IMG/VR virus record: IMGVR_UViG_3300033149_001989
Coordinates: 62,001-126,000 of that record
Length of the DNA: 64,000 nucleotides
Strand: one strand, 5' to 3'
From: a virus
The notes beneath the pieces were generated by a model that saw only the letters and a program-made list of their open reading frames with translations, was not told the DNA's origin and ran no database searches. Of this stretch, positions 1 through 64,000 are shown piece after piece. The translations under genes were made by a program, and so were the position numbers. The number at the start of each line of letters is the position of its first letter. Positions within the stretch are counted from its first letter, which is position 1.

Positions 1-969
1 AACAAAGCGTTTGAGATTTATTACGATGCTCTCTGGAGTAAAATGCCAAAGTATATGGTAGAAATTGGAACTGCCATTACTGATAGTAAAGAAAAAGGTG
101 CTAAAAGCAATATCAAGGGAGAATGTTCTGGTGGTACGGGTGATGGCACTTACAAGCAGAAAGAAGCTCAGGATAGTGAGAATAAGAATAAGGTTGGTTC
201 AGGAAACAATGTTCAGATACAGGGTGTAGAAATACCAATGCCAATGGACAACCACGAAACTTGGGCTGCTGGTTCTGATAATCGGGAGATGGCTCACGAG
301 AAAATAAAAGAAATGGCAAGGAAGGCGCTGCACAAAGCAAATGCTAAAAATCAGGGTAATATGCCAGGATGGTTGAAATCTCTTGTTGACCAATGCCTAG
401 CACACAAGACAATCAGTTGGAAATCAGAACTGAAAAGGTTTTACGGTTTTCGGGAATTTTCGCACTTTGTCCCCACTCGAAAGAGGCTCAACCGCAGGTT
501 TAGTATTGCATTCCCAGGCTACAAAGTTAAGCGGAAAGCACATATTGTCGTAGCGACGGATAGTTCGGGCAGTGTTTCTGATGAAGATTTTGCTAAATTT
601 TGGGCAGAGATTATGACTATGTTCTCTGCTGGTGTTACCATAACTCACGTTGAATGTGATATGGATATTACTCACGTTCAACCATTCAAGAGAAAGCCAC
701 CAAAAAATACTAAGATAAAGCGTTATGGATATGGTGGAACTACATTCAAACCACCATTTGAATTGGTAGAAAAAGGTCATTACAAGAATGGTAATGGTGA
801 GGAATGGAAGTTAAAAACCAAAGTGGATGGTATCATCTATTGCACTGATGGTTATGGTGATTTTCCTAAGAAGATACCTTGTCCTACGATATGGGTTGTC
901 ACGGCTGAACATAGCACTCACGGTTGGAGTCCAAAACTTGGTAAAATGATTGTGATGACAGAGGACTAA
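1..969 (+). CDS. VWA-like domain protein (DUF2201-type), 5' end outside window
   Basis: The frame is open from the first base, so this is the C-terminal part of a longer protein; the ATG at 43 is probably internal. Counting from that ATG, a low-complexity Ser/Gly/Lys-rich linker (about 20-60) is followed by a helical region and a von Willebrand A fold with a MIDAS-like D-S-S-G-S at 173-177 and a second metal-loop-like segment (TDGYGDFP) near 275. This matches the C-terminal VWA half of the metallopeptidase-plus-VWA family found in bacteria and phages; the zinc peptidase half would lie to the left of the window. Role unknown; a metal-dependent protein-binding or chaperone-like function is inference. 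The next gene starts 2 bases after its stop. Confidence 0.75.
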   Translation, partial: NKAFEIYYDALWSKMPKYMVEIGTAITDSKEKGAKSNIKGECSGGTGDGTYKQKEAQDSENKNKVGSGNNVQIQGVEIPMPMDNHETWAAGSDNREMAHEKIKEMARKALHKANAKNQGNMPGWLKSLVDQCLAHKTISWKSELKRFYGFREFSHFVPTRKRLNRRFSIAFPGYKVKRKAHIVVATDSSGSVSDEDFAKFWAEIMTMFSAGVTITHVECDMDITHVQPFKRKPPKNTKIKRYGYGGTTFKPPFELVEKGHYKNGNGEEWKLKTKVDGIIYCTDGYGDFPKKIPCPTIWVVTAEHSTHGWSPKLGKMIVMTED

Positions 970-970
970 G

Positions 971-1279
971 TTGTCGAAGTTGCCAATTACTATTGAGGGG
1001 TATCTCGGTAATGATAACCAAGAAGTTGACCGTGACGAATACGGCAGAATTGTGGAGAATTTTTACTATCTTGGTTGTCCTAATCTGGATAGTGAGCATA
1101 AATTAGGTTGGTATGGACAACCAAGGTTTATCTATGATGTAGAGAAAGATATTACAGATATACTACAAAACAATCTCGGAAAGTATATTAGAATAACCAT
1201 TGAGGCAGTCGAAATCGGGGGCAGGGCGGAATGTGAGGTTTGTAAGCGGAGATTTGAATGTCTGACCAAAATAAAATAA
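971..1279 (+). CDS. Small protein with C-terminal CRFC box
   Basis: 102 aa from a TTG start just after the VWA gene. The body, residues 1-80, is an unrecognised mixed alpha/beta sequence resembling no family I know. The last 20 residues carry CEVCKRRFECLT followed by four residues. The 3' end overlaps the next gene by 22 bases in another frame, as expected for a tightly packed phage operon. Function unknown; three cysteines in C-x2-C-x5-C spacing suggest zinc or Fe-S binding. Confidence 0.75.
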   Translation: MSKLPITIEGYLGNDNQEVDRDEYGRIVENFYYLGCPNLDSEHKLGWYGQPRFIYDVEKDITDILQNNLGKYIRITIEAVEIGGRAECEVCKRRFECLTKIK

Positions 1280-1740
1280 CTAGGCACAAAATTGTACTAT
1301 GCTCTAACTGCGGTTTTACGCACACAAATGTTAAACCGTATGCCACAGTAGATATGCGGGGCAATAATGCCGTTATGGTCATCAAAGCGTTATGCCCCGA
1401 ATGTCGAAAGGAGCAATTGAAGAACGAGACTCGTTTAGTAAATTGTGCTTATTGTGGATTAACGAAAGGAGAGAAACTACACCCAACTCTGATTGAACGG
1501 AGGGTGTTTGACGGGCAGAACACTTGCAATTTCTTTATTCAACTATGTGATGATTGCAAGAAGATACCTCATAACATAATTCGAGAAAAATTAGATAAAC
1601 AACTACAAAGCCTATGTAATAGTTGTGATGATAGGTTTAAATGCTTCACTGCACAACACACGGCTCCGATGAAAAGTTACCCCACAAGGGATGGGGTTCA
1701 CAGGAATACAAGGTCGAAGCGATTTAGGAGGATAGTATGA
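1258..1740 (+). CDS. Multi-zinc-ribbon protein with CRFC box
   Basis: 160 aa. Several CxxC pairs are visible: CSNC near 15, CPEC near 46, CAYC near 63 and CDDC near 97, consistent with two zinc ribbons. CNSCDDRFKCFT follows near 119 and a basic tail ends the protein. It starts inside the upstream gene (ATG at 1258) and its stop overlaps the next ATG (ATGA at 1737). A nucleic-acid- or protein-binding zinc protein is plausible but not shown. Confidence 0.75.
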   Translation: MSDQNKITRHKIVLCSNCGFTHTNVKPYATVDMRGNNAVMVIKALCPECRKEQLKNETRLVNCAYCGLTKGEKLHPTLIERRVFDGQNTCNFFIQLCDDCKKIPHNIIREKLDKQLQSLCNSCDDRFKCFTAQHTAPMKSYPTRDGVHRNTRSKRFRRIV

Positions 1741-1886
1741 ACGAGGTAGAAATTTTAGAGGAAATGTTATCTATCTACAAACGATACTTTGAGGTAGTCC
1801 AAGAAATGGGGGCTATCACAATGTCAGAGGATGATAGTAAGCGACTGGCTGAACTGGAAACAAAGTTAGAGGCAATTCGGGATTAG
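1737..1886 (+). CDS. Small helical hypothetical protein
   Basis: 49 aa, acidic, strongly predicted helical (many Glu/Leu/Lys heptad-like positions). It is translationally coupled to the upstream gene through an ATGA overlap and has a good ribosome site (AGGAGG about 7 bases before the ATG). No family recognised. Confidence 0.6.
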   Translation: MNEVEILEEMLSIYKRYFEVVQEMGAITMSEDDSKRLAELETKLEAIRD

Positions 1887-2047
1887 TTGAACATGGTGAG
1901 AAGAATAATTCTTAATAATAAGGAGAGGGGCAATAAGAATATAGTAAATCGCTACGAGAGTTAACTAAAATAAGATTTAGGATGGTAAAAAGTTTATTAT
2001 GATGGTTAACAAAGAGTATTACATAATTACATAAATGATGTGGTAAG
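1887..2047 (+). other. Short intergenic stretch with a possible 25-aa ORF
   Basis: A 25-codon frame (TTG at 1887 or ATG at 1893, stop by 1964) encodes a basic Asn/Arg/Lys-rich peptide. It has no homology I recognise and no clear ribosome site. The remaining 80 bases are A/T-rich without convincing promoter or terminator. Confidence 0.3.
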
Positions 2048-2383
2048 ATGAAATTTGTAAGTGGAATAGTAATAAAAAGAATGATTTGCCCAAAGTGTGG
2101 TAATGTAGATAAATTCTACGTGGATGCACAAAAAACTATGGTTAGGGTAGTTCTCACGTTTGGAAAGGAGGGGGTAGAGTTAGATGACTCATTTCCCCAA
2201 GATGTAGAAATATTCCCAACAAGTTGCTATGAGTGCGGTGCCAATGTTAAATATCAGGGTTTTATATTAAAAGAAAAGAGTGACAAAGTATGTCAACATT
2301 GTGTGAACAGGTTTAAGTGTTTTACTGATAAGAATGAGTGCCTTGGGTTTCAGTTTGAACAGGAAAAAGTAGACCTGCTTTGA
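2048..2383 (+). CDS. Zinc-ribbon protein with CRFC box
   Basis: 111 aa. A split zinc ribbon (CPKC near 14 and CYEC near 60) surrounds a beta-rich segment, followed by CQHCVNRFKCFT near 83 and a 17-residue acidic tail. Same architecture as its neighbours at 1258 and 2444: Cys pairs first, CRFC box last. Function unknown. Confidence 0.72.
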   Translation: MKFVSGIVIKRMICPKCGNVDKFYVDAQKTMVRVVLTFGKEGVELDDSFPQDVEIFPTSCYECGANVKYQGFILKEKSDKVCQHCVNRFKCFTDKNECLGFQFEQEKVDLL

Positions 2384-2443
2384 AAAACAGTCGAATTACC
2401 AGAATTTGGTGCTTGGTACGTAAGGCAAAAAGTTGGTGTTTCT

Positions 2444-2818
2444 ATGAAAAAATACAATTTCTTTTGTGAAGTTCCTTCCCAATCTAATCCTAACAAGACC
2501 TATAAAATTAAAGTAGACGAAAAAGGTATGTTTTCGTGTTCATGTCCTAGTTGGATATTCAATCAACGTGGAAATCGGACTTGTAAACACATAGATAAAT
2601 TGCGGGGAGACGGCTTACATTTAGATGGTAAAGGGCAGTTAATAGAAGGTAAGATGCTTACTATTGTTGATAAGGAATATGGTTGGTATAATAAAGCACC
2701 GCTACTTTGCCAAAACTATCCTGAACAGTGTAATGATTGTAAAATGCGTTTCATCTGCTGGTCGCAGCGTGAGGCTGAATTTAGTCGAGAACAACTCAAA
2801 GAGGCTGGAAGAATATAA
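2444..2818 (+). CDS. SWIM zinc-finger protein with CRFC box
   Basis: 124 aa. Residues about 31-50 show CxC followed by a spacer and CxH (CSC...TCKH), the signature of a SWIM zinc finger, a module that binds DNA or proteins in bacterial ATPases and transposases. The C-terminal third carries CNDCKMRFICWS. A stand-alone SWIM finger this small is unusual; the fusion suggests the CRFC box is a separable tag. Start ATG at 2444. Confidence 0.78.
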   Translation: MKKYNFFCEVPSQSNPNKTYKIKVDEKGMFSCSCPSWIFNQRGNRTCKHIDKLRGDGLHLDGKGQLIEGKMLTIVDKEYGWYNKAPLLCQNYPEQCNDCKMRFICWSQREAEFSREQLKEAGRI

Positions 2819-2938
2819 CACTTATATTATTCAAAAAGTTAACTCAGCAGGAGGCAGAAGAGGTGATTTCTGGTATCCAGAAGGTGAAGAGTATGCTGCA
2901 CCGACTTGTTTAAGGTTCACATTTGGGAAGATGTGAAA

Positions 2939-3250
2939 ATGAAAAAGATAAAAATAGGATATGGCGTTGAACTGATAAAAGATAAAACACTGTTCCCCAC
3001 AAGGTACGGCAGAACTAGAGAAAAGGAGTTTAAGTCTAGCAGTAGAGGTGTGGTAATTGATGTAAAAACTGTTTCCACTGGTAGTGGTTATCGTTATTAT
3101 AAGATAAAGAAATATAGGATTGACTTTGGTAACGATAATTTATTTTGGGCACAGTTTAGTGATTTGCGGAAATGTCAAAATATGCGAGATAACGTGAATA
3201 TTTGTGATACTTGCGAATTAAGATTTAAATGTTTTACAGGTGAAAAATGA
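2939..3250 (+). CDS. Small protein ending in a CRFC box
   Basis: The ATG at 2939 is preferred over an upstream TTG in the same frame. 103 aa. The first 85 residues are basic and beta-rich with no recognised family; the protein ends with CDTCELRFKCFT and only three more residues. Its last bases overlap the ATG of the decayed release-factor-like gene at 3247. Confidence 0.7.
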   Translation: MKKIKIGYGVELIKDKTLFPTRYGRTREKEFKSSSRGVVIDVKTVSTGSGYRYYKIKKYRIDFGNDNLFWAQFSDLRKCQNMRDNVNICDTCELRFKCFTGEK

Positions 3251-3547
3251 AAAATCGGGAGTTGTTATTTAGTGTCACCAAGAAAGACCTTGAAATGCAG
3301 ACGTTTCGGGTTGGTGGGGCAAAATCAGAACAAAGTAAATAGTGGTGTTCGTTTTATCCATAAGGCTTCTGGTGCGGTTGGGGAAGCAAGGAACTCCAGG
3401 CACCAGCATCAAAATAAGAAGTCGGCATTCCTGAGACTCGTTAACAGTAGTAAATTTCAAGCTTGGGCAATTAGAGGATATTAACAAAAAAGTTAAGGAG
3501 TTGATGAAACCTGAAACTTAAAGATTGAGTATTTAGGCAAAGATTGA
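3247..3547 (+). pseudogene. Release-factor-like (GGQ domain) gene broken by frameshifts
   Basis: Frame 1 from ATG 3247 reads a phage release-factor-like N-terminus ending FRVGG. The next frame (+1) continues with QNQNKVNSGVRFIH and an Arg/Gln-rich QHQNKK segment, exactly the RF-1/ArfB-type catalytic domain. A third frame gives an EMKPE-like tail ending near 3547. At least three single-base shifts, at a G run, near 3475 and at an A run, are needed to read it through. Intact homologues hydrolyse peptidyl-tRNA through the GGQ loop; here the loop itself is disrupted. Either a decaying gene or base-calling errors in homopolymers. Confidence 0.65.
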
Positions 3548-3637
3548 AAAATGCTTCCAATAATTTTTTGGGCTAAATGGTTTTCTTATGAAACGTCAAG
3601 ATAAATTTGTTTGGGGAGATTAGGCTTAGTCTCAGAC

Positions 3638-3666
3638 TTGACAAGAGACGAGGCGTATGTTATAAT
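3638..3666 (+). promoter_or_regulatory. Sigma-70-type promoter
   Basis: TTGACA at 3638-3643 and TATAAT at 3661-3666 with a 17-base spacer containing GGCGTATG. Near-perfect consensus; drives the block starting at 3680. Confidence 0.85.
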
Positions 3667-3679
3667 GATAGCAGAATGA

Positions 3680-3739
3680 ATGAACGTTTTTGAAATACCA
3701 GAAATAGAAATGAGAGAGTGTCAGGAACAGAAAATTTAA
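3680..3739 (+). CDS. Possible 19-aa leader peptide
   Basis: The first ATG frame downstream of the promoter encodes a 19-residue acidic peptide ending one base before an in-frame GTG that precedes the next gene. Could be a leader or simply untranslated spacer; weak support. Confidence 0.3.
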   Translation: MNVFEIPEIEMRECQEQKI

Positions 3740-3760
3740 GTGCTGAACATTGGAGAGAGA

Positions 3761-4210
3761 ATGAAATTTAATATAAGTATGGGGTATCATAAATACTTTA
3801 ATCAGACCATCGAGGCTGAAACTGAGGAAGAAGCAAAGAAACAGGCTGATGAACTCAGGAAAAAGGTCTATGAGGAGATTATGTCTGATGCCATAATGGC
3901 AGAGTTGAAACCTAATGTTGTTCTTTCTGATGATAACTTCCGCCTTAGAGAAGGTGCGATTTGCCTTGTTCGTAGATGGAGTAAGTGGTTTCCTGCCAGG
4001 GTTATTTATAGCAATCGGAACTGGCGCTATTGGGGTTACGACCATAGGTTTCAATTCTTGCACAATGGTCAGGGTGTGTGGCTTACTAATAGAAATAAGA
4101 CGATAAACGAGAGAATTGGTAAAGTTTTGTGTGAGGATGGTAAAATTGGTAAGGAACAGTGTGAACATTGTGTGGCTCGGTTCTACTGCTATTCGGAGAG
4201 AAACAAATAG
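3761..4210 (+). CDS. Hypothetical protein with C-terminal CRFC box
   Basis: 149 aa from the ATG at 3761, preferred over GTG 3740 because GGAGAGAG lies just upstream. An N-terminal helical part (about 20-50, Glu/Ala-rich) precedes a Trp-rich beta region (about 70-115) resembling a small SH3-like barrel. CEHCVARFYCYS is ten residues from the C-terminus. First substantial gene of the 3638 promoter unit. Function unknown. Confidence 0.72.
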   Translation: MKFNISMGYHKYFNQTIEAETEEEAKKQADELRKKVYEEIMSDAIMAELKPNVVLSDDNFRLREGAICLVRRWSKWFPARVIYSNRNWRYWGYDHRFQFLHNGQGVWLTNRNKTINERIGKVLCEDGKIGKEQCEHCVARFYCYSERNK

Positions 4211-4413
4211 TGTTTTGGGAAATATTTGGAACAGCGTGCTGTTCGGTTTTGGTTACTTTAGTAGTAATAAGTATCAATCAAGCAAAACACGAAGGTAGAA
4301 GGCGTAATGTCATCCTAAAGCGTGGTATCTGTCCCGAATGTGGTAGTCCTTTGATGAAAAAGGATGCACAGCATAAAGGGAAAGGAATAGGGTTTACAAA
4401 TGAACCAAGATGA
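4210..4413 (+). CDS. Small membrane-anchored protein with half zinc ribbon
   Basis: A GTG start overlapping the previous stop (TAGTG) gives 67 aa. Residues 5-25 form one hydrophobic transmembrane helix, followed by a basic region and a single CPEC near 45. Likely N-terminally anchored with a cytoplasmic zinc-binding tail, possibly dimeric. Overlaps the next gene by 14 bases. Confidence 0.55.
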   Translation: MFWEIFGTACCSVLVTLVVISINQAKHEGRRRNVILKRGICPECGSPLMKKDAQHKGKGIGFTNEPR

Positions 4414-4663
4414 AGCGATAGCAAAGGCTGATAGCAAGTGGTGGGCGGGTAAGTCTGCAAAGGAAATTGTTGACTTCCAACTCTATGAAGATAGATTGTG
4501 TATGCCATTTGACTTGTTTCAGCAGGCAGTTGAGGAAGTATTAAACAGACCAGTATGGGCACACGAATTTTGCCGTGCTGAGGGATTGCAGGCAGAATAT
4601 GAAGGTAAAAGACCACCAGAACATAATCCTATTGCTTCGGCAGAGAGAATAATTAAAGGTTAG
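4400..4663 (+). CDS. Conserved phage hypothetical protein (CMPFD...RPVWxHEF type)
   Basis: 87 aa. The central pattern LCMPFDLFQQAVEE followed by RPVWAHEF is recognisable from a widespread family of small phage proteins of unknown function, usually in accessory operons. Mostly helical, acidic, no metal ligands or membrane segment. Confidence 0.7.
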   Translation: MNQDEAIAKADSKWWAGKSAKEIVDFQLYEDRLCMPFDLFQQAVEEVLNRPVWAHEFCRAEGLQAEYEGKRPPEHNPIASAERIIKG

Positions 4664-4672
4664 GGAAGAAAA

Positions 4673-6115
4673 TTGATTACACTGGGGCAGTTAAGCAATA
4701 CCATAGGAACTAAAAGGCGACCAGACCTTGATGGGGAGATTGATTTTGATAAGATTGAACTTAGTCCATATGATATACGAACCGAAAGAAACGTGCCATT
4801 TATGGCAAAAAGTTTGGCAAGAGATGGGCAACTCCATCCACTTACAGTAACTTTTAATGGTGGCAAAATAATAACGGTAAATGGCAGAACTAGATACTAT
4901 GGATTTAAAACGTTAAAGGAGAAAGGTAAGTGGGTGCCCAATCTTGTTAATAGTAAAGTTAAAATTGAAGCATATGAAAATCTTGATAGATTAGAACAGA
5001 ATTATCTTAATGCGACTATCAACAGCCATCAAAAAACGCTAAATCCCGATGAGAAGTTAGCATTTGTTGAGCAACATAAAGACGATTTAGATGAGAATAG
5101 TTTGAGAGAGGCACTTGGATTAGAAAAGATAAAACAAGTAAGAAGCTATAAGGATGTTGCCGAAATGCTTGAAGAACAACCTGAGTTGAGACCCTATTTA
5201 AAAACTACCAAAGATGGTCGGGGGCGTGGTGAGGTAGAAATTGAAACGGCGAGTATAATTTCAAGTCTTGATGATAAAGTTGGTAGACTAGCATTGGCTA
5301 AACAGGCTAAACACTTAAAGAATAGGAATATAACTGATAGAGCAAGAAGAAAAGAACTTACTAATAAAGCAAAAAAATATAAGGAACTAAGAAAGAGTAA
5401 AGATAAAATTGGTTTAAACGATAAGCAGATAGCGGCTGCGGTAATGGAAAGGTCAAATGACAGTTTGTTTAGTTTATTCTCCGCTTCTAAAGGTAGTTCA
5501 GGTAAGTATGCAGCTTTCTATGATTGGCTTGCTATAAGTAAAGTTGATGTTGCTATAATATTTAATCCAACAACTCCTTACTTGGACGGGTCGCCAACCT
5601 TTGAAAGTGAGGCGGCTATGGCAATACGATTGTCGCAGATACAGGGGTTTGAGGTAATACTTATAGAACAAGATACTCCGATAGCCAAAATTTGGGAAAA
5701 TTATTGCAAATCATATAAAAATGTTAAGATTTATAATAAGAGTGCTGAAGAATTTATGGTTGAAAACTTAACTTTCTCTAAAGAAAAAACACTATTCTAT
5801 TTTAATTTTAAAGGAGATAGAGCGGCAAGAGAATTTATGCGACCAGCACTAACTATGGGCACACTAAGAAAAAGGAGACCCAATTCAACTATTGGGCATA
5901 TATTGGTGGAGGAGTGGAACATCCCCACAAGTAAGAAATCTAATTATTTGGAAATTTTAAGTTGGTTTGGTGTAGATTTTGTATCGTTAATTAAAACTAT
6001 TGAGGACTTTTCAAGTCAACTAGCGAGTGTTTGTGGTATTAGTTATAGTATCAAATGGCATAAATTACTGCAAGACGGAAATAAAAGAAGAACGGCGCTG
6101 GTGGTGTTTGAGTGA
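4673..6115 (+). CDS. ParB/Srx-like N-terminal domain protein
   Basis: 480 aa from a TTG start. Residues about 20-110 resemble a ParB N-terminal/sulfiredoxin-like fold: an LSPYDIRTER segment, then DGQLHPLTV and ING-RTRY-like VNGRTRYYGF. These domains bind CTP or act as nucleases or kinases. A Lys-rich helical region (about 180-260) follows, then an alpha/beta C-terminal half I do not recognise, with IIFNPTTPYLDGSP near 300. Large for a partition protein; a DNA-modification or ParB-nuclease role is as likely as segregation, and no ParA is seen nearby. Confidence 0.6.
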   Translation: MITLGQLSNTIGTKRRPDLDGEIDFDKIELSPYDIRTERNVPFMAKSLARDGQLHPLTVTFNGGKIITVNGRTRYYGFKTLKEKGKWVPNLVNSKVKIEAYENLDRLEQNYLNATINSHQKTLNPDEKLAFVEQHKDDLDENSLREALGLEKIKQVRSYKDVAEMLEEQPELRPYLKTTKDGRGRGEVEIETASIISSLDDKVGRLALAKQAKHLKNRNITDRARRKELTNKAKKYKELRKSKDKIGLNDKQIAAAVMERSNDSLFSLFSASKGSSGKYAAFYDWLAISKVDVAIIFNPTTPYLDGSPTFESEAAMAIRLSQIQGFEVILIEQDTPIAKIWENYCKSYKNVKIYNKSAEEFMVENLTFSKEKTLFYFNFKGDRAAREFMRPALTMGTLRKRRPNSTIGHILVEEWNIPTSKKSNYLEILSWFGVDFVSLIKTIEDFSSQLASVCGISYSIKWHKLLQDGNKRRTALVVFE

Positions 6116-6266
6116 AGTGCCATTTTGTCCAGAGAAAGCAACTATGCTCGTTGGTAAAGCAAAAGTACCAGTTTGCGACACGCACTACGAGCAATATCTA
6201 AAGAATGAAAAAACTCCTGAAAAAGATTGCAGAATTGGAGAAAAGTGTATAATATTGCCCAGATGA
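6108..6266 (+). CDS. Small Cys-containing hypothetical protein
   Basis: 52 aa if started at TTG 6108 (TTGAGTGA overlap with the previous stop) or 49 aa from GTG 6117. Contains CPEK, CDTHY and two more Cys (near 42 and 47), compatible with a small zinc-binding fold. No family assigned. Confidence 0.55.
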   Translation: MSEVPFCPEKATMLVGKAKVPVCDTHYEQYLKNEKTPEKDCRIGEKCIILPR

Positions 6267-6305
6267 GATGTGCTCGCCTTTGATACAAAAGTAATGGAGA
6301 AACTA

Positions 6306-6689
6306 ATGGGAAACAAATATATAGTGACAATCCAGATAGTTGCTGATACAGGCAACCTTAAATCGAACAGTCTTAAGTCAAGGTTTGAATCAAAGCTAAA
6401 TGACTTTTCTCCTGTCTCACCTGAAATTCAAATCCAATCAAGGACAGTTATTGTGGAGGAATATCCTAAACCAATTCCTTCTAGGACTCAAAGATTTTTT
6501 GATGCCGTGGAAGTATTGAAGTTGCATCCTCTTTGGGTCATTATCGCCGAAGAGCACGAAAGAGACAGATATGCTTTGAAACCATTTGTTTGGCAAGGTC
6601 CTGGTGAGTATCGTAGGGTAGAAACGGAAGATGGTAGGGATGGTTTGGTAAAAGTTGTGCGTGATGCTGTTGGTAGGGAGATAATATGA
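6306..6689 (+). CDS. Hypothetical phage protein
   Basis: 127 aa from the ATG at 6306, chosen because GGAGA sits about 9 bases upstream; a GTG at 6270 would add 12 residues. Beta-rich N-terminus (KYIVTIQIVADTG), Pro-rich hinge near 65-75, then an alpha/beta C-terminal part. Stop overlaps the next ATG (ATGA). No function recognised. Confidence 0.6.
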   Translation: MGNKYIVTIQIVADTGNLKSNSLKSRFESKLNDFSPVSPEIQIQSRTVIVEEYPKPIPSRTQRFFDAVEVLKLHPLWVIIAEEHERDRYALKPFVWQGPGEYRRVETEDGRDGLVKVVRDAVGREII

Positions 6690-6787
6690 GTTATCGACAC
6701 CTAAGAAGAATAAAAGGTTTGATGATAAAGAGAAGTCTGCATCAAACTGGCATTGAAAGAGGAGGAACTAATTGGGGAGTGTGGTGA
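6686..6787 (+). CDS. 33-aa basic peptide
   Basis: Begins with an ATGA overlap and ends overlapping the next start (TGATG). Arg/Lys/His-rich and Trp-ended. Its supporting evidence is only tight coupling on both sides. Unknown. Confidence 0.4.
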   Translation: MSYRHLRRIKGLMIKRSLHQTGIERGGTNWGVW

Positions 6788-7212
6788 TGTCTGAAAAGAA
6801 GAAAATGAACGAACAAGAACTAAACAAAAAGCTAGCAGAATGGGCAGGGTTCACAAAGATTATTCAATTAGGCTCCTGCCTATGTGGGTACCCTCCAAAC
6901 TTTATCTATAAAAACTGGAACAAGCTAAGCGTTGGCATGTTCCCAATTCCTAACTTCACCCAATCCCTAGATGCCTGCTTCAGATGGCTTGTGCCGAAGT
7001 TCAAAGAAATGTGCACATCAAGGTCAGATTATAAAGGGTTTGGTACTTGTGACAACAGTGTTCACATTTTCTTGAGATTATGCGAAGGGCAGGGATGGGC
7101 AACAAAAGGCTGGCTTGCAAGCATACGAGGATTTAGAACAGAGACAATGGTAGAGGGAGTTGATTCTCCAGCATTAGCTTTCTGTAGGGCATTAGAGAAA
7201 TTTATTGAGTGA
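6787..7212 (+). CDS. Phage ABA-sandwich-like protein
   Basis: 141 aa from the ATG at 6787. The order 'NFTQSLDACFRWLVPKF' then, at the C-terminus, 'SPALAFCRALEKFI' matches a family of small phage proteins with a beta-alpha sandwich fold (phage ABA sandwich domain) of unknown function. These are usually accessory and non-essential. Confidence 0.6.
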   Translation: MSEKKKMNEQELNKKLAEWAGFTKIIQLGSCLCGYPPNFIYKNWNKLSVGMFPIPNFTQSLDACFRWLVPKFKEMCTSRSDYKGFGTCDNSVHIFLRLCEGQGWATKGWLASIRGFRTETMVEGVDSPALAFCRALEKFIE

Positions 7213-7377
7213 GCAGATGAGTGGAGAAAGAATTATAGGTGGATGAAGTTAATTACAATCCTACTCTTGCTGGTGATTGCATAGTTTTGTTTAGGTAAAC
7301 AAGGAAGTAATAGACTCGAAGAGAAGTTGCATTATTCGAAGACAGAACAGCACCTTGTTCGGAGTATTTTCGGGTAA
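7213..7377 (+). other. Non-coding spacer
   Basis: Only very short frames, including a 13-codon hydrophobic one near 7243. No consensus promoter or terminator seen. Confidence 0.3.
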
Positions 7378-7737
7378 ATGAAGTGTGAAGAACTAGAGCG
7401 GCGTATCAAGATTTTAGAGGACACTGTTGATATTTTAAAACAAAGAGTAACAAGATTAGACCATGATACTAATGATTACACTCTTGGATTGGTTATAAAG
7501 ATAAACGAAACAGTGGATAAAATAGTCGCCATTAGAACAGTTAGAACCCATCTTAGGTTAGGGCTGAGGGAGTCTAAAGAAATAGTTGACAGGGCACCTA
7601 CCACAATTAAAGGATTAGATAGTAAAACGGCTAAAGCGTTGATGAATGATTTAAACACTATTGGGGTATCCGCTTATCTTTGTGATTATAATTGTAGTAA
7701 ATGCTATTACAGATTTCAATGTTGGAGTAACAGATGA
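7378..7737 (+). CDS. L7/L12 C-terminal-domain-like protein with CRFC box
   Basis: 119 aa. Residues 1-40 are a coiled coil (ELERRIKILEDTVDILKQ). Residues about 46-105 read like the ribosomal bL12 C-terminal domain: KIVAIRTVRT, LGLRESKEIVDRAP, then a helix ending in a GVSAYL strand. In bL12 this domain recruits translational GTPases. The protein ends with CSKCYYRFQCWS and two residues. It lacks the bL12 N-terminal dimerisation domain; the coiled coil might replace it. Related bL12-CTD folds also occur outside ribosomes, so a translation role is inference. Overlaps the next ATG (ATGA). Confidence 0.7.
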   Translation: MKCEELERRIKILEDTVDILKQRVTRLDHDTNDYTLGLVIKINETVDKIVAIRTVRTHLRLGLRESKEIVDRAPTTIKGLDSKTAKALMNDLNTIGVSAYLCDYNCSKCYYRFQCWSNR

Positions 7738-8159
7738 TTATAGTTAATGGTTATAGATTAAATCTGGAAGACGGTGACGAGCTAGACGTTTTTCACCACG
7801 AATGTGGCAAGTGTGGTTATCATACTGAGATAACCGTACGCCGAGGAAACAAGGAAATCGCATCTCTAGGAGATGCGGTTCGGCTGCTTGATATGAAAGA
7901 TGAAGTATATGGTGGAGTTGTTGTTGACAAACAGGGCAATACTCTGCCCGACCCACGCAGGATAACTCATATAATTCCTAACGATAAAAGTGGGATGACC
8001 AAAGATAGATATTATTATGTTGGAATGTGCGGCAAAGTGCTGAGGGGTGACCACAACTACACTTTCATAACCTTCCCTTCTAATATGTCATATCTAAGTA
8101 AGAGAGAAAGAGAGACACTTTGTAAGGATTGTTTGAAAGAGTATGAAAAGCAGAAATAA
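7734..8159 (+). CDS. Hypothetical Cys-rich protein
   Basis: 141 aa. CGKC near 24-27 and CKDC near 131-134 could form one split zinc site; CGKV near 97 adds another Cys. The last CxxC lies where neighbours carry a CRFC box, but Arg-Phe and the third Cys are absent, so this may be a degenerate copy. Function unknown. Confidence 0.6.
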   Translation: MIIVNGYRLNLEDGDELDVFHHECGKCGYHTEITVRRGNKEIASLGDAVRLLDMKDEVYGGVVVDKQGNTLPDPRRITHIIPNDKSGMTKDRYYYVGMCGKVLRGDHNYTFITFPSNMSYLSKRERETLCKDCLKEYEKQK

Positions 8160-8161
8160 AT

Positions 8162-8278
8162 GTAATAAAAGAATACCCATCAGCCGCAGAGGCGTGTAGA
8201 ATTACTGGAATTTCACATATTGATGATGTCGCTTCTGGTAGGAGATTGAGTGGTTTTAATTGGAGGTGGAAACAATGA
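8162..8278 (+). pseudogene. NUMOD1-like fragment without start codon
   Basis: The frame from 8165 reads IKEYPSAAEACRITGIS, then a short gap and SGFNWRW, the layout of a NUMOD1 DNA-binding motif usually found at the C-terminus of GIY-YIG or HNH homing endonucleases. No start codon or nuclease domain is present; a stop precedes it. Remnant of a lost homing endonuclease. Confidence 0.5.
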
Positions 8279-8787
8279 TACCCTCAGAAGCGTGGGTTTT
8301 GCCACGTCCAGGTAAATCTAAGTACGTAGGAGCCTTTCCCCTCCACTTTGAACGTAAATTATTAAGGGAACTAAACATTGACCACGAAAAAGACAAGATA
8401 CTCCATCCATTTGGTGGTAAGGCTGAGTTTGGAACTAGATGCGATATTAACCCAGAAGTAGAACCTGATATAGTCTGTGATGCACACGATTTGCCATTTG
8501 AGGATAATACTTTTGACCTTGTGATTCTTGACCCACCATATAGTGAGGATTATGCTGAGAGATTGTATAATACCAAAAAGCACGGAAAACTGCGGTTCAA
8601 AAAATATACGGCAGAAGCGGTTAGAGTGACGAAAGTCGGTGGGTTCATCACTATGTACCACTATCTTGCTACACCAGCTATACGAGACACGATTCTAGTA
8701 AAAAGAATTCTAATGGAGACAAGGGTTTGGCACAAAGCAAGAATAATACACATACATCAGAAAAGACCAGAACTATGGCAAAAGTAG
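8275..8787 (+). CDS. DNA methyltransferase-like protein (DPPY motif)
   Basis: 170 aa from ATG 8275 with GGAGGTGG upstream. SAM-fold features: 'VCDAHDLPFEDNTFDLVILDPPYS' (catalytic DPPY near 100) with an acidic loop before it; the glycine motif is poorly conserved (FGGKAEFG near 47). The core looks complete but short, lacking a clear target-recognition domain. Could methylate adenine or N4-cytosine; specificity unknown. Overlaps the MT-A70 gene that follows. Confidence 0.72.
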   Translation: MIPSEAWVLPRPGKSKYVGAFPLHFERKLLRELNIDHEKDKILHPFGGKAEFGTRCDINPEVEPDIVCDAHDLPFEDNTFDLVILDPPYSEDYAERLYNTKKHGKLRFKKYTAEAVRVTKVGGFITMYHYLATPAIRDTILVKRILMETRVWHKARIIHIHQKRPELWQK

Positions 8788-9347
8788 TGCGTTATAAGAC
8801 TATCTATGCTGACCCTCCCTGGAAGTATAGGAACAACAAGGCGGATTCGGCTAGGTTAGGAGCGGCTACTTCAGCTTACCCTGTTATGAAATTGGAGGAT
8901 ATAATGGCTTTACCAGTTTCTAATATAGCTGATAGGGATGCTACATTATTATTATGGGTTACTATGCCTATGCTCCAAGATGGTTTGCGGGTTATAAAGG
9001 CTTGGGGTTTTACTTATAAAACTTGTGCCTTTGTTTGGGTAAAACTCAACCCCTCTGGTATAGGTGTCTATAGTGGTTTAGGGCACTGGGTTAATGGTAA
9101 TGCTGAGTTAGTTCTCCTAGCCAACAGAGGTCATCCATTGAGGCTGAGGAAAGATATTAAGCAAATAGTAATGGCGCCCAGAGGAGCACACTCCATTAAA
9201 CCAGATGAGGTTAGGAAGAGAATAGAACTACTATTTGAACCTCCAAGAATAGAATTATTTGCCAGAAGGAAACATGATGGATGGGATTGTTGGGGCAATG
9301 AAATTGATTCTGACATAAATATAGAGGATTACTTAGGGAAGAATTAA
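8775..9347 (+). CDS. MT-A70 family adenine methyltransferase
   Basis: 190 aa from ATG 8775, overlapping the end of the preceding methylase. IYADPPWKY near 12-20 is the DPPW catalytic motif; LLLWVTMP, VKLNPSG and a C-terminal 'RIELFARRKHDGWDCWGNE' are hallmarks of the MT-A70 family (N6-adenine methylation of DNA in phages). A paralogue lies at 21779. Probably protects phage DNA from restriction (inference). Confidence 0.9.
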   Translation: MAKVVRYKTIYADPPWKYRNNKADSARLGAATSAYPVMKLEDIMALPVSNIADRDATLLLWVTMPMLQDGLRVIKAWGFTYKTCAFVWVKLNPSGIGVYSGLGHWVNGNAELVLLANRGHPLRLRKDIKQIVMAPRGAHSIKPDEVRKRIELLFEPPRIELFARRKHDGWDCWGNEIDSDINIEDYLGKN

Positions 9348-9349
9348 CA

Positions 9350-9883
9350 ATGCACATGGTAGTTAGAGTCCTAGTATTTGCCAAAGATGCGGAGGAGGCA
9401 GTGAAGATAGCAGGAGATGCTCTTTACAGTATGTGTGGAGACGGTATGCCTTTTGATTACTACAATTTGTTTGATAACGAGGCTGCTTCTGAAAGGTGGG
9501 GTGAACTACCAGTTGTTATGAGGGTGTGCAATAAGATGGGAACAAAAAGATGTGATAACTGCCCCGACCGCTTCAAATGCTATACAGATAGGCAAGCCTA
9601 CGACCTGCTCGAAGAAGGGATACAGGCTTCAGAGAGGGAATTTTATCGCTATCTAACCGACCTACGTAAATGCTTTTACAAGAAAGACAAAAAGAAACTA
9701 ATAGATGATGGTCATTTTAGATACCTCTGCTATAAACTTGGTGAATATGGGGGTTCGTCTATTTACTTGTATAATGAAGAAGGAGAAGGTATACGTTCTC
9801 GAAAAGAATTAGAAGATATTCTGGTGCACGCTGATAGAGAAGATGAAATTCTATATATAATTCCAGCAGATGTGCATTATTAA
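9350..9883 (+). CDS. Hypothetical protein with central CRFC box
   Basis: 177 aa. The N-terminal 'VRVLVFAKDAEEAVKIA' plus 'GMPFDYYNLFD' is a pattern I know from small phage proteins of unknown function. CDNCPDRFKCYT follows near 72, then a helical, basic second half (RYLTDLRKCFYKKDKKK). Here the tag is internal, between two folded parts. Confidence 0.72.
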   Translation: MHMVVRVLVFAKDAEEAVKIAGDALYSMCGDGMPFDYYNLFDNEAASERWGELPVVMRVCNKMGTKRCDNCPDRFKCYTDRQAYDLLEEGIQASEREFYRYLTDLRKCFYKKDKKKLIDDGHFRYLCYKLGEYGGSSIYLYNEEGEGIRSRKELEDILVHADREDEILYIIPADVHY

Positions 9884-9889
9884 AAGGGC

Positions 9890-9918
9890 TTGACTTCACA
9901 CTTGGCATATTGTATTAT
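9890..9918 (+). promoter_or_regulatory. Sigma-70-type promoter
   Basis: TTGACT (9890-9895), 17-base spacer containing GGCATATTG, TATTAT (9913-9918). Precedes the ATPase gene. A 16-codon ATG frame near 9943 may be a leader. Confidence 0.75.
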
Positions 9919-10009
9919 AAAGTATTATGTATAATATAATTATGACTGTTTCCATTAGAGCGAAAGGGTCTACTGGAAATCAAAAATTTTAATTTGAAAT
10001 TAGAGGAAA

Positions 10010-10894
10010 ATGGCTTGCTTAACAGTAACTAAGTATATCGAACTGAGAAAATATCTGAGGGCTTTTAGAAAGCGGCACATTGGGTTGCTTATTGTGGTGT
10101 CTAGGGCTGGTCTAGGTAAAACTTCTTTAGTGGAAGAGGAATTAGAAGTGGAAGCACCATTGATACTCAATTCTCATATTACCCCGTTAGCCTTTTACAA
10201 GATGCTGGCTGAAAAAGTAAAAGAGGAAAAAGATTGTTTTGTTGTTATTGACGAAGCAGAAATAATGTTTAGCAATCCAAAATTAAAGACTATGCTAAAA
10301 TTGTTATGCGATACTAGAAAAGAAAAAATTGTGCAATATAGTTCCACTACACCATTACTTAGGGGTTTACCTAAAGAAATTCATACCGAAGCCAAAGTGA
10401 TAATGCTAATAAATACGCTTGAACCGAAAGATGAGCATATAAAGGCTATTATGTCTAGAGGACATCTAATATCCTTCGAACCTCCTGATATGGAAATATT
10501 TAACTACTTGGATAATTCTTTATGGGTTGAGGACAAAGAAGTTATCAAGTTTATAAAAGGTTATGCAAACTTGTCTAAATCTATGTCTCTTAGAACATAT
10601 GTTAAGGCAGTGGAAAGCAAAATGTCTAATCTTGATTGGCAAGCCATTGTATTAAATGATATGGAATTAGATAATAGATTGCTTGTTGTTCAAAGAATAC
10701 TACAAGATAAAAGTATTAGAAAAGAGGCAAAGCGGATTGAACAGTGGCGCACCCTGACTGGTGACAGTCAAGCACAATACTATCGTTATAGAAAAATGTA
10801 TCTCACTAAAGTCCTTGGAAAGAAATTGGATGATGAAATTGACAAAGAATTTATCAATTTATCACCAAATACAAACAATGCACAACCTCAGTAG
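10010..10894 (+). CDS. AAA+ ATPase
   Basis: 294 aa. Walker A SRAGLGKTS near 31-39, Walker B CFVVIDEAE near 79-87, sensor-1-like VQYSSTTPL near 109. A helical C-terminal domain with Arg/Lys-rich stretches could bind DNA. Resembles MuB/TniB-like or loader-type ATPases rather than a helicase; target unknown. First gene of the 9890 promoter. Confidence 0.75.
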   Translation: MACLTVTKYIELRKYLRAFRKRHIGLLIVVSRAGLGKTSLVEEELEVEAPLILNSHITPLAFYKMLAEKVKEEKDCFVVIDEAEIMFSNPKLKTMLKLLCDTRKEKIVQYSSTTPLLRGLPKEIHTEAKVIMLINTLEPKDEHIKAIMSRGHLISFEPPDMEIFNYLDNSLWVEDKEVIKFIKGYANLSKSMSLRTYVKAVESKMSNLDWQAIVLNDMELDNRLLVVQRILQDKSIRKEAKRIEQWRTLTGDSQAQYYRYRKMYLTKVLGKKLDDEIDKEFINLSPNTNNAQPQ

Positions 10895-10928
10895 TGAACT
10901 TTACATTATGTCAAGCGGGTCGTGAACT

Positions 10929-11084
10929 TTGTTATATTTTATAATTTCTGTCATAATTGTTGTAATTGCATCGTTTATCATTACGTTACTTGGGAAAAAT
11001 CCTTACTCTAATCAAGTTAAATTGAAGAAAAATCGTCGAAAAAGTAAATCTCATGGCTTTAGTGATGGTGTGGGATGGAGATAA
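10929..11084 (+). CDS. Small single-pass membrane protein
   Basis: TTG start, 51 aa. A hydrophobic helix (about 3-21) followed by a Lys/Arg-rich cytoplasmic tail. Overlaps the next tiny membrane ORF. Unknown; phages often encode such peptides. Confidence 0.45.
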   Translation: MLYFIISVIIVVIASFIITLLGKNPYSNQVKLKKNRRKSKSHGFSDGVGWR

Positions 11085-11137
11085 TTGTTATTGCATTTAT
11101 TGTCGCCCTAGTAATTGTTTTCTGTTGTAAAAGATGA
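11075..11137 (+). CDS. 20-aa hydrophobic peptide
   Basis: ATG at 11075 inside the previous ORF; almost entirely Ile/Val/Ala/Phe with a CCKR end, i.e. a single membrane helix. The stop overlaps another ATG (ATGA at 11134) opening an 18-codon basic frame to 11190. Coupling is the only support. Confidence 0.35.
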   Translation: MEIIVIAFIVALVIVFCCKR

Positions 11138-11190
11138 CTGGAAAGAAGTTGGCTGGCAGGGAGATTATTCCCAATGATAAGCAAAAATAA

Positions 11191-11367
11191 GAAGGTAATA
11201 ACAGTGAGAAAATTCACCAAAGAAACAAAGAACCTAAAGGAAAGGCATTGAAACTGGTAACTCTTTATATAAGAAGGTTATCCAGTAAAAGCGGAACTAA
11301 TTGTAGACGACTTTCTCGACCTTATAGAGGAGGATATGCTCAAGGCTGGCTTTAGGAGTGTGGAGCT
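11191..11367 (+). pseudogene. Remnant of a gene related to the one at 21036
   Basis: Just before the gene at 11368 a frame ends MLKAGFRSVEL, nearly the same as the C-terminus MLKVGFRRIKL of the protein encoded at 21036-21350. Upstream the similarity stops and no start is available. A short GTG frame (11204-11251) also lies here. Part of the duplicated cassette described in the findings. Confidence 0.45.
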
Positions 11368-11562
11368 ATGAAAAGGTATGAATATGCAGAGCAGGAAGGA
11401 CATCATATCAAAGAAGATAATAGATTAACAGAAGTTGTATATGTCGAGTGTGAAGGTTGTGGGATAACTTCCAATGACCTTACTGGTTGGGGGTGTCTTT
11501 ATGATGATAGGGATGATGTGTGGTATTATCTTTGTCCTTCGTGTCAAGAGGTGGAGTTATGA
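11368..11562 (+). CDS. Small zinc-ribbon protein, paralogue of 21347
   Basis: 64 aa. CEGC near 29-32 and CPSC near 57-60 give one complete zinc ribbon. The first 30 residues (RYEYAEQEGHHIKEDN) are nearly repeated in the ORF at 21347. Overlaps the DnaJ-type zinc protein downstream (stop/ATG). Confidence 0.65.
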   Translation: MKRYEYAEQEGHHIKEDNRLTEVVYVECEGCGITSNDLTGWGCLYDDRDDVWYYLCPSCQEVEL

Positions 11563-11738
11563 TAACGGTATTATGCCCAATATGTAACGGTGATGGGGAA
11601 GTAGAAAAGCGACAAGGTTCATCAGTAACCACAAAGATTAAATGTGTGAAGTGTGACGGGAAAGGATACATAGAGGCAAAAGAGGAATTTGTATTTTACC
11701 AGCCTTCTATTTCCCAACTCAAACATATGTTTGAGTAA
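11559..11738 (+). CDS. DnaJ-type CxxCxGxG zinc-finger protein
   Basis: 59 aa starting ATG 11559. Two repeats, CPICNGDG near 6 and CVKCDGKG near 29, are the DnaJ central-domain pattern and together form one zinc site. A helical tail follows. Stand-alone versions are common in phages; function unclear. A shorter relative is at 21707. Confidence 0.7.
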   Translation: MITVLCPICNGDGEVEKRQGSSVTTKIKCVKCDGKGYIEAKEEFVFYQPSISQLKHMFE

Positions 11739-11849
11739 TGTCTTAACTCTAGGCTTATGGTAAGGATAGAAACGAGCTACCACTTACGGGTTGCCCAAAG
11801 GCAGCCACTATGGTACTTATTGTCAGGTCTGAAGCTAAAGGAGGTTAGA
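11739..11849 (+). other. Leader-like intergenic segment
   Basis: About 110 bases without an ORF, relatively G/C-rich against its surroundings and containing several short inverted pairs (for example GGTAAG/CTTACG-like). Possibly a structured 5' leader of the next gene; no known riboswitch recognised. Confidence 0.25.
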
Positions 11850-12068
11850 ATGAACCAAGATGAACTAATTAAGTACAAGCTGACGGATAACCAATTGAAA
11901 CAAAATTTGGGATGACACCGAAAGCTATGACAGTATGGATGATTGGCGGAAAAAGGTTCGTAGAAATATAGCCGAAGACCAACTTCGCAAAGTAATTATT
12001 TCTGTTATCCGACAAGAAATTGCCGATGAGTTGAAATGTAAAAAGGAGGTAAAAAATGAAAACCTATA
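11850..12068 (+). pseudogene. Acidic/basic helical protein gene with one frameshift
   Basis: ATG 11850 with GGAGG upstream opens a frame that stops after 21 codons. The neighbouring frame takes over at an A run near 11900 and reads KIWDDTESYDSMDDWRKKV then a charged helix to 12068. One added or lost base would restore a protein of about 72 aa. Confidence 0.5.
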
Positions 12069-12547
12069 GAGCCTTATGTATTCTTATCTATACGTCCATT
12101 GGTTTCCTCTTAGGTTGGTGTCTATGCCCTCAGTTCATAGAACCTGAAGTTGTGCCTGTAGGTTACTATACAGTAGTCCTAGTTGACCGCCCAGTACCTG
12201 AGCCTTACGCCGTACCAGTTGAGAGGGTAATAGTCAAAACCGAATATGTTAGAATACCTCAGCCATTGCGCAACTTTGAGACTGTAAACGAGTTAAAGGA
12301 TTTCCTCTCAAGAACCAACGTTGACGAAACCACGATTATAATGAATGACCCGAAGGAGAAAGCGGACTGCGATGACTATGCTCTACTTCTTATTAAGTAT
12401 GCCCATAGGGAAGGGTATGCTTTACATTTTCAGATAGACAAAATAGGGCACCGAGGACACGCCCTTTGCTGTGCTCTGATTGGGAATGAGGTATACTTCA
12501 TCGAGCCTTCTACTGATGAATATTGGAAAGTAGCAAACATAGATTAA
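12056..12547 (+). CDS. Membrane-anchored transglutaminase-like cysteine protein
   Basis: 163 aa with GGAGGT before the ATG. Residues 7-25 form a signal-anchor. A proline-rich linker leads to a papain/transglutaminase-like core: Cys in 'ADCDDYALLL' near 104, His in 'GHRGHALC' near 134, and an acidic residue in IEPSTDEYW near 150. This is the Cys-His-Asp order of transglutaminase-like peptidases. Likely acts at the cell envelope, for example on peptidoglycan or host surface proteins (inference). Confidence 0.7.
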   Translation: MKTYRALCILIYTSIGFLLGWCLCPQFIEPEVVPVGYYTVVLVDRPVPEPYAVPVERVIVKTEYVRIPQPLRNFETVNELKDFLSRTNVDETTIIMNDPKEKADCDDYALLLIKYAHREGYALHFQIDKIGHRGHALCCALIGNEVYFIEPSTDEYWKVANID

Positions 12548-12558
12548 CCTTAATAAAA

Positions 12559-12987
12559 ATGGCCATGGACGAAAAAGAATTGAACCAGAAAATAAAAGAC
12601 GGGAGGTGTATTTGTGATGCTTGTGCCAGACGGTTTATCTGTTGGACACAAAAAAGAGCGTTCAGTGAACCAGCTTATCAATCTTTATATGAGGTTCATA
12701 TCCAAGAGGGTAAAAGTCATGAAGAGGCTATTGCTCAGGTAAGAAGTTTTGTTGAACATGAATGTTCTACTGCAATACAAATAGCCGAAAGAGGCAAAAG
12801 AGCAGAAGTGAAGGATTGTTGGGTTAAAGAACGGAAATTGCATCCCTCATATTCGAAGCAAGATAGGTGGGTATATGATAAATTATCATCGGTTAGAGAC
12901 TCAACGAGGTCGGTTGATGAGTTTAAAAAAGAAATAACAGATTTAAAAAAGAAAATGCGGAAAGCGTTTTATGGAAAAGATGCCTAG
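12559..12987 (+). CDS. CRFC-box protein, paralogue of the 54536 gene
   Basis: 142 aa from ATG 12559. CDACARRFICWT near 20 is followed by 'KRAFSEPAYQSLYEVHIQEG', matching 'ERIFSDPLYQGLYEALIGKG' after the same box in the protein at 54536-54877. The remainder is helical and charged, with a C-terminal coiled coil. The pair shows the box and its adjacent helix being inherited together. Overlaps the UDG gene downstream. Confidence 0.75.
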   Translation: MAMDEKELNQKIKDGRCICDACARRFICWTQKRAFSEPAYQSLYEVHIQEGKSHEEAIAQVRSFVEHECSTAIQIAERGKRAEVKDCWVKERKLHPSYSKQDRWVYDKLSSVRDSTRSVDEFKKEITDLKKKMRKAFYGKDA

Positions 12988-14476
12988 AGCAAACTGTGAT
13001 GTTTGCACACTAAAGGATTCAGTATTTGTTCCATCCGAGATTAATGACTCAGGGGTTTTAATTTTGGTAGAGGCACCAGGATACCACGAGTCTAAAGAAG
13101 GTAAGCCGTTAGTGGGGGTTGCTGGTCACGACTTGGAAAGTATTATTAAAGAGTTGGGTTATGAAAGAAAAGATGCTAGTTATATCAATGCAGTGACTTG
13201 TTTAACAAATCCTAGAGTAAGCATTTATACTTCTAAAGGATGGGTTATATGGAAAAGGTTGAAAGTTGGGGATTTGGTTCTTACTCATACTGGCAAGTTT
13301 AAACGAATTATCTCTAAGATTGAATTTTCGGCTAAAAAAGAAATATTTAAAGTAAAAACAAAGGCTGGTAATGTTTGGGTATCTAGTGACCATAGATTTA
13401 ATACGAAAGATGGGTGGAAATTTGTATCTAAACTAAAGATTGGTGACAAAATTCAAGTTTTTGGCGAAAAGTGTCCTGTCTGCGATAAAATCTTCTATTC
13501 AAGAAATAAATTTTGTTCACCTAATTGTGAAAAAATAGATAGAAGTAAACGAATGGCGGAACGTAATAAATTAGGGTTATCACTTGAAACGAGAGAAAAA
13601 ATACGGAAATCTATGCTTACTCAGTATCAATCTGGATTAAGAAATCCACAAGAGATTACTAAACGTGCCCACGAAGTATATAAACAAGGATGTACTGGTT
13701 TAGGTGAAAATGAACTAAAAGGTTTATTATCTTTGTGGAATTATAATTTTATCCACCACGCAGAAGTTGATAAATGGCAAGTTGACTTTTTGTTAAATAA
13801 CAAAATTATTGTAGAAATATGGACTGGTGGGTTAAGCGAGTGGCAAGAAATAGAAAGCAAAAGAAAATATTTAGAACCTTTGGGGTATACAGTATTAGAT
13901 TATCATTTTTCTCTTGTATATAGGTATCCTGACTTAATACGTTACGAATTAGACAATATAAATAAAAATCATAATAAGGAATTTAGCTTTGATTTTGTTT
14001 CTATTGATAGTATTAAGAAAGGGAGTGGTGTATTTAGACGTAAGTTTTATTCATTAGAAGTGGAAGATGACGAATCTTTTGTGGCTAGAAATATTGTTCA
14101 CCATAATTGTCGCCCGACTAAGCAGAGGGATGGGAAAACATATAACCGCACCCCTACCAATAAGGAAATCGAGTGGTGTAACGAAAGGATGATTGCTGAA
14201 ATTGAAAAGTTACATTCACAAATAATTGTTTGTATGGGTAAGATACCTTATGTTGCGTTGACTGGTAACAAAGATGCAGTTATGCGTAATATTGTTGGTT
14301 CAACCTTTGAATGGCGGGGCAAGTTTGATGTAATTGTTACCTATCATCCAGCGGCGATAACCCACTCAGGTGGTAGTGGAACAGAACGTGGAAGAATGAT
14401 AAGAAATGAAATAAAGAATACCCTCCGCAAGGCTTTTGGAACAAAACCAAAGCCAAAGCAGTTAAAATTGTTATGA
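12971..14476 (+). CDS. Family 4-type uracil-DNA glycosylase split by an intein
   Basis: 501 aa precursor. Exteins: residues 1-76 carry CDVC (C9, C12) and a UDG motif A 'VEAPGYHESKEGKPLVG'; residues 380-501 carry CRPTKQR, a further Cys in EWCNE and the C-terminal YHPAA motif. The four Cys are those that bind the Fe-S cluster in family 4 UDGs. The intein, residues 77-379, starts with Cys, ends HHN and is followed by Cys+1, which is itself a cluster ligand. The intein holds a zinc-like CPVC...CSPNC segment and a Vsr-like nuclease core (WQVDFLL...IIVEIW) instead of LAGLIDADG. Spliced product about 198 aa removes uracil from DNA. Confidence 0.88.
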   Translation: MEKMPRANCDVCTLKDSVFVPSEINDSGVLILVEAPGYHESKEGKPLVGVAGHDLESIIKELGYERKDASYINAVTCLTNPRVSIYTSKGWVIWKRLKVGDLVLTHTGKFKRIISKIEFSAKKEIFKVKTKAGNVWVSSDHRFNTKDGWKFVSKLKIGDKIQVFGEKCPVCDKIFYSRNKFCSPNCEKIDRSKRMAERNKLGLSLETREKIRKSMLTQYQSGLRNPQEITKRAHEVYKQGCTGLGENELKGLLSLWNYNFIHHAEVDKWQVDFLLNNKIIVEIWTGGLSEWQEIESKRKYLEPLGYTVLDYHFSLVYRYPDLIRYELDNINKNHNKEFSFDFVSIDSIKKGSGVFRRKFYSLEVEDDESFVARNIVHHNCRPTKQRDGKTYNRTPTNKEIEWCNERMIAEIEKLHSQIIVCMGKIPYVALTGNKDAVMRNIVGSTFEWRGKFDVIVTYHPAAITHSGGSGTERGRMIRNEIKNTLRKAFGTKPKPKQLKLL

Positions 14477-14868
14477 AATCTTTATCTAAAGGAATCGTAA
14501 AAAAAGTTAAACCTATTGGGAAAGTTAATCGAAACATTGTAAGACCGATGGACGGAGAACGCATTGTCTTTCGGGTAATAAGTAGACACCCAAAATTCTA
14601 CTATGACCAAGACTATGGGTGCAAACCAGAAAAGGTAGAAGATTGCGATACTTGTCCCTATAAATTCGAATGTTTTACCATAGGAAGGCATACCAATTGG
14701 GATGGTAGTGACCTTATTCAAATAGAATTTAAGGGTAAGACACTTGGTATTTTCCCAAGATACTGGAAGACACCAGAACCAACAACAAACGAACTTGAGG
14801 CATATCTTTGGGGGGAGTCTAATGGTAGGCTTCAAATGAGGACTTCTAGGGGTAGTAGTTGGAGATAA
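14473..14868 (+). CDS. Hypothetical protein with CRFC box
   Basis: 131 aa, ATGA overlap with the UDG gene. Basic N-terminus (Lys-rich, 1-30), then CDTCPYKFECFT near 58, then a beta-rich part with FPRYWKTPEP. The box has Lys in place of Arg. Function unknown. Confidence 0.72.
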   Translation: MKSLSKGIVKKVKPIGKVNRNIVRPMDGERIVFRVISRHPKFYYDQDYGCKPEKVEDCDTCPYKFECFTIGRHTNWDGSDLIQIEFKGKTLGIFPRYWKTPEPTTNELEAYLWGESNGRLQMRTSRGSSWR

Positions 14869-14892
14869 AAATAGATGTGTCGCAAAAAGGAC

Positions 14893-14921
14893 TTGACATT
14901 TAGCGTGGCATATGGTAGGAT
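14893..14921 (+). promoter_or_regulatory. Sigma-70-type promoter
   Basis: TTGACA (14893-14898), 17 bases with GTGGCATATGG, TAGGAT (14916-14921). A 19-codon frame starting ATGACAGT near 14928 follows; its beginning and the AGCGAAAG after it resemble the leader after the 9890 promoter. Confidence 0.75.
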
Positions 14922-15000
14922 AATAATATGACAGTAAAAGTATTTATTGTAGCGAAAGAGGTTGGGGACAACGAATCCAAACTTTGAAAGATTCAAAATA

Positions 15001-15162
15001 ATGTCAGAACCTTGTGAAAGTACACTTTTTTCGGGGTACATATCGGTAGATGCCATGTTTTATCCCTGTTCATTTGCCGAAGGTGTGGGTGAGTGGTGTG
15101 AGGGAATAGATGTTATAAATAGTAATGATTTTGTTAAAGATGTATGGTGGTGGGGTAGTTGA
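15001..15162 (+). CDS. Orphan C-terminal piece resembling a radical-SAM accessory (SPASM-like) region
   Basis: 53 aa from ATG 15001. CEST near 5, 'YISVDAMFYPCSFAEG' near 13-28, C near 34, and a DFVKDVWWW end. This resembles the C-terminal Cys region of radical SAM maturases, where the extra Fe-S cluster binds next to a 'dG-xxxPC' strand. The catalytic CxxxCxxC barrel is missing from the window upstream. Probably a gene fragment; a retained stand-alone cluster protein is possible. Confidence 0.45.
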   Translation: MSEPCESTLFSGYISVDAMFYPCSFAEGVGEWCEGIDVINSNDFVKDVWWWGS

Positions 15163-15280
15163 AGACCTTGCTAAGTTAATCGCAACAAATGGTTGGGCTG
15201 AGGATTTTGGCCTAGAAGAGATTGACGATTATGATATAGAACGGGCAAAAATTTCATTAAAGAGAATGAAGGTAGAGTAG
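15140..15280 (+). CDS. 46-aa acidic hypothetical protein
   Basis: ATG 15140 overlaps the end of the previous ORF. Acidic helical sequence (LAKLIATNGWAEDFGLEEID). Coupled placement and amphipathic pattern suggest a real small protein; no family. Confidence 0.4.
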   Translation: MYGGGVVEDLAKLIATNGWAEDFGLEEIDDYDIERAKISLKRMKVE

Positions 15281-15377
15281 CTTATATATTTAGAATATCA
15301 GATTTCGGAGAGGAAACTGAATCCAGTATGAGAAGTGGTGATGTTTTTGATGGTGTGATTCCATACGATGCGTGGCT
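15281..15377 (+). other. Spacer with a start-less reading frame
   Basis: A frame reading AYIFRISDFGEETESSM then DVFDGVIPYDAWL and a stop near 15379 lacks an upstream start other than an internal ATG near 15328. Possibly a frameshifted continuation of the preceding ORF. Confidence 0.3.
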
Positions 15378-15446
15378 ATGATGTCTATAGATAGAAAAGA
15401 ACGCCGTAAAAAAGTAAGGAAAGCAGAAATCTTTTGTATGAGGTGA
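15378..15446 (+). CDS. 22-aa basic peptide
   Basis: ATG 15378, Lys/Arg-rich (DRKERRKKVRKAE). Its stop codon overlaps the ribosome site of the next gene. Minimal evidence. Confidence 0.3.
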   Translation: MMSIDRKERRKKVRKAEIFCMR

Positions 15447-15450
15447 ATCA

Positions 15451-15669
15451 ATGAAGGAATTATTGAAGCAGTATGTCAATAAACAGGTGTCCATTATGGT
15501 AAAGGATAGTAACAAAGCCAAAGGTGGAATACTAGAGGTTGTGGGTGAAGATTGTATAGTGCTTAACCCAAGAACCAACCACGTAGACAGAATTATTATC
15601 GCAATCAGTGAGATAACAAGTATTTTAGTCAGTAAATCAGTAGGTGAAGACAATGGAAATGGAAGGTAA
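15451..15669 (+). CDS. Sm/LSm-like small protein
   Basis: 72 aa. Pattern of an Sm fold: a helix (KELLKQYVNKQ), then strands 'VSIMV', 'KGGILEVVGEDCIVLN' and 'RIIIAISEITSILV', with the conserved Gly-Ile-Leu and Asp-x-Ile-Val-Leu elements of bacterial LSm or Hfq-like barrels. Would form an RNA- or ligand-binding ring. GAGGTG precedes the start. Fold assignment is by eye only. Confidence 0.55.
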   Translation: MKELLKQYVNKQVSIMVKDSNKAKGGILEVVGEDCIVLNPRTNHVDRIIIAISEITSILVSKSVGEDNGNGR

Positions 15670-15754
15670 GAATAATCACTGGACAACGGTGCCAGATAGC
15701 ATATTTAGGAAAATCGGTGTCCAGTTTACAATTTGGAGGTATAATGAAGATTGA
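15653..15754 (+). CDS. 33-aa hypothetical peptide
   Basis: ATG 15653 lies inside the LSm-like gene and the stop inside the next gene. Trp-containing, no family. Supported only by overlap architecture. Confidence 0.3.
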   Translation: MEMEGKNNHWTTVPDSIFRKIGVQFTIWRYNED

Positions 15755-16103
15755 ATATAAGACCATCGTTCACGGTATGGTTAAGGAGTTAAAGTGGCAA
15801 GATAGCAGAGAAGTTGTGCAGTGGGTTGCTTGTTGTGATAAAATGAGGTCTGCCATAGAGCGTAGAATCATTGAACCTTCTGGTGATGGTTTCTTGCTAA
15901 TGAATGTGGAAAATGAATATGAATGTGGTTACTACCCATCAAGAGACCACCTTTGCCCTGGCAAGTTCTGTCCTTATTGTGGCACCGAGGTTGAATTAAT
16001 TGAAGTAAAGAAAGTTAGACGAGAAACTAGAACCAGAAGGGTTAGAGCAAAAACAACACCTGCACACGCAGAAACATACACCGTCGAGGTGGGAGTAAAA
16101 TGA
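15744..16103 (+). CDS. Hypothetical protein with zinc ribbon
   Basis: 119 aa, ATG 15744 with GGAGG 7 bases upstream. CPGKFCPYCGTE near 71-83 is a rubredoxin-like knuckle, preceded by two Cys near 30-31; a strongly basic Arg-rich segment follows (RRETRTRRVRAK). Probably a nucleic-acid-binding zinc protein. ATGA overlap with the next gene. Confidence 0.6.
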   Translation: MKIEYKTIVHGMVKELKWQDSREVVQWVACCDKMRSAIERRIIEPSGDGFLLMNVENEYECGYYPSRDHLCPGKFCPYCGTEVELIEVKKVRRETRTRRVRAKTTPAHAETYTVEVGVK

Positions 16104-16267
16104 AAACAGCAGAAGAACATCCAACATATCTCAAATGCCCCAAATGTGATGAAAAATTTGAGGAAGACGAAGTACTTGCAATAACTACTTATAAAGGTGT
16201 CTGGGAAGAAGAACTTGTTTTCTTTATTCCAGCTTGCGGAATTGTAAAATCTAGGAGATATATTTAG
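16100..16267 (+). CDS. 55-aa protein with CPKC knuckle
   Basis: KCPKCDEKFEEDE near 12-24 is half of a zinc ribbon; a later ACG is the only other Cys. Followed directly by a GTG-started gene sharing its last base. Function unknown. Confidence 0.5.
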   Translation: MKTAEEHPTYLKCPKCDEKFEEDEVLAITTYKGVWEEELVFFIPACGIVKSRRYI

Positions 16268-16707
16268 TGGGAGTTGGTAATAGGCAAAGATATAATGTGG
16301 TTTGTAGTGTTAGCATTTATAAGTCAAGAAGTGAGGAAATTGTTGCAACAAAAGAGGAGGCTGAGCGGCTTTTGGAGTCCCTACAGGATGAGGTTCGGGC
16401 AATGGTTGATATTGAGAAGGAATTGCGGGTACATGTTACCAAGAACAATTACTTGAAAGCAGGAGATTTTGTAAGAGTAAACCATAATGGGAAACCCTGT
16501 ATAGCACGTATAATACGGCTACGAGAATACACTTACAGAGGTACAAAATATAACCTAACACTTGATGCTGCTGGAACTATATTGAAAGTTAAATGCGGAC
16601 TTCGTATTCCAAATAATATTGTTCTGGAATGGTTGTGCGATGGTAAATTATCAAATTACTGTAATGAGTGCGAAAACAGATTTTATTGTATGACGAGTAA
16701 AAGATGA
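16267..16707 (+). CDS. Hypothetical protein ending in a CRFC box
   Basis: 146 aa from a GTG overlapping the previous stop. N-terminal helical region (SRSEEIVATKEEAERLLESLQ), central beta-rich SH3/KOW-like stretch (KAGDFVRVNHNGKPCIARII), and CNECENRFYCMT five residues from the end. ATGA-type overlap with the next gene. Same layout as the 3761 protein, possibly paralogous. Confidence 0.7.
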   Translation: MGVGNRQRYNVVCSVSIYKSRSEEIVATKEEAERLLESLQDEVRAMVDIEKELRVHVTKNNYLKAGDFVRVNHNGKPCIARIIRLREYTYRGTKYNLTLDAAGTILKVKCGLRIPNNIVLEWLCDGKLSNYCNECENRFYCMTSKR

Positions 16708-17084
16708 AAATAAGAAATGGATTTGTAAGTAATAGTAGTAGTTCATCTTTTGTGGTGGCGTTACATGACCTATCACTTAAACAAGTAGGCATGATACTTA
16801 ATCATCTTGAATGGGGTAAGAAGCTTGGTATAGAAGGTATAGAATACTGTAAGAGTGGTGATACTTGGGACATAGAAGTTAAAAACGGTATTCTTGCAGG
16901 TGTAACCAGTATGGATAATTTTGATATGCAGAATTTTTTAGATAAGATTGGTGTCTCTACCGCCAAGTTTGGTCACAGTAATGGTACGTGGCTTCTTAAA
17001 GAAGATTATCCTAATGAGTGTAATCAAGATTGTGAAAATTACCATATGAGGTTCATTTGCTTAACAAATGATTGGATAAGATAA
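16704..17084 (+). CDS. Phage 'NGFVSNSSSSSF' protein with variant CRFC box
   Basis: 126 aa. The first 20 residues, MKIRNGFVSNSSSSSF, are a widespread signature of phage proteins of unknown function. The C-terminus carries a stretched box, C-x3-C-x8-C, with RFICLT preserved. This is the clearest example of the box being attached to a family that elsewhere lacks it (as far as I know). Confidence 0.72.
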   Translation: MKIRNGFVSNSSSSSFVVALHDLSLKQVGMILNHLEWGKKLGIEGIEYCKSGDTWDIEVKNGILAGVTSMDNFDMQNFLDKIGVSTAKFGHSNGTWLLKEDYPNECNQDCENYHMRFICLTNDWIR

Positions 17085-17172
17085 GAAATTGTAAGTTACC
17101 GCACACGAAAGGATTATCAGTGGAAACGACAGAATGCGATAAAATGTTAGTAGTTCGAGGGCAGAGCCTAAT

Positions 17173-17388
17173 TTGAGCGAGTTTGTAGATTGGCTTAATA
17201 GAAATGGTTATACTATATGCACCCTTGAGATAACTGACGGTTATCCGCAGTATATACACATCGTGAATCTTATGAGCAGATATTTGCCAAGTATTTTGGT
17301 ATTGACTTAGAAAAAGTAGAACAAGAAAAGCAGGTAATGCTGGCAGAAATTAAGAGGAAAAATAGTGAAAGTGAAAGTGGACGAAGTT
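17173..17388 (+). pseudogene. Small conserved phage protein gene with a frameshift
   Basis: TTG 17173 opens 'SEFVDWLNRNGYTICTLE'; the next frame continues from about 17255 with 'YEQIFAKYFGIDLEKVEQEK', which belongs to the same phage family (short domain ending with FGID-x-x-KVE-x-EK). One base shift separates them near 17255-17265. The second frame overlaps the next gene's start. Confidence 0.55.
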
Positions 17389-17709
17389 AAAGTTGTTTTG
17401 GAGTGTGGAGAAATTATTCACACTATGAAATGCGATAGTTGCCCACATAGATTTTTGTGTTGGACACATAAAGGAATAACGTTTTATCCAAATCAAATGG
17501 ATATAACGGATAATCTTAATATGGGTAGAAGAGTTAATATAACAGTAAGTATTAATAGAGCACCCTGCATACCACAATCGAAAATGCTCGGTATACCTAT
17601 GGTAATATATGTTGATAACGTACCTGCGTTTAAGGGAATTGTAACTAGACAATCATATGAGTTTTCTAAAGACGGGCAGGAAATGTCAATTTATGTCAAT
17701 TTGTGGTGA
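17365..17709 (+). CDS. Hypothetical protein with N-terminal CRFC box
   Basis: 114 aa, GTG start. CDSCPHRFLCWT near 23-34, then a beta-rich domain with alternating hydrophobics (VNITVSI, PMVIYVD, QEMSIYVNLW). The tag sits near the N-terminus here. Overlaps the next gene by 7 bases. Confidence 0.7.
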   Translation: MKVKVDEVKVVLECGEIIHTMKCDSCPHRFLCWTHKGITFYPNQMDITDNLNMGRRVNITVSINRAPCIPQSKMLGIPMVIYVDNVPAFKGIVTRQSYEFSKDGQEMSIYVNLW

Positions 17710-17918
17710 ATCAAATATTGGTCTGTGATACTTGTAAGTATAGGTTTCGTTGTTGGACAGTAAATGCAAACTATTGCCCGCTGACAAAATTAGAGAGTTT
17801 TCGGGGTAAATGGTTTAATGAGGTTGTACCTTATTTAAGACAAATGGAATTGGATGAGATAATATTACTAAAAGATATGGGTTTAATAGATATTATTGTG
17901 GATGGTAGAAATGCCTAG
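17703..17918 (+). CDS. Small protein starting with a CRFC box
   Basis: 71 aa (GTG at 17703 or 17706). CDTCKYRFRCWT occupies residues 8-19; the rest is helical and acidic with a hydrophobic C-terminus. Its stop overlaps the next ATG. Confidence 0.7.
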   Translation: MVNQILVCDTCKYRFRCWTVNANYCPLTKLESFRGKWFNEVVPYLRQMELDEIILLKDMGLIDIIVDGRNA

Positions 17919-18417
17919 AATAAGAGAAGACCTCAAGAAAGAAATTAAGAAAGCGGAGAAGAGGGCACGAAAGGAAGCACTAAAACCAAAAAAGAGAAGG
18001 AGATATTCCACAAGGGTAACAAAACCTCAGCATCCGACTAGTAAATGGGTTGATGATGAGTGGGGGGAACAGGGTTGTATCTTTTTTGATGGTTATTGTC
18101 ATTGGGTAATAGAACTAAGGAATTCTCGTGATTGTCTTCGTGTCGTAAACAGGGGACTAACGGTAGAAGAGTGGAACAATTACACTAAAGGGAACTACAA
18201 AATACGGGAGAACGGTAGTTATGAATTTGGCGGAAAATATTTGGAACGAACAAGAAGTGCTGGACCTGCTAGGGGTGAACAAACGCCAACTGAGCAGACT
18301 TATAAGCAACGAAAACCTACCCGTAATAAGATTGGGAAATGCAAAAGTCTTCCTGGCAGAAAGTCTTCTAAATTGGTTAAAGGAAAAAGAAAAAGCAGGA
18401 AAATAGTAAAAAATTGA
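17911..18417 (+). CDS. Lys/Arg-rich hypothetical protein
   Basis: 168 aa from ATG 17911. Highly basic N-terminal helix (KKEIKKAEKRARKEALK), Trp-rich middle (CIFFDGYCHWVIELRNS), and a very basic C-terminal 65 residues that overlap the HTH ORF at 18221. The overlap part may be read only because the HTH gene lies there; the true stop could be earlier if a frameshift is present. Confidence 0.45.
   Translation: MPRIREDLKKEIKKAEKRARKEALKPKKRRRYSTRVTKPQHPTSKWVDDEWGEQGCIFFDGYCHWVIELRNSRDCLRVVNRGLTVEEWNNYTKGNYKIRENGSYEFGGKYLERTRSAGPARGEQTPTEQTYKQRKPTRNKIGKCKSLPGRKSSKLVKGKRKSRKIVKN
18221..18406 (+). CDS. MerR/excisionase-type HTH protein
   Basis: 61 aa. 'WNEQEVLDLLGVNKRQLSRLI' then 'LPVIRLGNAKVFLAESLLNWL' is the winged helix-turn-helix layout of HTH_17/excisionase proteins: recognition helix, wing with RLG, C-terminal helix. 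Probably a small DNA-binding regulator or Xis-like factor. Confidence 0.7.
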   Translation: MNLAENIWNEQEVLDLLGVNKRQLSRLISNENLPVIRLGNAKVFLAESLLNWLKEKEKAGK

Positions 18418-18518
18418 TATAAAATGGTATATTATGTCCTATTTTGTAGCGATTTTGTAGGGTCATTTAATAACTAATACAAAAGTATAGGCATGTCCTT
18501 TTTTTTGAAGTTTGTGGA

Positions 18519-18713
18519 ATGAGAATAGAAAAGCGACAACCTAAAAATGAAGTAAGAATTCATTTAGCCAGTGGTAAAATAGATGAAAAAGATTTCACCT
18601 TCTCACTACTTGGTGACGGTTCGGGTATACTTGTTGAGTTTACCGATGTATGTTACTTTGTATCTACAGAAGAATTAATTAAGGAAATATTGGTGGAATG
18701 TGGCAAGATATAG
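18519..18713 (+). CDS. Hypothetical protein
   Basis: 64 aa, alternating beta strands (EVRIHLASG, FTFSLLGDG, GILVEFTD) ending with a short helix. Overlaps the membrane protein gene downstream. The preceding 100 bases (18418-18518) hold no clear gene or promoter. Confidence 0.5.
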   Translation: MRIEKRQPKNEVRIHLASGKIDEKDFTFSLLGDGSGILVEFTDVCYFVSTEELIKEILVECGKI

Positions 18714-18928
18714 CAATAGCAGTCGGGCAATTTGTGCTTGGGACAGCGTTAATACCAAGTGTTGTTAGTTCATTTAAACCGAATAAGAAAACGTGCTTAA
18801 TTAGTTTAGTTGTAGTAATTGTGTTTGCTTTCACTTTTGCTAGTTTGGGGATGCCACTATCAGTTGCTAGTTCTATAATGAACGTTGTATTGTGGGGTAT
18901 ATTATTAAAACAAGTAAATGCACAATAA
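18698..18928 (+). CDS. Two-helix membrane protein
   Basis: 76 aa with two hydrophobic segments (about 5-25 and 32-55) plus a third weaker one, small loops and few charges. Could be a holin-like or accessory membrane protein; there is no lysis neighbour to support that. Confidence 0.5.
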   Translation: MWQDIAIAVGQFVLGTALIPSVVSSFKPNKKTCLISLVVVIVFAFTFASLGMPLSVASSIMNVVLWGILLKQVNAQ

Positions 18929-19014
18929 ACAAACAAGTTTGGTATAACTGTAAACAAGAGCAAAGGAAGACGAAATATATAAAAAATATTCTACCTGCCC
19001 AAATAGATTTGAAT
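18918..19014 (+). pseudogene. Degenerate CRFC-box ORF
   Basis: After the membrane gene, a start-less frame reads ...YSTCPNRFECWTN and stops at 19014. The first Cys is replaced by Tyr (TAT for TGT). An ATG near 18918 opens a different frame, so at least one shift separates start and box. Decayed member of the CRFC set. Confidence 0.5.
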
Positions 19015-19027
19015 GTTGGACAAATTG

Positions 19028-19510
19028 ATGGAAAAAAGAAAATTAGTAACGATACCAGATACGAGATTAAGGGAAACAGCATCGCCTGTCACAAACCAAG
19101 ATATTAGTGAATTGGTTGAAGAAATGTCCCGAATAAGACAGGAAAATGGTGGTATAGGTATTGCTGCACCGCAAGTGGGGGAGCTACTTAGAGTAATAAA
19201 CGTTTTATTTCGTGGGCGTGAAGTTACTATTGTTAATCCTGTAATTTTGCACAAAAAGGGAAAACAAGTAATATACGAAGGATGCCTGAGTCTACCAGGA
19301 AAACTATACCGCACGACGAAATCGCAGAAATTAACAGTAATTGGGGCAGATATTTACGGTAAGCAAATCAAATTAAAATGCCGAGAAGATGAGGCACCCG
19401 TTCTGGAGCACGAAATTGACCACTTAGACGGCATTATGATAGATGAGAAGGGGACGTTGGTTGCCGAATTCAAACCAGTAGTGCAAGATAAATTAGCCTT
19501 CAGCGATTAA
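19028..19510 (+). CDS. def: Peptide deformylase
   Basis: 160 aa from ATG 19028. All three PDF motifs are present: GIGIAAPQVG at 42-51 (consensus GxGLAAxQ), EGCLS at 84-88 with metal ligand C86, and HEIDH at 128-132 with the catalytic Glu and two His ligands. Removes the N-formyl group from nascent peptides at the ribosome exit. Phage PDFs are known from marine phages. The normally Pro/Val position after EGCLS is Leu-Pro, a small deviation. It lies with other translation-linked genes (RNA ligase, CCA-adding enzyme downstream). Confidence 0.95.
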   Translation: MEKRKLVTIPDTRLRETASPVTNQDISELVEEMSRIRQENGGIGIAAPQVGELLRVINVLFRGREVTIVNPVILHKKGKQVIYEGCLSLPGKLYRTTKSQKLTVIGADIYGKQIKLKCREDEAPVLEHEIDHLDGIMIDEKGTLVAEFKPVVQDKLAFSD

Positions 19511-19511
19511 C

Positions 19512-19540
19512 TTGACAAGGGACTTGGCATAGTGTATAAT
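19512..19540 (+). promoter_or_regulatory. Sigma-70-type promoter
   Basis: TTGACA (19512-19517), 17 bases with TTGGCATAGTG, TATAAT (19535-19540). Perfect consensus hexamers; starts the nucleotidyltransferase block. Confidence 0.88.
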
Positions 19541-19617
19541 AAAGGAAGAAAACTACCAGAGCGTTTACGGTTCACCCCATTCTTGAATATTTGCTCAGTA
19601 ATAACTAAGAGGTTGAA

Positions 19618-20115
19618 GTGAGCGCCGCAAAAATTCATAACTACAAGAATTCTGTAGTCGTTGCTAACGTAAAGGAGATGCACGAGGCTGGTAAAGTTGT
19701 GGTTGCAATCTCTGGTTACTTTGACCCACCTACACCAGCACATATAAGATATATGTGGGAGGCAAGACAATTAGGAGACAGGCTTGTTGTTATTCTAAAC
19801 AATGACCACCAGTTATTATTGAAAAGGAAAGGAACGAGACTAGAGGGTAGAGTGAGGTATCCATTTGCAGATAGAATGGAAATCATATCTAATCTAAGAC
19901 CAGTTGACGATGTAGTTGAAAGCGTAGATGATGATGAAACAGTTGCAGAAACTATTAAACTGCTATGTCCTGACGTTTTTGCTAAGGGTGGTGATAGAAC
20001 ACTAGAAACATTACCTAAAGCAGAAGTGGATGCTTGTGAAGTAGTGGGTTGTAAAATTGTATGTAATGTTGGTGGTAAGAAGACACACTCTAGTTCTTGG
20101 TACAATTGGGAATGA
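19618..20115 (+). CDS. Cytidylyltransferase-like nucleotidyltransferase
   Basis: 165 aa, GTG start with GAGG upstream. 'VAISGYFDPPTPAHIRYM' near 31-48 is the nucleotide-binding start of the HIGH superfamily, with HIRY in place of HxGH, then 'LGDRLVVILNND' and 'DVFAKGGDRT'. Matches the HldE/TagD type that transfers CMP or AMP to a phosphorylated sugar or alcohol. Loss of Gly/His in the signature makes activity uncertain. Substrate unknown. Confidence 0.8.
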   Translation: MSAAKIHNYKNSVVVANVKEMHEAGKVVVAISGYFDPPTPAHIRYMWEARQLGDRLVVILNNDHQLLLKRKGTRLEGRVRYPFADRMEIISNLRPVDDVVESVDDDETVAETIKLLCPDVFAKGGDRTLETLPKAEVDACEVVGCKIVCNVGGKKTHSSSWYNWE

Positions 20116-20657
20116 AAGTAATAAAACCAAAAAAACCGAAACAATATAATTATGAACTTCGAAAAAAGCGGTGGCAACAAACAGTTAAAATACACGGTTT
20201 TCCAATTACTGCTAGAATAAAACCTACAGCACACAAACAGTATTGTTTTTTATGTCGTAAATTAATAGAAAAGGGTGAACCACAGATGTCGGTGGAGGCT
20301 GGTCTTTGGTACTCTTGGATAAAAAATGGTAAGTTAGAACATCACTTTGCTTACACTCCACTTTACGATTCCCCTGTGTTGGTAAAACCAAGAATTATAA
20401 ACTATGACGAAGTATCTGGTGTCTCAAAGAAAATATATGTTCAGAGAAAGATTTATTTACATACTGATTGTTACGCTTGCATTATGAACAGAATGTGGAT
20501 AAAGATGGGGCTTAATTATTTGGTTAATCAAACACTATGTGATTCTTGTAAAAATAGGTTTAACTGCTATACAGGTAATCTTAATGTAAACCTAACTGAT
20601 ATAACATATCGTAAACCAACCTATATACCGTCAAGACCATGTGAGGTCAAGATGTAA
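20112..20657 (+). CDS. Basic protein with zinc site and CRFC box
   Basis: 181 aa from ATG 20112. Lys/Arg-rich N-terminus; CFLC near 44 plus HTDCYAC near 134 suggest a split HNH-like or treble-clef zinc site; then CDSCKNRFNCYT near 151. Could be a degenerate HNH nuclease, but the catalytic His-Asn pair is not evident. Confidence 0.65.
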   Translation: MKVIKPKKPKQYNYELRKKRWQQTVKIHGFPITARIKPTAHKQYCFLCRKLIEKGEPQMSVEAGLWYSWIKNGKLEHHFAYTPLYDSPVLVKPRIINYDEVSGVSKKIYVQRKIYLHTDCYACIMNRMWIKMGLNYLVNQTLCDSCKNRFNCYTGNLNVNLTDITYRKPTYIPSRPCEVKM

Positions 20658-20798
20658 GGTGACGGAGTTATAAACATTTCCAATCTTGGGCAATTAGTAA
20701 TAAATGGTTTAAGATTAGGAAATACGAAAGTGGAACGCAACATGGTGGAGGAGCTTATGATAGCTGACAGGATAGCAGAAACCTGCGAAGGTCATAAG
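20658..20798 (+). other. Open frame following a stop codon
   Basis: The frame of the upstream gene stays open after its TAA for 47 codons (GDGVINISNLGQLVINGLRL ... GHK) to a TGA at about 20799. No start codon before an internal ATG near 20738. Reads like a protein; possible readthrough extension, decayed gene or initiation at a rare codon. Confidence 0.35.
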
Positions 20799-21016
20799 TG
20801 AGCCTGGTGGGAAGTAAGCCGTAATGCAATAGGACTTTATGTAGGCTCAGGCAAAGGGACTGGGGTGAGCACAAGATAGAGCTGGTGCGGTTTAAATGGG
20901 ACAGAGACCTAACCATTGGTTAGAGTAGCCGAGTAGGAATACAGAAGCCAGCCCTAGTCCTCAAGGAAAATGGGCTTGGTGGGGTAGTAAGGTTAAAAAC
21001 TTAGCCCCATCAAGCC
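20799..21016 (+). ncRNA. Candidate structured RNA upstream of the 21036 gene
   Basis: No ORF. Three successive helices are visible: TGAGCCT/AGGCTCA (20799-20805 with 20843-20849), GGACTGGGG/CCCTAGTCC (about 20857-20866 with 20951-20960), and a 12-bp hairpin GGCTTGGTGGGG/CCCCATCAAGCC (20973-20984 with 21005-21016, one G-U). Inside the second is CTAAC/GTTAG. More G/C-rich than flanking genes. Lies directly before the ribosome site of 21036, so a cis-regulatory leader or a free RNA are both possible. No known class recognised. Confidence 0.5.
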
Positions 21017-21035
21017 ACAGTAGAGGGGGTAACTA

Positions 21036-21350
21036 ATGGACAAGTTGAGAGAGGAGATAGCAGAATACCTGTATGACTGTGATAATGGCATATTCCCAGA
21101 CAGAACAGTCCTAATTGAATGGCGACTAGCTAGTGAGGGCAATAAAGCAGAGTATTATCGTAGGGCTAACCAAATCATGGCTCTAATCAAGCAGGCAGGC
21201 TACGTCAAGCTAGCAGAAGACCAGAGCTTGCCCCAAGTCCCAGAAGCACCGATATATTTTAGTCAAGAAGGAGCTGTTGGTTGGAGCAACGGATACCAGA
21301 TTGCACAAGAGGGCATGCTCAAGGTTGGTTTTAGGAGGATAAAGTTATGA
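21036..21350 (+). CDS. Hypothetical phage protein
   Basis: 104 aa with GAGGGGG upstream. Mostly helical: 'REEIAEYLYDCDNG' start, 'EYYRRANQIMALIKQAGYVKLAEDQSLPQVP' middle typical of small phage hypothetical proteins. Last eleven residues recur at 11330-11368. Overlaps the next ORF. Confidence 0.6.
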   Translation: MDKLREEIAEYLYDCDNGIFPDRTVLIEWRLASEGNKAEYYRRANQIMALIKQAGYVKLAEDQSLPQVPEAPIYFSQEGAVGWSNGYQIAQEGMLKVGFRRIKL

Positions 21351-21484
21351 AGAAACATGAATATACAGAACAGGAGGGGCATCACATCATAGAGGGTGAT
21401 AGATTTACAGAAGTTGTATACGTTGAGTGCAAATATAATACCATGCATTCTGTCTATCATCGAGAAGACGCATCCAACCAGTAA
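21347..21484 (+). CDS. Truncated paralogue of the 11368 protein
   Basis: 45 aa. The first 29 residues match the 11368 product (HEYTEQEGHHIIEGD...VVYVEC) but both zinc knuckles are lost and replaced by an unrelated tail. The stop overlaps the next ATG (TAATG). Probably a deletion derivative. Confidence 0.5.
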   Translation: MKKHEYTEQEGHHIIEGDRFTEVVYVECKYNTMHSVYHREDASNQ

Positions 21485-21561
21485 TGTCATTAGAAATCAT
21501 TCCGCATTCCATGGCTAGAAATTGCTATGACTTTCTAAAGTTCCTTGAGTCTGAAAGGTGA
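21484..21561 (+). CDS. 25-aa hypothetical peptide
   Basis: TAATG overlap with the preceding ORF, sequence amphipathic helical (YDFLKFLESER end). Weak but coupled. Confidence 0.35.
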   Translation: MSLEIIPHSMARNCYDFLKFLESER

Positions 21562-21563
21562 AG

Positions 21564-21662
21564 ATGATGGTTGACCCCAAGTATATCTTCTTAGTTTACC
21601 CCCGCTATCTTGTAATACTGGAGAAACTCCTTAGATGGATAAAGGACTTGGTATTACGGTAA
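21564..21662 (+). CDS. 32-aa amphipathic peptide
   Basis: ATG 21564. Hydrophobic/aromatic N-terminal half (KYIFLVYPRYLVILEKLL) and Trp-Lys-Arg end; could associate with membranes. No ribosome site stronger than GGTGAAG. Confidence 0.35.
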   Translation: MMVDPKYIFLVYPRYLVILEKLLRWIKDLVLR

Positions 21663-21706
21663 ACTCTGCAAGGAGATAGTAAATATGATTTACATGGAGG
21701 TGCTTA

Positions 21707-21760
21707 ATGGCTCACGCAGAATTATGTCCTGTTTGTAATGGAAAAGGGACAGTCGCTTAA
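21707..21760 (+). CDS. 17-aa peptide with DnaJ-type knuckle
   Basis: ATG 21707 with GGAGGTG upstream encodes a peptide containing CPVCNGKG, half of the DnaJ zinc pattern seen in the 11559 protein. Looks like the truncated end of a duplicated cassette. Confidence 0.4.
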   Translation: MAHAELCPVCNGKGTVA

Positions 21761-21778
21761 TACTAGGAGATAAATAGC

Positions 21779-22345
21779 GTGGTTAAGAAATATCAAATAA
21801 TATATGCTGACCCACCTTGGTATTTTCCTGCAAACTACGGAAAGGTTGGAAAATCTAGGCTAAGTGGATTTGGTGCTAAATTGCGATATAATCTTATGAC
21901 CGATAAAGAATTACTTGAGCTACCTATAAAAGATTATATTGACGATAATTGTGCTTTGTTTTTATGGGTAGTCAACTCACGGCTAGATTTTGGTATTGAG
22001 GTATTAAAACATTGGGGATTGTCATATAAAACAGTTGCTTTTAATTGGGTTAAGACTGCAAAGAATAGCGGTATTCCCAATTGTCGCCTGGGTTATTGGA
22101 CACTGGGTGGTTCCGAGTTGTGTTTATTAGGGATTAAAGGCAAAATGAAGCCAGTTAAACATAATATTAGGCAAGTTGTGTTACACCATCGTATAGGGCA
22201 CTCAGTTAAACCACCTATATTTAGAGAAAAGATAGTTGAGTTATTTGGAGACAGACCTAGACTAGAGCTATTTGCCCGTCAGAAAGTGGAAGGCTGGGAC
22301 TGTTGGGGCAATGAGGTAGAAAGTGATATTGACCTCAAGTGGTAG
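21779..22345 (+). CDS. MT-A70 family adenine methyltransferase (second copy)
   Basis: 188 aa from GTG 21779. IYADPPWYF near 8-16 is the catalytic motif; LFLWVVNS, FNWVKT and 'RLELFARQKVEGWDCWGNE' near the end match the 8775 paralogue. Divergent in the target loop (about 20-60), so probably a different recognition sequence. Confidence 0.9.
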   Translation: MVKKYQIIYADPPWYFPANYGKVGKSRLSGFGAKLRYNLMTDKELLELPIKDYIDDNCALFLWVVNSRLDFGIEVLKHWGLSYKTVAFNWVKTAKNSGIPNCRLGYWTLGGSELCLLGIKGKMKPVKHNIRQVVLHHRIGHSVKPPIFREKIVELFGDRPRLELFARQKVEGWDCWGNEVESDIDLKW

Positions 22346-22371
22346 TATAGTTAAAGTAGGGGGGTTTAAGT

Positions 22372-23499
22372 ATGAATGATAATAATTTAGCCAAAAAACT
22401 ATTTGGTAAAGATTACCAAGAATTCACTGAGCAAGACCCATTTAATCCGATGAACAGCCTATCAGGATTCATATCTCGCAAATCCAATGAATACTATGGT
22501 GCACTACTAATTACTAAAATCAACGGTAAAACTACAGAACAGCTTATTATGGGTACACCCAAAATGCACTACCCATTTACCACAAGACAAGATGGTTCAC
22601 GCAAATATGAGTTTCCTATAGCTAAGAACGTAGAGGTTTATGAGAAATTAGATGGTACTAATATTCTTACCTACACCTATAAACATAATGGCAAAGATTA
22701 TATCACATTTAAGACACGTCTCCGCCCCTTCGTAGCATCAGGGCGATTTGGTAATTTCTATGAGATGTGGCAAGAGGTTGGTATACCTCATATTGACCAA
22801 ATTAAAACCTTAATGGAAACCCACAAATGCAATCTTTCATTTGAGATTTATGGGGCTAGAAATCCTCACTTGATAATGTATCCTAATTCTCTAGATATAG
22901 CCCTACTCTTTGGAGTAACGAATACTGGGAGGATAATTAGTCCATCACAGTTTACAACCAGTTTACCCACCCCTCCGTTACTTGTTACCATTACTGCTGA
23001 ATATCAAACCCATTATGAAAATATACAAAAACAATTACAGGATGGGCTAAAACAAGAGGACGAGGGTTACTATTCAGGGCAAGAAGGTACCGTATGGTAT
23101 CTAACTACCATTGATGGAAGATGTGTTCAACTAAAATGTAAACCTGAAACAATAGAAGCTATCCACTTCTCGGCAGGGTGCGGTATTAATAAGAATGTGC
23201 TTCTTGCTACTTGTTGGAATGCCTTTGAGAATGTTGACAAATTGACGGTGGACTTTATCAAACAACTTTTGCTTGAGGAGTTTCCGCAACACGTTGTAGA
23301 AGCTAACCATGCTCTCATTCAGAAGTCCATCGCATTCGTTGAGGCTGAAGCAGAGTTTCGCCAAAAAGTAATTGAGAAATATAGAGTGTTTGGTAAAAAC
23401 ATCTTGTTGGATAAGGTAAAGGTTATGCGTCATATGTCGCAACTCTTTAACAAGAAAGATATGAGAAAGGTTCATAGCATAATAACCAACTTAGTATAG
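22372..23499 (+). CDS. RNA ligase (nucleotidyltransferase superfamily)
   Basis: 375 aa. Motif I EKLDGTN with nucleophile Lys at 92, motif III SFEIYG near 156-161, motif IV EGTVW at 238-242, motif V QLKCK at 253-257: the ordered signatures of ATP-dependent RNA ligases of the T4 Rnl2-like/phage type. C-terminal 110 residues are helical. Would seal 5'-phosphate/3'-OH nicks in RNA. Placed directly upstream of the CCA-adding enzyme, which fits tRNA repair (inference). Confidence 0.88.
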   Translation: MNDNNLAKKLFGKDYQEFTEQDPFNPMNSLSGFISRKSNEYYGALLITKINGKTTEQLIMGTPKMHYPFTTRQDGSRKYEFPIAKNVEVYEKLDGTNILTYTYKHNGKDYITFKTRLRPFVASGRFGNFYEMWQEVGIPHIDQIKTLMETHKCNLSFEIYGARNPHLIMYPNSLDIALLFGVTNTGRIISPSQFTTSLPTPPLLVTITAEYQTHYENIQKQLQDGLKQEDEGYYSGQEGTVWYLTTIDGRCVQLKCKPETIEAIHFSAGCGINKNVLLATCWNAFENVDKLTVDFIKQLLLEEFPQHVVEANHALIQKSIAFVEAEAEFRQKVIEKYRVFGKNILLDKVKVMRHMSQLFNKKDMRKVHSIITNLV

Positions 23500-23532
23500 A
23501 TATTGGGTATATCACTTTAGAAAGGTGGAAGT

Positions 23533-23571
23533 ATGAAAATAAATGTCGTTAAAGATTCAAGAGTGGAATAA
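23533..23571 (+). other. Short leader ORF overlapping the start of the CCA enzyme
   Basis: GGTGG lies properly before ATG 23533, which encodes 12 residues, whereas the CCA enzyme ATG at 23543 lies 10 bases inside in another frame. Suggests coupled or reduced translation of the enzyme; alternatively the annotated enzyme start is wrong and initiation is elsewhere. Confidence 0.3.
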
Positions 23572-24937
23572 AAAATACTTACTAAAGGAGCTAACTAGAA
23601 AGTTCAATGAGAAAGGCTTTAACCTGTACTTAGTAGGTGGTTTTGTTAGAGACACTATTATGGGTAGAGAAACACACGATATAGATATGACTACAGATGC
23701 TCTCCCCCAAGATACTAAAGAAATTCTTGAAGAGCTTGGTAGTATTTATACAGTAGGTAAAGAGTTTGGAACTATTGGATTAAACTTGGATGGACAAACA
23801 ATAGAAGTAACTACTTTTAGAAAAGAGGTCTATCCTACAGAAAGTAGAAAACCTATTGTTGAGTGGGGGACTTCTTTGGTTGATGACTTAGCAAGACGTG
23901 ACTTTACTATTAACAGTATAGCCAGAAACGAACTCACGGGCGAAATAATTGACCCTTTTGGTGGAATAGAGGATATAAGGAAGAAAGTTGTTAGAGTGGT
24001 CGGTAGCAACGATAGATTTAACGAAGACCCGTTAAGGATGCTTCGTGCAATTCGTCTTGCCTGTGAACTTAATTTCAAACTACACATCAATATTTCTCAC
24101 CCAGAAAGAATCAAGATAGTATCAAAAGAGAGAGTTCGTGATGAGCTAGTTAAGATACTACTTTCAAGAAAACCAACATTTGGTATTAGAAAGTTGTGCA
24201 AGATTGGTTTGATGCAATATATTATACCAGAATTTGTGGAACTAAAGAATGTGGCACAAGGTAAAAATCATATTAAAGATGCCTTCGAGCACTCCTTGCT
24301 GGTTCTTTACAAGGGTTCTCACATAGACCATAACGAGAGAAATCTTGCATTTCGTCTTGCCTGCTTACTACATGATATTGGTAAATCAGATACTAAGATA
24401 ATTGATGATGATGGTGTACACTTTTATGGTCACCACTCAGTTGGTGCCAGAAAAGTAAGAAAAATACTATGCAGGTTGCATTTCGACAGTAATATTGTTG
24501 AAGACGTTGCTATGCTAGTAAAGTATCATATGACACCAATTATGCTTCAAAGAGAAATAGTCAAGGGCAAGATAAAGAAGAGAATAATTATGAGGCTTGT
24601 CCGTAGGGTCGGGGTAAGTAATATTTATCTCCTGCTTGACCTTGTAAAATGCGATATACGCTCTTCGAAGAATCCAAGATATAAATTTGTGACTATCCTT
24701 ACTAGGTTGGTAAACGAATGTATGGCAGAGAAACCAGAAACTCTAGTCTCTCCAATAGATGGTCACGAGATTATGAAAGAATTTAATCTTAAACCAGGTG
24801 TATTCATAGGTGAAGTTAAGAACTATCTCACTAATTTAGTAATAGATGGTAAGTTAAAGAAGGGGGATAGAGAAGGTGCCTATGCCGAGGCTAGGAGATA
24901 CATCTACAACAAAAGACGAAAAGTTGGAGTTGCTTAA
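23543..24937 (+). CDS. cca: CCA-adding tRNA nucleotidyltransferase
   Basis: 464 aa, full class II length. Nucleotidyltransferase head: LVGGFVRD near 30-37, DIDMTTDA near 46-53 (two metal-binding Asp), TTFRKE near 90-95. Then RRDFTINS at 118-125 and EDPLRMLR at 161-168, as in the nucleotide-selecting neck. An HD domain (LLHDIGK, His/Asp at 277-278) follows. Adds or repairs the 3' CCA of tRNAs. Eleven of the 27 complete tRNA genes in this window lack an encoded CCA, giving it direct substrates. Poly(A) polymerase activity cannot be excluded from sequence. Confidence 0.93.
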   Translation: MSLKIQEWNKKYLLKELTRKFNEKGFNLYLVGGFVRDTIMGRETHDIDMTTDALPQDTKEILEELGSIYTVGKEFGTIGLNLDGQTIEVTTFRKEVYPTESRKPIVEWGTSLVDDLARRDFTINSIARNELTGEIIDPFGGIEDIRKKVVRVVGSNDRFNEDPLRMLRAIRLACELNFKLHINISHPERIKIVSKERVRDELVKILLSRKPTFGIRKLCKIGLMQYIIPEFVELKNVAQGKNHIKDAFEHSLLVLYKGSHIDHNERNLAFRLACLLHDIGKSDTKIIDDDGVHFYGHHSVGARKVRKILCRLHFDSNIVEDVAMLVKYHMTPIMLQREIVKGKIKKRIIMRLVRRVGVSNIYLLLDLVKCDIRSSKNPRYKFVTILTRLVNECMAEKPETLVSPIDGHEIMKEFNLKPGVFIGEVKNYLTNLVIDGKLKKGDREGAYAEARRYIYNKRRKVGVA

Positions 24938-25094
24938 AGCCAACTTTGAAATACTCGTCAAAGCAATCTTAGACAGTGGTCTTGATTTATTAAATGCAGT
25001 ACGTTGTGCCAAATCTGCTAAAGAATTAAACGAGTCTGTTGACAAGTTTAAGGAGATGTTACGTGAGCAGGAAAAGAGATTTAGTACCCGCTAA
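24882..25094 (+). CDS. Small helical hypothetical protein
   Basis: 70 aa from ATG 24882, overlapping the end of the CCA enzyme by 56 bases. Charged amphipathic helices (EKLELLKANFEILVKAILD, KELNESVDKFKEML). Probably oligomeric; unknown. Confidence 0.5.
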   Translation: MPRLGDTSTTKDEKLELLKANFEILVKAILDSGLDLLNAVRCAKSAKELNESVDKFKEMLREQEKRFSTR

Positions 25095-25176
25095 AAAGAA
25101 ACCAAAACCTATAAAAATAGGAAAACCAAAACCAGTTTCAAAGGAGGAGAGGAAAGAACCTGGTGCAGATATTTGA
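25063..25176 (+). CDS. 37-aa Lys/Pro-rich peptide
   Basis: GTG 25063 with AAGGAGA 7 bases upstream; sequence is Lys-Pro repeats (KKKPKPIKIGKPKP). Both ends overlap neighbours. A basic tail-like peptide, perhaps nucleic-acid-binding. Confidence 0.4.
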   Translation: MSRKRDLVPAKKKPKPIKIGKPKPVSKEERKEPGADI

Positions 25177-25585
25177 TTGTAATAACTGCCAGTATAGATT
25201 TAAATGTTTTACTAGCAAATATAGACCAAAAGTTGTAACACTAAATTGGAAAATATCTTTTAGGTGTGCAGATTGTAAACACGCTTATTTTAATGGTATA
25301 GTTACTGGTAGTTATAGTTGGGACGCTGGTCATGTTGGGTTGTGCCGATTAAGAAATATGATAGTTCACAAGAATTCTTGTGCTTGTGACATCTTCTACA
25401 CAGACAGTAAAGATATTTCACGTCACACTGCTGGCAGGGAAAGGTCAATAAAGCAAGCACAAAAGGAGCTTAAGTCAGTATTAAATAGAAAGCACACCAG
25501 AACTAAATTACCAAAATATTGTCTAAATACTGAGGGAATTCCAAGGTCTCTACTAGAATATTTAAGTAGTGATGATGATTTGTGA
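25163..25585 (+). CDS. CRFC-box protein, tandem paralogue A
   Basis: 140 aa, GTG start. CNNCQYRFKCFT at 6-17, then a second Cys module: CADC near 35, CRLRNMIVHKNSCAC near 60-74, and a basic C-terminus. The spacing and the H-x-x-S-C core repeat in the next gene, so the two are tandem duplicates. The second module looks like a zinc finger around a 'xxRCxxC...GxC...N-V-H' pattern. Confidence 0.75.
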   Translation: MQIFDCNNCQYRFKCFTSKYRPKVVTLNWKISFRCADCKHAYFNGIVTGSYSWDAGHVGLCRLRNMIVHKNSCACDIFYTDSKDISRHTAGRERSIKQAQKELKSVLNRKHTRTKLPKYCLNTEGIPRSLLEYLSSDDDL

Positions 25586-25937
25586 TAATTGTAAGTATCG
25601 TTATAAATGTTATACTGTACCTGATAAGAGTAGACCGCAGATAGTAAACGGTGTAAGATGGCAACCAGCACTTAGGTGTGGTATGTGCAGTTACGGTGAA
25701 TTTAAAAAGAAGAAAAAGAGAGGGGCATGGGGTTGGTTTACAGTTCTTGACCCAGTTGGTAAGTGTACACTCCACAACTATGTAGTACATCAATATTCTG
25801 CTAGTTGTAATGACTTTGTTGGAAAAACATCAATAAGACAGGACAAGGTTAAAAAAGGTTTAATGCAAGCTCTTAAAAAACGAAAAAATAGATTCAGATT
25901 ACCTACTTATTGTGTGGACGACAATGAACATAAATAA
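25569..25937 (+). CDS. CRFC-box protein, tandem paralogue B
   Basis: 122 aa. CDNCKYRYKCYT at 5-16; RCGMC near 36, GKCTLHNYVVHQYSASCNDF near 62-81. Aligns along its length with the 25163 product. Start at one of three consecutive codons (GTG/ATG/ATG, 25569-25577). Overlaps both neighbours. Confidence 0.75.
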   Translation: MMMICDNCKYRYKCYTVPDKSRPQIVNGVRWQPALRCGMCSYGEFKKKKKRGAWGWFTVLDPVGKCTLHNYVVHQYSASCNDFVGKTSIRQDKVKKGLMQALKKRKNRFRLPTYCVDDNEHK

Positions 25938-26449
25938 AATAATAAGAGAACATTGTTATTTGCAAGGGGAATTTCACTTATCCAGCGGTGGTTGGGACAC
26001 AAATTATATTGATTTGTGGCAAATTTTAACAAGAAAATTTTATGTTAAGCAAATAGCAGAACTCATTATCAAAAAACCTGTATGCTCCCATACGATACAG
26101 TGGGTGGTTGCGAATTAGCTGCTATGCCGATAGCAGATGCTATTATGTTTTCGAGTACCACAGTCAATCGGACACTCTTAGTGAGAAAGAAAATGAAGGG
26201 GCACGGAACAAACAGAATGATTGAGGAGAAATTATCCCAAAATCGTGCGTCCTTGTGGTTGAAGATGTAGCCAGCACAGGACAAAGTGCGGCACACGCAA
26301 TTCAGGTTTTTCGAGATAGTGGTTTGTCTGTGATTGGTGCAATTACTATTGTTGATAGAGAAGAAGGTGCTAGAGAGTTTCTTTTAAACAGGTTTGGGAT
26401 TGAACTTATGTCATTAACAACATTAAAGGCAATAAAGAATGTAAATAAA
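25924..26449 (+). pseudogene. pyrE: Orotate phosphoribosyltransferase-like gene with two frameshifts
   Basis: Frame 1 from ATG 25924 gives FHLSSGG and a helical start. Frame 2 continues from about 26080 with DTVGGCELAAMPIADA and VRKKMKGHGTNRMIE. Frame 3 continues from about 26225 with VLVVEDVASTGQSA (PRPP loop) and IVDREEGAREFL, to 26449. These are consecutive parts of an OPRT-type enzyme. Each junction equals one missing base, next to an A6 run and a GG pair. Either inactivated or miscalled. If intact it would make OMP for pyrimidine synthesis. Confidence 0.75.
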
Positions 26450-26472
26450 TAAATAACATTTAGGCAAAATAA

Positions 26473-26500
26473 AAACCCAGAGAAATCTGGGTTTCTTTTT
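26473..26500. terminator. Bidirectional intrinsic terminator at the convergent junction
   Basis: Stem AAACCCAG / CTGGGTTT with a 6-base loop, followed by CTTTTT on the + strand; on the - strand the same stem is followed by TTATTTT. It lies between the last rightward gene and the last leftward gene. Confidence 0.9.
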
Positions 26501-26508
26501 ATGCCATT

Positions 26509-26898
26509 TTATAAAGCAGAACTTAGTATTAAAATTACTTCTTCCTTTTCAACATCATTAAGAGGACGACATTCAATTCCTCTACAATGGGATATTACAT
26601 CTTCTTCTGGTTGCAATTCATAATGTCCCGTTACAACACCATCACAATAAAACCTAAGATGTATTTGATAATCAGCATCCAATACCTTTCTTGTAGTAAA
26701 TACTTGTTTGCGATAGGTTGTAGACATATAGTTATATTGATGACAATTTCTAGCCAACGTATCGTATAGAGGTTTAATATCAACGGGTATTGGTATATGA
26801 CAAATATAAAAATCCTCCCTTCTCTCTTGGAGCCCACAAAAAAATATTCTAAACTGTCTTGTAAATCTAACAAGATTATATAAATAATTCATAGCCAC
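26509..26898 (-). CDS. Hypothetical phage protein
   Basis: 129 aa, start ATG 26898 or 26892. Aromatic and Arg/Tyr-rich, mixed alpha/beta; no recognised motif. Last gene of the leftward unit, between RNase P RNA and the terminator. Confidence 0.55.
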   Translation of the reverse strand: MAMNYLYNLVRFTRQFRIFFCGLQERREDFYICHIPIPVDIKPLYDTLARNCHQYNYMSTTYRKQVFTTRKVLDADYQIHLRFYCDGVVTGHYELQPEEDVISHCRGIECRPLNDVEKEEVILILSSAL

Positions 26899-26976
26899 TA
26901 TTCAATCACCCGAACCCCAGTCTATTATAATTTCTACTACAAATTAAGACCCTTTTTGCAGTATCTAATTAAAAAG

Positions 26977-27356
26977 AATTGCAAGCAAGCCCGTAAGCGG
27001 GATTCTGTTTTATGTGAACATTTATCTTGGTTCAATGTTACCATTAAACTCTTTGCCACCCACCCGAAAGCTAGCCGAGCACATCATTGCTTTCTGCTTG
27101 GTGTTGCACCAGATGGAGTTTACCTCTCCTACTTACCTTAAACAAGTCTTGTTAGAACTATTTTTGGTCGTAAGTTTTTATAGTCCCACACACGTCACCC
27201 TGCCCAGTTATCCGTTTACACATAAACTTCGTGGTAGAGATAAGTAGGAGTTTAGCACTTGTCGTCAGGTTACCCTGCCAGGGTGTTACCCTGCATCCTG
27301 CTCGGTGGTGTCCCGACTTTCCTCCCCGTAGGGCGTCCACTCAGCTTGCTCACAAT
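26977..27356 (-). ncRNA. rnpB: Bacterial-type RNase P RNA
   Basis: On the - strand, GGGGAGGAAAGTC near 27325 is followed by GCAGGATGCAGGGTAAC, CAGGGTAACCTGACGAC and AAGTGC: the CR-I/P4 and P10/11 core of bacterial RNase P RNA in the canonical order and spacing. Further on come GGTAAACTCCA (near 27115) and GCAACACCAAG. The 3' end has ACAGAATCCCGCTTA, the CR-V/P4 3' strand. The ends pair as P1 (ATTGTGAGCAAGC with GCTTGCTTGCAAT). About 380 nt. Processes tRNA 5' ends; lies directly downstream of the tRNA array on the same strand. No RNase P protein gene is seen in the window. Confidence 0.97.
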
Positions 27357-27582
27357 CTCTTTTGTATACTGTCCTCCCGTAATTTATCCGATTCCAGATT
27401 CTTTCAAATCCAAAATGTAACCCGAAACAAATACCCTCAACAACAAGGGCTAACCCCAAAGCAATTTTAAGGTCAGGAATAAAGAAGGAAAATATAAGAG
27501 TATCTATTGCTATTTCAATTGCTCTAAACGAAATCGCTTTTGCTAGTGACCGCTTCTTTGTTTCGTGTACTTTTAATTCCAA
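27286..27582 (-). CDS. DUF2061-type small membrane protein
   Basis: 98 aa. 'KRSLAKAISFRAIEIAIDTLI' and 'LKIALGLALVVEG...FERIWNRI' are the two membrane helices and the ERIWNRI end of DUF2061. Family members normally stop soon after that motif; here 30 extra residues are read through the 5' part of the RNase P RNA gene, so the C-terminus overlaps rnpB by about 70 bases. A lost stop codon or a frameshift near 27380 is likely. Confidence 0.7.
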   Translation of the reverse strand: MELKVHETKKRSLAKAISFRAIEIAIDTLIFSFFIPDLKIALGLALVVEGICFGLHFGFERIWNRINYGRTVYKRDCEQAEWTPYGEESRDTTEQDAG

Positions 27583-27594
27583 TTATTTTCCTTT

Positions 27595-27682
27595 TGGCGG
27601 AGGGGGAGGGATTCGAACCCTCGGTGGTTTGACCCACGTCAGTTTTCAAGACTGCTCCTTTAATCCGCTCAGGCACCCCTCC
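27595..27682 (-). tRNA. tRNA-Ser(UGA)
   Basis: Acceptor GGAGGGG/CCCCTCC, anticodon loop CTTGAAA, long variable arm (GTGGGTCAAACCAC), T-loop TTCGAAT, encoded GCCA end. 88 nt. Confidence 0.95.
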
Positions 27683-27761
27683 TATAGTAATATCCCAACC
27701 TGTACTCTTTGTCATAACTTTTATTGGACAACTCTCCGATATTTACCTATCCTATTTTTTA

Positions 27762-28445
27762 TCACAGTAAACTTCTTATAACTTTTTTAGTATCTGTAAC
27801 ACTATCTACCTTAATACACTTTACTCCAACTTCTTTAACCGCAAAATCATTACCGATAAATAAAATTTCCTTCTTTTTGAAGCCCTGCTCCATAATTTTT
27901 GAAATAGCGAATGCTTTATTAATACCCTTCTTAGTAATATCTATTGAAGTTGTTCCACCTATTTTTATCTCTAGACCAACAAGTAAAGCCTCAAGTCTCG
28001 CACACATTATTTTACGTTTTGAGGCATCCGCATCCCATTTACTTTTTAATTCAAGTGGTGCATTCCGACCTAACGCTGAGAACGTTATTTGTGTTCCTCT
28101 ATCCTCTATAATATCCCCGTAAGAATTCCCCCAAGAAATATCAATACCAACTGAGGCTGTTTCTAACGCTCTATAGATTTTATTCTTAACATTTTCGTTT
28201 AGGTTATCTTCATAAATACATTTGTAATGCCCATCGTACATCTTAGAACCGTTTGTGGGAAATAGCATCAATTTATCGTGTTCAATAGTTAACTGAGAAA
28301 TAAATTGTTTTATATCACCACCAGAAATAACTGCCACAAAATACTTATCAAGTAATTTATATAACAGTTCTTTCATTTCACTATCAACCAAACATTTACT
28401 TTCGGTTAATGTACCATCAAGGTCAAAAACAATTACTTTCTTCAT
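27762..28445 (-). CDS. HAD-IIB phosphatase (phosphomannomutase-like)
   Basis: 227 aa. Motif I FDLDGTLT at 7-14, motif II-like VISGGD near 39-44, 'GDIIEDRGTQITFSALGRNAP' near 109-129 as in eukaryotic-type phosphomannomutases, KGIN near 174 (motif III Lys), and FIGND near 195. The final acidic motif is short compared with PMM. Could be a sugar-phosphate phosphatase or mutase; the start follows tRNA-Gln by two bases. Confidence 0.8.
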   Translation of the reverse strand: MKKVIVFDLDGTLTESKCLVDSEMKELLYKLLDKYFVAVISGGDIKQFISQLTIEHDKLMLFPTNGSKMYDGHYKCIYEDNLNENVKNKIYRALETASVGIDISWGNSYGDIIEDRGTQITFSALGRNAPLELKSKWDADASKRKIMCARLEALLVGLEIKIGGTTSIDITKKGINKAFAISKIMEQGFKKKEILFIGNDFAVKEVGVKCIKVDSVTDTKKVIRSLL

Positions 28446-28446
28446 G

Positions 28447-28519
28447 CTGCCGAGGGTGGACTCGAACCACCAATTACAGGTTCAAAGCCTGCTGTCCTTA
28501 CCAATTAGACTACTCGGCA
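28447..28519 (-). tRNA. tRNA-Gln(UUG)
   Basis: Acceptor TGCCGAG/CTCGGCA, anticodon loop CTTTGAA, T-loop TTCGAGT. No encoded CCA (GCA follows). Confidence 0.93.
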
Positions 28520-28791
28520 TTTGTTAAGCACATAAATTTATGTTCGCAATACTTACATTTTTGTACTAGTTGTTTTGTTCTTACTTTATTTTCCCAACAT
28601 TCCCAACAAGGACGTAATTGCCTTGAATAGTTTGCATTGTGATATTTATTTGGACATAAATGGTGAACCTCATTACTAAATCCATATTTTACATCCCACT
28701 TAAAGAATTCTCTGCAAGTTAAACAGAATCCATACTTAGGATTAAAATCTTTCCATCGAGGCTGTTTCCAATTTGTTATTAAGTCATCCAT
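28510..28791 (-). CDS. HNH-like zinc protein with CRFC box
   Basis: 93 aa from ATG 28791 (upstream in-frame codons lie in a tRNA). FCLTCREFF near 23-31, then NEVHHLCPNKYHN near 41-53 and PCWECW near 62-67 give two Cys pairs around a His-His segment, as in HNH nucleases. CKYCEHKFMCLT ends the protein. Its stop codon lies inside tRNA-Gln (10-base overlap). Confidence 0.72.
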   Translation of the reverse strand: MDDLITNWKQPRWKDFNPKYGFCLTCREFFKWDVKYGFSNEVHHLCPNKYHNANYSRQLRPCWECWENKVRTKQLVQKCKYCEHKFMCLTNAE

Positions 28792-28792
28792 T

Positions 28793-28876
28793 GAGCCGCC
28801 AGCAGGACTCGAACCCGCAATGAGTTTCCTCAGCATTTTACAAGAATGCTGCACTACCAATTGTGCGATGGCGGCT
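28793..28876 (-). tRNA. tRNA-Thr(UGU) with a long variable arm
   Basis: Acceptor AGCCGCC/GGCGGCT, anticodon stem-loop GCATT-CTTGTAA-AATGC, T-loop TTCGAGT. Variable region of 14 nt folding TGAG-GAAA-CTCA, unexpected for Thr. No CCA. Confidence 0.85.
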
Positions 28877-28984
28877 AATAACTTTTACCTCGACGTATCT
28901 TTGACACCGATAGTTTTTCCGCCTTCTCTATTTTTGGATTTATATGATACACAATCAAATGGTTCAAGCAATATCATTTCATTT

Positions 28985-29060
28985 TGGTGGGGGTAGGGGG
29001 ATTCGAACCCCCACTGACAGATTGAAGGTCTGTCATCCTAGCCTTTTAGATTATACCCCC
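28985..29060 (-). tRNA. tRNA-Glu(UUC) with C33
   Basis: Acceptor GGGGGTA/TACCCCC, anticodon arm ACAGA-CCTTCAA-TCTGT, so position 33 is C rather than U. Encoded ACCA. Confidence 0.9.
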
Positions 29061-29237
29061 ATTTTTCTCAAACCATTTTTTAAGTTCTTTGACATTACCT
29101 GCTAAACTATTTAGATACTTTACTACATTACCAAGTTCAGTAATTGCTTCATTCAAATGTTTTTCACAGTCCTTTGTTCTCTCTTTCCCCAACTCCAAAT
29201 TCATTTGTTCTAACGTAATATCATCAAATTCACCCAT
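29046..29237 (-). CDS. Small acidic coiled-coil protein
   Basis: 63 aa from ATG 29237 (GAGG six bases upstream; codons further upstream lie in a tRNA-like gene). Heptad pattern LEQMNLELGKERTKDCEKH. Stop TAA is inside tRNA-Glu. Unknown. Confidence 0.55.
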   Translation of the reverse strand: MGEFDDITLEQMNLELGKERTKDCEKHLNEAITELGNVVKYLNSLAGNVKELKKWFEKNGGII

Positions 29238-29262
29238 TTCAACCTCAACGCAAGTTACTATC

Positions 29263-29323
29263 TGGTCTGGGTGGTTGAATTCGAACCAACGACCTCCTGG
29301 CTCTGTCACTAACGTACACCCAG
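29263..29323 (-). tRNA. Truncated tRNA lacking the anticodon loop
   Basis: 61 nt. Acceptor CTGGGTG/CACCCAG, D-arm-like TACGTTAGTGACAGAGC, then CAGGA and directly a variable loop and T-arm TTGG-TTCGAAT-TCAA with ACCA end. The anticodon loop and 3' half of its stem (about 12 nt) are missing, so it cannot decode. Confidence 0.7.
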
Positions 29324-29324
29324 A

Positions 29325-29400
29325 TGGTCAGGGTGGGAGAATTTGAATCTCCTCTAAATGCTCCCAAAGCACTTGTGCTACCGTTAAACACTACACCCTG
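29325..29400 (-). tRNA. tRNA-Pro(UGG)
   Basis: Acceptor CAGGGTG/CACCCTG, anticodon arm AGTGC-TTTGGGA-GCATT, encoded ACCA. Separated from the truncated tRNA by one base. Confidence 0.93.
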
Positions 29401-29434
29401 TACATTCCGATTACCTAACACATATTCCTCTTCT

Positions 29435-30034
29435 TTAATAATCAATTACTATTGGTTTGTTAACCAAATGATAACATTCATTGACCACCGAAGCGTTTAT
29501 AAATCTAGTTTCACGATTATACTTCTCTCCATACGCTTCGTGAATATGACCAAAAACGTGAAATTGCGGTTTAATTTCCCTTACCTTGTCCAATAATGAT
29601 TGCGAACCAGCACAAACGTTCCCAATTGTTCTATCCAAGAATCCCCTTGGTGGCGAGTGAGTTATCAAAATATCCGTTCCTCTTGGTATCTGTTCCCACA
29701 TCTTTGCAAGTTCTTTTTCACCAGTCATAAAAGCCCAAGCACCAAATTTAGGGCTAAACGGGGAAGCCCAAACCTTTATTCCTTTAAACTTTAGCGGCTC
29801 GTTTATCAAGGTTATTGCATTCTTTAATTGCCTATCTCTCGTAACAAACCTGAAATCGTGGTTACCTGGTGTAAAGATTATATAATTAAATGGCAACGTT
29901 CCCAACCAAGCATCAAACATATCAACTTCCTCATCATTGCCCATCATGGTGGCATCACCAGCGTGGATTAAAACATCACCTTCTGGTAACTCTGGTGTTA
30001 ACCCATGTGTATCTGATATAATTACTAATCTCAT
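29435..30034 (-). CDS. Calcineurin-like metallophosphoesterase
   Basis: 199 aa. Metal motifs in order: SDTHG near 7-11, HAGDAT near 24-29, GNHDFR near 57-62, THSPP near 124-128, GHIHEAYG near 161-168. Compact single-domain form resembling MPPED/YfcE-type enzymes that hydrolyse phosphodiesters. Sits among tRNA genes; substrate could be a nucleotide or RNA end. Confidence 0.9.
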   Translation of the reverse strand: MRLVIISDTHGLTPELPEGDVLIHAGDATMMGNDEEVDMFDAWLGTLPFNYIIFTPGNHDFRFVTRDRQLKNAITLINEPLKFKGIKVWASPFSPKFGAWAFMTGEKELAKMWEQIPRGTDILITHSPPRGFLDRTIGNVCAGSQSLLDKVREIKPQFHVFGHIHEAYGEKYNRETRFINASVVNECYHLVNKPIVIDY

Positions 30035-30108
30035 TGGTGGAGGTTACGAGACTCGAACTCGTCTTAATGCCTTGCAAGGGCATTGTTCTCCCGCTGAACT
30101 AAACCCCC
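30035..30108 (-). tRNA. tRNA-Ala(UGC)
   Basis: Acceptor GGGGGTT/AACCTCC, anticodon arm ATGCC-CTTGCAA-GGCAT, encoded ACCA. Confidence 0.94.
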
Positions 30109-30111
30109 TTT

Positions 30112-30206
30112 ATTTAATATCTCTTCCCAAGTCAAACCGAGATTACGCATACACCAATGTACTGCCTTGTGGCAAATACCACATTTGTGCGTCAGTTATA
30201 CTATAA
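30112..30206 (-). pseudogene. Zinc-finger gene remnant
   Basis: A frame reads LTHKCGICHKAVHWCMRNLG and a helical TWEEILN before running into tRNA-Ala. A stop precedes it and no start codon is available. Resembles a small HNH-associated zinc module that has lost its N-terminus. Confidence 0.4.
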
Positions 30207-30214
30207 TCATCCAT

Positions 30215-30306
30215 TGGTGGGAGAGGTAGGACTTGAACCTACAACGTTTACCCTGTGGGTGGGAGTTTTACAGACTCCTGCCTTCACCAATTCGGCTCAC
30301 TCTCCC
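30215..30306 (-). tRNA. tRNA-Tyr(GUA)
   Basis: Acceptor GGGAGAG/CTCTCCC, anticodon loop CTGTAAA, long variable arm as expected for bacterial Tyr, encoded ACCA. 92 nt. Confidence 0.95.
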
Positions 30307-30352
30307 TAATGTTCCCAAATTGAGGTGGTTTAAATTCTTTAGAGCTACCTCT

Positions 30353-30487
30353 CAGGGTTTTCAGCAGACCATCTACCTTCCACAGCGGATACAGCACCAT
30401 GATGATTGCCGTTCACTCAAACTGGTTAGATTTTCCCGCACCTGCCCCTAGCTACGGCTAGTTAGGTGTATCTGCTTACTAACCCTG
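30353..30487 (-). ncRNA. Candidate structured RNA between tRNA-Leu and tRNA-Tyr
   Basis: No ORF. The ends pair: AACCCTG (30481-30487) with CAGGGTT (30353-30359), then TCTGCT (30471-30476) with AGCAGA (30363-30368), giving a 13-bp interrupted closing stem. Inside, CACCT...AGGTG encloses CTAGC-CGTA-GCTAG, and a second pair GGTAGAT/ATCTAACC-like is possible. It abuts the 3' end of tRNA-Leu(UAA), so it would be released by tRNA processing. Not tmRNA (no tRNA-like end) and not recognisable as SRP or 6S. Confidence 0.55.
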
Positions 30488-30562
30488 TGTCGGTGATGAG
30501 ATTCGAACTCACACTGAGTAGATTTTAAGTCTACTACCTCTGCCAAATTGGGTTACACCGAC
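30488..30562 (-). tRNA. tRNA-Leu(UAA) without long variable arm
   Basis: Acceptor GTCGGTG/CACCGAC, anticodon arm GTAGA-CTTAAAA-TCTAC, variable loop only TCAGT (5 nt), T-loop TTCGAAT. No encoded CCA. Confidence 0.9.
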
Positions 30563-30895
30563 TTAATCCAACCAACCTTTCAGGTATCGTGACTTTCTAA
30601 TTGCCAAATCAACTTCTGCAAACTGGTCAATCACATCTAGCATCTGACGTGCTTCTCTAATAGGAATATAACCCCAATGCCTTCGAGGATTACCGCACAC
30701 ACAACAAGAACAGGGAACTCTGGTTTTTCTATAAATTCCTAGAAATCTCTCAATTTCATAATCTGTAAACTTGTACCTTGTACCAGATTGTTTTTTATTT
30801 CTAGGATTAAACCCGTGCCATTTCTTGAAAACTTTGGTGGCTACCTTATTGGCAATGACTAATCTATTTCCACGCACGAAACCTCCGTTGCTCAA
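30563..30895 (-). CDS. Conserved phage zinc protein (CSCxxCGNPRR)
   Basis: 110 aa. 'PCSCCVCGNPRRHWG' near 61-75 is a signature of small phage proteins seen near tRNA clusters; it holds a CxCxxC cluster that could bind zinc. Arg/Lys-rich N-terminus. Ends directly at tRNA-Leu(UAA). Function unknown. Confidence 0.7.
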   Translation of the reverse strand: MSNGGFVRGNRLVIANKVATKVFKKWHGFNPRNKKQSGTRYKFTDYEIERFLGIYRKTRVPCSCCVCGNPRRHWGYIPIREARQMLDVIDQFAEVDLAIRKSRYLKGWLD

Positions 30896-30928
30896 TCTAC
30901 ATATTTATCGCTATCACCTCAGTTGGCT

Positions 30929-31007
30929 TGGCGGGAGTGGAAGGACTTGAACCCTCATTACCTCGTTTTGGAGACGAATATTTTTTATCCAATTAAACTA
31001 CACTCCC
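30929..31007 (-). tRNA. tRNA-Trp(CCA)
   Basis: Acceptor GGGAGTG/CACTCCC, anticodon arm TTCGT-CTCCAAA-ACGAG, encoded GCCA. Confidence 0.93.
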
Positions 31008-31014
31008 TTAATAG

Positions 31015-31088
31015 TACCCAGGGAGAGATTCGAACTCTCAAAATCTCGCTTTTGAGGCGAACACGTCTACCAATTGCGTCACCTGGGC
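31015..31088 (-). tRNA. tRNA-Leu(CAA) without long variable arm
   Basis: Acceptor GCCCAGG/CCTGGGT, Leu-type D-arm (GTGACGCAATTGGTAGACG), anticodon loop CTCAAAA, variable loop ATTTT only. No CCA. The D-arm is typical of class II Leu tRNAs, so the long arm has been lost. Confidence 0.9.
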
Positions 31089-31127
31089 TTATAGGTTTTT
31101 TCGTTCACAATATATGATATAAGACTT

Positions 31128-31214
31128 TTATTTATCGCACAACAGGGTATATGACACCCCACACCTTCTTGCTAATCTAATTTCCTCGGCTTGTTCTTCG
31201 ATATTCTTCTTCAT
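31128..31214 (-). CDS. 28-aa peptide
   Basis: ATG 31214, charged helix (KKNIEEQAEEIRLARRCG) resembling the first helix of an HTH. No good ribosome site; may be a gene remnant. Confidence 0.3.
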   Translation of the reverse strand: MKKNIEEQAEEIRLARRCGVSYTLLCDK

Positions 31215-31244
31215 TATGACAAGGTATAATCACTACCGCATCTG

Positions 31245-31317
31245 AGCGGGTGATGGGTTTCGAACCCACTACCTTCTGGACGGCAACCAAACGTTCATCC
31301 AAATGAACTTCACCCGC
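31245..31317 (-). tRNA. tRNA-Gly(GCC)
   Basis: Acceptor GCGGGTG/CACCCGC, anticodon arm TTTGG-TTGCCGT-CCAGA, T-loop TTCGAAA. No CCA (TCA follows). Confidence 0.88.
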
Positions 31318-31512
31318 TTATTTCTTTTTCCACTTTATGTTTGCTCTCAAGAATTCAAACCAAGTGTCAAAATTTACATAATGCACAACTTCTTTGTTTT
31401 GTGTATAGCAAGAAAACCTGATAGGACAACACTCACAACCCCTCTGAACATTCTACTGTGAAGGGGTATATTCCTGCTAATGCTTTATCCCTGTATCAAT
31501 GTATAATTCCAT
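31318..31512 (-). pseudogene. CRFC-box gene broken by two frameshifts
   Basis: ATG 31512 opens MELYIDTGIK; a second frame gives ALAGIYPFTVECSEG; a third gives CECCPIRFSCYT, then VNFDTWFEFLRAN and a stop touching tRNA-Gly. Joining the three yields a coherent protein of about 64 aa with the box in the middle. Confidence 0.55.
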
Positions 31513-31521
31513 TATTCCATT

Positions 31522-31596
31522 TGGGGTGAGCGGTGGGTATCGAACCCACTTCAAGAGGGTCACAACCTCTTATTCTGCTTTTGAACTACGCCCACC
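31522..31596 (-). tRNA. tRNA-His(GUG)
   Basis: Extra G-1 opposite C73 as expected for His; acceptor GTGGGCG/CGCTCAC, anticodon arm AGAGG-TTGTGAC-CCTCT, encoded CCA. Confidence 0.95.
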
Positions 31597-31793
31597 ATTT
31601 CTACCAGCGAATGTCTCAATCTGACTATTACAGTTTGGGCAGAGAGGTCTCAAGTTCTCTAGTCTAGAATTGTCTCTTACACCGTTTTTATGGTCAAGAA
31701 TAAGAACCATAGGTTTGCCTTGCCAAATAGGTTCTAATCCACAAATTGCACATTAGATAATTGCTATATCTTACTTCTTTTCCTACGTTTCAT
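31570..31793 (-). pseudogene. HNH endonuclease remnant
   Basis: A frame from 31752 reads CAICGLEPIWQGKP, LILDHKNG, NRLENLRPLCPNCNSQ and TFAGRN: a near-complete HNH zinc nuclease C-terminus. A stop directly precedes it. The only upstream ATG (31793) is in another frame, and the downstream end runs into tRNA-His. At least one frameshift; probably a dead homing-type nuclease. Confidence 0.65.
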
Positions 31794-31798
31794 ACTTA

Positions 31799-32296
31799 TC
31801 ACACCAAAATTTTAGTAAACGTTAGCTGACTGGGTAAGGGTATCTTATATGTAAACCACGCTGTTGCAAACCAAGGTATTTGCTTACCAGACGGTATTTC
31901 GAACTTTACTCTCTTATTCATCAAAAGAAGACTAATCCCATATCGTGAGAATAATTCCTGTCTTGCTTCCGATTCCAAAGCCGTTAAAGGAAGAAGTAAA
32001 GCGAATGGTTTACCAAGACTGTAACATCGCTCCAGCACTCTTGTCTTAATGGAGTAAGGTGGATTACTGACAATGGCATCAAAGTTATCGGGACATTTAG
32101 TCAAACAGTCATAATTAGTACCAATAACCTTAAATCCTTTCTCACGCAAAACAGTAGTAACATTACCAGTAGCTTCCGAAAGTTCCCAAATAGTCCACAC
32201 CTTATTCAGGTAAGGAATTAGTGGTTCCACCGCATAATTAGGAGTATATACTTCATCCTGTTTTTTGTTATGTAATAATCTAAGTTTACTATCCAT
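31799..32296 (-). CDS. NPPY-type methyltransferase-like protein
   Basis: 165 aa. SAM-binding ELSEATGNVTTVL near 38-50 and catalytic NPPYS near 77-81 with 'FDAIVS' before it; no target-recognition domain. Resembles short phage adenine N6-methyltransferases or the N-half of rRNA methylases. Could act on DNA or RNA. Confidence 0.75.
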   Translation of the reverse strand: MDSKLRLLHNKKQDEVYTPNYAVEPLIPYLNKVWTIWELSEATGNVTTVLREKGFKVIGTNYDCLTKCPDNFDAIVSNPPYSIKTRVLERCYSLGKPFALLLPLTALESEARQELFSRYGISLLLMNKRVKFEIPSGKQIPWFATAWFTYKIPLPSQLTFTKILV

Positions 32297-32344
32297 AGTT
32301 TTTTCGTCTTACTCTACAATACTTTTTATCTTCTTTCATATTAA

Positions 32345-32373
32345 ATAGTACCACGTGCCCGACAAAAAGTCAA
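32345..32373 (-). promoter_or_regulatory. Sigma-70-type promoter (leftward)
   Basis: On the - strand TTGACT (32373-32368), 17 bases with GGGCACGTGG, TACTAT (32350-32345). Upstream of the NPPY methylase. Confidence 0.65.
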
Positions 32374-32393
32374 GTACATCCTTTCAGCCGAAA

Positions 32394-32470
32394 TGGTGGA
32401 GATAACAGGATTCGAACCTGTACTAAATTGGTTCTTAGCCAATTGCCTCTACCAATTGGGCTATATCTCC
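32394..32470 (-). tRNA. tRNA-Leu(AAG) without long variable arm
   Basis: Acceptor GGAGATA/TATCTCC, anticodon arm ATTGG-CTAAGAA-CCAAT giving AAG (A34, rare in bacteria outside Arg), variable loop TTAGT, encoded ACCA. Confidence 0.85.
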
Positions 32471-32513
32471 AGAGTGGTCACTAAAATAAAAACTTTATGC
32501 TTCAATATATCAA

Positions 32514-32588
32514 TGGTTCCCAAGTGAGGATTCGAACCTCAAATTCAACGTTCAGAGCGTTACGTCCTACCTGTTAGACTACTTGGGA
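32514..32588 (-). tRNA. tRNA-Gln(CUG)
   Basis: Acceptor TCCCAAG/CTTGGGA, anticodon loop CTCTGAA, T-loop TTCGAAT, encoded ACCA. Confidence 0.92.
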
Positions 32589-32593
32589 ATAAT

Positions 32594-32650
32594 TGGTTGC
32601 GGTAACTGGGATTCGAACCATCGGTTAACAGCCGAGTCTATTATACCGCA
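32594..32650 (-). tRNA. Minimal Asn(GUU)-like tRNA missing D-arm
   Basis: 57 nt. Acceptor TGCGGTA/TACCGCA with ACCA end and anticodon arm TCGG-CTGTTAA-CCGA intact, but only TAATAGA replaces the D-arm and the variable loop is absent. A normal tRNA-Asn exists at 33631, so this copy is redundant: either decayed or an armless tRNA. Confidence 0.65.
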
Positions 32651-32690
32651 AAATATTCTTTCCTTTACAATCTATTACGTTCGGCAGGAA

Positions 32691-33209
32691 TTAGATTTGT
32701 CCAGTACTAAACTTTTCTAACATTTCTTTTTGTTCGTCAGTTAAAGCTTTTGGTAGAACTACCCTTAAAATAAAGTAGTATTTATTATTACCATCTTGTA
32801 CATGTATTATTTGTCCATTTTGGGACAATTCTGGTATTTTTAAAGAAATTTTTTTACCAATATCAACAACCTTCACCCCACCAAGAATCATTGTTAACCA
32901 GTCCACTGGGATTTCTATCTGAACAGTTCTGACAGTATACCCACTACCCCAACGGGCAAAAACATCATCAAATGGATTACTAAAATTAAACTCCCTGTAA
33001 AATATATCAAACGGGTTTATATTTTGCCTATGTTTTAGTCGCTTCGTTAACCCCTCGTAGGCTTCGTTGATTTCTTTGAACCTATTCTCTGCTTCGATAG
33101 ATTTATTCACATCAGGATGCCACTTTCGTGCTAACCTACGATATGCCTTCTTAATCTCATCAAGTGAGGCATTTCTGTTTACCCCTAGTATCTTATAGTA
33201 ATCCTTCAT
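32691..33209 (-). CDS. DnaJ-like co-chaperone (J-domain)
   Basis: 172 aa. J-domain 1-70: [30 protein letters not shown] with the HPD triad near 31-33, [11 protein letters not shown]. The second half resembles one client-binding domain of CbpA/DnaJ type B ([29 protein letters not shown]). No zinc domain. Would recruit host DnaK, a known phage strategy for replication or assembly. Confidence 0.9.
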
Positions 33210-33235
33210 ATTTCCCTCATAATACGTGGATTTGC

Positions 33236-33628
33236 TTATGAGACAAACCTAGTTATAGCCCTCCCCTTTAATATATTCACTAACGTAGGAAAAGGAATAT
33301 GCTTTGCTCCTGGCAAATCATAAAGCATCATTTTAGCACCAGCATAATTTAGGGTGTGTATTATAATTTGCTTACTTCTTATATTATTATCAGCGATATA
33401 TTTAGCTACCCACCACCCAGTATTGGGGTCAAGTGAATCTACATAAACCTTTCCACCCAAGTCGTGGTCTAGAAACATAATATCAAAGTCATTTTCATTC
33501 TTTAAGATTTCAATTGCTGTATCTCTGGAGTCCGCCACAAAAATCACAGATTCATTAATCACGTCTTTCAACAGTCTCAACAGAGTGTTTTGTCGTTCTA
33601 CCATATCATCTAAGATAAATATTTTCAT
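33236..33628 (-). CDS. Receiver-like protein of the cyclic-phosphate-processing (cREC) type
   Basis: 130 aa from ATG 33628; codons upstream lie in tRNA-Asn. '[18 protein letters not shown]' plus '[12 protein letters not shown]' near 63-74 and '[12 protein letters not shown]' near 87-98 are typical of receiver folds in which the HDxGG loop replaces the phospho-acceptor surroundings. Such domains were predicted by others to process cyclic phosphates in RNA-repair operons. Placement inside a tRNA array supports an RNA-end role, which remains inference. Confidence 0.65.
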
Positions 33629-33630
33629 TT

Positions 33631-33707
33631 TGGCTCTGGTGGCTAGGCTCGAACTAGCATATTTCTCCTTAACAGGGAGGTTCATTACCTTATTATGATA
33701 CACCAGA
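33631..33707 (-). tRNA. tRNA-Asn(GUU)
   Basis: Acceptor TCTGGTG/CACCAGA, anticodon arm CTCC-CTGTTAA-GGAG, T-loop TTCGAGC, encoded GCCA. Confidence 0.93.
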
Positions 33708-33711
33708 ATCG

Positions 33712-33786
33712 AGGCACGGGTGGGAATTGAATCCACGTATGCGGTCTTGCAAACCGCCGCCTAAACCTAACTCGGACCACCGTGCC
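33712..33786 (-). tRNA. tRNA-Cys(GCA)
   Basis: Acceptor GGCACGG/CCGTGCC, anticodon arm GCGGT-TTGCAAG-ACCGC, T-loop TTCAATT. No CCA. Confidence 0.92.
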
Positions 33787-33828
33787 ACTTTCTTCATTTT
33801 ATCTTTATACGGTATTTATTTTTCTATG

Positions 33829-33903
33829 CCCCCCGTAGCGGACTTGAACCGCTAATCTCTCTGCTCGACAGGCAGGTATTTTAGCCGATTAAACTAACGA
33901 GGG
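33829..33903 (-). tRNA. tRNA-Asp(GUC)
   Basis: Acceptor CCCTCGT/ACGGGGG (one U-G), anticodon loop CTGTCGA, T-loop TTCAAGT. No CCA (GCA). Confidence 0.9.
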
Positions 33904-33929
33904 ATGTTGCTCAACCAACACTAATGACC

Positions 33930-34313
33930 TTATTTCTCTTTTCTATAAAGAGTACCTTCTATATTAACTGTATTAGGAAACTTGACCCACGCATATTTCA
34001 CAAAAACTTTTCTTTCATCCGTTGGAAACAATTTAGCATATGGAAAACCATGGTCATCAAACCAGGCACCACCATCATTCAAATGCTTTAACAGCCCTAA
34101 TCTTAAACATTTTGGAACAACAAATTTAGCTTCAAAGTAATACCAGCTACACTGCTGATATTTTCTGTCTATTTCAAGTTTGAAATTTACAGGGTCAACG
34201 TTGATTATATTACTAGTGAAACATTCAAATCTATGAATACAATTCTCGCAATCACTTGGAATATTCCACTTTCTTTTTAATGTAACATCACAAATGCTGA
34301 TTCGCAGTTCCAT
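33930..34313 (-). CDS. Hypothetical protein with CRFC box
   Basis: 127 aa. CENCIHRFECFT near 22-33, then a domain with several Trp/Tyr and a KCLRLGLLKHLNDGGAWFDD segment. The C-terminal half is beta-rich and basic. Flanked by tRNA-Asp and tRNA-Leu. Function unknown. Confidence 0.72.
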   Translation of the reverse strand: MELRISICDVTLKRKWNIPSDCENCIHRFECFTSNIINVDPVNFKLEIDRKYQQCSWYYFEAKFVVPKCLRLGLLKHLNDGGAWFDDHGFPYAKLFPTDERKVFVKYAWVKFPNTVNIEGTLYRKEK

Positions 34314-34317
34314 ATTT

Positions 34318-34397
34318 TGGTGCTGGTAGCAAGATTCGAACTTGCAACATTTCGGGTCTAAGCCGAACGCCTCTGCCTTTGTTTGGGCTATACCAGC
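34318..34397 (-). tRNA. tRNA-Leu(UAG) without long variable arm
   Basis: Acceptor GCTGGTA/TACCAGC, anticodon arm TTCGG-CTTAGAC-CCGAA, variable loop ATGTT, encoded ACCA. Confidence 0.9.
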
Positions 34398-34454
34398 AAT
34401 ATGCGGGGAGGCTTATAACGAATTAGTGACTTGCTCCCCAATTTGTGTCCTCCC

Positions 34455-34536
34455 GACCCACCGACGAGATTTGAACTCGTATTTTCAGTTCCATTTACGG
34501 CTAAGAGTTTAGGAAACTCCCCCGACTACGGCGGGT
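34455..34536 (-). tRNA. Aberrant tRNA-like gene, possibly Arg(CCU)
   Basis: Acceptor ACCCGCC/GGTGGGT and T-arm ACGAG-TTCAAAT-CTCGT are intact. The best anticodon arm is GGAGT-TTCCTAA-ACTCT (CCU), leaving no normal D-arm (GTAGTCGG only) and an extra 23-nt insertion between anticodon and T arms. No CCA. May be non-functional. Confidence 0.5.
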
Positions 34537-34778
34537 TATCTAGTCCAACAAGCAAATCTTAGCGGACACTGGTTACACTGTTTATCTAAGTCATCAAAGT
34601 TTATTCTCTTCTTTGCTATTTTATAATAACTTTTCCTACCAGTAAAATACCACCGACAAGATAGAACATAATTATTACAATACTTACAAACAAGGTCACC
34701 AGTACTAATTGGTCTAGTATCTCTATCTGTTTCCTGTATTGTTAAAAACTTGCCACAATACTCGCAATAATAATACAT
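34536..34778 (-). CDS. Zinc-ribbon protein ending in a CRFC box
   Basis: 80 aa from ATG 34778, which overlaps the upstream stop (TAATG). Two knuckles, CEYC at 4-7 and CKYC at 31-34, form a zinc ribbon; CNQCPLRFACWT plus one Arg ends the protein. The stop meets the aberrant tRNA gene. Confidence 0.75.
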   Translation of the reverse strand: MYYYCEYCGKFLTIQETDRDTRPISTGDLVCKYCNNYVLSCRWYFTGRKSYYKIAKKRINFDDLDKQCNQCPLRFACWTR

Positions 34779-34993
34779 TATCTTGTCCAACATTCGTAGC
34801 GATTTTTACATTTTTCACAAATTTTTGGTCGCTTCGTTTGTGGAACTTCAACAACTTTGATATTATCTAATGCCTTGCCACCAACGCAGTTAGACGAATA
34901 TAAGCACAACTCAAGGTTATAAATATTCATCCAACCTTCCCCCAACTTTTCATCCCATCTTACTTTAAATATCTTTTCATACATAATTGGCAC
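34778..34993 (-). CDS. Small protein ending in a CRFC box
   Basis: 71 aa. Beta-rich N-terminal half with one Cys pair (LCLYSSNC), then CEKCKNRYECWT and a final Arg. Ends in the same C-W-T-R as its downstream neighbour, showing the box as an exact C-terminal cap in two adjacent genes. Confidence 0.72.
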   Translation of the reverse strand: MPIMYEKIFKVRWDEKLGEGWMNIYNLELCLYSSNCVGGKALDNIKVVEVPQTKRPKICEKCKNRYECWTR

Positions 34994-35062
34994 CCCCGAT
35001 AGGACTCGAACCTACATATCATCGGGTAGAAGCCGATTGCTGTTCCATTCAGCTACGGGGGC
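34988..35062 (-). tRNA. tRNA-Arg(UCU)
   Basis: Acceptor GCCCCCG/CGGGGGT, anticodon arm ATCGG-CTTCTAC-CCGAT, T-loop TTCGAGT, encoded GCCA. Its 3' end overlaps the next CDS start by a few bases. Confidence 0.93.
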
Positions 35063-35111
35063 AACTATCGTTTTGGACACTATCACAAAGTTCTTTTTCA
35101 TTTATACATAT

Positions 35112-35191
35112 TGGACCCCCTAGCGGGACTCGAACCCACAACTAACCGAAGTTCGTAGCTTCGTGCTCTAAATCCATTGAGCTATAGGGGG
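35112..35191 (-). tRNA. tRNA-Arg(ACG)
   Basis: Acceptor CCCCCTA/TAGGGGG, anticodon arm CGAAG-CTACGAA-CTTCG, T-loop TTCGAGT, encoded TCCA. A34 here is the usual inosine site. Confidence 0.93.
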
Positions 35192-35227
35192 TAATGTGTT
35201 CTATTTATTCTTTACAAACCTAACATG

Positions 35228-35301
35228 TAGGTGCGAAGGGAGTCGAACCCTTACTGCCCTGCTTAAGAGGCAGGTATTCTAACCAATTGAACTACGCACC
35301 C
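35228..35301 (-). tRNA. tRNA-Lys(CUU)
   Basis: Acceptor GGGTGCG/CGCACCT, anticodon loop CTCTTAA, T-loop TTCGACT. No CCA. Confidence 0.92.
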
Positions 35302-35328
35302 GCTAATCATACCCATTAATCTCATCTG

Positions 35329-35418
35329 TAGGCGTGGTAGGAATCGAACCTACTCCTTGGGTATATCAGACCCTAAACGGCTTATAAGACCGCTGCTCAT
35401 CCATAGAGCTTCACGCCC
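35329..35418 (-). tRNA. tRNA-Ile(UAU) with a long variable arm
   Basis: Acceptor GGGCGTG/CACGCCT, D-stem GCTC/GAGC, anticodon arm GCGGT-CTTATAA-GCCGT, variable region over 20 nt with stem GGGT/ACCC, T-loop TTCGATT. No CCA. An Ile tRNA of class II shape is unexpected. Confidence 0.85.
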
Positions 35419-35419
35419 A

Positions 35420-35818
35420 TTATTTCCATCCTTTTATGTGATGAATTGGTTTTGCCCGCTTCTTGCAACAAACCATACCTTTATCATTCAAATACAATAA
35501 TTCACTATTTTTAAAAAAGAAGGTTTCGTGCTGCTTTCCGTGATATTTAATCCTATAAAATCTCCCACCCTCTTGCACCATCGCATATTGAATTATTCTA
35601 CCTCTAACATCACCAAATGCTCTCAGTTCCAAATCGTGGTCTACGTACGTAGTTATTGTTTGGTTTTGCCATACATCATCATTTAAAATACTAGAATCTA
35701 AGATGCCAGCCCAACAATTAAAACGTATCTTACATAAATCACAATTACCAAAACAATAAAAGGCAAAATCATCTAGCATAATAAATTTTGGTTCGTTTGG
35801 TTTTATTGTCTCATTCAT
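35420..35818 (-). CDS. Hypothetical protein with CRFC box
   Basis: 132 aa. 'MLDDFAFYCFGNCDLCKIRFNCWAG' places the box near 26-37; the remainder is beta-rich with a basic Cys-containing end (CCKKRAKP). ATG overlaps the stop of the 33-aa peptide upstream, so the two are translated together from the 35975 promoter. Confidence 0.72.
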   Translation of the reverse strand: MNETIKPNEPKFIMLDDFAFYCFGNCDLCKIRFNCWAGILDSSILNDDVWQNQTITTYVDHDLELRAFGDVRGRIIQYAMVQEGGRFYRIKYHGKQHETFFFKNSELLYLNDKGMVCCKKRAKPIHHIKGWK

Positions 35819-35912
35819 ATGGTAGCCTGGGGTATGCGGCTGCGGCGTCGCCGATACCGATAGCGACGGTGATGGGGTGCCCGACTGTAATGACGGGTGT
35901 GCACTCAGTCAT
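35811..35912 (-). CDS. 33-aa peptide with strongly G/C-rich codons
   Basis: ATG 35912, GAGAG upstream, 35 bases after a consensus promoter. Codons are far richer in G/C (many GCC, ATC, GTC, CCC) than any neighbour. Peptide is hydrophobic/Ala-rich with 'VAIGIGDAAAAYPRLP'. Stop overlaps the next gene's ATG. Looks acquired from another genome; could be a leader or precursor peptide. Confidence 0.5.
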   Translation of the reverse strand: MTECTPVITVGHPITVAIGIGDAAAAYPRLPYE

Positions 35913-35946
35913 AGTAAAGTCTCTCTACTTTCCATCCCACAATAAC

Positions 35947-35975
35947 ATCCTATCATATGCCCACCGAAATGTCAA
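35947..35975 (-). promoter_or_regulatory. Sigma-70-type promoter (leftward)
   Basis: TTGACA (35975-35970), 17 bases with GGGCATATGA, TAGGAT (35952-35947). Spacer matches the GGCATATG pattern of the + strand promoters. Confidence 0.8.
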
Positions 35976-35985
35976 GTATTATTTC

Positions 35986-36076
35986 TGGCGGAGAGGGAGA
36001 GATTCGAACTCTCGGAAGCCTGGCTAACTTCAGACGGTTAGCAACCACCCACAATAAACCACTCTGCCACCTCTCC
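35986..36076 (-). tRNA. tRNA-Ser(GCU)
   Basis: Acceptor GGAGAGG/CCTCTCC, anticodon loop TTGCTAA, long variable arm, T-loop TTCGAAT, encoded GCCA. 91 nt. Confidence 0.93.
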
Positions 36077-36077
36077 G

Positions 36078-36150
36078 TCCAAGCGGAAGGATTCGAACCT
36101 TCATCCTCCTGCATATCAGACAGGTGCCCCACCAGTTGAGCCACGCTTGG
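36078..36150 (-). tRNA. tRNA-Ile(GAU)
   Basis: Acceptor CCAAGCG/CGCTTGG, anticodon arm CCTGT-CTGATAT-GCAGG, T-loop TTCGAAT. No CCA; one base from tRNA-Ser. Confidence 0.93.
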
Positions 36151-36247
36151 TTCTAAGTCTTAGCTGTTTATGAGTTTCATTACAATCTTTACATCTACAA
36201 TCAGTAGCCGTACCATACGGCATCCCAATTGAATACTTTTCACTCAT
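36116..36247 (-). CDS. Small CRCKDC protein running into tRNA-Ile
   Basis: 43 aa from ATG 36247 with AAGG upstream. 'GTATDCRCKDCNETHK' is the pattern of small phage or intron-associated zinc motifs. The stop is inside tRNA-Ile; the natural end may have been overwritten. Confidence 0.45.
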   Translation of the reverse strand: MSEKYSIGMPYGTATDCRCKDCNETHKQLRLRTKRGSTGGAPV

Positions 36248-36256
36248 ATTTGACCT

Positions 36257-36285
36257 TTATGAAAAATCCCTACTTTTGTAGGGAT
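36257..36285 (-). terminator. Intrinsic terminator (leftward)
   Basis: - strand AATCCCTAC-AAAA-GTAGGGATT followed by TTTC: a 9-bp perfect stem and U-rich tail, downstream of the 36325 gene. Confidence 0.85.
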
Positions 36286-36324
36286 TAATGTGCATATACA
36301 TATTAAACTAAATATTAATCCCCA

Positions 36325-36537
36325 TTACGTTGAATTCCATATCAACAAGTTACTATCTTCAAAATGTTTCCTAAGTTTCGGGTCGGCTATCGGGAACAAC
36401 ATTTCATTACTTCTATAAAATATCTTGTCACACTGGTCACAATAATAAACTATGGCACCACCACACCTCACGTTTGACGTGAATATTTCGTTCCCGCAGG
36501 AACACTTAATTGATAATTGTCCCATTAGTTCTATCAT
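36325..36537 (-). CDS. Zinc-ribbon protein
   Basis: 70 aa. CSCG near 12-15 and CDQC near 33-36 with an intervening C-G-G; classic two-knuckle ribbon. Transcribed alone between the 36598 promoter and the 36257 terminator, so probably independently regulated. Function unknown. Confidence 0.65.
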   Translation of the reverse strand: MIELMGQLSIKCSCGNEIFTSNVRCGGAIVYYCDQCDKIFYRSNEMLFPIADPKLRKHFEDSNLLIWNST

Positions 36538-36569
36538 TTTATTTACAGTTTTTCCATCATTACACTTAT

Positions 36570-36598
36570 ATTATACCATACAAATCGCTAGTTGTCAA
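36570..36598 (-). promoter_or_regulatory. Sigma-70-type promoter (leftward)
   Basis: TTGACA (36598-36593), 17 bases with TTTGTATGG, TATAAT (36575-36570); extended -10 TATGG. Drives the 36325 gene. Confidence 0.88.
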
Positions 36599-36619
36599 GC
36601 CCCAACGACACACTTTTTC

Positions 36620-36780
36620 AAGCAATATTATACTAATCAGTAGTATCAGATGTTGCTGGTTCTATTTTATTCTTCACGATGCCACTAGCATTTATAGGTT
36701 AATGTTGGTTTTTCCTTGCCTCGCAAAACCATCACGAAAACCAACTATAATTTGCTCACCTTTGTGGAACAATTTATCAA
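36620..36780 (-). pseudogene. Decayed small gene
   Basis: A TTG-started frame reads FHKGEQIIVGFRDGFARQGKT; the adjoining frame continues NASGIVKNKIEPATSD. One shift would join them into about 45 residues. Weak evidence; the stretch 36599-36830 holds nothing else. Confidence 0.3.
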
Positions 36781-36830
36781 ATCACCTATAGTTTAATAAC
36801 GAATTTTTATTCAATTCCTCACCCTCTTTG

Positions 36831-36908
36831 TGGTAGGGGTGACAGGAGTCGAACCTGCATTAATACTTCTTTGTAGGAGAAGCGTTTCACCAATTAAACT
36901 ACACCCCT
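36831..36908 (-). tRNA. tRNA-Val(UAC) with C33
   Basis: Acceptor AGGGGTG/CACCCCT, anticodon arm CTTCT-CCTACAA-AGAAG (C33), T-loop TTCGACT, encoded ACCA. Confidence 0.9.
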
Positions 36909-36957
36909 AATCTGGTAATATATCCTTCTGTACATATAACAGGCTTCATACACCCAA

Positions 36958-37125
36958 CTACCCCGCATCTTTTTCTTTCTTCTTTACAAGAGGTCTCTTT
37001 GTTTCGTCTTGGACAACTTCATAATCTAAGTTCTTTTTAACAACACGAACCTTATATTTATCCGCAGGGTCTCTCTTATTGGGAGCAAACTCTCTATCTA
37101 TATCTTTTCCAGTTTGGTCTTTCAT
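36958..37125 (-). CDS. 55-aa charged hypothetical protein
   Basis: ATG 37125. Very hydrophilic (Lys 25 percent by eye, Asp, Arg), ending VKKKEKDAG. Follows the zinc ORF at 37160 in one transcript. Unknown; likely disordered. Confidence 0.5.
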   Translation of the reverse strand: MKDQTGKDIDREFAPNKRDPADKYKVRVVKKNLDYEVVQDETKRPLVKKKEKDAG

Positions 37126-37128
37126 TGA

Positions 37129-37255
37129 TTACACCTTATAGGGTACCCAAGTACCAATCTTATAATCCACATTTTCTACCAAGACGAAGTGAAAAGTAAG
37201 TTGCAGTTTTGTGGCAATGAGTACATTGCATAGGTACACCAAATTTTTCTGTCAT
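37129..37255 (-). pseudogene. Small zinc-knuckle gene with a frameshift
   Basis: ATG 37255 gives MTEKFGVPMQCTHCHKTATY and a stop after 31 codons; the next frame continues with ENVDYKIGTWVPYKV to a stop at 37129, four bases before the next ATG. One base change near 37180 would produce a coherent protein of about 42 aa. Confidence 0.45.
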
Positions 37256-37268
37256 TATTTAATCTTTT

Positions 37269-37475
37269 CTAACTGCTAGGACCTAAAAAATATTCTGTCT
37301 TATCTTCTTTAGTAATATCATCTACAATTTTTATTTTAGCAAACGGTTTCTGTTCGTCACAAAATGCGGTAACGCCACGCTCTGTTTTTAACGTTACATG
37401 GAATACCTTCTTTGTTCTAAGAATAGAACCATCAGGTGCTAGTTTAATTCCATAGACACCACTGACTTCATACAT
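37269..37475 (-). CDS. Hypothetical protein
   Basis: 68 aa, beta-rich (VSGVYGIKLAPDGS, KVFHVTLKT). Overlaps the preceding gene by 37 bases. No recognised family. Confidence 0.5.
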   Translation of the reverse strand: MYEVSGVYGIKLAPDGSILRTKKVFHVTLKTERGVTAFCDEQKPFAKIKIVDDITKEDKTEYFLGPSS

Positions 37476-37621
37476 TCCTCTACCTCAACCCTTGTTATTT
37501 TCCCTTTATTTTTAAGAATATCCTCCATTTCTTTGGTGGATTCCTCTTTTATCATAACACACCACGTGTGCCATTTATCATCTTCAAAGTATCTAACATA
37601 ATAAAACAAGGAAGGAAACAA
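37439..37621 (-). CDS. Hypothetical protein
   Basis: 60 aa: aromatic N-terminus (FYYVRYFEDDKWHTWCV) and a charged helix (KEMEDILKNKGK). Start codon ATG 37621; the preceding ribosome site is weak. Confidence 0.45.
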   Translation of the reverse strand: MFPSLFYYVRYFEDDKWHTWCVMIKEESTKEMEDILKNKGKITRVEVEECMKSVVSMELN

Positions 37622-37640
37622 ACTCCAAAATTAAGGTTCC

Positions 37641-37916
37641 TTACCCGTAAACATCTCCATTTTGATTCCTTTTTATATCTTCGTAGGGAGCCACAACCCT
37701 ACGATAGAGTTCGTGCTTAACACACTCAAGAATACCTATAGCCCGATTAAACTTTGCGTAGCCGCCCATACCATAGAACGAGTCAATGATACGAGTTATT
37801 AGATAATTAACATCACCATCCTTAACGTCCCTGCCTAGAACCAGTGGAATTTCTTCCAGCAGATTATCTATTATGGGATTTAGGTTGTTTCTTGCCTCTC
37901 GGTCTATATACGGCAT
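37641..37916 (-). CDS. Conserved phage protein (PYEDxKxxxNGDVY type)
   Basis: 91 aa. Begins MPYIDREAR, with DVNYLITRI and [24 protein letters not shown] and ends NGDVYG. This is a widespread small phage protein of unknown function; length and ends match, so the gene is complete. Overlaps the bS21 gene by 13 bases. Confidence 0.8.
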
Positions 37917-38134
37917 TTTCCATCCCCCTGTTGCTTACTTTTAATCTGCTTGTTCCTTTTCTTTCGTGTCCTCTCAACCGAAGGTTTCTCATAGAACTCA
38001 CGCTTCTTTAATTCTCTCAAAATACCCGCCTCGTTGACACCACGTTTAAATCTAGATAACAGAGACTCAAAAGCACCACTCTTGTTCCCTGTCTTGACCA
38101 TTTCCTTTTCTACTCGATTTAATTTAACTTGCAT
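37904..38134 (-). CDS. rpsU: Ribosomal protein bS21
   Basis: 76 aa. '[18 protein letters not shown]' then [17 protein letters not shown] is the diagnostic bS21 core (RFKR...AG.L...REFYEKP..ER.RKK), followed by a Lys-rich tail. Family length is 58-70; the extra N-terminal 11 residues suggest initiation at M12 (38101). bS21 sits on the 30S platform near the anti-Shine-Dalgarno helix and assists initiation. Phage copies have been reported; they may replace host bS21 in ribosomes. Confidence 0.93.
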
Positions 38135-38580
38135 TACGAATTTACCACTACAAATCTATCGTCTAAGTATTTTTTAAATAATGGTTTCACTTCAGTTAGC
38201 CAATCAAGTCTACCATTTCCACAACCAGCACGTGTTAAATAGAACCTACCGTGCTTCCATGGAGTATTTGCCCAATGAACAAGTTGTTTCAAAGACCTCT
38301 CAATAAGTTCAAGGTCTGCTTGTTCTTTCCAATGGTGTTTTACTGGAAGGGTAATGATTTTAAAGTTACCAAACACGAATAAGTTGTTACCCTCCTTTCT
38401 GATAGCCGCTCCTAAAATATAGGGAAATTTGGGAAATCTGATTGCTGTTTGTTTAGCAATACCACGACCCATAACGCACGCACCATCTTTCCTTGTATCC
38501 CCATTAACTGTAATTATTATCCAACGTCCTTTAGAATAGTGTTCCCACAAATCACCTTTAACTTCTAGCATTAACAACAC
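38134..38580 (-). CDS. Macro-domain protein (ADP-ribose phosphate phosphatase-like)
   Basis: 148 aa. '[22 protein letters not shown]' near 23-44 is the macro-domain opening (V-N-x-x-x-x-x-G-x-x-V-M-G-x-G-x-A), later [16 protein letters not shown] and [11 protein letters not shown] near 128-138, the second ligand loop. Phage macro proteins of this type resemble Appr-1''-p phosphatases, which clear a product of tRNA 2'-phosphate removal. Overlaps the bS21 gene by one base. Confidence 0.82.
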
Positions 38581-38671
38581 CTCAACATCTTCTAAATGCC
38601 CAACTTATCATATAGTTCGCAAGTAGTTGCCTAGAACAGTTCAATTTACTGGCAACAATTATTCTACATCT

Positions 38672-38878
38672 TTACTCCCTGGTCATTTTAGTTCCACACT
38701 TAGGACAATCAATCTTATTACAAGGTTGATTTACAGTATGAGAAATTGTTTTACCACAGCTCGGACAAACACATTTTCCACCTGGACCTGCACCAGGTTT
38801 ATCTCCCATGTTCCTGCCAACACCAGCACTCCAAACCCTTCTCTGCCTCGGTTTGCCAAATTGGTCTACATTCTCCAT
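38672..38878 (-). CDS. Zinc-ribbon protein with GPGG linker
   Basis: 68 aa from ATG 38878 (GGGAGG upstream). Gly-rich 'NMGDKPGAGPGGKCVCPSCG' followed by PCNKIDCPKCGTKMTRE: a complete four-Cys ribbon with extra Cys. Similar small proteins accompany Fe-S/Mo cofactor clusters in anaerobes. Role in a phage unknown. Confidence 0.65.
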   Translation of the reverse strand: MENVDQFGKPRQRRVWSAGVGRNMGDKPGAGPGGKCVCPSCGKTISHTVNQPCNKIDCPKCGTKMTRE

Positions 38879-38912
38879 TTGATTCCTCCCTAATCCAAAC
38901 AATTTTCTGCCT

Positions 38913-39062
38913 TTATACAATCCATCGCAAATTACAAAATTTATTTGGTACCTGACCAAAAGCATGTCTCGGTCTACCAAACTGGCCTACACACTGCAAC
39001 ATAGCTAGTTGCCTTCTACCAATTCCAAACAGTCTCCTAAAATTTCTATTTCTATTTCTCAT
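38913..39062 (-). CDS. 49-aa Arg-rich protein
   Basis: ATG 39062 overlaps the stop of the methylase gene. Arg/Asn-rich start (NRNRNFRRLFGIGRRQ) and GQFGRPRHAFG, which resembles DQFGKPRQRRVW in the next protein, suggesting partial duplication or a shared short motif. Confidence 0.45.
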   Translation of the reverse strand: MRNRNRNFRRLFGIGRRQLAMLQCVGQFGRPRHAFGQVPNKFCNLRWIV

Positions 39063-40440
39063 TTTTAAATGCCTCTATCCTTTTTATTGCCATGTTAAAA
39101 TAATCTCTATCTATCTCATATCCAATACAATTGCGACCCAAAATCTCACAAGAAATTGCTGTAGTTCCTGAACCTAAGAACGGGTCTAGAACCGTATCAC
39201 CTTCTCTACTGCCTAGAGTTATCAAGTAACTAAATAATTTTATTGGTTTTACTGTTGGATGAAAATTCCCCGTAGGGGTTTCCCATTTCGGTTCTTTACA
39301 GCGACAAGTGTAGTCATCCGACAGTCCTTGCTTTATTTGCCATTTGCCACAGTTTAAGCACTTACGATTATAAGTATTACTACCAGTTCCCCCAATCAAA
39401 CCCTTATTTTTTTCACTTTTACTAGCCTTCGGGACTATCAAAAACGGGAAGGTCTTTCGTACCGATTCAGGGAGTTGCTTTATCTTTTCTTCCCCCCACT
39501 TGTCTAAATCAAAGTAGCGGGAGAATGAACCTGAATCACCATAATTACTTGGTGCTTTTGGTTGATTATTTTTTATAAATCCCTCAACATTATATTGCTT
39601 GCCTCGATAAGAGTAAGGTTTATTCCCATAACTAATCTTTTTGCCATCATTTAACACATCATCACTTGCTAACAGATTGGCTGAGAAACGACCATTGCTG
39701 TTGACTTGGGGGGCTTCCAACGATTTGAAACCATATTCACCATTTCCAGCACCGATGCGCCTACCTTTTATATTATGCCTACCACCTACACTCGGAGTAG
39801 CTCCACTATCATAAGGGATACGACAATCATCCAACCAAGTAATGCCCTTTCGATTCTTTAATGCTTGGTCAACATAAGTCTTCTCTGATAGTGGTTTCAT
39901 AGCAACTATGATTACCTCTACTGCTGGTTTCGGTTGAAACCCACCATAACTACCGTCTAAAGACTTAGCTTCCTCTGTTGAAGGAATTGTTATGTCAAAC
40001 TCACCACCAAAAGTATTATTCCCTTGTTGTGCCATTTGATAACTTACCTTGGGTGTCTCTGGACTACCTAACTTCCCTTTACCAATAATCTTCCTCTTAG
40101 CCCCCAATCTCTTGTCAATTTGCTTCGCTATGTTTTGAGCTTTGGGGAATCCACTGGCAAATGCGTGATATATTGGTGTAAAGTCAACCCTAAATCCAGC
40201 ATCTTCAAGAGATATAATCATCCTTGATAAACAATCTGCTCTTGGAATACTCATTACAAAAGCGAAGGCACCAGGACGCAATACTCTAAAACACTCTTCC
40301 CAAACTCGTTTATCTGGCAACGCCCTATCCCAATTCTTACCCATAAACCCAATACCATAAGGTGGGTCAGTTACTATCAAATCAATACTATTATCTTCTA
40401 TACGTGATAATCCATCTAAGCAATCACAATTTTCTATCAT
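39052..40440 (-). CDS. DNA methyltransferase (N4/N6, beta class)
   Basis: 462 aa. TDPPYGIGFMG near 24-34 (catalytic DPPY first), large middle recognition region (about 150-370) including a four-Cys zinc site (CLNCGKW, CRCK), then the SAM motif VLDPFLGSGTT near 428-438: the beta order. A full-length orphan methylase without a cognate nuclease. Target sequence unknown. Confidence 0.93.
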   Translation of the reverse strand: MIENCDCLDGLSRIEDNSIDLIVTDPPYGIGFMGKNWDRALPDKRVWEECFRVLRPGAFAFVMSIPRADCLSRMIISLEDAGFRVDFTPIYHAFASGFPKAQNIAKQIDKRLGAKRKIIGKGKLGSPETPKVSYQMAQQGNNTFGGEFDITIPSTEEAKSLDGSYGGFQPKPAVEVIIVAMKPLSEKTYVDQALKNRKGITWLDDCRIPYDSGATPSVGGRHNIKGRRIGAGNGEYGFKSLEAPQVNSNGRFSANLLASDDVLNDGKKISYGNKPYSYRGKQYNVEGFIKNNQPKAPSNYGDSGSFSRYFDLDKWGEEKIKQLPESVRKTFPFLIVPKASKSEKNKGLIGGTGSNTYNRKCLNCGKWQIKQGLSDDYTCRCKEPKWETPTGNFHPTVKPIKLFSYLITLGSREGDTVLDPFLGSGTTAISCEILGRNCIGYEIDRDYFNMAIKRIEAFKNEK

Positions 40441-40837
40441 CTTTTATTTCCAACAGTTCATATTTAACTTTACCATTCTTTATTGCTTCTCTCACGCTTT
40501 TTTGTCTCTTAGTTACTTGACTCTTATTAGTTTTAACTTCTACAAAAATAATTTCTTTTACATTATCCTTCGATAGTCCAGAAAATACGACATAATCCAA
40601 TGGTGACGCTAAAAAACGGGCTTCTGAGGGAACATACTTCCACTCTGGAAAATGAGGTACAAGCTGTTCCACCACTTGTCCTTCAATAACACTGCGGCTT
40701 CTCCTAATAGCATCTTTCCTCGTCTCTACTAGGTCAAGTTCGTGCTGTTTCTTCATCTGCTCGTTCTTAGTCTTTTGCCATACATATAATCCAAAGAACA
40801 CCACGAACAATCCAACAAAAACTATAACTTCAAACAA
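40424..40837 (-). CDS. Membrane-anchored Holliday-junction-resolvase-related nuclease
   Basis: 137 aa. N-terminal transmembrane helix (IVFVGLFVVFFGLYVW, 5-20), coiled-coil linker, then 'FLASPLDYVVFSGL' (Asp), 'IIFVEVKTNKSQ' (ExK) and QKSVREAI: the PD-(D/E)xK layout of the archaeal/bacterial resolvase-related family. Membrane anchoring is typical of that family. Role unclear. Confidence 0.8.
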   Translation of the reverse strand: MFEVIVFVGLFVVFFGLYVWQKTKNEQMKKQHELDLVETRKDAIRRSRSVIEGQVVEQLVPHFPEWKYVPSEARFLASPLDYVVFSGLSKDNVKEIIFVEVKTNKSQVTKRQKSVREAIKNGKVKYELLEIKDDRKL

Positions 40838-40878
40838 ACTAGTCCTCCGTATGAGACTTAACTAGGAGTATAGTCCTT

Positions 40879-42924
40879 CTAAATCATCCTCACATCATTT
40901 TGTATTCTATCTATTCTGCCCTCTAACCACCTTTTCTTCCAGTGTTGAAACACTTCATCAACAGTAGGATAGTCATACTGTATTAATTCGTCAGTTTCCT
41001 GCTTTAAAAACTCCTTATAATTATATGCTAATGGAATAATATAAACACCACGAACATTATCCACCCGCCAAACATCAGCATATTTAGACAATTTTTGATA
41101 ACCTTTTACCACTCCGTAACGTTCTTTAACAGAACCATTCTCATTATAATATATTTCCGAATACTTCCCTTTTGTCTTCTTATAATCTTCCCGCATCTTT
41201 TCTTTTACATCAAGAGGAATTAAAACTGACGAATAACCTTTTGTAGTTCCCAAATATTCAAACCCGTCTAATCGATTATACATACTAGATTTGCCATAAA
41301 GAGACGTTACCGTCATCGCAGCCAGTGGATGACCATACTTTTCTTGAAAATGATGCTGCACTAATTTAGTTTTAGCAGACAATGCACATAATTTACCAGT
41401 TAGATACTTGCTGAGTTCTGGTGTAGCAACACATTGACCACAAAAAACAAAATTATTATTATACCCCACTAAAGCGGTATGAGTATCTTCCACCTCAAAA
41501 TCAACAACATACCCAGGTTTATCAACTTTTTCTACTTTTATAATCCTATCATAGTAAATATCGTTATATTTTTTTACTTTTGTAGACTTAATATACAGTA
41601 TATATTGCGGTTTACGTATTATCTTACCGTTGGTTCTGCATCCTCTATCTTTTCGTTCATAAGTAGCTCCTGTCTTGTAGGATACAGATACTGCATAATT
41701 TAACCTAATTGCAATCTCAGTCAACTGCTTAAATAATTTTGGTGCTACTGTTGTAATTACTATTTTTTCTCCAGTTATTTTATTTTCAATATAACCATCA
41801 CCTTTAACGTAGGAATCAAAAAACAACTTTATATTGTCTTTTAAAACAAAATCTGGAATAAGTTTATTTTCTCTAACACCAAAGGTATCTCTAACAAATC
41901 TCGCAAATTTAGCATTACTTATATTGATATGATTAGCACTAATATAATAGCTACATCCTAGCTGTGAACAAAGTTCTTTAACAAACAACAGTAGTTCACT
42001 ATAATGTCTACTGGAAGGAGATTGCCCTATATCTACATAATTATTTGTAACACAACCCTCTGACAAGTACCAACCAGCAAATTTTATCATATCTGACATC
42101 TTTACGTGAATTTTATAAGACTCTTTTAATCTACGTGTTACATCTCTATAGTCATAATCAAAATAATCTTTAAAACTATTGTGTAACCCACCAAGCAAAT
42201 TACTTTGATACGGTATCGGAATAACATCACCAACTTCAAGTTCTTCTGCTGTTAAATTTATCCACCCTTCACGTTTCTTTCTATCTAAATGTGAACCATT
42301 CTTAATACCTATCATATGATGCCCACCAGTCACTAATATCTGCCCACCTTGTCTTGTAGATATTTTAAGCATTGATTCATTCGTTGTTTTTTTATTTACC
42401 CATAAAACAGGTTTTTCTACTATATTACCATTTCTATCAATACTATAAACAACATCGTTAGGTACAATATCTTTTACATACTTAATACCATCAGTAGTTA
42501 AAATACTATTATCAGGATGAAAACAGTGCTGGATATTCATTAGATAGTTAATCCTTTTACCAGCCCACTTATTTTTGTGAGTCCATCCGATATACTTATC
42601 ACGTATCGGAATGGTTAAATCAGAAGCCAAACCGACAATACCAAGAACAAAACCTGTTTTTTTATCTCTCACAAGATAATGAATCCTGCGACCAACCTCT
42701 CCACTCAGCGGTGCTGATGACACCTTCACTCTACCAAACCACCATAAATCTCTCAAATCCTGCGAGTTACAAAATTCCACATACGGTTCTATTTTTTCTA
42801 CATTCGGTATGTCACTTTGAATGTTTTCCCATCTTGGTCTAATTGCTTCCAATCTGTCTTTATGCTTCTGAACATATTGTTCTTTTGCCTCTAGTAATTT
42901 TTCCCTTAACTCTTCCTTATCCAT
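40879..42924 (-). CDS. DruA-like (DUF4338) protein interrupted by an intein
   Basis: 681 aa precursor. Exteins (1-133, 498-681) carry 'SGEVGRRIHYLVRDKKTG', RDKYIGWTHKNK, then LTGKLCAL, YGHPLAAMTVTSLYGKSSMYNRL and YLGTTKGYSS, as in the DUF4338 family that includes Druantia protein DruA. Intein 134-497 starts CFHPDNS, has Hint motifs (LVTGGHHMI, VDFEVEDTHTALV) and LAGLIDADG repeats (KFAGWYLSEG, FFDSYVKGDG). It ends F-C-G-Q before Cys498, so the usual terminal His-Asn is Gly-Gln. The mature protein would be about 317 aa. Confidence 0.82.
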   Translation of the reverse strand: MDKEELREKLLEAKEQYVQKHKDRLEAIRPRWENIQSDIPNVEKIEPYVEFCNSQDLRDLWWFGRVKVSSAPLSGEVGRRIHYLVRDKKTGFVLGIVGLASDLTIPIRDKYIGWTHKNKWAGKRINYLMNIQHCFHPDNSILTTDGIKYVKDIVPNDVVYSIDRNGNIVEKPVLWVNKKTTNESMLKISTRQGGQILVTGGHHMIGIKNGSHLDRKKREGWINLTAEELEVGDVIPIPYQSNLLGGLHNSFKDYFDYDYRDVTRRLKESYKIHVKMSDMIKFAGWYLSEGCVTNNYVDIGQSPSSRHYSELLLFVKELCSQLGCSYYISANHINISNAKFARFVRDTFGVRENKLIPDFVLKDNIKLFFDSYVKGDGYIENKITGEKIVITTVAPKLFKQLTEIAIRLNYAVSVSYKTGATYERKDRGCRTNGKIIRKPQYILYIKSTKVKKYNDIYYDRIIKVEKVDKPGYVVDFEVEDTHTALVGYNNNFVFCGQCVATPELSKYLTGKLCALSAKTKLVQHHFQEKYGHPLAAMTVTSLYGKSSMYNRLDGFEYLGTTKGYSSVLIPLDVKEKMREDYKKTKGKYSEIYYNENGSVKERYGVVKGYQKLSKYADVWRVDNVRGVYIIPLAYNYKEFLKQETDELIQYDYPTVDEVFQHWKKRWLEGRIDRIQNDVRMI

Positions 42925-43177
42925 CCATCCTTTCTCGCTCTTCTGAAGATAAATTATCTTTTAAGCCAACTTTAATTTTAGGTTTTCGCTTTATTCCTGT
43001 TATTCCTCTTGCTTCTGTAGTATAAAAGCCTGCTCCCTTATAATGAATAGGGGTCACAAAAATAACTCGATAAAGTGCGCCACCGCACTCACATATCTTT
43101 AGAGGTTCTTCATCAAATTTTTGTTTGACTTCTATTTCCCTACCGCAAGATTTGCATCTATAAACGTAGTTTGGCAT
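42917..43177 (-). CDS. FmdB-type zinc ribbon protein
   Basis: 86 aa from ATG 43177. 'MPNYVYRCKSCGREIEV', CECGGAL and 'VTPIHYKGAGFYTTE' match the FmdB/putative regulatory family. Four Cys form one ribbon; basic tail. Function of the family is unsettled. Overlaps neighbours on both sides. Confidence 0.85.
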   Translation of the reverse strand: MPNYVYRCKSCGREIEVKQKFDEEPLKICECGGALYRVIFVTPIHYKGAGFYTTEARGITGIKRKPKIKVGLKDNLSSEERERMDG

Positions 43178-43581
43178 TACCACTCCTTCCTAGCTTTCCT
43201 AAACCATTTCACAAAATCTCTATTCGCTTTTTCCTGAGCCTCATTCCATTCTTTCATTGAGGGATGGTCATCGCTTACGATTTCTATACTATTAATAAAT
43301 TTCTCTAATTCCTTATCATTTACCCACCTATCGTGGAAATTCCACTCAAAAAATTGACGAACATTATGAGCAACTACTTTTAGCTTATCCCAAAGAATCT
43401 GACGGAGGGGGACAAAAAACGCAGCGTCTCTTTCAGTACTCTCTGACCACATAAAGTGTGGACAACCACCATTTGTTAAACAAAACGGAGTAGGATATTT
43501 TCGTCCGCAAGGATTGTTACCTTGCTTATCTTCCCTACCGAAACAAATGCCTTCTATTACGATGTTATTCCAATATTTCAT
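43177..43581 (-). CDS. Hypothetical protein
   Basis: 134 aa. The N-terminal 50 residues hold four Cys (CFG, CGR, CLT, CPHF), possibly a metal site. The C-terminal part is helical with many Trp and charged residues (FVKWFRKARKEW). Overlaps its neighbour by four bases. Confidence 0.6.
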   Translation of the reverse strand: MKYWNNIVIEGICFGREDKQGNNPCGRKYPTPFCLTNGGCPHFMWSESTERDAAFFVPLRQILWDKLKVVAHNVRQFFEWNFHDRWVNDKELEKFINSIEIVSDDHPSMKEWNEAQEKANRDFVKWFRKARKEW

Positions 43582-43907
43582 ACTCTATCCCAATAATACG
43601 GGTCAGCCATACCTATTAATCCTTGAAATGTTCCGATTAAATCATCTTTTGATTCTACTAGACATCCCCATTTATTATAACAAGGAATACCAGGAAAATC
43701 CTCTGGATAATAATACTTTCTGCCGTGATTTTCCACTATTTTGGTTATCTTACCCTTCTCAACAATAACATAACCCCCCTCACGTAAAAGAACTATATAT
43801 TTATCTAAGCCAAAGTCTGGAACAATATCTCCCACCACCTTAGTAGACATATCACAATTCCACAACTTAACTTGGCTTCCTTTGGGGAAGCAATTATATG
43901 TACCCAT
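43578..43907 (-). CDS. Hypothetical protein
   Basis: 109 aa, beta-rich (SQVKLWNCD, YIVLLREGGYVIVEKGKITKIVE), ending with DPYYWDRV. No known motif. ATGA coupling with 43177 gene. Confidence 0.55.
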   Translation of the reverse strand: MGTYNCFPKGSQVKLWNCDMSTKVVGDIVPDFGLDKYIVLLREGGYVIVEKGKITKIVENHGRKYYYPEDFPGIPCYNKWGCLVESKDDLIGTFQGLIGMADPYYWDRV

Positions 43908-43916
43908 TTAATCCCC

Positions 43917-44036
43917 CTTGAACGTTGGTCTCTTCTTCTCATTTTCTCAATATTACGACACTTATCACAACGGCATCTATTCTTGTGAGCACTAGAAGAT
44001 GGGTGAACCCGCTTTGCCCTCCTCCTCTATCCATTT
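43917..44036 (-). pseudogene. CRCDKC zinc remnant
   Basis: A start-less frame reads AKRVHPSSSAHKNRCRCDKCRN and a basic tail, similar to the small protein at 36116. A stop lies just upstream; a nearby ATG is in another frame. Confidence 0.35.
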
Positions 44037-44092
44037 TTAACATCCGTTATTGATGAACAGTTCATTTGCGGTAACCAACTTGGTAGCGGGTT

Positions 44093-44168
44093 TGGTAGCG
44101 GGTGTGGGTTCCGCCCCCACTCCCCTTGCTTATGAGGCAAGTGACTTATCTAATTTGTCCTACCCGCA
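44093..44168 (-). tRNA. tRNA-Met(CAU) with odd T-loop and duplicated 3' end
   Basis: Anticodon arm CTTGC-CTCATAA-GCAAG. Acceptor TGCGGGT/ACCCGCT leaves a T1-T72 mismatch. T-loop reads GGCGGAA instead of TTCRAAT. The 3' end ACCCGCTACCA is followed by a second copy (to 44081). No G-C anticodon-stem triplet of initiators, so elongator or Ile2 type is possible. Confidence 0.75.
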
Positions 44169-44413
44169 TCATTTACCAAAATTATAAAAAACCGTCGTTC
44201 TTTTTCGAATCTCGCTTCAACTCTGGCAATATCCTTAGTTTCTTCTATAACTCTATTAATAATGTCTGTACCTCTATCCGAATGAACAATTTCACGCCCA
44301 CGAAAGAAAATAGAAACCATTACTTTATCTTTATTAAGTAACCGTTTAATATGCTTTAATTTAACCTGAAAGTCGTGTTCCGCAATAGCCGTTCTTATTT
44401 TTATCTCTTTCAA
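44150..44413 (-). CDS. Translation initiation factor IF3 C-terminal domain
   Basis: 87 aa from TTG 44413 with AGAGG five bases upstream; a longer frame would start inside tRNA-Gly. 'KEIKIRTAIAEHDFQVKLKH' followed by RLLNKDKVMVSIFFRGRE and RVIEETKDIARVE is the IF3 C-domain pattern (EHDxQVK...FRGRE), the part that binds the 30S platform and prevents 50S joining. The N-domain and linker are absent. Its last codons and stop lie inside tRNA-Met. Confidence 0.9.
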   Translation of the reverse strand: MKEIKIRTAIAEHDFQVKLKHIKRLLNKDKVMVSIFFRGREIVHSDRGTDIINRVIEETKDIARVEARFEKERRFFIILVNDAGRTN

Positions 44414-44454
44414 ATAAACCTCTTTTGTCGGTTCATAATTACCATTATTATACG

Positions 44455-44526
44455 AGCGTCCTCTGGGGGTCAAACCCAGTACTCAACTTTGGAAAAGTTG
44501 CGTGTAATCATCAACACTTAGGACGC
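44455..44526 (-). tRNA. tRNA-Gly(UCC)
   Basis: Acceptor GCGTCCT/AGGACGC, D-stem GTGT/ACAC, anticodon arm CAACT-TTTCCAA-AGTTG, T-arm CTGGG-TTTGACC-CCCAG. No CCA. Confidence 0.9.
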
Positions 44527-44533
44527 ATATCCC

Positions 44534-44760
44534 TACCGACAGGATGAATATCAAGTATTTGCCAAACACCCAACACCCATCACACGAATAAACGAGTAAC
44601 TCTACTATGTCGCCTCAACACAAGGGCTAATAGTGAATGAAACAACACTACATTGCAGTAAGTAAAAGATAGCAAACACTATCCATTCGCCCTGTCGGTA
44701 AGTTTGACAACTAGATAGGCTACATTTACCACACCTCTCGTGAGTACCCTATTAGTTGTC
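44534..44760 (-). ncRNA. Candidate structured RNA upstream of tRNA-Gly
   Basis: No ORF over 12 codons. Two features: a hairpin with GACAACTA/TAGTTGTC extended by ATAGG/CCTAT (44706-44760), and a long-range 10-bp helix TACCGACAGG/CCTGTCGGTA closing 44534-44700. Between gene 44768 and tRNA-Gly. It may be processed from the tRNA transcript. Confidence 0.5.
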
Positions 44761-44767
44761 TGAGGGA

Positions 44768-45052
44768 TTAAACCCACCCTGTCAACTCTTGCAAATCCTG
44801 CTCGCTCAAACCGACAACATCCTTTTCAAGATTTGTCCTTGAGATTGCGACCCCAAGTTTAGTATGGAGACGAGACAGTTTCCTGATTTCTTCGTGGTTT
44901 TTGTCAAAGTCAAAGTTAGGAACCAATTCGGCATCGGGTGCTTCTCTTGTCCTATATGACCAAGACCTTTGATTTTCGAGACCCCTCTTATGAGAAATCT
45001 CTTGCTCTATTGCTTTCTGTGCTTGAAGTGCTTGTGAAATTTTAATTCCCAT
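44768..45052 (-). CDS. Conserved phage protein (DUF6847-like)
   Basis: 94 aa. 'ISQALQAQKAIEQEI', RSWSYRTREAPDAE, 'FDFDKNHEEIRKLSRLHTKLGVAISRTNLE' match a small helical phage family I recognise only as hypothetical. First gene after two tandem promoters. Confidence 0.65.
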   Translation of the reverse strand: MGIKISQALQAQKAIEQEISHKRGLENQRSWSYRTREAPDAELVPNFDFDKNHEEIRKLSRLHTKLGVAISRTNLEKDVVGLSEQDLQELTGWV

Positions 45053-45082
45053 TGTTCCCCCGAAAATTTCTTTTCGTTATAT

Positions 45083-45111
45083 ATTATAACACATAATAAG
45101 GGAGTTGTCAA
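45083..45111 (-). promoter_or_regulatory. Sigma-70-type promoter (leftward)
   Basis: TTGACA (45111-45106), 17 bases with TTATTATGTGT, TATAAT (45088-45083). Perfect hexamers. Confidence 0.88.
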
Positions 45112-45204
45112 GCCCCCTGCACCTTAATTTCTGACCATTTTACATACATCATTCATTCTTTTCTTCTAACTATCGCAGCAGTCGCACCAATTGTTTTCAT
45201 CATT

Positions 45205-45233
45205 ATTATGACATATACCGTTAGAAAAGTCAA
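45205..45233 (-). promoter_or_regulatory. Second leftward promoter
   Basis: TTGACT (45233-45228), 17 bases with TATATGT, CATAAT (45210-45205), about 120 bases upstream of the first. The stretch 45053-45238 has no gene. Confidence 0.7.
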
Positions 45234-45238
45234 GCCCA

Positions 45239-45466
45239 TTATCGGGCAAAACATCTGAACCTAAACTCACAGTCATTACAGTAATCTCCTAACTTTCTAG
45301 AACATAAATACAACGCAACAAAATCGAGAACTTTACCGCAACCAGGACAAGTAAACTTATCTCCACTTAATAACAAACTAAGCAACTGTGTAACACTATG
45401 CCAGGATACAACATAACCACACGATTGGCATTTAACAAACGATTTAACAGCATTGTCAATATCCAT
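45239..45466 (-). CDS. Zinc-ribbon protein ending in a CRFC box
   Basis: 75 aa from ATG 45466 (TAATG overlap). CQSC near 13-16 and CPGC near 42-45 form a ribbon; the protein ends CNDCEFRFRCFA plus Arg. Ends right at the upstream promoter region. Confidence 0.73.
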   Translation of the reverse strand: MDIDNAVKSFVKCQSCGYVVSWHSVTQLLSLLLSGDKFTCPGCGKVLDFVALYLCSRKLGDYCNDCEFRFRCFAR

Positions 45467-45660
45467 TATTTTCTCCAACAATCCTGGCACAAATATCTTG
45501 CTGGTTTTATCTTCTTTCCTCCATTCCTTATTCTCCTCAAAGTAACACCAGACTTGCCGCACTCAGCACAGCAAAGAGTCCGTTGAAGATTAATATTCAA
45601 CGTAATACTTGCAGGGTCAACATCCGATTTTCTAACTTGGTCGAGTTTTTCTATTGGCAT
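45466..45660 (-). CDS. Zinc-ribbon protein
   Basis: 64 aa. CCAEC near 29-33 and CQDC near 58-61: a single ribbon with a basic linker (RRIRNGGKKIKPAR). Overlaps the MazG-like gene upstream and is coupled to the CRFC gene downstream. Confidence 0.6.
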   Translation of the reverse strand: MPIEKLDQVRKSDVDPASITLNINLQRTLCCAECGKSGVTLRRIRNGGKKIKPARYLCQDCWRK

Positions 45661-45916
45661 TTTCTAATCTGTTCTCCAACCTACCAAATTTTTCATCCCT
45701 CATTTTATCCCATTCATCATAACCAACAATATAACGCATCTGATAAAGCATAGCTTCAACATCAATCATTTCTTCCACCACCTTCTTAATGGGGATACGA
45801 CCACGACGCCACTTACAAACAGCATCAATAACCTCTGCACACTCCTCTATTACCATATCTTCCTGTAGTTTCTCACCCCAAGTTTCTACTGCTCTCTCAA
45901 ATAATGTATCGTCCAC
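45632..45916 (-). CDS. MazG-like NTP pyrophosphohydrolase
   Basis: 94 aa. 'QEDMVIEECAEVIDAVCKW' then 'VVEEMIDVEAMLYQM' gives the EExxE...ExxD metal-binding pattern of all-alpha NTP-PPases. Likely trims (d)NTPs or ppGpp to NMP; common in phage genomes. Confidence 0.8.
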   Translation of the reverse strand: MDDTLFERAVETWGEKLQEDMVIEECAEVIDAVCKWRRGRIPIKKVVEEMIDVEAMLYQMRYIVGYDEWDKMRDEKFGRLENRLENANRKTRPS

Positions 45917-47664
45917 TATACACGCACCACCTTTCGTCCTTTCTTTAAAACAATCTCGATATTTCTTAAGTCTCTTCCCTGAAAATATGCAACGGCATAA
46001 CCGTGCTCAATTACAGGTAAAGATATTATAAATGTGTTTAAATGAAATTTAAGTTTGTATCTATGAACATGACCGCAGATATAAATTTTTGGTATGAAAT
46101 AATTAAGCATCTCCTCAAAAACGGATTCCCCAACTTTATTAAACAACCCTGTTGGTGGTTGGTGAGTAACCAATATATCAACATCTCTTAAGTGTGAAAG
46201 ATACAAGACCTCCCTAAATGAGATATTATTGGGTGTATCTTTTAAGAATGTTCGTGATTTTAGCATTCCATTAAGACCTGATACCTTAATACCACGTATT
46301 TCTTGTAAGACATCAAGTTGATTAAAGAATTGAACATTATCGTGATTACCGCAATTGCCAGTAAAAAACGGTCTTCCATTACGCATTGCTAGAAAGTTAC
46401 CACAGGAAGTAGTAAAATCAAACACTTTACCACTATAATCTACCAAAGAAAAGTCACGACCAGCAACTTTGACATCCTTACATTTGCGCAACGATACTGC
46501 ATATGACTTAAATCTGCCACGTTGCCTGAAAGATAGTGTACTAGAAATACCAATAAGCTGTGCCATAGTTACTAATTGCTCGGCTAACCTTTCATTACTG
46601 GTGTAGCAAATGTTATTATAGCCATCCCCCTTTAAAAATGTATTTAAGAATAAGGGTTTTTGCCTTTTTGATAACTTATTAATTATTGGAGATATGTCAA
46701 GTTTGTCTGGTAGAATATTTCTTATAAATTTTGAATCTTTCACACATATATAAAATACTTTGTAGTGTTTGTTTCTATTATCAGTATACTTACTCCATCT
46801 ATAACCAAGGGTATTTAGGATACTTTCTATCTCATTAGCATAATTTAAGTTACTTTGATAGATTTGTATAGCCCCCGTCTTCAAGTAAGTTCCTTCTGTA
46901 ACAACCCAAGCCAACAACCGCACAAAATCATCCGACAGTGTTGCATCTATGTCACTAACTAATTCTCTAGCCATTGGAATAGATATTTGAGATTCTTTAC
47001 CTAAAGATAGATATTCCCTAACCTGATGGTATGACAATCTCTTTGACTTAGTTAGTTTAACGATAAAGTGGTCTGGTGTTAAGAGTTGTTTCTGTACCTT
47101 ATTTTCTATTTGGACCATTTTACCATTAAAATCCATTACTTGTATACTCTTAACTTCAACCCAATCCGAGTGGTTTTTATCTATCATACCAAGAACTTTA
47201 TCACCAACTTTTACTTTATCATAAGTCACCCACCCATTTGGTGTTAATACTTTAGTATCGTCAGATAAACACACAAAGTACCCCTTTTCACGCCACTTCT
47301 CTATCAGATGAAGGTTTTGTGGGGTTACATCTTTTAATGAACCAACATCACCAACAGAAATAAAGAAATCAAATGGTTCTTCGGAACTCAATACCCTATT
47401 TAAATCACCAAACCTGCCATGACAGTCCCCAACTAAAATTATCTTGTTTTCCCTAACCAAAGATGTGAACAGCGAACTTCCCAAACCAACATTATCACTA
47501 TTTCGTCCAAAACAATCATCGCACAAAGTTATATAGTCTTGGGTACAAGTGTCCAAATTTATAAAACCATATACACGCAGGTCTACAAACCTCTTGCCAC
47601 AAACCTTACATGTCCACCTATCCCTCTTCTTTATTCTCTCCACTAGTGATTTTTCCATTTTCAT
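45916..47664 (-). CDS. Metallophosphoesterase with N-terminal zinc finger and an intein
   Basis: 582 aa precursor. N-extein 1-131: CKVCGK and CDDC (zinc, HNH-like), GDCHGRFGDL near 79-88, GDVG near 105-108. C-extein 438-582: CGNHDN, THQPP near 500, GHVHRYK. The intein (132-437) starts CLSDDTKVL, carries LAGLIDADG repeats (LLAWVVTEG, FLNTFLKGDG) and ends TGN before Cys438, interrupting the metal-binding GNHD motif. Splicing rebuilds FVCGNHDN, so the phosphoesterase is inactive until then. Mature enzyme about 276 aa. Confidence 0.88.
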   Translation of the reverse strand: MKMEKSLVERIKKRDRWTCKVCGKRFVDLRVYGFINLDTCTQDYITLCDDCFGRNSDNVGLGSSLFTSLVRENKIILVGDCHGRFGDLNRVLSSEEPFDFFISVGDVGSLKDVTPQNLHLIEKWREKGYFVCLSDDTKVLTPNGWVTYDKVKVGDKVLGMIDKNHSDWVEVKSIQVMDFNGKMVQIENKVQKQLLTPDHFIVKLTKSKRLSYHQVREYLSLGKESQISIPMARELVSDIDATLSDDFVRLLAWVVTEGTYLKTGAIQIYQSNLNYANEIESILNTLGYRWSKYTDNRNKHYKVFYICVKDSKFIRNILPDKLDISPIINKLSKRQKPLFLNTFLKGDGYNNICYTSNERLAEQLVTMAQLIGISSTLSFRQRGRFKSYAVSLRKCKDVKVAGRDFSLVDYSGKVFDFTTSCGNFLAMRNGRPFFTGNCGNHDNVQFFNQLDVLQEIRGIKVSGLNGMLKSRTFLKDTPNNISFREVLYLSHLRDVDILVTHQPPTGLFNKVGESVFEEMLNYFIPKIYICGHVHRYKLKFHLNTFIISLPVIEHGYAVAYFQGRDLRNIEIVLKKGRKVVRV

Positions 47665-48061
47665 TTACCTTAAAATTAAGGATACTAGTATTTTTACCAA
47701 GAGCACAACCTCTATTAATAACTTCCCAACAAAACTTCTCTTCTGCTTCTGTCAATGGTCGTTTTAATCTCCTACTAACCTCTTCTAATATTTTATCATC
47801 TTGATATTGTTTACCCAAAAAATTAGCAATCTTAGAAGATATTACGGAAAGACGATTATTTATTGCAGACCTTTTAATTCCAACCATTCTAGAAATATCA
47901 CTTGCCGTAGCTTGCTCTATGGTTAGTGCAATTTGAAGTAAATCTCTCTCGTTAAGCTCACCTGATTTAGACAATGTTTCTATTGCAATGTCAAGGTCTA
48001 GCTTTGTACTCTCATCTAAGTCATAATAATTTTTCAAATATCCCCGAACAATCGCTGACAT
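47618..48061 (-). CDS. Sigma-factor region 4-like HTH protein
   Basis: 147 aa. 'LDIAIETLSKSGELNERDLLQIALTIEQATASDISRMVGIKRSAINNRL' resembles a sigma-70 region 4 or phage late sigma: a helix pair with the HTH at about 54-72. No region 2 visible. Could redirect host RNA polymerase to late genes or act as a repressor. Confidence 0.6.
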   Translation of the reverse strand: MSAIVRGYLKNYYDLDESTKLDLDIAIETLSKSGELNERDLLQIALTIEQATASDISRMVGIKRSAINNRLSVISSKIANFLGKQYQDDKILEEVSRRLKRPLTEAEEKFCWEVINRGCALGKNTSILNFKVNENGKITSGENKEEG

Positions 48062-48067
48062 ACTCTA

Positions 48068-48805
48068 TTACCATCTTCCAATCTTCCGTTCCTTACCTAA
48101 ACATTCCTCCAAAAAGTAACATCTTGCACAGCCCCTACCAATATTTCTAACAAACACATTTGTTTTAATCTTACGCTCAATCTTATTTATCTCACTTTCT
48201 AGAATAGCAAAATCTTCATCACATCGCTTTGTTTCCATATCCCTCATTGTTCCTAAGTGACGCAAAATTAAACCATTCTCTTCTTTACCAAATAAATGTC
48301 TATATGCATAACTATACAAAGTAAACTGTAAGTCCAAATCAAGTTCAAGAACCGTTGGTTTGGCACCAGTTTTATAATCAATAACATTGCCAGCAGCATC
48401 TATTTGGTCAAGAACACCAATAACTATGTGCCGACCAATATGAACTGGATTGCTTCTACCAAAAAAGAACTCAGTAACAATTGGTGCAGGGTGTTTTTTA
48501 ACATACTTATTATAATATTTCCTTAATAATTCCTGCCCTTGTTTGAACTTTTTTAAGTATTCACCTTCACTAGTATAAACAATGTCTTTACTCGAAGTAA
48601 GAGTTACCCACTCACTTTTAAAGACACTAGCCCAATCATCCGCTTTGGTCAAATTGTTGTCATAACCAATCTTTATTGCTCTATGAACAGCAGTACCATA
48701 AACTGACGCTGCCCCCTCTTTGATAGGAATCCTTTTAACATATCTTAAATAGTAACAATATTCGCACTGCATAAAGTTACTGAGCATCGTATAACTAATT
48801 TCCAC
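48068..48805 (-). CDS. Cas4/RecB-like nuclease with Fe-S cluster motif
   Basis: 245 aa. GTAVHRAI near 38-45, GVLDQID near 128-134, VIDYKTGA near 139-146, QFTLYSYAY near 161-169: the complete PDDEXK RecB core. Cys 14/17 region (CEYC) at the N-terminus and C-terminal CARCYFLEEC provide the four-Cys cluster. No CRISPR genes nearby, so probably a recombination exonuclease. Confidence 0.88.
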   Translation of the reverse strand: MEISYTMLSNFMQCEYCYYLRYVKRIPIKEGAASVYGTAVHRAIKIGYDNNLTKADDWASVFKSEWVTLTSSKDIVYTSEGEYLKKFKQGQELLRKYYNKYVKKHPAPIVTEFFFGRSNPVHIGRHIVIGVLDQIDAAGNVIDYKTGAKPTVLELDLDLQFTLYSYAYRHLFGKEENGLILRHLGTMRDMETKRCDEDFAILESEINKIERKIKTNVFVRNIGRGCARCYFLEECLGKERKIGRW

Positions 48806-48810
48806 AATAT

Positions 48811-49173
48811 TTACTCCTCATTACTACCACCAAAACCCTCTCTGCCAGTAACTTGATGATAACTATCAGTTCTATATAAATCCTTACCAGCCTTCCAAGC
48901 TTCTATTTTACCCCACAAAATCCTAATAGCTTTCTTTCTCTCATTAATACTGGCTTTCAACCCATCAAGAACTCTTTGCTCTTCATCGTTATTACCAAGA
49001 ATTTTTACGCAGTCTATTTCTCTACTTTTTGCTCCTCTCTGGATAGCCCCACGAATATTTATTGCTACCTTTTTGTCATACTCATACTCTAGCTTATTAA
49101 GGTCATCTTGTAAATCAGCAAGAGTATCTACATATTTAATAAATTCTTCAACATCTGGTCTTTCTGGATACAT
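48811..49173 (-). CDS. Coiled-coil phage protein
   Basis: 120 aa. Long charged helices with LADLQDDLNKLEYEYDKKV and a Lys/Glu-rich middle; ends Gly-rich. Located between RecB-like and RecA-like genes; probably an accessory of recombination (inference from position only). Confidence 0.55.
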   Translation of the reverse strand: MYPERPDVEEFIKYVDTLADLQDDLNKLEYEYDKKVAINIRGAIQRGAKSREIDCVKILGNNDEEQRVLDGLKASINERKKAIRILWGKIEAWKAGKDLYRTDSYHQVTGREGFGGSNEE

Positions 49174-49343
49174 TACTCCAACCCCTTTAGGCTATGACGT
49201 CCGCTAAGTTTAGGTGTCAACTTTACATAAAGATACTTAAATGCGTCCCACATTGTTATATCATTTCTAAGATATGGTCTATCCTCTGAAAGTTCCCACA
49301 ATTCAAGACACGCCTCATACCATAATTCATTAAGTGTTTTCAT
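49173..49343 (-). CDS. Small hypothetical protein
   Basis: 56 aa, ATG 49343, stop coupled to the next gene (TAATG). Trp/Tyr-rich helical sequence (LNELWYEACLELWELSED). Overlaps the recombinase gene by 14 bases. Unknown. Confidence 0.5.
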   Translation of the reverse strand: MKTLNELWYEACLELWELSEDRPYLRNDITMWDAFKYLYVKLTPKLSGRHSLKGLE

Positions 49344-50346
49344 TTATCCTCTCCCGCTCTTTTAATTCTTTATCAATTTCTATACTAACAGTCGATTGAA
49401 GTGCCTTATCGTACAAGTCCTTTCTTAATTTTTCATCTTCTCTAAGAGCCTGAGCAAAATTTGCCAACCCTTGAAATTTTAATTCACCATACTGATACCA
49501 CGCACCAGCCTTATTAACAATCCCAGCCCTCTCACAAACACCAACAATATCACGCTCAATGTCTATCCCCTTGCCGTGTTCCATAAATAAGGAAGTAGTA
49601 CTATAAGGAACCACCGACCACTCTTTGCCCTTGTTTATCGTAACTTTTGATTCTACACTACCAGTAGCCTTATTCTCAGAACCCCACATAGATATTTTAA
49701 CATCAGTATAATACTGTAATGCCATTCCACCAGCAGGTGCTAAACCAGAAGAAAATGCACCTATTTTTGAACGCAATTGATTTACCGCTACAAAGATTGC
49801 TTCCTTTCGTCTAATTGGTTGTTGTAATTGCTCTACAAAATAACCTGTCGTCCTTGCTTTAGCACCTACATTAGGACCTTTATCTAAATTATCGGTCGGT
49901 TGCTTTTTTTCAATATTTGCTCTTGGCACCGCAGCAGTTATTGAATCCATTACAATAACTTTAAGATTATGGTTTCGTATACCCTCGATACAAACATTAA
50001 ATACCTCTTCCGCAAAATCTCCAGAGAAGTGATTAAAAAACTTAGACTCAACATCCACTCCACACGCTTGAGCGTACAACCTATCGTAACCTTCTAATCC
50101 AACAAACAAAGTTGGTAACTCTAATTTAACAGCCTGAGCAACCATATGGTATGCAAGTGTTGTTTTGCCCGCTTTCTCAGGTCCATATATCTGAGTAATT
50201 GTCCCACCTGGAATACCACCACCAAGGCACCTATCCAATGACGGAACACCGATGGGAAGCCGCCAAGTAGCCCTCCCTTCTGGAACGTATATTCTCTCTG
50301 TTCTTTTTAAGACAGCCTCTATCAATTCCCTAATATCTTTACCCAT
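49330..50346 (-). CDS. RecA/UvsX-like recombinase
   Basis: 338 aa. Walker A GPEKAGKTT near 54-62, 'LKVIVMDSITAAVPR' near 125-139 (Walker B), 'AVNQLRSKIGAFSSG' near 185-199 with APAGG.AL following (L2 loop region). Shorter C-terminal domain than bacterial RecA, like phage UvsX relatives. Forms filaments for strand exchange in replication and repair. Confidence 0.93.
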   Translation of the reverse strand: MGKDIRELIEAVLKRTERIYVPEGRATWRLPIGVPSLDRCLGGGIPGGTITQIYGPEKAGKTTLAYHMVAQAVKLELPTLFVGLEGYDRLYAQACGVDVESKFFNHFSGDFAEEVFNVCIEGIRNHNLKVIVMDSITAAVPRANIEKKQPTDNLDKGPNVGAKARTTGYFVEQLQQPIRRKEAIFVAVNQLRSKIGAFSSGLAPAGGMALQYYTDVKISMWGSENKATGSVESKVTINKGKEWSVVPYSTTSLFMEHGKGIDIERDIVGVCERAGIVNKAGAWYQYGELKFQGLANFAQALREDEKLRKDLYDKALQSTVSIEIDKELKERERINENT

Positions 50347-50926
50347 TATTTACCTCTTCTTCAGTAATAACATCTAATTGAACACCAGCCAACTCAAACA
50401 ATTTCTCCGACAGCGGAAAGTTATAACCCCTTTTGTCTGGATTATCACCATCCTTAATTTTGTCAACAGTTCTAATATATTCCCTGCTTCCACTTTTACC
50501 AAGACAAACGACACGTTTTATTCCTGCTTGGATAATTTCCTTAGCACAATTGATACAAGGAGTGCCACAATAACAATATAAGATTGCCCCGTCCGTTGGT
50601 ATACCCATTTTTGCAGCCTGCATTATTGGATTTATCTCTGCATGAATGGATACACAATATTCCATTCCACAACCGCTTTCAAATCCCATTCTCTTTCTAG
50701 GACATTTATCCGATACAAAATGGTCTGTATAATTACCACAATCATCCCTATAATCACAATGTGGTACACCTGATGGAGGTCCATTACACCCAGTTGCTAT
50801 CACGTACTTATCCTTTACCAAAACAGAACCAATTTTTCTTGAGCGGCACTTACTTCTTTGCATCCACAATTTTGCCTCTTTCATAAAATGAATATCCCAC
50901 ACTTTTTGTGGTGTATACTTATCCAT
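50339..50926 (-). CDS. dCMP deaminase
   Basis: 195 aa from ATG 50926 (GGAGAG upstream). CHxE-type zinc site: HAEINPI near 105-111 and PCINCAKE near 132-139, plus an N-terminal CDYRDDCGNY insertion typical of dCMP deaminases. Makes dUMP for the ThyX encoded downstream. Confidence 0.93.
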   Translation of the reverse strand: MDKYTPQKVWDIHFMKEAKLWMQRSKCRSRKIGSVLVKDKYVIATGCNGPPSGVPHCDYRDDCGNYTDHFVSDKCPRKRMGFESGCGMEYCVSIHAEINPIMQAAKMGIPTDGAILYCYCGTPCINCAKEIIQAGIKRVVCLGKSGSREYIRTVDKIKDGDNPDKRGYNFPLSEKLFELAGVQLDVITEEEVNNG

Positions 50927-51473
50927 TTTTCCTCTCCTTATTTCTAGCAATATTACGTATCATTTCAGCCAACAAAGAAAAGTTGTCCCTAACAAATCCA
51001 TCCGTATTTTTACGGGCATACTTCCAAGGTATAGAAAAGAACACATTATCGGTGTTTACTGAGTTTTTAATGTTACGCTGGAGTTTAGCAAATTGTTTTA
51101 TATAGTCAAATGTCGCACAAAAAAATGAATCTATATCCTTATTTGTTTTCAGATATATATCAAATTGCTTACTCCTAACCTTTCTTGCTGGAATACTTAA
51201 TCCTCTAGGAAACCTTTCTTCTGATGGTAATTTCCCCTTCCAATCAGTAATTGTTAATGCCGTTTCAAATTCAATATACAACAAATCGACGCCATTTTTA
51301 CTAACAACGGCATCATGAGTAAATTTTTTATTGTTATGCATCCTAAAAGTGAACTCTGGCAGTAACTCCTTTAGCTTCTTTAATATCTTCAACTCATAAG
51401 GCGATGCTTTACGTGCCAAATCATCTTTGTCCTTATTCCAAGGTTTGGGTTTAAAGATGTCTTTCTTATTCAT
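50919..51473 (-). CDS. Possible PDDEXK nuclease-like protein
   Basis: 184 aa from ATG 51473. 'FTHDAVVSKNGVDLLYIEFET' could be the D...ExE/ExK region of a restriction-like fold, but a clear Lys is lacking. Basic throughout. Next to the Dam gene, which may hint at a modification pair. Low certainty. Confidence 0.45.
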   Translation of the reverse strand: MNKKDIFKPKPWNKDKDDLARKASPYELKILKKLKELLPEFTFRMHNNKKFTHDAVVSKNGVDLLYIEFETALTITDWKGKLPSEERFPRGLSIPARKVRSKQFDIYLKTNKDIDSFFCATFDYIKQFAKLQRNIKNSVNTDNVFFSIPWKYARKNTDGFVRDNFSLLAEMIRNIARNKERKNG

Positions 51474-52278
51474 TAAAAACAACAACCTCTTCCACCTTCT
51501 TTATTTTGCCTTTACTGTACGAACTCTTAGCAGTATGAATAATTGGTATCTTCTCAACTATATCATTACGAAAAACAGTATCAATATACTCATTATTATC
51601 CATTGATACACACCAATGTGGAAAATTTGACAAAACTATTCGTAAATCAATTAAATTATCAACAGTATAACCACAATTATACCAAGATTGACCATAAGCT
51701 AAATATGGTGGGTCGGCGTAAACAAAATCTGCTGAAGTTCTCTTTAATAAATTTACTGCGTCATCCTTACTAACAGTAACAATACGACCACGAAGAATAT
51801 TATATGCTAAATCTATCTTCATTATTATATTGGCCGAGTTCCAATAACAACCAACCTTCCAATTACCTTGTTGAGACACACCACCAATTGGTAACCGTTG
51901 CGTAATATAACCATTATAAGATGTTTTATTCAAGAAAATCATTTTGAATGCCCAGTCTAAACCTGTTTCGGGAACAGTATCAAAAATATGATTATATAAG
52001 TCTATATTTGGTTTTGTATCTTTTATTTTATCATACAAATTACTCATATCTTGTGGAGTCGCCTTATAGAAAAACTCCCAAAAATTGTAGACTAATTCAT
52101 TATTGTCATTAATGTAAAATGACCACTTTGGAAAATCTTTAGCCATATTGATTAGCGAACCACCACCACCAACGAAAGCATCAATGGCCACCCAATTGCT
52201 ATCGCAATTATAGCGGTTACCAATTAGACCATTAATCTTCTTCATTAAACGTAATTTACCACCTGGATAACGAAACAC
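51466..52278 (-). CDS. D12-class adenine methyltransferase (Dam-like)
   Basis: 270 aa. FRYPGGK at 2-8, DAFVGGGGSLI near 33-43, ADPPYLAYG near 191-199. This is the alpha-class Dam order. Typical target GATC, though specificity cannot be read. Upstream part overlaps the CRFC gene by one base. Confidence 0.93.
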   Translation of the reverse strand: MFRYPGGKLRLMKKINGLIGNRYNCDSNWVAIDAFVGGGGSLINMAKDFPKWSFYINDNNELVYNFWEFFYKATPQDMSNLYDKIKDTKPNIDLYNHIFDTVPETGLDWAFKMIFLNKTSYNGYITQRLPIGGVSQQGNWKVGCYWNSANIIMKIDLAYNILRGRIVTVSKDDAVNLLKRTSADFVYADPPYLAYGQSWYNCGYTVDNLIDLRIVLSNFPHWCVSMDNNEYIDTVFRNDIVEKIPIIHTAKSSYSKGKIKKVEEVVVFNE

Positions 52279-52607
52279 TACTTTACTCCCTCATAAATTA
52301 CCTCTATTCTTGAACTAGCGCAAGCAAACCTAAATTCACAGTTTTCACACTTTTCTTCCAAGCCAGGTAATTCTTCATTAGTAACTTTACATAGGTATCG
52401 TGGTATATCGCTTTTACATTCTGGACACCATTCTATATCTGGTTTGGTAGAATCGTAACGATTAAAACTGGTTCCACTAAAAGTTATAAGACCACTTAGT
52501 GATATTCCAATTTCCCCATCCTTCATATACTTATAAATTACCGCCCCTCTACAATTCCTACAAATAGCCACCACACAAATAGTATTATCCTTAGTCTCCG
52601 TTACCAC
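52278..52607 (-). CDS. Zinc-ribbon protein with CRFC box
   Basis: 109 aa. CRNC near 16-19 and CPEC near 61-64 make a ribbon; CENCEFRFACAS near 86-97. The position after the third Cys is Ala instead of an aromatic. Ends adjacent to Dam. Confidence 0.7.
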   Translation of the reverse strand: MVTETKDNTICVVAICRNCRGAVIYKYMKDGEIGISLSGLITFSGTSFNRYDSTKPDIEWCPECKSDIPRYLCKVTNEELPGLEEKCENCEFRFACASSRIEVIYEGVK

Positions 52608-54555
52608 TTAGCCCCCATCCTGGTGGAATCAACAAAAGTTGTTGTCCCTCGATGCCATCACCAACTCCATCATCTTTCCACCAATTATCCCTAATTTTAA
52701 CATCAACAATAATTGGTACTTTAGTTAATAACTTGCGACCCGCTACAATCATCTTGCTCCTAACAAGATGGGCTACTTCGATTGCATGTTCTTCTGGTAC
52801 TTCAACAACCAATTCATCATGAACACAATTAACCATAGTTGCCCCAAAATTCCTCAAAGGATTATATAGTAAAACCATAGCAATCTTTAGCATATCACCA
52901 TCAGTACCAAGAATAGGATGATTTCTACCTACCCGTTCATAAAAGGAGCGCAACCTCTTGTAGTTCTTATCGCTCGTAGCAAGAGAGGGAAACCAACGAT
53001 AACGACCACCAAGCGTCCTTGCCCAACCACGTTCCAGAGCCAATTTAGATTGTTCATCAAGCCAGTCCATAAGGACTTTATAAGTCTCACGATACTTGGT
53101 CATCAAATCTTCAGCCTCTGTAGAACTGCAACCAAGTCTATCCTTTAGCGAGTTTAAATACATCCCATAAATAATGCCAAAATTGATGATTTTAGCTGCC
53201 TTTCGCTGCGAAGGTGTAACCTGGTCTATAGGAACTTTAAACATCAGTGAGGCAGTTGCCTTGTGAATGTCCCCACTGGGGTCAGAGAAGGCAAATAACA
53301 TCACGGGGTCACCGCTCATTTCAGCCGCAATTCTTAAATGCAACTGTGAATAATCAGCAATAACAAATTTCTTTCCCTTTTCTGGAACGAAACAAGACCT
53401 TAACAAAAAACCCTCTTCACCCTTCTTCTGGATATTCTGAAGATTAGGGTCATAACTAGAAAATCTGCCAGCATCAGTACCCATCTGGTCGAACCTGGCA
53501 TGTATCCTACCATCCCACTTGATGTGTTCTATTAAATTATCACCAAACGTCTTTTCAACCTGTTTTAGACCACGATATTTTATAATATTTGCCAAAATTT
53601 CACGTTTATCATCGTCATACAAACTCATCGCATATTTAAGAGTATTAACATTGGTGACACCCTTACGTGTCTTTTTATTAGCATCATATAAATTTATACC
53701 AACTTGAGAACATGCCCACGCTACCTGTTGCCAACTATCAAGATTAAGAACAGGTGGTGGTTTGAACTTCGCCGTATTAGCATAAGGTGTACCATCTTTC
53801 TTCAATCTTATTGGTTTAGGTGGTGGAGCAGGTAGGTTAGGTAAACTATTTCTTAGTTTAGTACCAACTTTAAAAATCTTCTTCCGAGTACTTTGTATCC
53901 CTTTACTCCACAAATCAGCATCAAGTTTAAACCCAGTAAGTTCCATTTCACCCACGGCTTGAGTAAGCAAAAACTCAATTTCAGCAATCGGAATTAAACC
54001 ATACTGTTTAAGACAGTTCCACTGTCGTATCCTAATTTCAGGCAACACTAAAACATCATTAGCAGCATACTTAATTTGTTCCTCAGTAAATGGGGCATCA
54101 TATGGGTGCTCAAAGAATGTCTCTACAGTACTCTTGTCCAACTTAAGTTCTAAATATCGAAAAGCCAAATCCTCTAAAGAATTACCCTTTTTCATACCAG
54201 CGGTTAGTAAATTTTCCGCAATTTTAGTATCAAAAACGGTCTGCAAGGATAATCCACGCTTTGCTTTCAGCATCTTATAATCATATACTGCGTTCTGAAG
54301 AGTTTTAATCCATCTATTACTCTCAACTAACTCTCTTAGCAAGGTAACATCTGTTTTTCTGGCATCAATCACGTAAGCTCTGTCCCCAATACCAACCTGA
54401 ACTAAAAGTAGTTTAACATTCGGACTGAGCGGGTCTAAACCACCACTATTCTCAGTATCGAGAGATACGTGCGTATAATCTCTGGCATCATCTAAGACCA
54501 AAGACAAATCTTTATTATTTTCAATAAATTCACACTTACCTAGAGCAACATCCAT
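52591..54555 (-). CDS. Family A DNA polymerase with 3'-5' exonuclease
   Basis: 654 aa from ATG 54555. Exonuclease: SLDTENSGGLD near 31, LQNAVYDYKML near 90, YAANDVL near 158. Polymerase: DYSQLHLRIAAEMSG (motif A), RKAAKIINFGIIYGM (motif B), VHDELVVEVP (motif C). No 5' nuclease domain, so T7-like. The main replicative polymerase. Confidence 0.96.
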   Translation of the reverse strand: MDVALGKCEFIENNKDLSLVLDDARDYTHVSLDTENSGGLDPLSPNVKLLLVQVGIGDRAYVIDARKTDVTLLRELVESNRWIKTLQNAVYDYKMLKAKRGLSLQTVFDTKIAENLLTAGMKKGNSLEDLAFRYLELKLDKSTVETFFEHPYDAPFTEEQIKYAANDVLVLPEIRIRQWNCLKQYGLIPIAEIEFLLTQAVGEMELTGFKLDADLWSKGIQSTRKKIFKVGTKLRNSLPNLPAPPPKPIRLKKDGTPYANTAKFKPPPVLNLDSWQQVAWACSQVGINLYDANKKTRKGVTNVNTLKYAMSLYDDDKREILANIIKYRGLKQVEKTFGDNLIEHIKWDGRIHARFDQMGTDAGRFSSYDPNLQNIQKKGEEGFLLRSCFVPEKGKKFVIADYSQLHLRIAAEMSGDPVMLFAFSDPSGDIHKATASLMFKVPIDQVTPSQRKAAKIINFGIIYGMYLNSLKDRLGCSSTEAEDLMTKYRETYKVLMDWLDEQSKLALERGWARTLGGRYRWFPSLATSDKNYKRLRSFYERVGRNHPILGTDGDMLKIAMVLLYNPLRNFGATMVNCVHDELVVEVPEEHAIEVAHLVRSKMIVAGRKLLTKVPIIVDVKIRDNWWKDDGVGDGIEGQQLLLIPPGWGLSGNGD

Positions 54556-54877
54556 GCCAACTAACTTCCTCTCCCGTGCGCATTGTATATGATACATTAA
54601 TACTATTAGTACTATCACTATATAATGGGGAGATTGTAATATTAGGTAATACACCAACCACATCACCCATAGGTATTCTACCCATTCTAAACTTAAGCTC
54701 CGCCACTACTTCGTCAAGAGCCCCTTCCTTTGTTCTACCCTTTCCGATTAGTGCCTCATACAATCCTTGATACAACGGGTCAGAGAAGATTCTCTCTTGA
54801 GTAAAACACTGAAAACGCAACGGACACTTTGAGCACAAACACTCCTCGTCTAACGCTTTAGTTTTATGCTTATCCAC
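54536..54877 (-). CDS. CRFC-box protein, paralogue of the 12559 gene
   Basis: 113 aa. CSKCPLRFQCFT near 15-26 and the following helix match the 12559 product; the rest (GRIPMGDVVGVLPNITISP) is different. Overlaps the polymerase start by 20 bases. Confidence 0.72.
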   Translation of the reverse strand: MDKHKTKALDEECLCSKCPLRFQCFTQERIFSDPLYQGLYEALIGKGRTKEGALDEVVAELKFRMGRIPMGDVVGVLPNITISPLYSDSTNSINVSYTMRTGEEVSWHGCCSR

Positions 54878-55265
54878 GTCCTATTATCCTCCTTGCATCC
54901 TCAACACTATAGACCATATCATTTAACTCATCTGGCAATTGCCCTTCTTCAATTAGCCTTTTAGTTTCAATAAAAGCAAAAATATTCCACGCAACGGCAA
55001 TCTCGTGGTCTTCATCTGTCAAACCTTCTTTGACAGCACATAAATGCCTTTCAGCACTATCAATATACCTACTTAAATTTTGCCCCAGAATCCAATTCCA
55101 ATCACCATACTTCTTAGCACCATTCTCATAGTGCTTCGCAAGTCTTCTTAATGGATAACTGGGTATCAAATCAAAACGCCCCTTGCCCTCTCTAGTATCC
55201 CGCTTACTACCAGTAATAAATTCCTGCCGCTTACCACTATCTTTCACTTCCTCGAAATCGTGCAT
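54870..55265 (-). CDS. dATP/dGTP diphosphohydrolase-like protein
   Basis: 131 aa. 'KGRFDLIPSYPLRRLAKHYENGAKKYGDWNW' and DSAERHL, DEDHEIAVAWN match a common phage family annotated as dATP/dGTP diphosphohydrolase N-terminal domain. Probably adjusts dNTP pools. Confidence 0.75.
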   Translation of the reverse strand: MHDFEEVKDSGKRQEFITGSKRDTREGKGRFDLIPSYPLRRLAKHYENGAKKYGDWNWILGQNLSRYIDSAERHLCAVKEGLTDEDHEIAVAWNIFAFIETKRLIEEGQLPDELNDMVYSVEDARRIIGRG

Positions 55266-55686
55266 CCCCCCTCCTTTCTTTTTCCTTCAACGTAGTTTTC
55301 TGGGCTAATTCATTGGCTTCCTCATTCAAACCTCTTTTTAAATGCTTAAACATAACACTAAACGAGGCTTTATTACACATATTACGTACATCACTGTTAA
55401 GCTTCAGTAGATGCTCAAAATTTATTTTCCAACCTAAGACCAATTGCCCGTAAACTATCTTACTATCAGTATAAATTACGCAATTCTCATTAAGAGTATT
55501 ATTTTCGAGTAACCACTCTAACGCTGTTATAACAGCAAGATATTCAACTTCATTATTAGTAACATAATCACCAATTATTTTTGAAAAGTCGGAAACATAC
55601 TTACCGTTACGATAAAAAACAACAGCCACTCCACCTAAACCTGGATTACCGTTACGAACTGAACCATCTACCCAAACCTCTATCAT
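55237..55686 (-). CDS. rnhA: Ribonuclease H1
   Basis: 149 aa. WVDGSVRNG near 5 (Asp), NNEVEYLAV near 45 (Glu), YTDSKIVYGQL near 72 (Asp), NEEANELA near 122: the four catalytic acids in order. Removes RNA primers. Overlaps its neighbours. Confidence 0.93.
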   Translation of the reverse strand: MIEVWVDGSVRNGNPGLGGVAVVFYRNGKYVSDFSKIIGDYVTNNEVEYLAVITALEWLLENNTLNENCVIYTDSKIVYGQLVLGWKINFEHLLKLNSDVRNMCNKASFSVMFKHLKRGLNEEANELAQKTTLKEKERRGDARFRGSER

Positions 55687-56012
55687 TGAACACCTTCTAC
55701 AATGTTTGGCATATTAACCGCATCAATTACAATTCGTGGATGGTCACCTTTTAATATTCTACAACCAAAAGATTGAACACCACGCAATACCTCATCCATA
55801 AAGATAACCCTTGAATTAGTAAAATTACCATCACTTATAATAGTATAAATAGCTTTGATAATCAGACGGTCCAAATCACCAACAACCCCATCTACCTCTG
55901 CAACGCACCCGTCCTGCTCAATTGCTATTGTACAAAGATTATAATCAATCTCTTTGCCCTCTTTCCATATTTTAGTATTTTGCCAACTACCGTCACCCTC
56001 AATACGATACAT
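55683..56012 (-). CDS. Hypothetical protein
   Basis: 109 aa from ATG 56012. The N-terminal 'YRIEGDGSWQ' and acidic strands give an RNase H-like beginning without catalytic residues; otherwise unrecognised. Confidence 0.5.
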   Translation of the reverse strand: MYRIEGDGSWQNTKIWKEGKEIDYNLCTIAIEQDGCVAEVDGVVGDLDRLIIKAIYTIISDGNFTNSRVIFMDEVLRGVQSFGCRILKGDHPRIVIDAVNMPNIVEGVQ

Positions 56013-56014
56013 CT

Positions 56015-57061
56015 CTACACCCCTACTGGATTCCACTCTGGTATATATAATTGAGTACCAAAAGCATACTCTCTGGTTAAATCGAAATTAGTTTGACCAT
56101 TTTCCTGAACGACTGTAACATAACCATTAACCTGTGGTTTTGAGTAAAAATTGACTACCGCATAATCAGGAATCCTACAAAGACATCCACTCTCCATAAT
56201 CTTTACTTCGCCACCAAAACGATATGTGGCACCTAACATATGAGTATGCGATTGGACTACCAACCTATAATCATCAAGACCTAGCGTCCTCTTCCATTCA
56301 AGAATGAAGTTAGATGCATTTACACCAGCTTTCAAATCAACCTTTGAAAAATACTCTGCGTGCGTAAATATCGCATCATTTATTTGAACTATCGGTAAAT
56401 CCAAAACAACAATATTACTAAATGGGCGAGCCAGTAATTCTAACATATTCTTTTTAACAAGGAATAACAACGACTGCGGAACACCTGTCGTAAACCTCTT
56501 TGTAATTCTCTTCTCGTGATTACCCGCAACCACAAAAATCAATGGGAAGGTATCGCTCAAATACTCATAGTACCTTACAATATTATCAACCTCGACCTCA
56601 AACGGGATGCTTAAATTCTTGTTAAATCTTGATATTGAATAACAATCCGATAACTCAACAGCAACAACCGCATCCGCCGCTTTATTACGATTTACAGCAA
56701 TTTGTACCTGCTCATCATCTTGGAACGGAATATGTAAATCACCAAGATGTAATATTTTTAATCTGTCTTTTAGAAGATTAATAACAAGCTGATTGTCACC
56801 AACCTCAAACTCTTTGGGAACTGGACCTTCTGACTGTATAATATCCCTATATTTATTGTAATATGGCATTATATTAGTCACTGGTTTATCAAGCAATTCC
56901 CTAAGATTGAGTCTAGTTATCTTATTATGAACGGCATCTCTGCTAAACACCTCACCAAATTCTTCGCTCATAATATTAGCAATTTGACTTTCACTATATT
57001 TTTCTGGACTGCAAAAAAGTTCTTGTAATCTAGCAGATTTCTTAAAATCCCAATCTATCAT
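56015..57061 (-). CDS. Metallophosphoesterase with N-terminal HTH
   Basis: 348 aa. Residues about 15-50 look like an HTH (ESQIANIMSEEFGEVFSRDAV). Then LHLGDLHIPF near 105, 'VVAGNHEKR' near 187, FTHAEYF near 237 and QSHTHML near 277. The second metal motif is weak (VELSDCYS). A phage SbcD-like or nucleotide phosphoesterase; substrate unknown. Confidence 0.85.
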   Translation of the reverse strand: MIDWDFKKSARLQELFCSPEKYSESQIANIMSEEFGEVFSRDAVHNKITRLNLRELLDKPVTNIMPYYNKYRDIIQSEGPVPKEFEVGDNQLVINLLKDRLKILHLGDLHIPFQDDEQVQIAVNRNKAADAVVAVELSDCYSISRFNKNLSIPFEVEVDNIVRYYEYLSDTFPLIFVVAGNHEKRITKRFTTGVPQSLLFLVKKNMLELLARPFSNIVVLDLPIVQINDAIFTHAEYFSKVDLKAGVNASNFILEWKRTLGLDDYRLVVQSHTHMLGATYRFGGEVKIMESGCLCRIPDYAVVNFYSKPQVNGYVTVVQENGQTNFDLTREYAFGTQLYIPEWNPVGV

Positions 57062-57258
57062 TCACGCTCTCCTCTATATCTTTTACCTGTTTGTTTAGGA
57101 CATTTACGCCACAGACGATACAACTCCGCCCTACACTTCCTTTCCATACGCTTATCACACGGTACCAAATTAGCGTAGTAACAATTAACCGCCCTCCGCT
57201 CCTCCTCATTAGGTATATCTTTCTTGGTAAATAGTTTATAATACTGGTTTTCTTTCAA
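57058..57258 (-). CDS. Small basic protein
   Basis: 66 aa, Arg/Lys-rich with several Cys but no paired CxxC. Stop overlaps the phosphoesterase start. Unknown. Confidence 0.5.
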   Translation of the reverse strand: MKENQYYKLFTKKDIPNEEERRAVNCYYANLVPCDKRMERKCRAELYRLWRKCPKQTGKRYRGERE

Positions 57259-57266
57259 TATAGCAC

Positions 57267-57551
57267 CTATTTGCTATTACTTCCATTCATCTGCTTTCTC
57301 TTAAAATACATCCTGTCACCAAAGTACCATAGAACAGTTCCCATTGTTAATGCTGTTAAAGCTTGATAATATTTATCTAGTGCCAACGATACCATAACAT
57401 CCATACCATTTAACACTCCCCAAACAATCACAAATGCTGTTACACCAGACCACACTGCTGTGAGCATTTTTGTTATAACAGGTCTAACTTTGGCACGAAT
57501 CAATTCTATTTGTAGATTTGTAGCACTCTCTTCACCCATTTTCCACCTCAA
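57267..57551 (-). CDS. Two-pass membrane protein
   Basis: 94 aa. N-terminal amphipathic segment, two hydrophobic helices (about 31-50 and 62-80) and a basic cytoplasmic end. Size and layout fit a holin or phage membrane accessory; no lysin is nearby to support lysis. Upstream region 57552-57755 holds no gene or clear promoter. Confidence 0.5.
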   Translation of the reverse strand: MRWKMGEESATNLQIELIRAKVRPVITKMLTAVWSGVTAFVIVWGVLNGMDVMVSLALDKYYQALTALTMGTVLWYFGDRMYFKRKQMNGSNSK

Positions 57552-57755
57552 TAAAAACCTTTTTCTTTCATTCTAAGAAAATATCGGCATCATCATATAA
57601 ACATGAAAACAGCTTATCCACATAGCTTATTAAAGATAACCTCCACACTTCCACCAATTTTTAAAATAGCACGAAATTCTCTAAGTTTTGCACCCAACAA
57701 AATTTGCTATTAAATATCCACCATCAGATACCGTATTAAAAATTCCTCATTAACA

Positions 57756-58376
57756 TCATATTTTCTGCTTCTGTATCTCATCATATATATCATCAAATAG
57801 AACAGGTATCTTATTATGAAGCTCCTCAAGTAAAGAAGTCATAATTTGTCTAATTTGGGGATGTGCGTTATTACTACACCTAAGTCTTAGTATATGTCTA
57901 AGTTCTCTAATATTAGCTGTCATTACAATCTCTGTTTTTACACAAATAGGGAGAAATCCCCTTGCTTGTTGCGGAGTCTGCCCCTGTGCTATTTTTCTAT
58001 TATAGTATTCCTCTACAGATTCAAGATATGTCAAATCATCAGCATCAAAACCCCATAATGGTTCTATAAATGTCATACCCATCTTACTATAATTACAGTA
58101 TCTACTACTTTCCTGCGAATAAGCACAAAGTCTATGCCGAACAAGCTCGTGGGTCATTCCTCTGTCACAAATAAACCTTACAGTTATACTTTCGTGTTCT
58201 AAAATACTCTCGTGACCTCGCTCTATAGCTTTTTTTAAGAACTTAGCGGCTGAATCTAAAGTTATCTTATCCTCAGATTTGTAACAAACCCTGCCGTAAC
58301 GTTCTAAATTAGATACTATCCTTTCTCCATTTATATCCGTTTCTATAACATGATATGGTTTAACTATATTCACCAT
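57756..58376 (-). CDS. thyX: Flavin-dependent thymidylate synthase ThyX
   Basis: 206 aa from ATG 58376. RHRLCAYSQESSRY near 74-87 is the diagnostic RHRxxSxxxxSxRY-type motif (one residue longer spacing), with HESILEHESITV before it. FAD- and methylene-THF-dependent dTMP synthesis, using dUMP from the dCMP deaminase. Confidence 0.95.
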   Translation of the reverse strand: MVNIVKPYHVIETDINGERIVSNLERYGRVCYKSEDKITLDSAAKFLKKAIERGHESILEHESITVRFICDRGMTHELVRHRLCAYSQESSRYCNYSKMGMTFIEPLWGFDADDLTYLESVEEYYNRKIAQGQTPQQARGFLPICVKTEIVMTANIRELRHILRLRCSNNAHPQIRQIMTSLLEELHNKIPVLFDDIYDEIQKQKI

Positions 58377-58522
58377 ACCGCCCCTTTCTTTATATAATAA
58401 CCAGAACACCTTTTCTTATAGTTTTTACTATTTCTCTCTCTACGAGCCTGTTTCAAAAGTCTATCATCAACAAAGTCGAGCTGTTCTTCTAATCTATGCC
58501 TTTCTCTGCATCGCTTGCTCAT
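58370..58522 (-). CDS. 50-aa basic peptide
   Basis: ATG 58522. Arg-rich helix (KRCRERHRLEEQLDFVDDRLLKQARRERN). Overlaps ThyX and the nuclease gene. Unknown. Confidence 0.4.
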   Translation of the reverse strand: MSKRCRERHRLEEQLDFVDDRLLKQARRERNSKNYKKRCSGYYIKKGAVW

Positions 58523-58943
58523 TTGCAACCTCTTCTCTAAGGACTTGCAACTCCTGCCACATATTATCCATTTCAAGAATCAATTCTCTCATTGTGCTAT
58601 GTGGAATCAAGACGAACTTACTCATTCCATCCTCAGTAGCAAATTTAAACTTCATTGAGAAGAACGGAAAAAGCCCAAATGCTCGTGCTTGGGTCATGTG
58701 CTTTTCAAACCACTCCCTATTAAGAGTTATATATTTACCCTTCCCGCTCTTCCTACCATATCCATGCTTACATTCCCCTGAAAGATTTTTACTGAACCAA
58801 GGGAATCGCCACTGAACATCTCCCACTAATGTGTCTATACCCTCCATAGTACCAACTGCGCCCGACTTAGTCATCCTTTTGCCATATTTTCCTGCAAGTT
58901 CTGCCGTTTCCTTTTCAAACGCTTTCCCCTTTTTGTACGCCAT
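58494..58943 (-). CDS. Resolvase/PDDEXK-like nuclease
   Basis: 149 aa. 'GKAFEKETAELAGKYGKR', 'GAVGTMEGIDTLVGDV' and 'LSGECKHGYG' carry the E...D...ExK catalytic set. Resembles phage Holliday-junction-type or penicillin-protein-like PDDEXK nucleases. Located next to helicase, so likely processes replication intermediates. Confidence 0.72.
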   Translation of the reverse strand: MAYKKGKAFEKETAELAGKYGKRMTKSGAVGTMEGIDTLVGDVQWRFPWFSKNLSGECKHGYGRKSGKGKYITLNREWFEKHMTQARAFGLFPFFSMKFKFATEDGMSKFVLIPHSTMRELILEMDNMWQELQVLREEVANEQAMQRKA

Positions 58944-60525
58944 TATTTTCTTTCTCTCCTGAAATTAAAAAACTTAATTTTTGCTCACTATCAGCCGCTA
59001 AACTATGACCATTACCTTCTCCAGTAGAATTATCACCTTCATCGGTGAACACCTCAGTAAATTTAAGTGTTTGGTCATTAAATCTAAGACGCACACACTC
59101 AGTTAAAAGACCTTGGCGATTCTTCTCTATTTTATACCAACCGTGCTTTCGTCCTTCCACAGCAGTAACACTATCTCTATGCAATAAAATAACACTATCA
59201 GAGAAGTTTTCAATATCACCACTTTCTTTCAAGTCATACAACCTTGGTTCTTCATCTGCACTACGCCTTAACTGGCTAACAACAATAAATGCCACATTAT
59301 TATCTTTTGCAAAAGAACAAAACTTTTCCATTATATCCGTAATGGCTTTCTTAGTATTATCACCATAATATTTTATTTTCTGAAGATAATCCACCACCAC
59401 CACATCAACACCATGATTTAGCATATGTTTTTTAACACTACTTAATATAAATCCACAAGTTTGTGAACCCCTATCTTCAATAAACAAATTGTCACTGTAT
59501 GCCATTAACTCGTCTTTCTTCTTAACAATTCGATTAAATTCTGTTTCTTCCAATAAATGAGCCGCTTTCCAATTATCTATAGGCACATTAGCTAAAGAAC
59601 ATAACATCCTATCAATATACTCTTCCTTATCAAGTTCTGGTGTGAAAACAAGCGTCCTTACACCATTACGAATTAAATTACCAACAATCTGAGATACAAA
59701 TATACTCTTCCCTCTAGTAGTTTTCGCCCCAACGGTACAAACACGCCTCTTGGTTACCACCTTACCTTTATTGAGCCACACAAAACCAGTATCAAATCCT
59801 TCGTATTGCTCAGGATTAGCCTTTCTATCCTTAAATCTATTATAAGAATCGGCTAACAAAGTATCAAGCCCCACCAAACCATACTTATTTAGTGCAGAAT
59901 CGGTAAGAACCCGTTGAATATCAGAAATCTTATCAACCATTTTCTCTTCATCAAATGTTCGTTGACCGATAAACCACCTTGCAAGGTCTTTAATCTTGTT
60001 CAAACGATAACGTTCAAAAACAATATCAACATAACCTTGGGCAACCTTAATATCTATAACCTGTGGTGTACACTCAACTATCCTATTAATCTCAGAAAGA
60101 CCACCAATTGCCTCAAGTTGATTAACACCATCTTTGGTTACTTTCTTTTCAAGTTTATCAGAAACCAAATCAAAATTGCACACCTTATTATCTTGCCAGA
60201 CACGCATAGCGGCAGAAAATATATATTGGTTCTTTATCTTTTGAAAATGTGATGCCAGCAGACCGCTCTGTGCCACCATTGTAGCAACATCAACATCCTG
60301 AACAATCATACTTAACAAAGCCTCTTCAGCATTCTGATATGATACTGGAATCTTAGTCTCATCGGCTGTCTCAATTTCAGTTAGACTCCAGGCAACCTCT
60401 GATTCATCCATCGGTGCGGGTGGATTATCATCACGTTCTGGGAGTGTGCTGGTTATATTGCTCTTTTCAAGCTTACTTTCTTCTTGCACCTTTTCTTCCC
60501 TCCAATTGTAGCCACTCTTCAACAT
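58915..60525 (-). CDS. DnaB-like replicative helicase
   Basis: 536 aa. An N-terminal domain (about 60-200) with a primase-interaction fold; helicase domain with Walker A GAKTTRGKSIF near 267-277, VVVVDYLQKI near 374, FIVVSQLRRSADEEPRL near 406. Walker A reads GxKTxRGKS with the terminal Ser of DnaB. A first 50-residue tail is low-complexity. Unwinds the replication fork. Confidence 0.94.
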   Translation of the reverse strand: MLKSGYNWREEKVQEESKLEKSNITSTLPERDDNPPAPMDESEVAWSLTEIETADETKIPVSYQNAEEALLSMIVQDVDVATMVAQSGLLASHFQKIKNQYIFSAAMRVWQDNKVCNFDLVSDKLEKKVTKDGVNQLEAIGGLSEINRIVECTPQVIDIKVAQGYVDIVFERYRLNKIKDLARWFIGQRTFDEEKMVDKISDIQRVLTDSALNKYGLVGLDTLLADSYNRFKDRKANPEQYEGFDTGFVWLNKGKVVTKRRVCTVGAKTTRGKSIFVSQIVGNLIRNGVRTLVFTPELDKEEYIDRMLCSLANVPIDNWKAAHLLEETEFNRIVKKKDELMAYSDNLFIEDRGSQTCGFILSSVKKHMLNHGVDVVVVDYLQKIKYYGDNTKKAITDIMEKFCSFAKDNNVAFIVVSQLRRSADEEPRLYDLKESGDIENFSDSVILLHRDSVTAVEGRKHGWYKIEKNRQGLLTECVRLRFNDQTLKFTEVFTDEGDNSTGEGNGHSLAADSEQKLSFLISGEKENNGVQKGESV

Positions 60526-61471
60526 TGATAGCAGCCTTTATCATTTTATCAAAAACTCTAATTCCACCCTCTTTTAATAGTAATGAATCAATATCCACCT
60601 TTTCATTACAACCTAACCACTGAAGAAACGTAACTTTAAGTTTAGGTAATTCTTTACTAATTGTCTTAGCCATTAAGTAAGCTGGTGAACGTATTCCATA
60701 CACTTGGTCAAAATCAGCCGCCAAAATAACTTCTTTATCTTTCAATAATTTAGACCACTCCTTTTGCCAACCAAATATTCCAGGTGTGGCAACCACTGGA
60801 AAACCAAATTGGTTAGCAACAATCGCTTTGAACTCCCCCTCGGTCAAAATAACTCTGTCACTTTTACTTATAATATCGTGATTAAATAAAAAAGTCGCCC
60901 CTCTTGACGAGTGACTACCAGATAATCCTACATATGTAGGAGTATTACTTTTGTAAGTAAAACAAGAATCAAGAATACGACCACGAATATCAGTAACTTC
61001 ACCACTAACCAAATAAGGAATTATAGCCCTGTTGCTAAGAATTGGATACCCCTGATAAACCAAACCCGCATCTTCCGCTAAACTGTTAGAATATTCATCA
61101 TAAAAATCATCCGAACAGAACCCAAGTTGAAACTTATCTATAGTATCATCAGTTAAACCACGTTTCTTAAGATAATTAATAACTGGTTGTATCATTGTAC
61201 CACGACAAGACTTGGTAAATGAAGAATACAAGTCCCTAACCTTTGGAATATCAAGGACTGGGGCTGGCTGTTCAACAATTTTATAACCCTCTTTAGCAAT
61301 AATCCTCCCTCTACCAGTACAATGCCAACAACGCCAAGTAAGTTTCCCCACATTAAAATTAGCATCACGACAGTTGCAAATTGGGCAAACACCGAGAATC
61401 TCGTGACCTCTCCTTTTACGAATTTCCAGGTCGTTAACTAAATCTATGCTAATATTTAATATATTATCCAT
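60473..61471 (-). CDS. DnaG-type primase (zinc plus TOPRIM)
   Basis: 332 aa. CPICNC...CWHC near 30-55 is the zinc finger. TOPRIM: ILTEGEFKAI near 208 (Glu) and VILAADFDQV near 245 (DxD). A short form without the helicase-binding domain, as in T7-like or jumbo phages. Overlaps the helicase gene by 53 bases. Confidence 0.92.
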   Translation of the reverse strand: MDNILNISIDLVNDLEIRKRRGHEILGVCPICNCRDANFNVGKLTWRCWHCTGRGRIIAKEGYKIVEQPAPVLDIPKVRDLYSSFTKSCRGTMIQPVINYLKKRGLTDDTIDKFQLGFCSDDFYDEYSNSLAEDAGLVYQGYPILSNRAIIPYLVSGEVTDIRGRILDSCFTYKSNTPTYVGLSGSHSSRGATFLFNHDIISKSDRVILTEGEFKAIVANQFGFPVVATPGIFGWQKEWSKLLKDKEVILAADFDQVYGIRSPAYLMAKTISKELPKLKVTFLQWLGCNEKVDIDSLLLKEGGIRVFDKMIKAAINVEEWLQLEGRKGARRK

Positions 61472-62072
61472 TACATTCCTGAGTTATGTTATGTATAGAC
61501 CAAACCGACAAACTACAGTTGTGATAGTGAGCCAAATGTTGTTTAATATCTCTTATTGAGTAATTATCATCAGCCCTTAACTCAACAATTTTATCACGAA
61601 TATCATTAGTAACTTTCAGTGGTCTACCTCTCCTATCGGTACCCTTTTTGAAGTTATTAGAGTCGTTTGCCTCAACCTTTTTCCAAGAAACGGGCTTAGA
61701 TTTTCTCTTTTTATCATTTTCTGGGGACGATTGCCAAGAACGTTGCCTTGACGGATGATTAGTACGCCAAATGTTTAAAGCAGTAGTTTTGACATACTTC
61801 CAAAGACGAAACCTATTATCACGCTCTTTGGGGGATAGTGCACAAGTCGATATAACCGCATCCCACACTGTGGGAAGGTCAGTCATCTTTATCAACTCAA
61901 TCAAATCCTCTTTAGGAATGTCCACATCAAGGATGTGATGTATCCCCCGCTTGAGCTTCTTAACAAGGTCTTGCCTCATACTAACAGGCATACTGTTCCA
62001 ATCTTCACTTAATCTAAGCTGCTTCCACCACCACGTAAGGTTGTTGTTCTTTTCAGATAGGTCTGAATCCAT
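61464..62072 (-). CDS. Helical protein with C-terminal resolvase-type HTH
   Basis: 202 aa. The C-terminal 60 residues (RRGRPLKVTNDIRDKIVELR and SIRDIKQHLA...SVWSIHNI) form a Hin/resolvase-like HTH. N-terminal part is helical and Trp-rich. Located between primase and SSB-like genes, so perhaps a replication initiator or loader (inference). Confidence 0.6.
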   Translation of the reverse strand: MDSDLSEKNNNLTWWWKQLRLSEDWNSMPVSMRQDLVKKLKRGIHHILDVDIPKEDLIELIKMTDLPTVWDAVISTCALSPKERDNRFRLWKYVKTTALNIWRTNHPSRQRSWQSSPENDKKRKSKPVSWKKVEANDSNNFKKGTDRRGRPLKVTNDIRDKIVELRADDNYSIRDIKQHLAHYHNCSLSVWSIHNITQECNG

Positions 62073-62839
62073 TATTCATTACTCTTGTTACTGCTAACAA
62101 CACTATAGTAATCTTCACCATTTAGTATCCTCTTCGTAAGCTCTGGGTCTAATGGTTTAACAAGTTCTTTAATGTTGAAAAGACTATCGCGCCAATCCTT
62201 ACCAACTGCCTCTTCCATATCAATCTTAGTTTTCTGCTTCGGAACGCAAGTAGTCATAGTATCACTACCCTTTCCTCTAGTATCAATCTTAATGTCATAC
62301 TCACAAAGGTTACCAAGTTCTGGTTCAGCCTCAAAAGACTTGAACTGGTCTATAATTCTCTTACCCTTCTGCATAATAACTATCTTGTTACGGGGAGTTG
62401 GGTCAATACCAGTTATATCTTGCCCGCACTCACACTCTTCAGGATATGTGTTATTAGTAGCGTAATATTCAACGCCACAGACTGGGCAAACAACTACTGG
62501 TGTTCTATCCAGCACATTAAATGTGTAGACTCTTCTTGGCTTCAGCAAGTCAGAAGTATCGGGGTCTTTTGCTCTTTGCTTGTCGTTCCACTCACAAAGT
62601 GGACAGCCCTTATCACGCCCTGGGCACATAAAAGACATCCCCTTCCCGTTATTTGTATTCGGGAAAGCGTGATGTCTCTTCGGCACAAAGTGCTGTAAGC
62701 TGCTTTCTGGTTTCTCGTCTAAAACTCTAATTGTTGTTGAGTGGTCACTTGTAAGCTTAAGAAAGTCTGAACTGAATCTTGCTTTAGGACTATTCTGCCT
62801 CTTTTCACTTTCCTCTAAAACTTTTCCAAATTCGCTCAT
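62072..62839 (-). CDS. Zinc-containing ssDNA-binding protein (gp32-like)
   Basis: 255 aa. CPGRDKGCPLCEW near 72-84 is the gp32-type zinc loop start; a second pair CPVC...CECG near 118-138 adds another ribbon; C-terminus acidic/hydrophilic. Gene is first of the replication cluster, as T4 gp32-like SSBs often are. Fold assignment by analogy. Confidence 0.7.
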   Translation of the reverse strand: MSEFGKVLEESEKRQNSPKARFSSDFLKLTSDHSTTIRVLDEKPESSLQHFVPKRHHAFPNTNNGKGMSFMCPGRDKGCPLCEWNDKQRAKDPDTSDLLKPRRVYTFNVLDRTPVVVCPVCGVEYYATNNTYPEECECGQDITGIDPTPRNKIVIMQKGKRIIDQFKSFEAEPELGNLCEYDIKIDTRGKGSDTMTTCVPKQKTKIDMEEAVGKDWRDSLFNIKELVKPLDPELTKRILNGEDYYSVVSSNKSNE

Positions 62840-62871
62840 AATATTTTTCTCCTATTTCACTTTATATTTCT

Positions 62872-62900
62872 ATTATACCACATAACTGGCTACTTGTCAA
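62872..62900 (-). promoter_or_regulatory. Sigma-70-type promoter (replication cluster)
   Basis: TTGACA (62900-62895), 17 bases with TTATGTGG, TATAAT (62877-62872). Near-perfect; extended TG before the -10. Confidence 0.88.
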
Positions 62901-62959
62901 GCCTTTTCGTGGCTTTTTGAAAACTGTGTTTTCCAAACCTTGCCTTATCTTTCTAATAA

Positions 62960-62988
62960 ATTATATCATACAAAACCTAAGTTGTCAA
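62960..62988 (-). promoter_or_regulatory. Second tandem promoter
   Basis: TTGACA (62988-62983), 17 bases with TTGTATGA, TATAAT (62965-62960). Two consensus promoters 88 bases apart suggest strong early expression of the replication genes. Confidence 0.88.
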
Positions 62989-63000
62989 CCCCCCCCACGT

Positions 63001-64000
63001 CTAACCGACATCATTTATTTGAGAAATATCTTCCCAATCTATTCTATTAACTTGAGCAATAGTTGCCGCTTCCATACCATCTACTTCGGCAATATTAGGA
63101 CCAGACCAAGACTTTCTGTAAGCAATGTAAAGTCGGGTACCATAATTTGGAGAACTACTCCAACTATCGCAAGTTCTTCCACATCCACTTGAGTGTGTAG
63201 AACGGTCATCGTGGTCATCAACAAAAATTAGTAGAGCGTTACCGCTAACCCAATCACCACGATTAATAATTTCATTAGCCACTGCTCCAAATGGTGGACA
63301 AGGATGCCAAGTTGCCCCCCAATCAGCAATATCATCCCAATCAACCTGTTCTGTTGTCCTAGCAATTGCCCAATATTCTGTTTCGTCGGTTGGTGCAGCA
63401 ACATTGGCTTCATCCGCCCCCCTAATTCTAGCATAAACTGGATTACCATAAGTATTGGCTGGTGATTTTATATCAAGTATTGCCCACTCAACTATGGCAC
63501 CTTGTGGAATAGCGACATTTTGGAATCTAAAATAACCACCTCCTTTAATAAAGGAAGAAGAATTATAACCAATTATAACATCTTGATTATATTGAAACAC
63601 CCAAGATGAGCCATTCCAATAGCAACGACCATCATCTCCTGTCTGAGCAATCTGGTAAGACAAAAAAGTTAGGACGTGGGTCATACCAAGAACAGCGTGG
63701 ACATTGGAACTTGCAGAATAGGATTGCTCACCAGCATCAAACTGGTCACCAGATGCGCTATACGACATAACACCACCAACTCCAGTACTACCAACCATAG
63801 GGGCAGAGTCTATAGAACCAGTTTCGTAATAAATACCAATATAATCACCAACCTCAACCTCAAAACTAACATCGTGTTCCTGAATTCCAGAATCAACAGC
63901 ACCTATTGTAGTATAATCCCTACAGGTAAAAGTGTTGCCATTGGTCTTGATAAATGAACCAACTTTTACCGCAGTAGCAGCACTATCAAAATGAGTACGA
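63001..64000 (-). CDS. Structural or tail-associated protein, N-terminus beyond window
   Basis: The frame is open from the right window edge to the stop at 63001, so at least 333 residues; the ATG at 63798 is probably internal. Ser/Gly/Tyr/Asp/Trp-rich beta sequence with repeats of 'Y-x-x-x-x-G' spacing, for example 'YIGIYYETGS', 'QIAQTGDDGRCYWNGSSW' and 'AYRKSWSG'. This composition is typical of phage tail-fibre or baseplate proteins. Function not provable. Confidence 0.6.
   Translation of the reverse strand, partial: RTHFDSAATAVKVGSFIKTNGNTFTCRDYTTIGAVDSGIQEHDVSFEVEVGDYIGIYYETGSIDSAPMVGSTGVGGVMSYSASGDQFDAGEQSYSASSNVHAVLGMTHVLTFLSYQIAQTGDDGRCYWNGSSWVFQYNQDVIIGYNSSSFIKGGGYFRFQNVAIPQGAIVEWAILDIKSPANTYGNPVYARIRGADEANVAAPTDETEYWAIARTTEQVDWDDIADWGATWHPCPPFGAVANEIINRGDWVSGNALLIFVDDHDDRSTHSSGCGRTCDSWSSSPNYGTRLYIAYRKSWSGPNIAEVDGMEAATIAQVNRIDWEDISQINDVG

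Follow-up and report, generated by a model that had tools for sequence, protein, structure and literature searches.

The window analysed here is a stretch of 64,000 nucleotides of viral DNA (bases 62001-126000 of a 133,760-bp IMG/VR record, G000), and coordinates refer to it unless another record is named. Its minus strand carries a gene for RNase P RNA, a molecule regarded as a cellular housekeeping ribozyme. The gene matches the Rfam model of bacterial class A RNase P RNA (RF00010, RNaseP_bact_a) over model positions 1-367 of 367 with 176 bits (E 4e-55; gathering score 100 bits), and it is the single RF00010 match in the whole record. The RNA also folds more stably than dinucleotide shuffles (z -3.0). 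The original prediction had placed an RNase P RNA at 26977-27356, citing CR-I, P10/11, CR-V and complementary ends among its segments, and had called for a covariance search. CR-I, CR-IV (GGTAAACTCC), CR-V and the complementary ends can all be found, the search gave the full-length match, and the coordinates are correct within a few bases. Its identity as RNase P RNA and its location in a phage are close to certain.

Table 1. Features of the RNase P RNA gene and its surroundings in the window
Feature	Position	Strand	Evidence
RNA ligase-like protein, possible tRNA repair	22372-23499	+	Pfam RNA_ligase 3.4e-4, below gathering score; phrog_562 3.6e-6
CCA-adding enzyme (tRNA nucleotidyltransferase)	23543-24937	+	Pfam PolyA_pol 8e-35, RNA-binding and HD domains
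Terminator-like hairpin downstream of RNase P RNA	26471-26496	-	Pattern match only
Gene for a class A-derived RNase P RNA (375 nt)	26978-27352	-	RF00010
CR-V, P4 3' strand, ACAGAAUCCCGCUUA	26994-27008	-	Sequence, counted pairing
L15 GGGU motif	27062-27065	-	Aligned with E. coli GGU
CR-IV, GGUAAACUCC (also given as GGTAAACTCC)	27115-27124	-	Sequence, alignment
130-nt segment in place of the T-loop recognition module (CR-II, CR-III, P12-P14)	27125-27254	-	
Closing stem, 3' arm, TAAGTAGGAG	27126-27135	-	MFE fold; identical in G002
Closing stem, 5' arm, CTCCTACTTA	27241-27250	-	MFE fold; identical in G002
CR-I, P4 5' strand with bulged U, GAGGAAAGUCGGGA	27311-27324	-	Sequence; pairs with CR-V
Array of 25 tRNA genes with small ORFs between	27595-36908	-	ARAGORN and Rfam agree
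cREC (cyclic-phosphate-processing receiver)-like ORF within the array	33236-33736	-	PF20274 1.3e-12; homologs L051, L052
Candidate sigma-70 promoter into the array, TTGACA-17-TATAAT, TG before -10	36570-36598	-	Pattern match only, 12/12
26th tRNA gene, Gly(UCC), outside the array	44454-44526	-	ARAGORN

The RNase P RNA gene lies at the end of the tRNA array, and all 26 tRNA genes of the window share its strand. CCA is encoded in 15 of the 26 and missing from 11, exactly the number given in the original prediction; its picture of a same-strand array beside the RNA also stands, but its count of about 30 tRNAs falls to 26, with 25 in the array. Phe and Met tRNAs are not among the 26 listed. Two genes just beyond the RNA had been overlooked, the CCA-adding enzyme and, next to it, the weak RNA-ligase match. 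The former scores 1.7e-98 against NCBIfam TIGR02692, yet below the model cut-off, and occurs in five relatives at 61-70% identity; the latter has no match in the PDB. The cREC-like ORF as annotated overlaps tRNA genes, so its start probably lies further in. As had been stated before, no rnpA gene is found: RnpA (PF00825) is absent from the whole 133,760-bp record and from 12 other virus records, while control genomes matched. An ORF at 26509-26898 was considered as a hidden RnpA and rejected, as it matched no family and lacks homologs in the relatives.

Several smaller features of the window were recorded alongside. A 98-aa ORF (27286-27582, minus strand) overlaps the RNase P RNA gene by 67 nt, in its 5' part, and has homologs in L052 (67%) and L030 (57%). 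Bacterial tRNA-Leu has a long variable arm as a rule. The four tRNA-Leu genes of the array, with anticodons UAA (30487-30562), CAA (31014-31088), AAG (32394-32470) and UAG (34318-34397), have short class I variable loops, and long variable arms are found in Thr(UGU) (28793-28875) and Ile(UAU) (35328-35418); identity changes among these Leu, Thr and Ile tRNAs are possible. Three protein-coding genes carry inteins or homing elements: a DruA-like protein (40879-42924, minus strand) with an intein and LAGLIDADG, a uracil-DNA glycosylase (12971-14476, plus strand) with an intein, and a metallophosphoesterase (45916-47664, minus strand) with LAGLIDADG.

The record encodes phage-type proteins, with matches to ribonucleotide reductase, portal (2.8e-7), tail (2e-7) and, weakly, terminase (1.6e-4). 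The window also encodes PolA, DnaB and RecA, and ribosomal protein S12 is absent from the record. Three more IMG/VR records (G001, G002 and G017) have this terminase at 72-81% identity, and the closest annotated phage terminase is just 22-25% identical. The record belongs to a phage lineage with no near relative in the annotated records that were searched. In a tree of RNase P RNAs, the phage sequences form a separate, long-branched clade, placed near Fibrobacterota (0.87) with lopsided sampling. The sole genome match of the RNA is a genuine Fibrobacteria rnpB. A host assignment from the RNA was rejected and no host is claimed, given the lopsided sampling.

The catalytic domain is preserved in detail. 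With the C-domain and P7-P9 aligned across four related phages (G000-G003), the 44 pairs counted in P4, P5, P7-P9, P15, P16 and P18 are standard in all 176 of 176 cells, and 12 of the 44 have changed on both sides. None of 500 shuffles equalled the observed pairing and double changes, and when the pairing partners were shifted one to three columns apart, only 29-46% still paired; these figures are strong, though with four mutually related sequences they carry no formal probability. Every pair of P5, P7-P9, P15, P16 and P18 is standard in the four phages, and the window RNA has CR-IV. P4 is unbracketed in the Rfam structure line, and its pairing was therefore tested separately from the RF00010 score. 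A failure of P4, CR-I and CR-V to fold, raised beforehand as a point against the identification, did not occur: CR-I and CR-V form P4 with a bulged U through 8 of 8 pairs in the window RNA. P4 is the most telling helix. In the relatives, it consists of AAG(U)CCGAA with UUCGGCUU, and in the window of AAG(U)CGGGA with UCCCGCUU. The window thus differs by two double compensatory substitutions, which are among the 12 pairs changed on both sides, with every pair kept across ~300 nt. The catalytic half is under selection in G000-G003.

The specificity domain, by comparison, is no longer whole. CR-II, CR-III, P12, P13 and P14 are absent from the window RNA and from that of G002, as judged by sequence and alignment; CR-II (ACAGAGA) and CR-III (GUGAAA) are retained in G001 and G003. 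The CR-II/CR-III region touches the tRNA D- and T-loops (PMC4919922). The replacement segments of the window and G002 have the same two flanks, starting with TAAACTCCTACTTATCTCTACCACGA and finishing with TAAGTAGGAGA, and their ends form a long stem in the MFE fold, with TAAACTCC on both sides. Since CR-II and CR-III are missing, the end-to-end RF00010 match conceals a replaced module, and what had been described as RNase P RNA is real, in a phage and beside a tRNA array, yet as a class A RNA it is incomplete. Because CR-II/CR-III, P12, P13 and P14 are lacking, the best place for the window RNA is as a phage variant of class A RNase P RNA whose specificity module has been replaced, rather than as a standard member of the class. 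With bacterial class A RNase P RNA (rnpB, RF00010) it shares the C-domain helices, CR-I, CR-IV, CR-V, the P4 bulged U and the L15 GGU; it differs in being phage-encoded, in having a stem-loop for CR-II/CR-III and P12-P14, and in the inversion of one P4 pair.

The loop of the G002 segment contains an HNH endonuclease gene (L044:1650-2153, minus strand; PF01844 6e-6). This recalls HNH homing endonuclease genes that reside in conserved RNA genes; the window insert has the same ends but is unlike the HNH gene in sequence. The 93 nt of the window insert show no detectable similarity to that gene, and a remnant of it was rejected because the alignment score equalled that of shuffles. The likeliest history, we infer, is that a homing element seized the module and that the window lineage later lost or replaced this element.

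In the relatives, the RNA gene again lies among tRNA genes (G001, 152.8 kb; G002, 138.6 kb; G003, 54.7 kb). A tRNA adjoins its 3' end directly in G003 and after a single base in G001, so that cutting the 5' end of the tRNA would itself create the 3' end of the RNase P RNA in these two phages. RF00010 has no match in G016 and G017, though both have the tRNA array and the CCA-adding enzyme, which indicates that the RNA is dispensable in this lineage. At the equivalent site of G017, only the two P1 halves are left, fused in a deletion scar (L052:13559-13594, minus strand), indicating that the ancestor of G003 and G017 had the gene and that it was lost at least once.

RNase P RNA had been described as almost always a host gene; the window case is real but no isolated oddity, as one of many viral RNase P RNAs. 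These came from two pattern scans of IMG/VR with Rfam follow-up, in which small contigs were treated as possible host DNA; a first, too strict pattern gave no matches, and PolA as a marker in viral contigs found nothing. The RNA lies in tRNA arrays of G005 (369 kb) and its sisters G006 and L117 (340 kb), and of L105 (168 kb), L108 (68.5 kb), L118 (385 kb), L104/L111 and L103. In the array of L115 (191 kb) it spans 207 nt only, and in L110 (101 kb) a tRNA lies 7 nt away on either side; viral RNase P RNAs are sometimes 0-7 nt from one or both adjoining tRNAs. The records of G005, L105, L108, L115, L117 and L118 contain a terminase, and S12 occurs in 0 of 24 records, the window record included. 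Copies of the RNA occur in several unrelated large phages, often with the same parts removed or rebuilt. Two records with EF-Tu nearby and no terminase match, G004 (L067, 372 kb) and G007 (L068, 497 kb), were left out of the viral count as doubtful phages. L067 and L068 have an identical RNase P RNA, and L067 carries EF-Tu and TnpB genes within ~10 kb. Within the large phage tRNA arrays, the RNA stands alongside tmRNA in L103 and L105 and GOLLD RNA in L118.

Minimal forms of 200-250 nt occur in L103:12072-12271, L106:4771-5017, L112:6801-7033 and L114:11172-11418. They lack CR-II/CR-III, are 57-68% alike pairwise and score 60-71 bits, under the RF00010 gathering score; they have probably been overlooked by standard annotation. 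In L103, L106 and L114, the T-loop module is lost and P4 pairing is kept. Mu-like phages with transposase, terminase, portal and tape measure form another group, from four metagenomes and one isolate genome (L036, L070/L071, L021/L072, L015, L018, L011), in which the portal and tape-measure genes flank a full RNase P RNA. No tRNA genes were found in the Mu-like loci scanned.

The RNA probably matures the phage tRNAs together with the host RnpA, which is assumed here because RnpA was not found in the record. The L15 GGU of class A RNAs is the pairing partner of the tRNA 3' CCA. In the proposed sequence of events, the RNA would probably be transcribed together with the tRNA array and, after infection, would bind host RnpA and cut phage pre-tRNAs at their 5' leaders. 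Completion of the 3' ends would fall to the phage CCA-adding enzyme, also in the 11 tRNAs whose genes lack CCA. Substrates may be bound through the acceptor stem, the CCA (by the L15 GGU) and the 5' leader (by RnpA) rather than through the T-loop. The original prediction had suggested autonomous tRNA maturation; the CCA-adding enzyme strengthens the maturation part, and "autonomous" is too strong, as RnpA and the 3'-end nucleases would be the host's. Counted in favour of tRNA maturation are the RF00010 score, the 44-pair covariation, the P4 double substitutions, the shared terminase, the CCA-adding enzyme, the position among tRNAs, the precedents for cleavage with a reduced S-domain and the absence of RnpA from 13 virus records. 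Counted against it are the missing CR-II/CR-III in the window and G002, the dispensability shown by G016/G017, and Mu-like RNase P RNAs for which no nearby tRNA array was found.

Loss of the S-domain need not mean a dead RNA, since the C-domain alone cleaves pre-tRNA, with reduced rate and affinity (PMC4919922), and since the Pyrobaculum RNase P RNA nearly lacks an S-domain and is described as functional in the account of Lai et al. 2010 given in PMC4919922. The Pyrobaculum RNA of that account is archaeal and works with archaeal proteins, and the window RNA retains P7-P9 and gains a 130-nt stem-loop segment. The main rival explanation nevertheless holds that the gene is a decaying relic, in which an insertion, perhaps the HNH homing element, ruined the specificity module, and that it is vanishing as in G017. 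The lost T-loop module of G000 and G002, the HNH gene in the middle of the G002 RNA, the G017 scar and the absence of the gene from G016 all fit such decay. Every counted C-domain pair is nonetheless intact in the window and G002, the compensatory P4 changes are specific to the window, and P4 still pairs in L103, L106 and L114, where the module is gone. The compensatory changes weaken this explanation, and it appears unlikely.

A further explanation is that the RNA serves as a decoy or takeover RNA, binding host RnpA or competing with host RNase P RNA and so shifting host RNA processing. The Mu-like phages suit this idea, with their full-length RNA between structural genes and no tRNA genes in the loci searched; the window and most other cases, however, lie in tRNA arrays, the CCA-adding enzyme adjoins in the window and the catalytic core is conserved, making a decoy quite improbable. 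Last, the possibility that the contig represents a piece of host chromosome, as also raised at the outset, or a chimaera, with an ordinary host rnpB, is already contradicted and has a negligible chance of being right: contamination is real elsewhere, and inspected annotated matches in phage records (e.g. MW495066) sit amid bacterial genes, but this record has RNR, portal, tail and weak terminase matches, shares its terminase with three further virus records, lacks S12, resembles G001-G003 in arrangement and places its RNA in a long-branched clade of its own.

Beyond tRNA maturation, one pair of P4 stands out across the viral RNAs. In 30 of 30 RNase P RNAs taken as cellular, a narrow sample of mostly Fibrobacterota and gamma-proteobacterial-type sequences, the pair in second place after the P4 bulge is C-G, and the CR-I/CR-V letters at this pair are conserved, upper-case letters of the Rfam consensus. 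The pair is G-C in the window, L104/L111, L105, L106, L108, L114, L117 and L118, and also, read by eye, in L103; L112 is mismatched there. The inversion arose at least twice, since G000 differs from canonical G001-G003, and L117 from G005/G006, with which it is syntenic and which are both canonical at this pair. Tentatively, and with some doubt, phages may have repeatedly captured and remade the host RNA, dropping or replacing the module (down to ~200 nt), inverting the P4 pair and setting the gene between tRNAs for release by tRNA processing, with the recurring inversion being adaptive. An adaptive inversion would, for example, separate phage and host ribozymes or evade some agent aimed at the conserved core. 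Through its recurrence, the inversion amounts to a natural experiment on the helix of the active site.

The surroundings of the gene resemble the translation genes of huge phages (Al-Shayeb et al. 2020, PMC7162821), with which the window shares tRNA arrays, a CCA-adding enzyme and tRNA repair or ligation genes. That survey names tRNAs, synthetases, CCA-adding enzymes, EF-Tu and factors, and its main text does not mention RNase P (PMC7162821). A full-text search, with preprints and most subscription papers outside its scope, found no paper on a phage-encoded RNase P RNA, and priority is not proven. If a viral RNase P RNA is under selection, the control that phages have over translation would reach back to the first step in the maturation of tRNAs. 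Natural bacterial-type RNase P RNAs without T-loop recognition also provide material for testing the purpose of the specificity domain, and the IMG/VR cases are already enough for comparative work.

In blastn comparisons with annotated phage records, the window RNA had no match and no genuine phage case was found. Matches of the other RNase P RNAs, mostly to records flanked by bacterial genes, such as MW495066 and CAKLQF020000022, or to unannotated faecal clones, were discarded. The first of these, MW495066.1 (L060), is named 'Microcystis phage MaAM05' and contains fliM, fabI, glyS, engB and an unannotated rnpB; judging by its gene content, it is probably a mislabelled bacterial contig.
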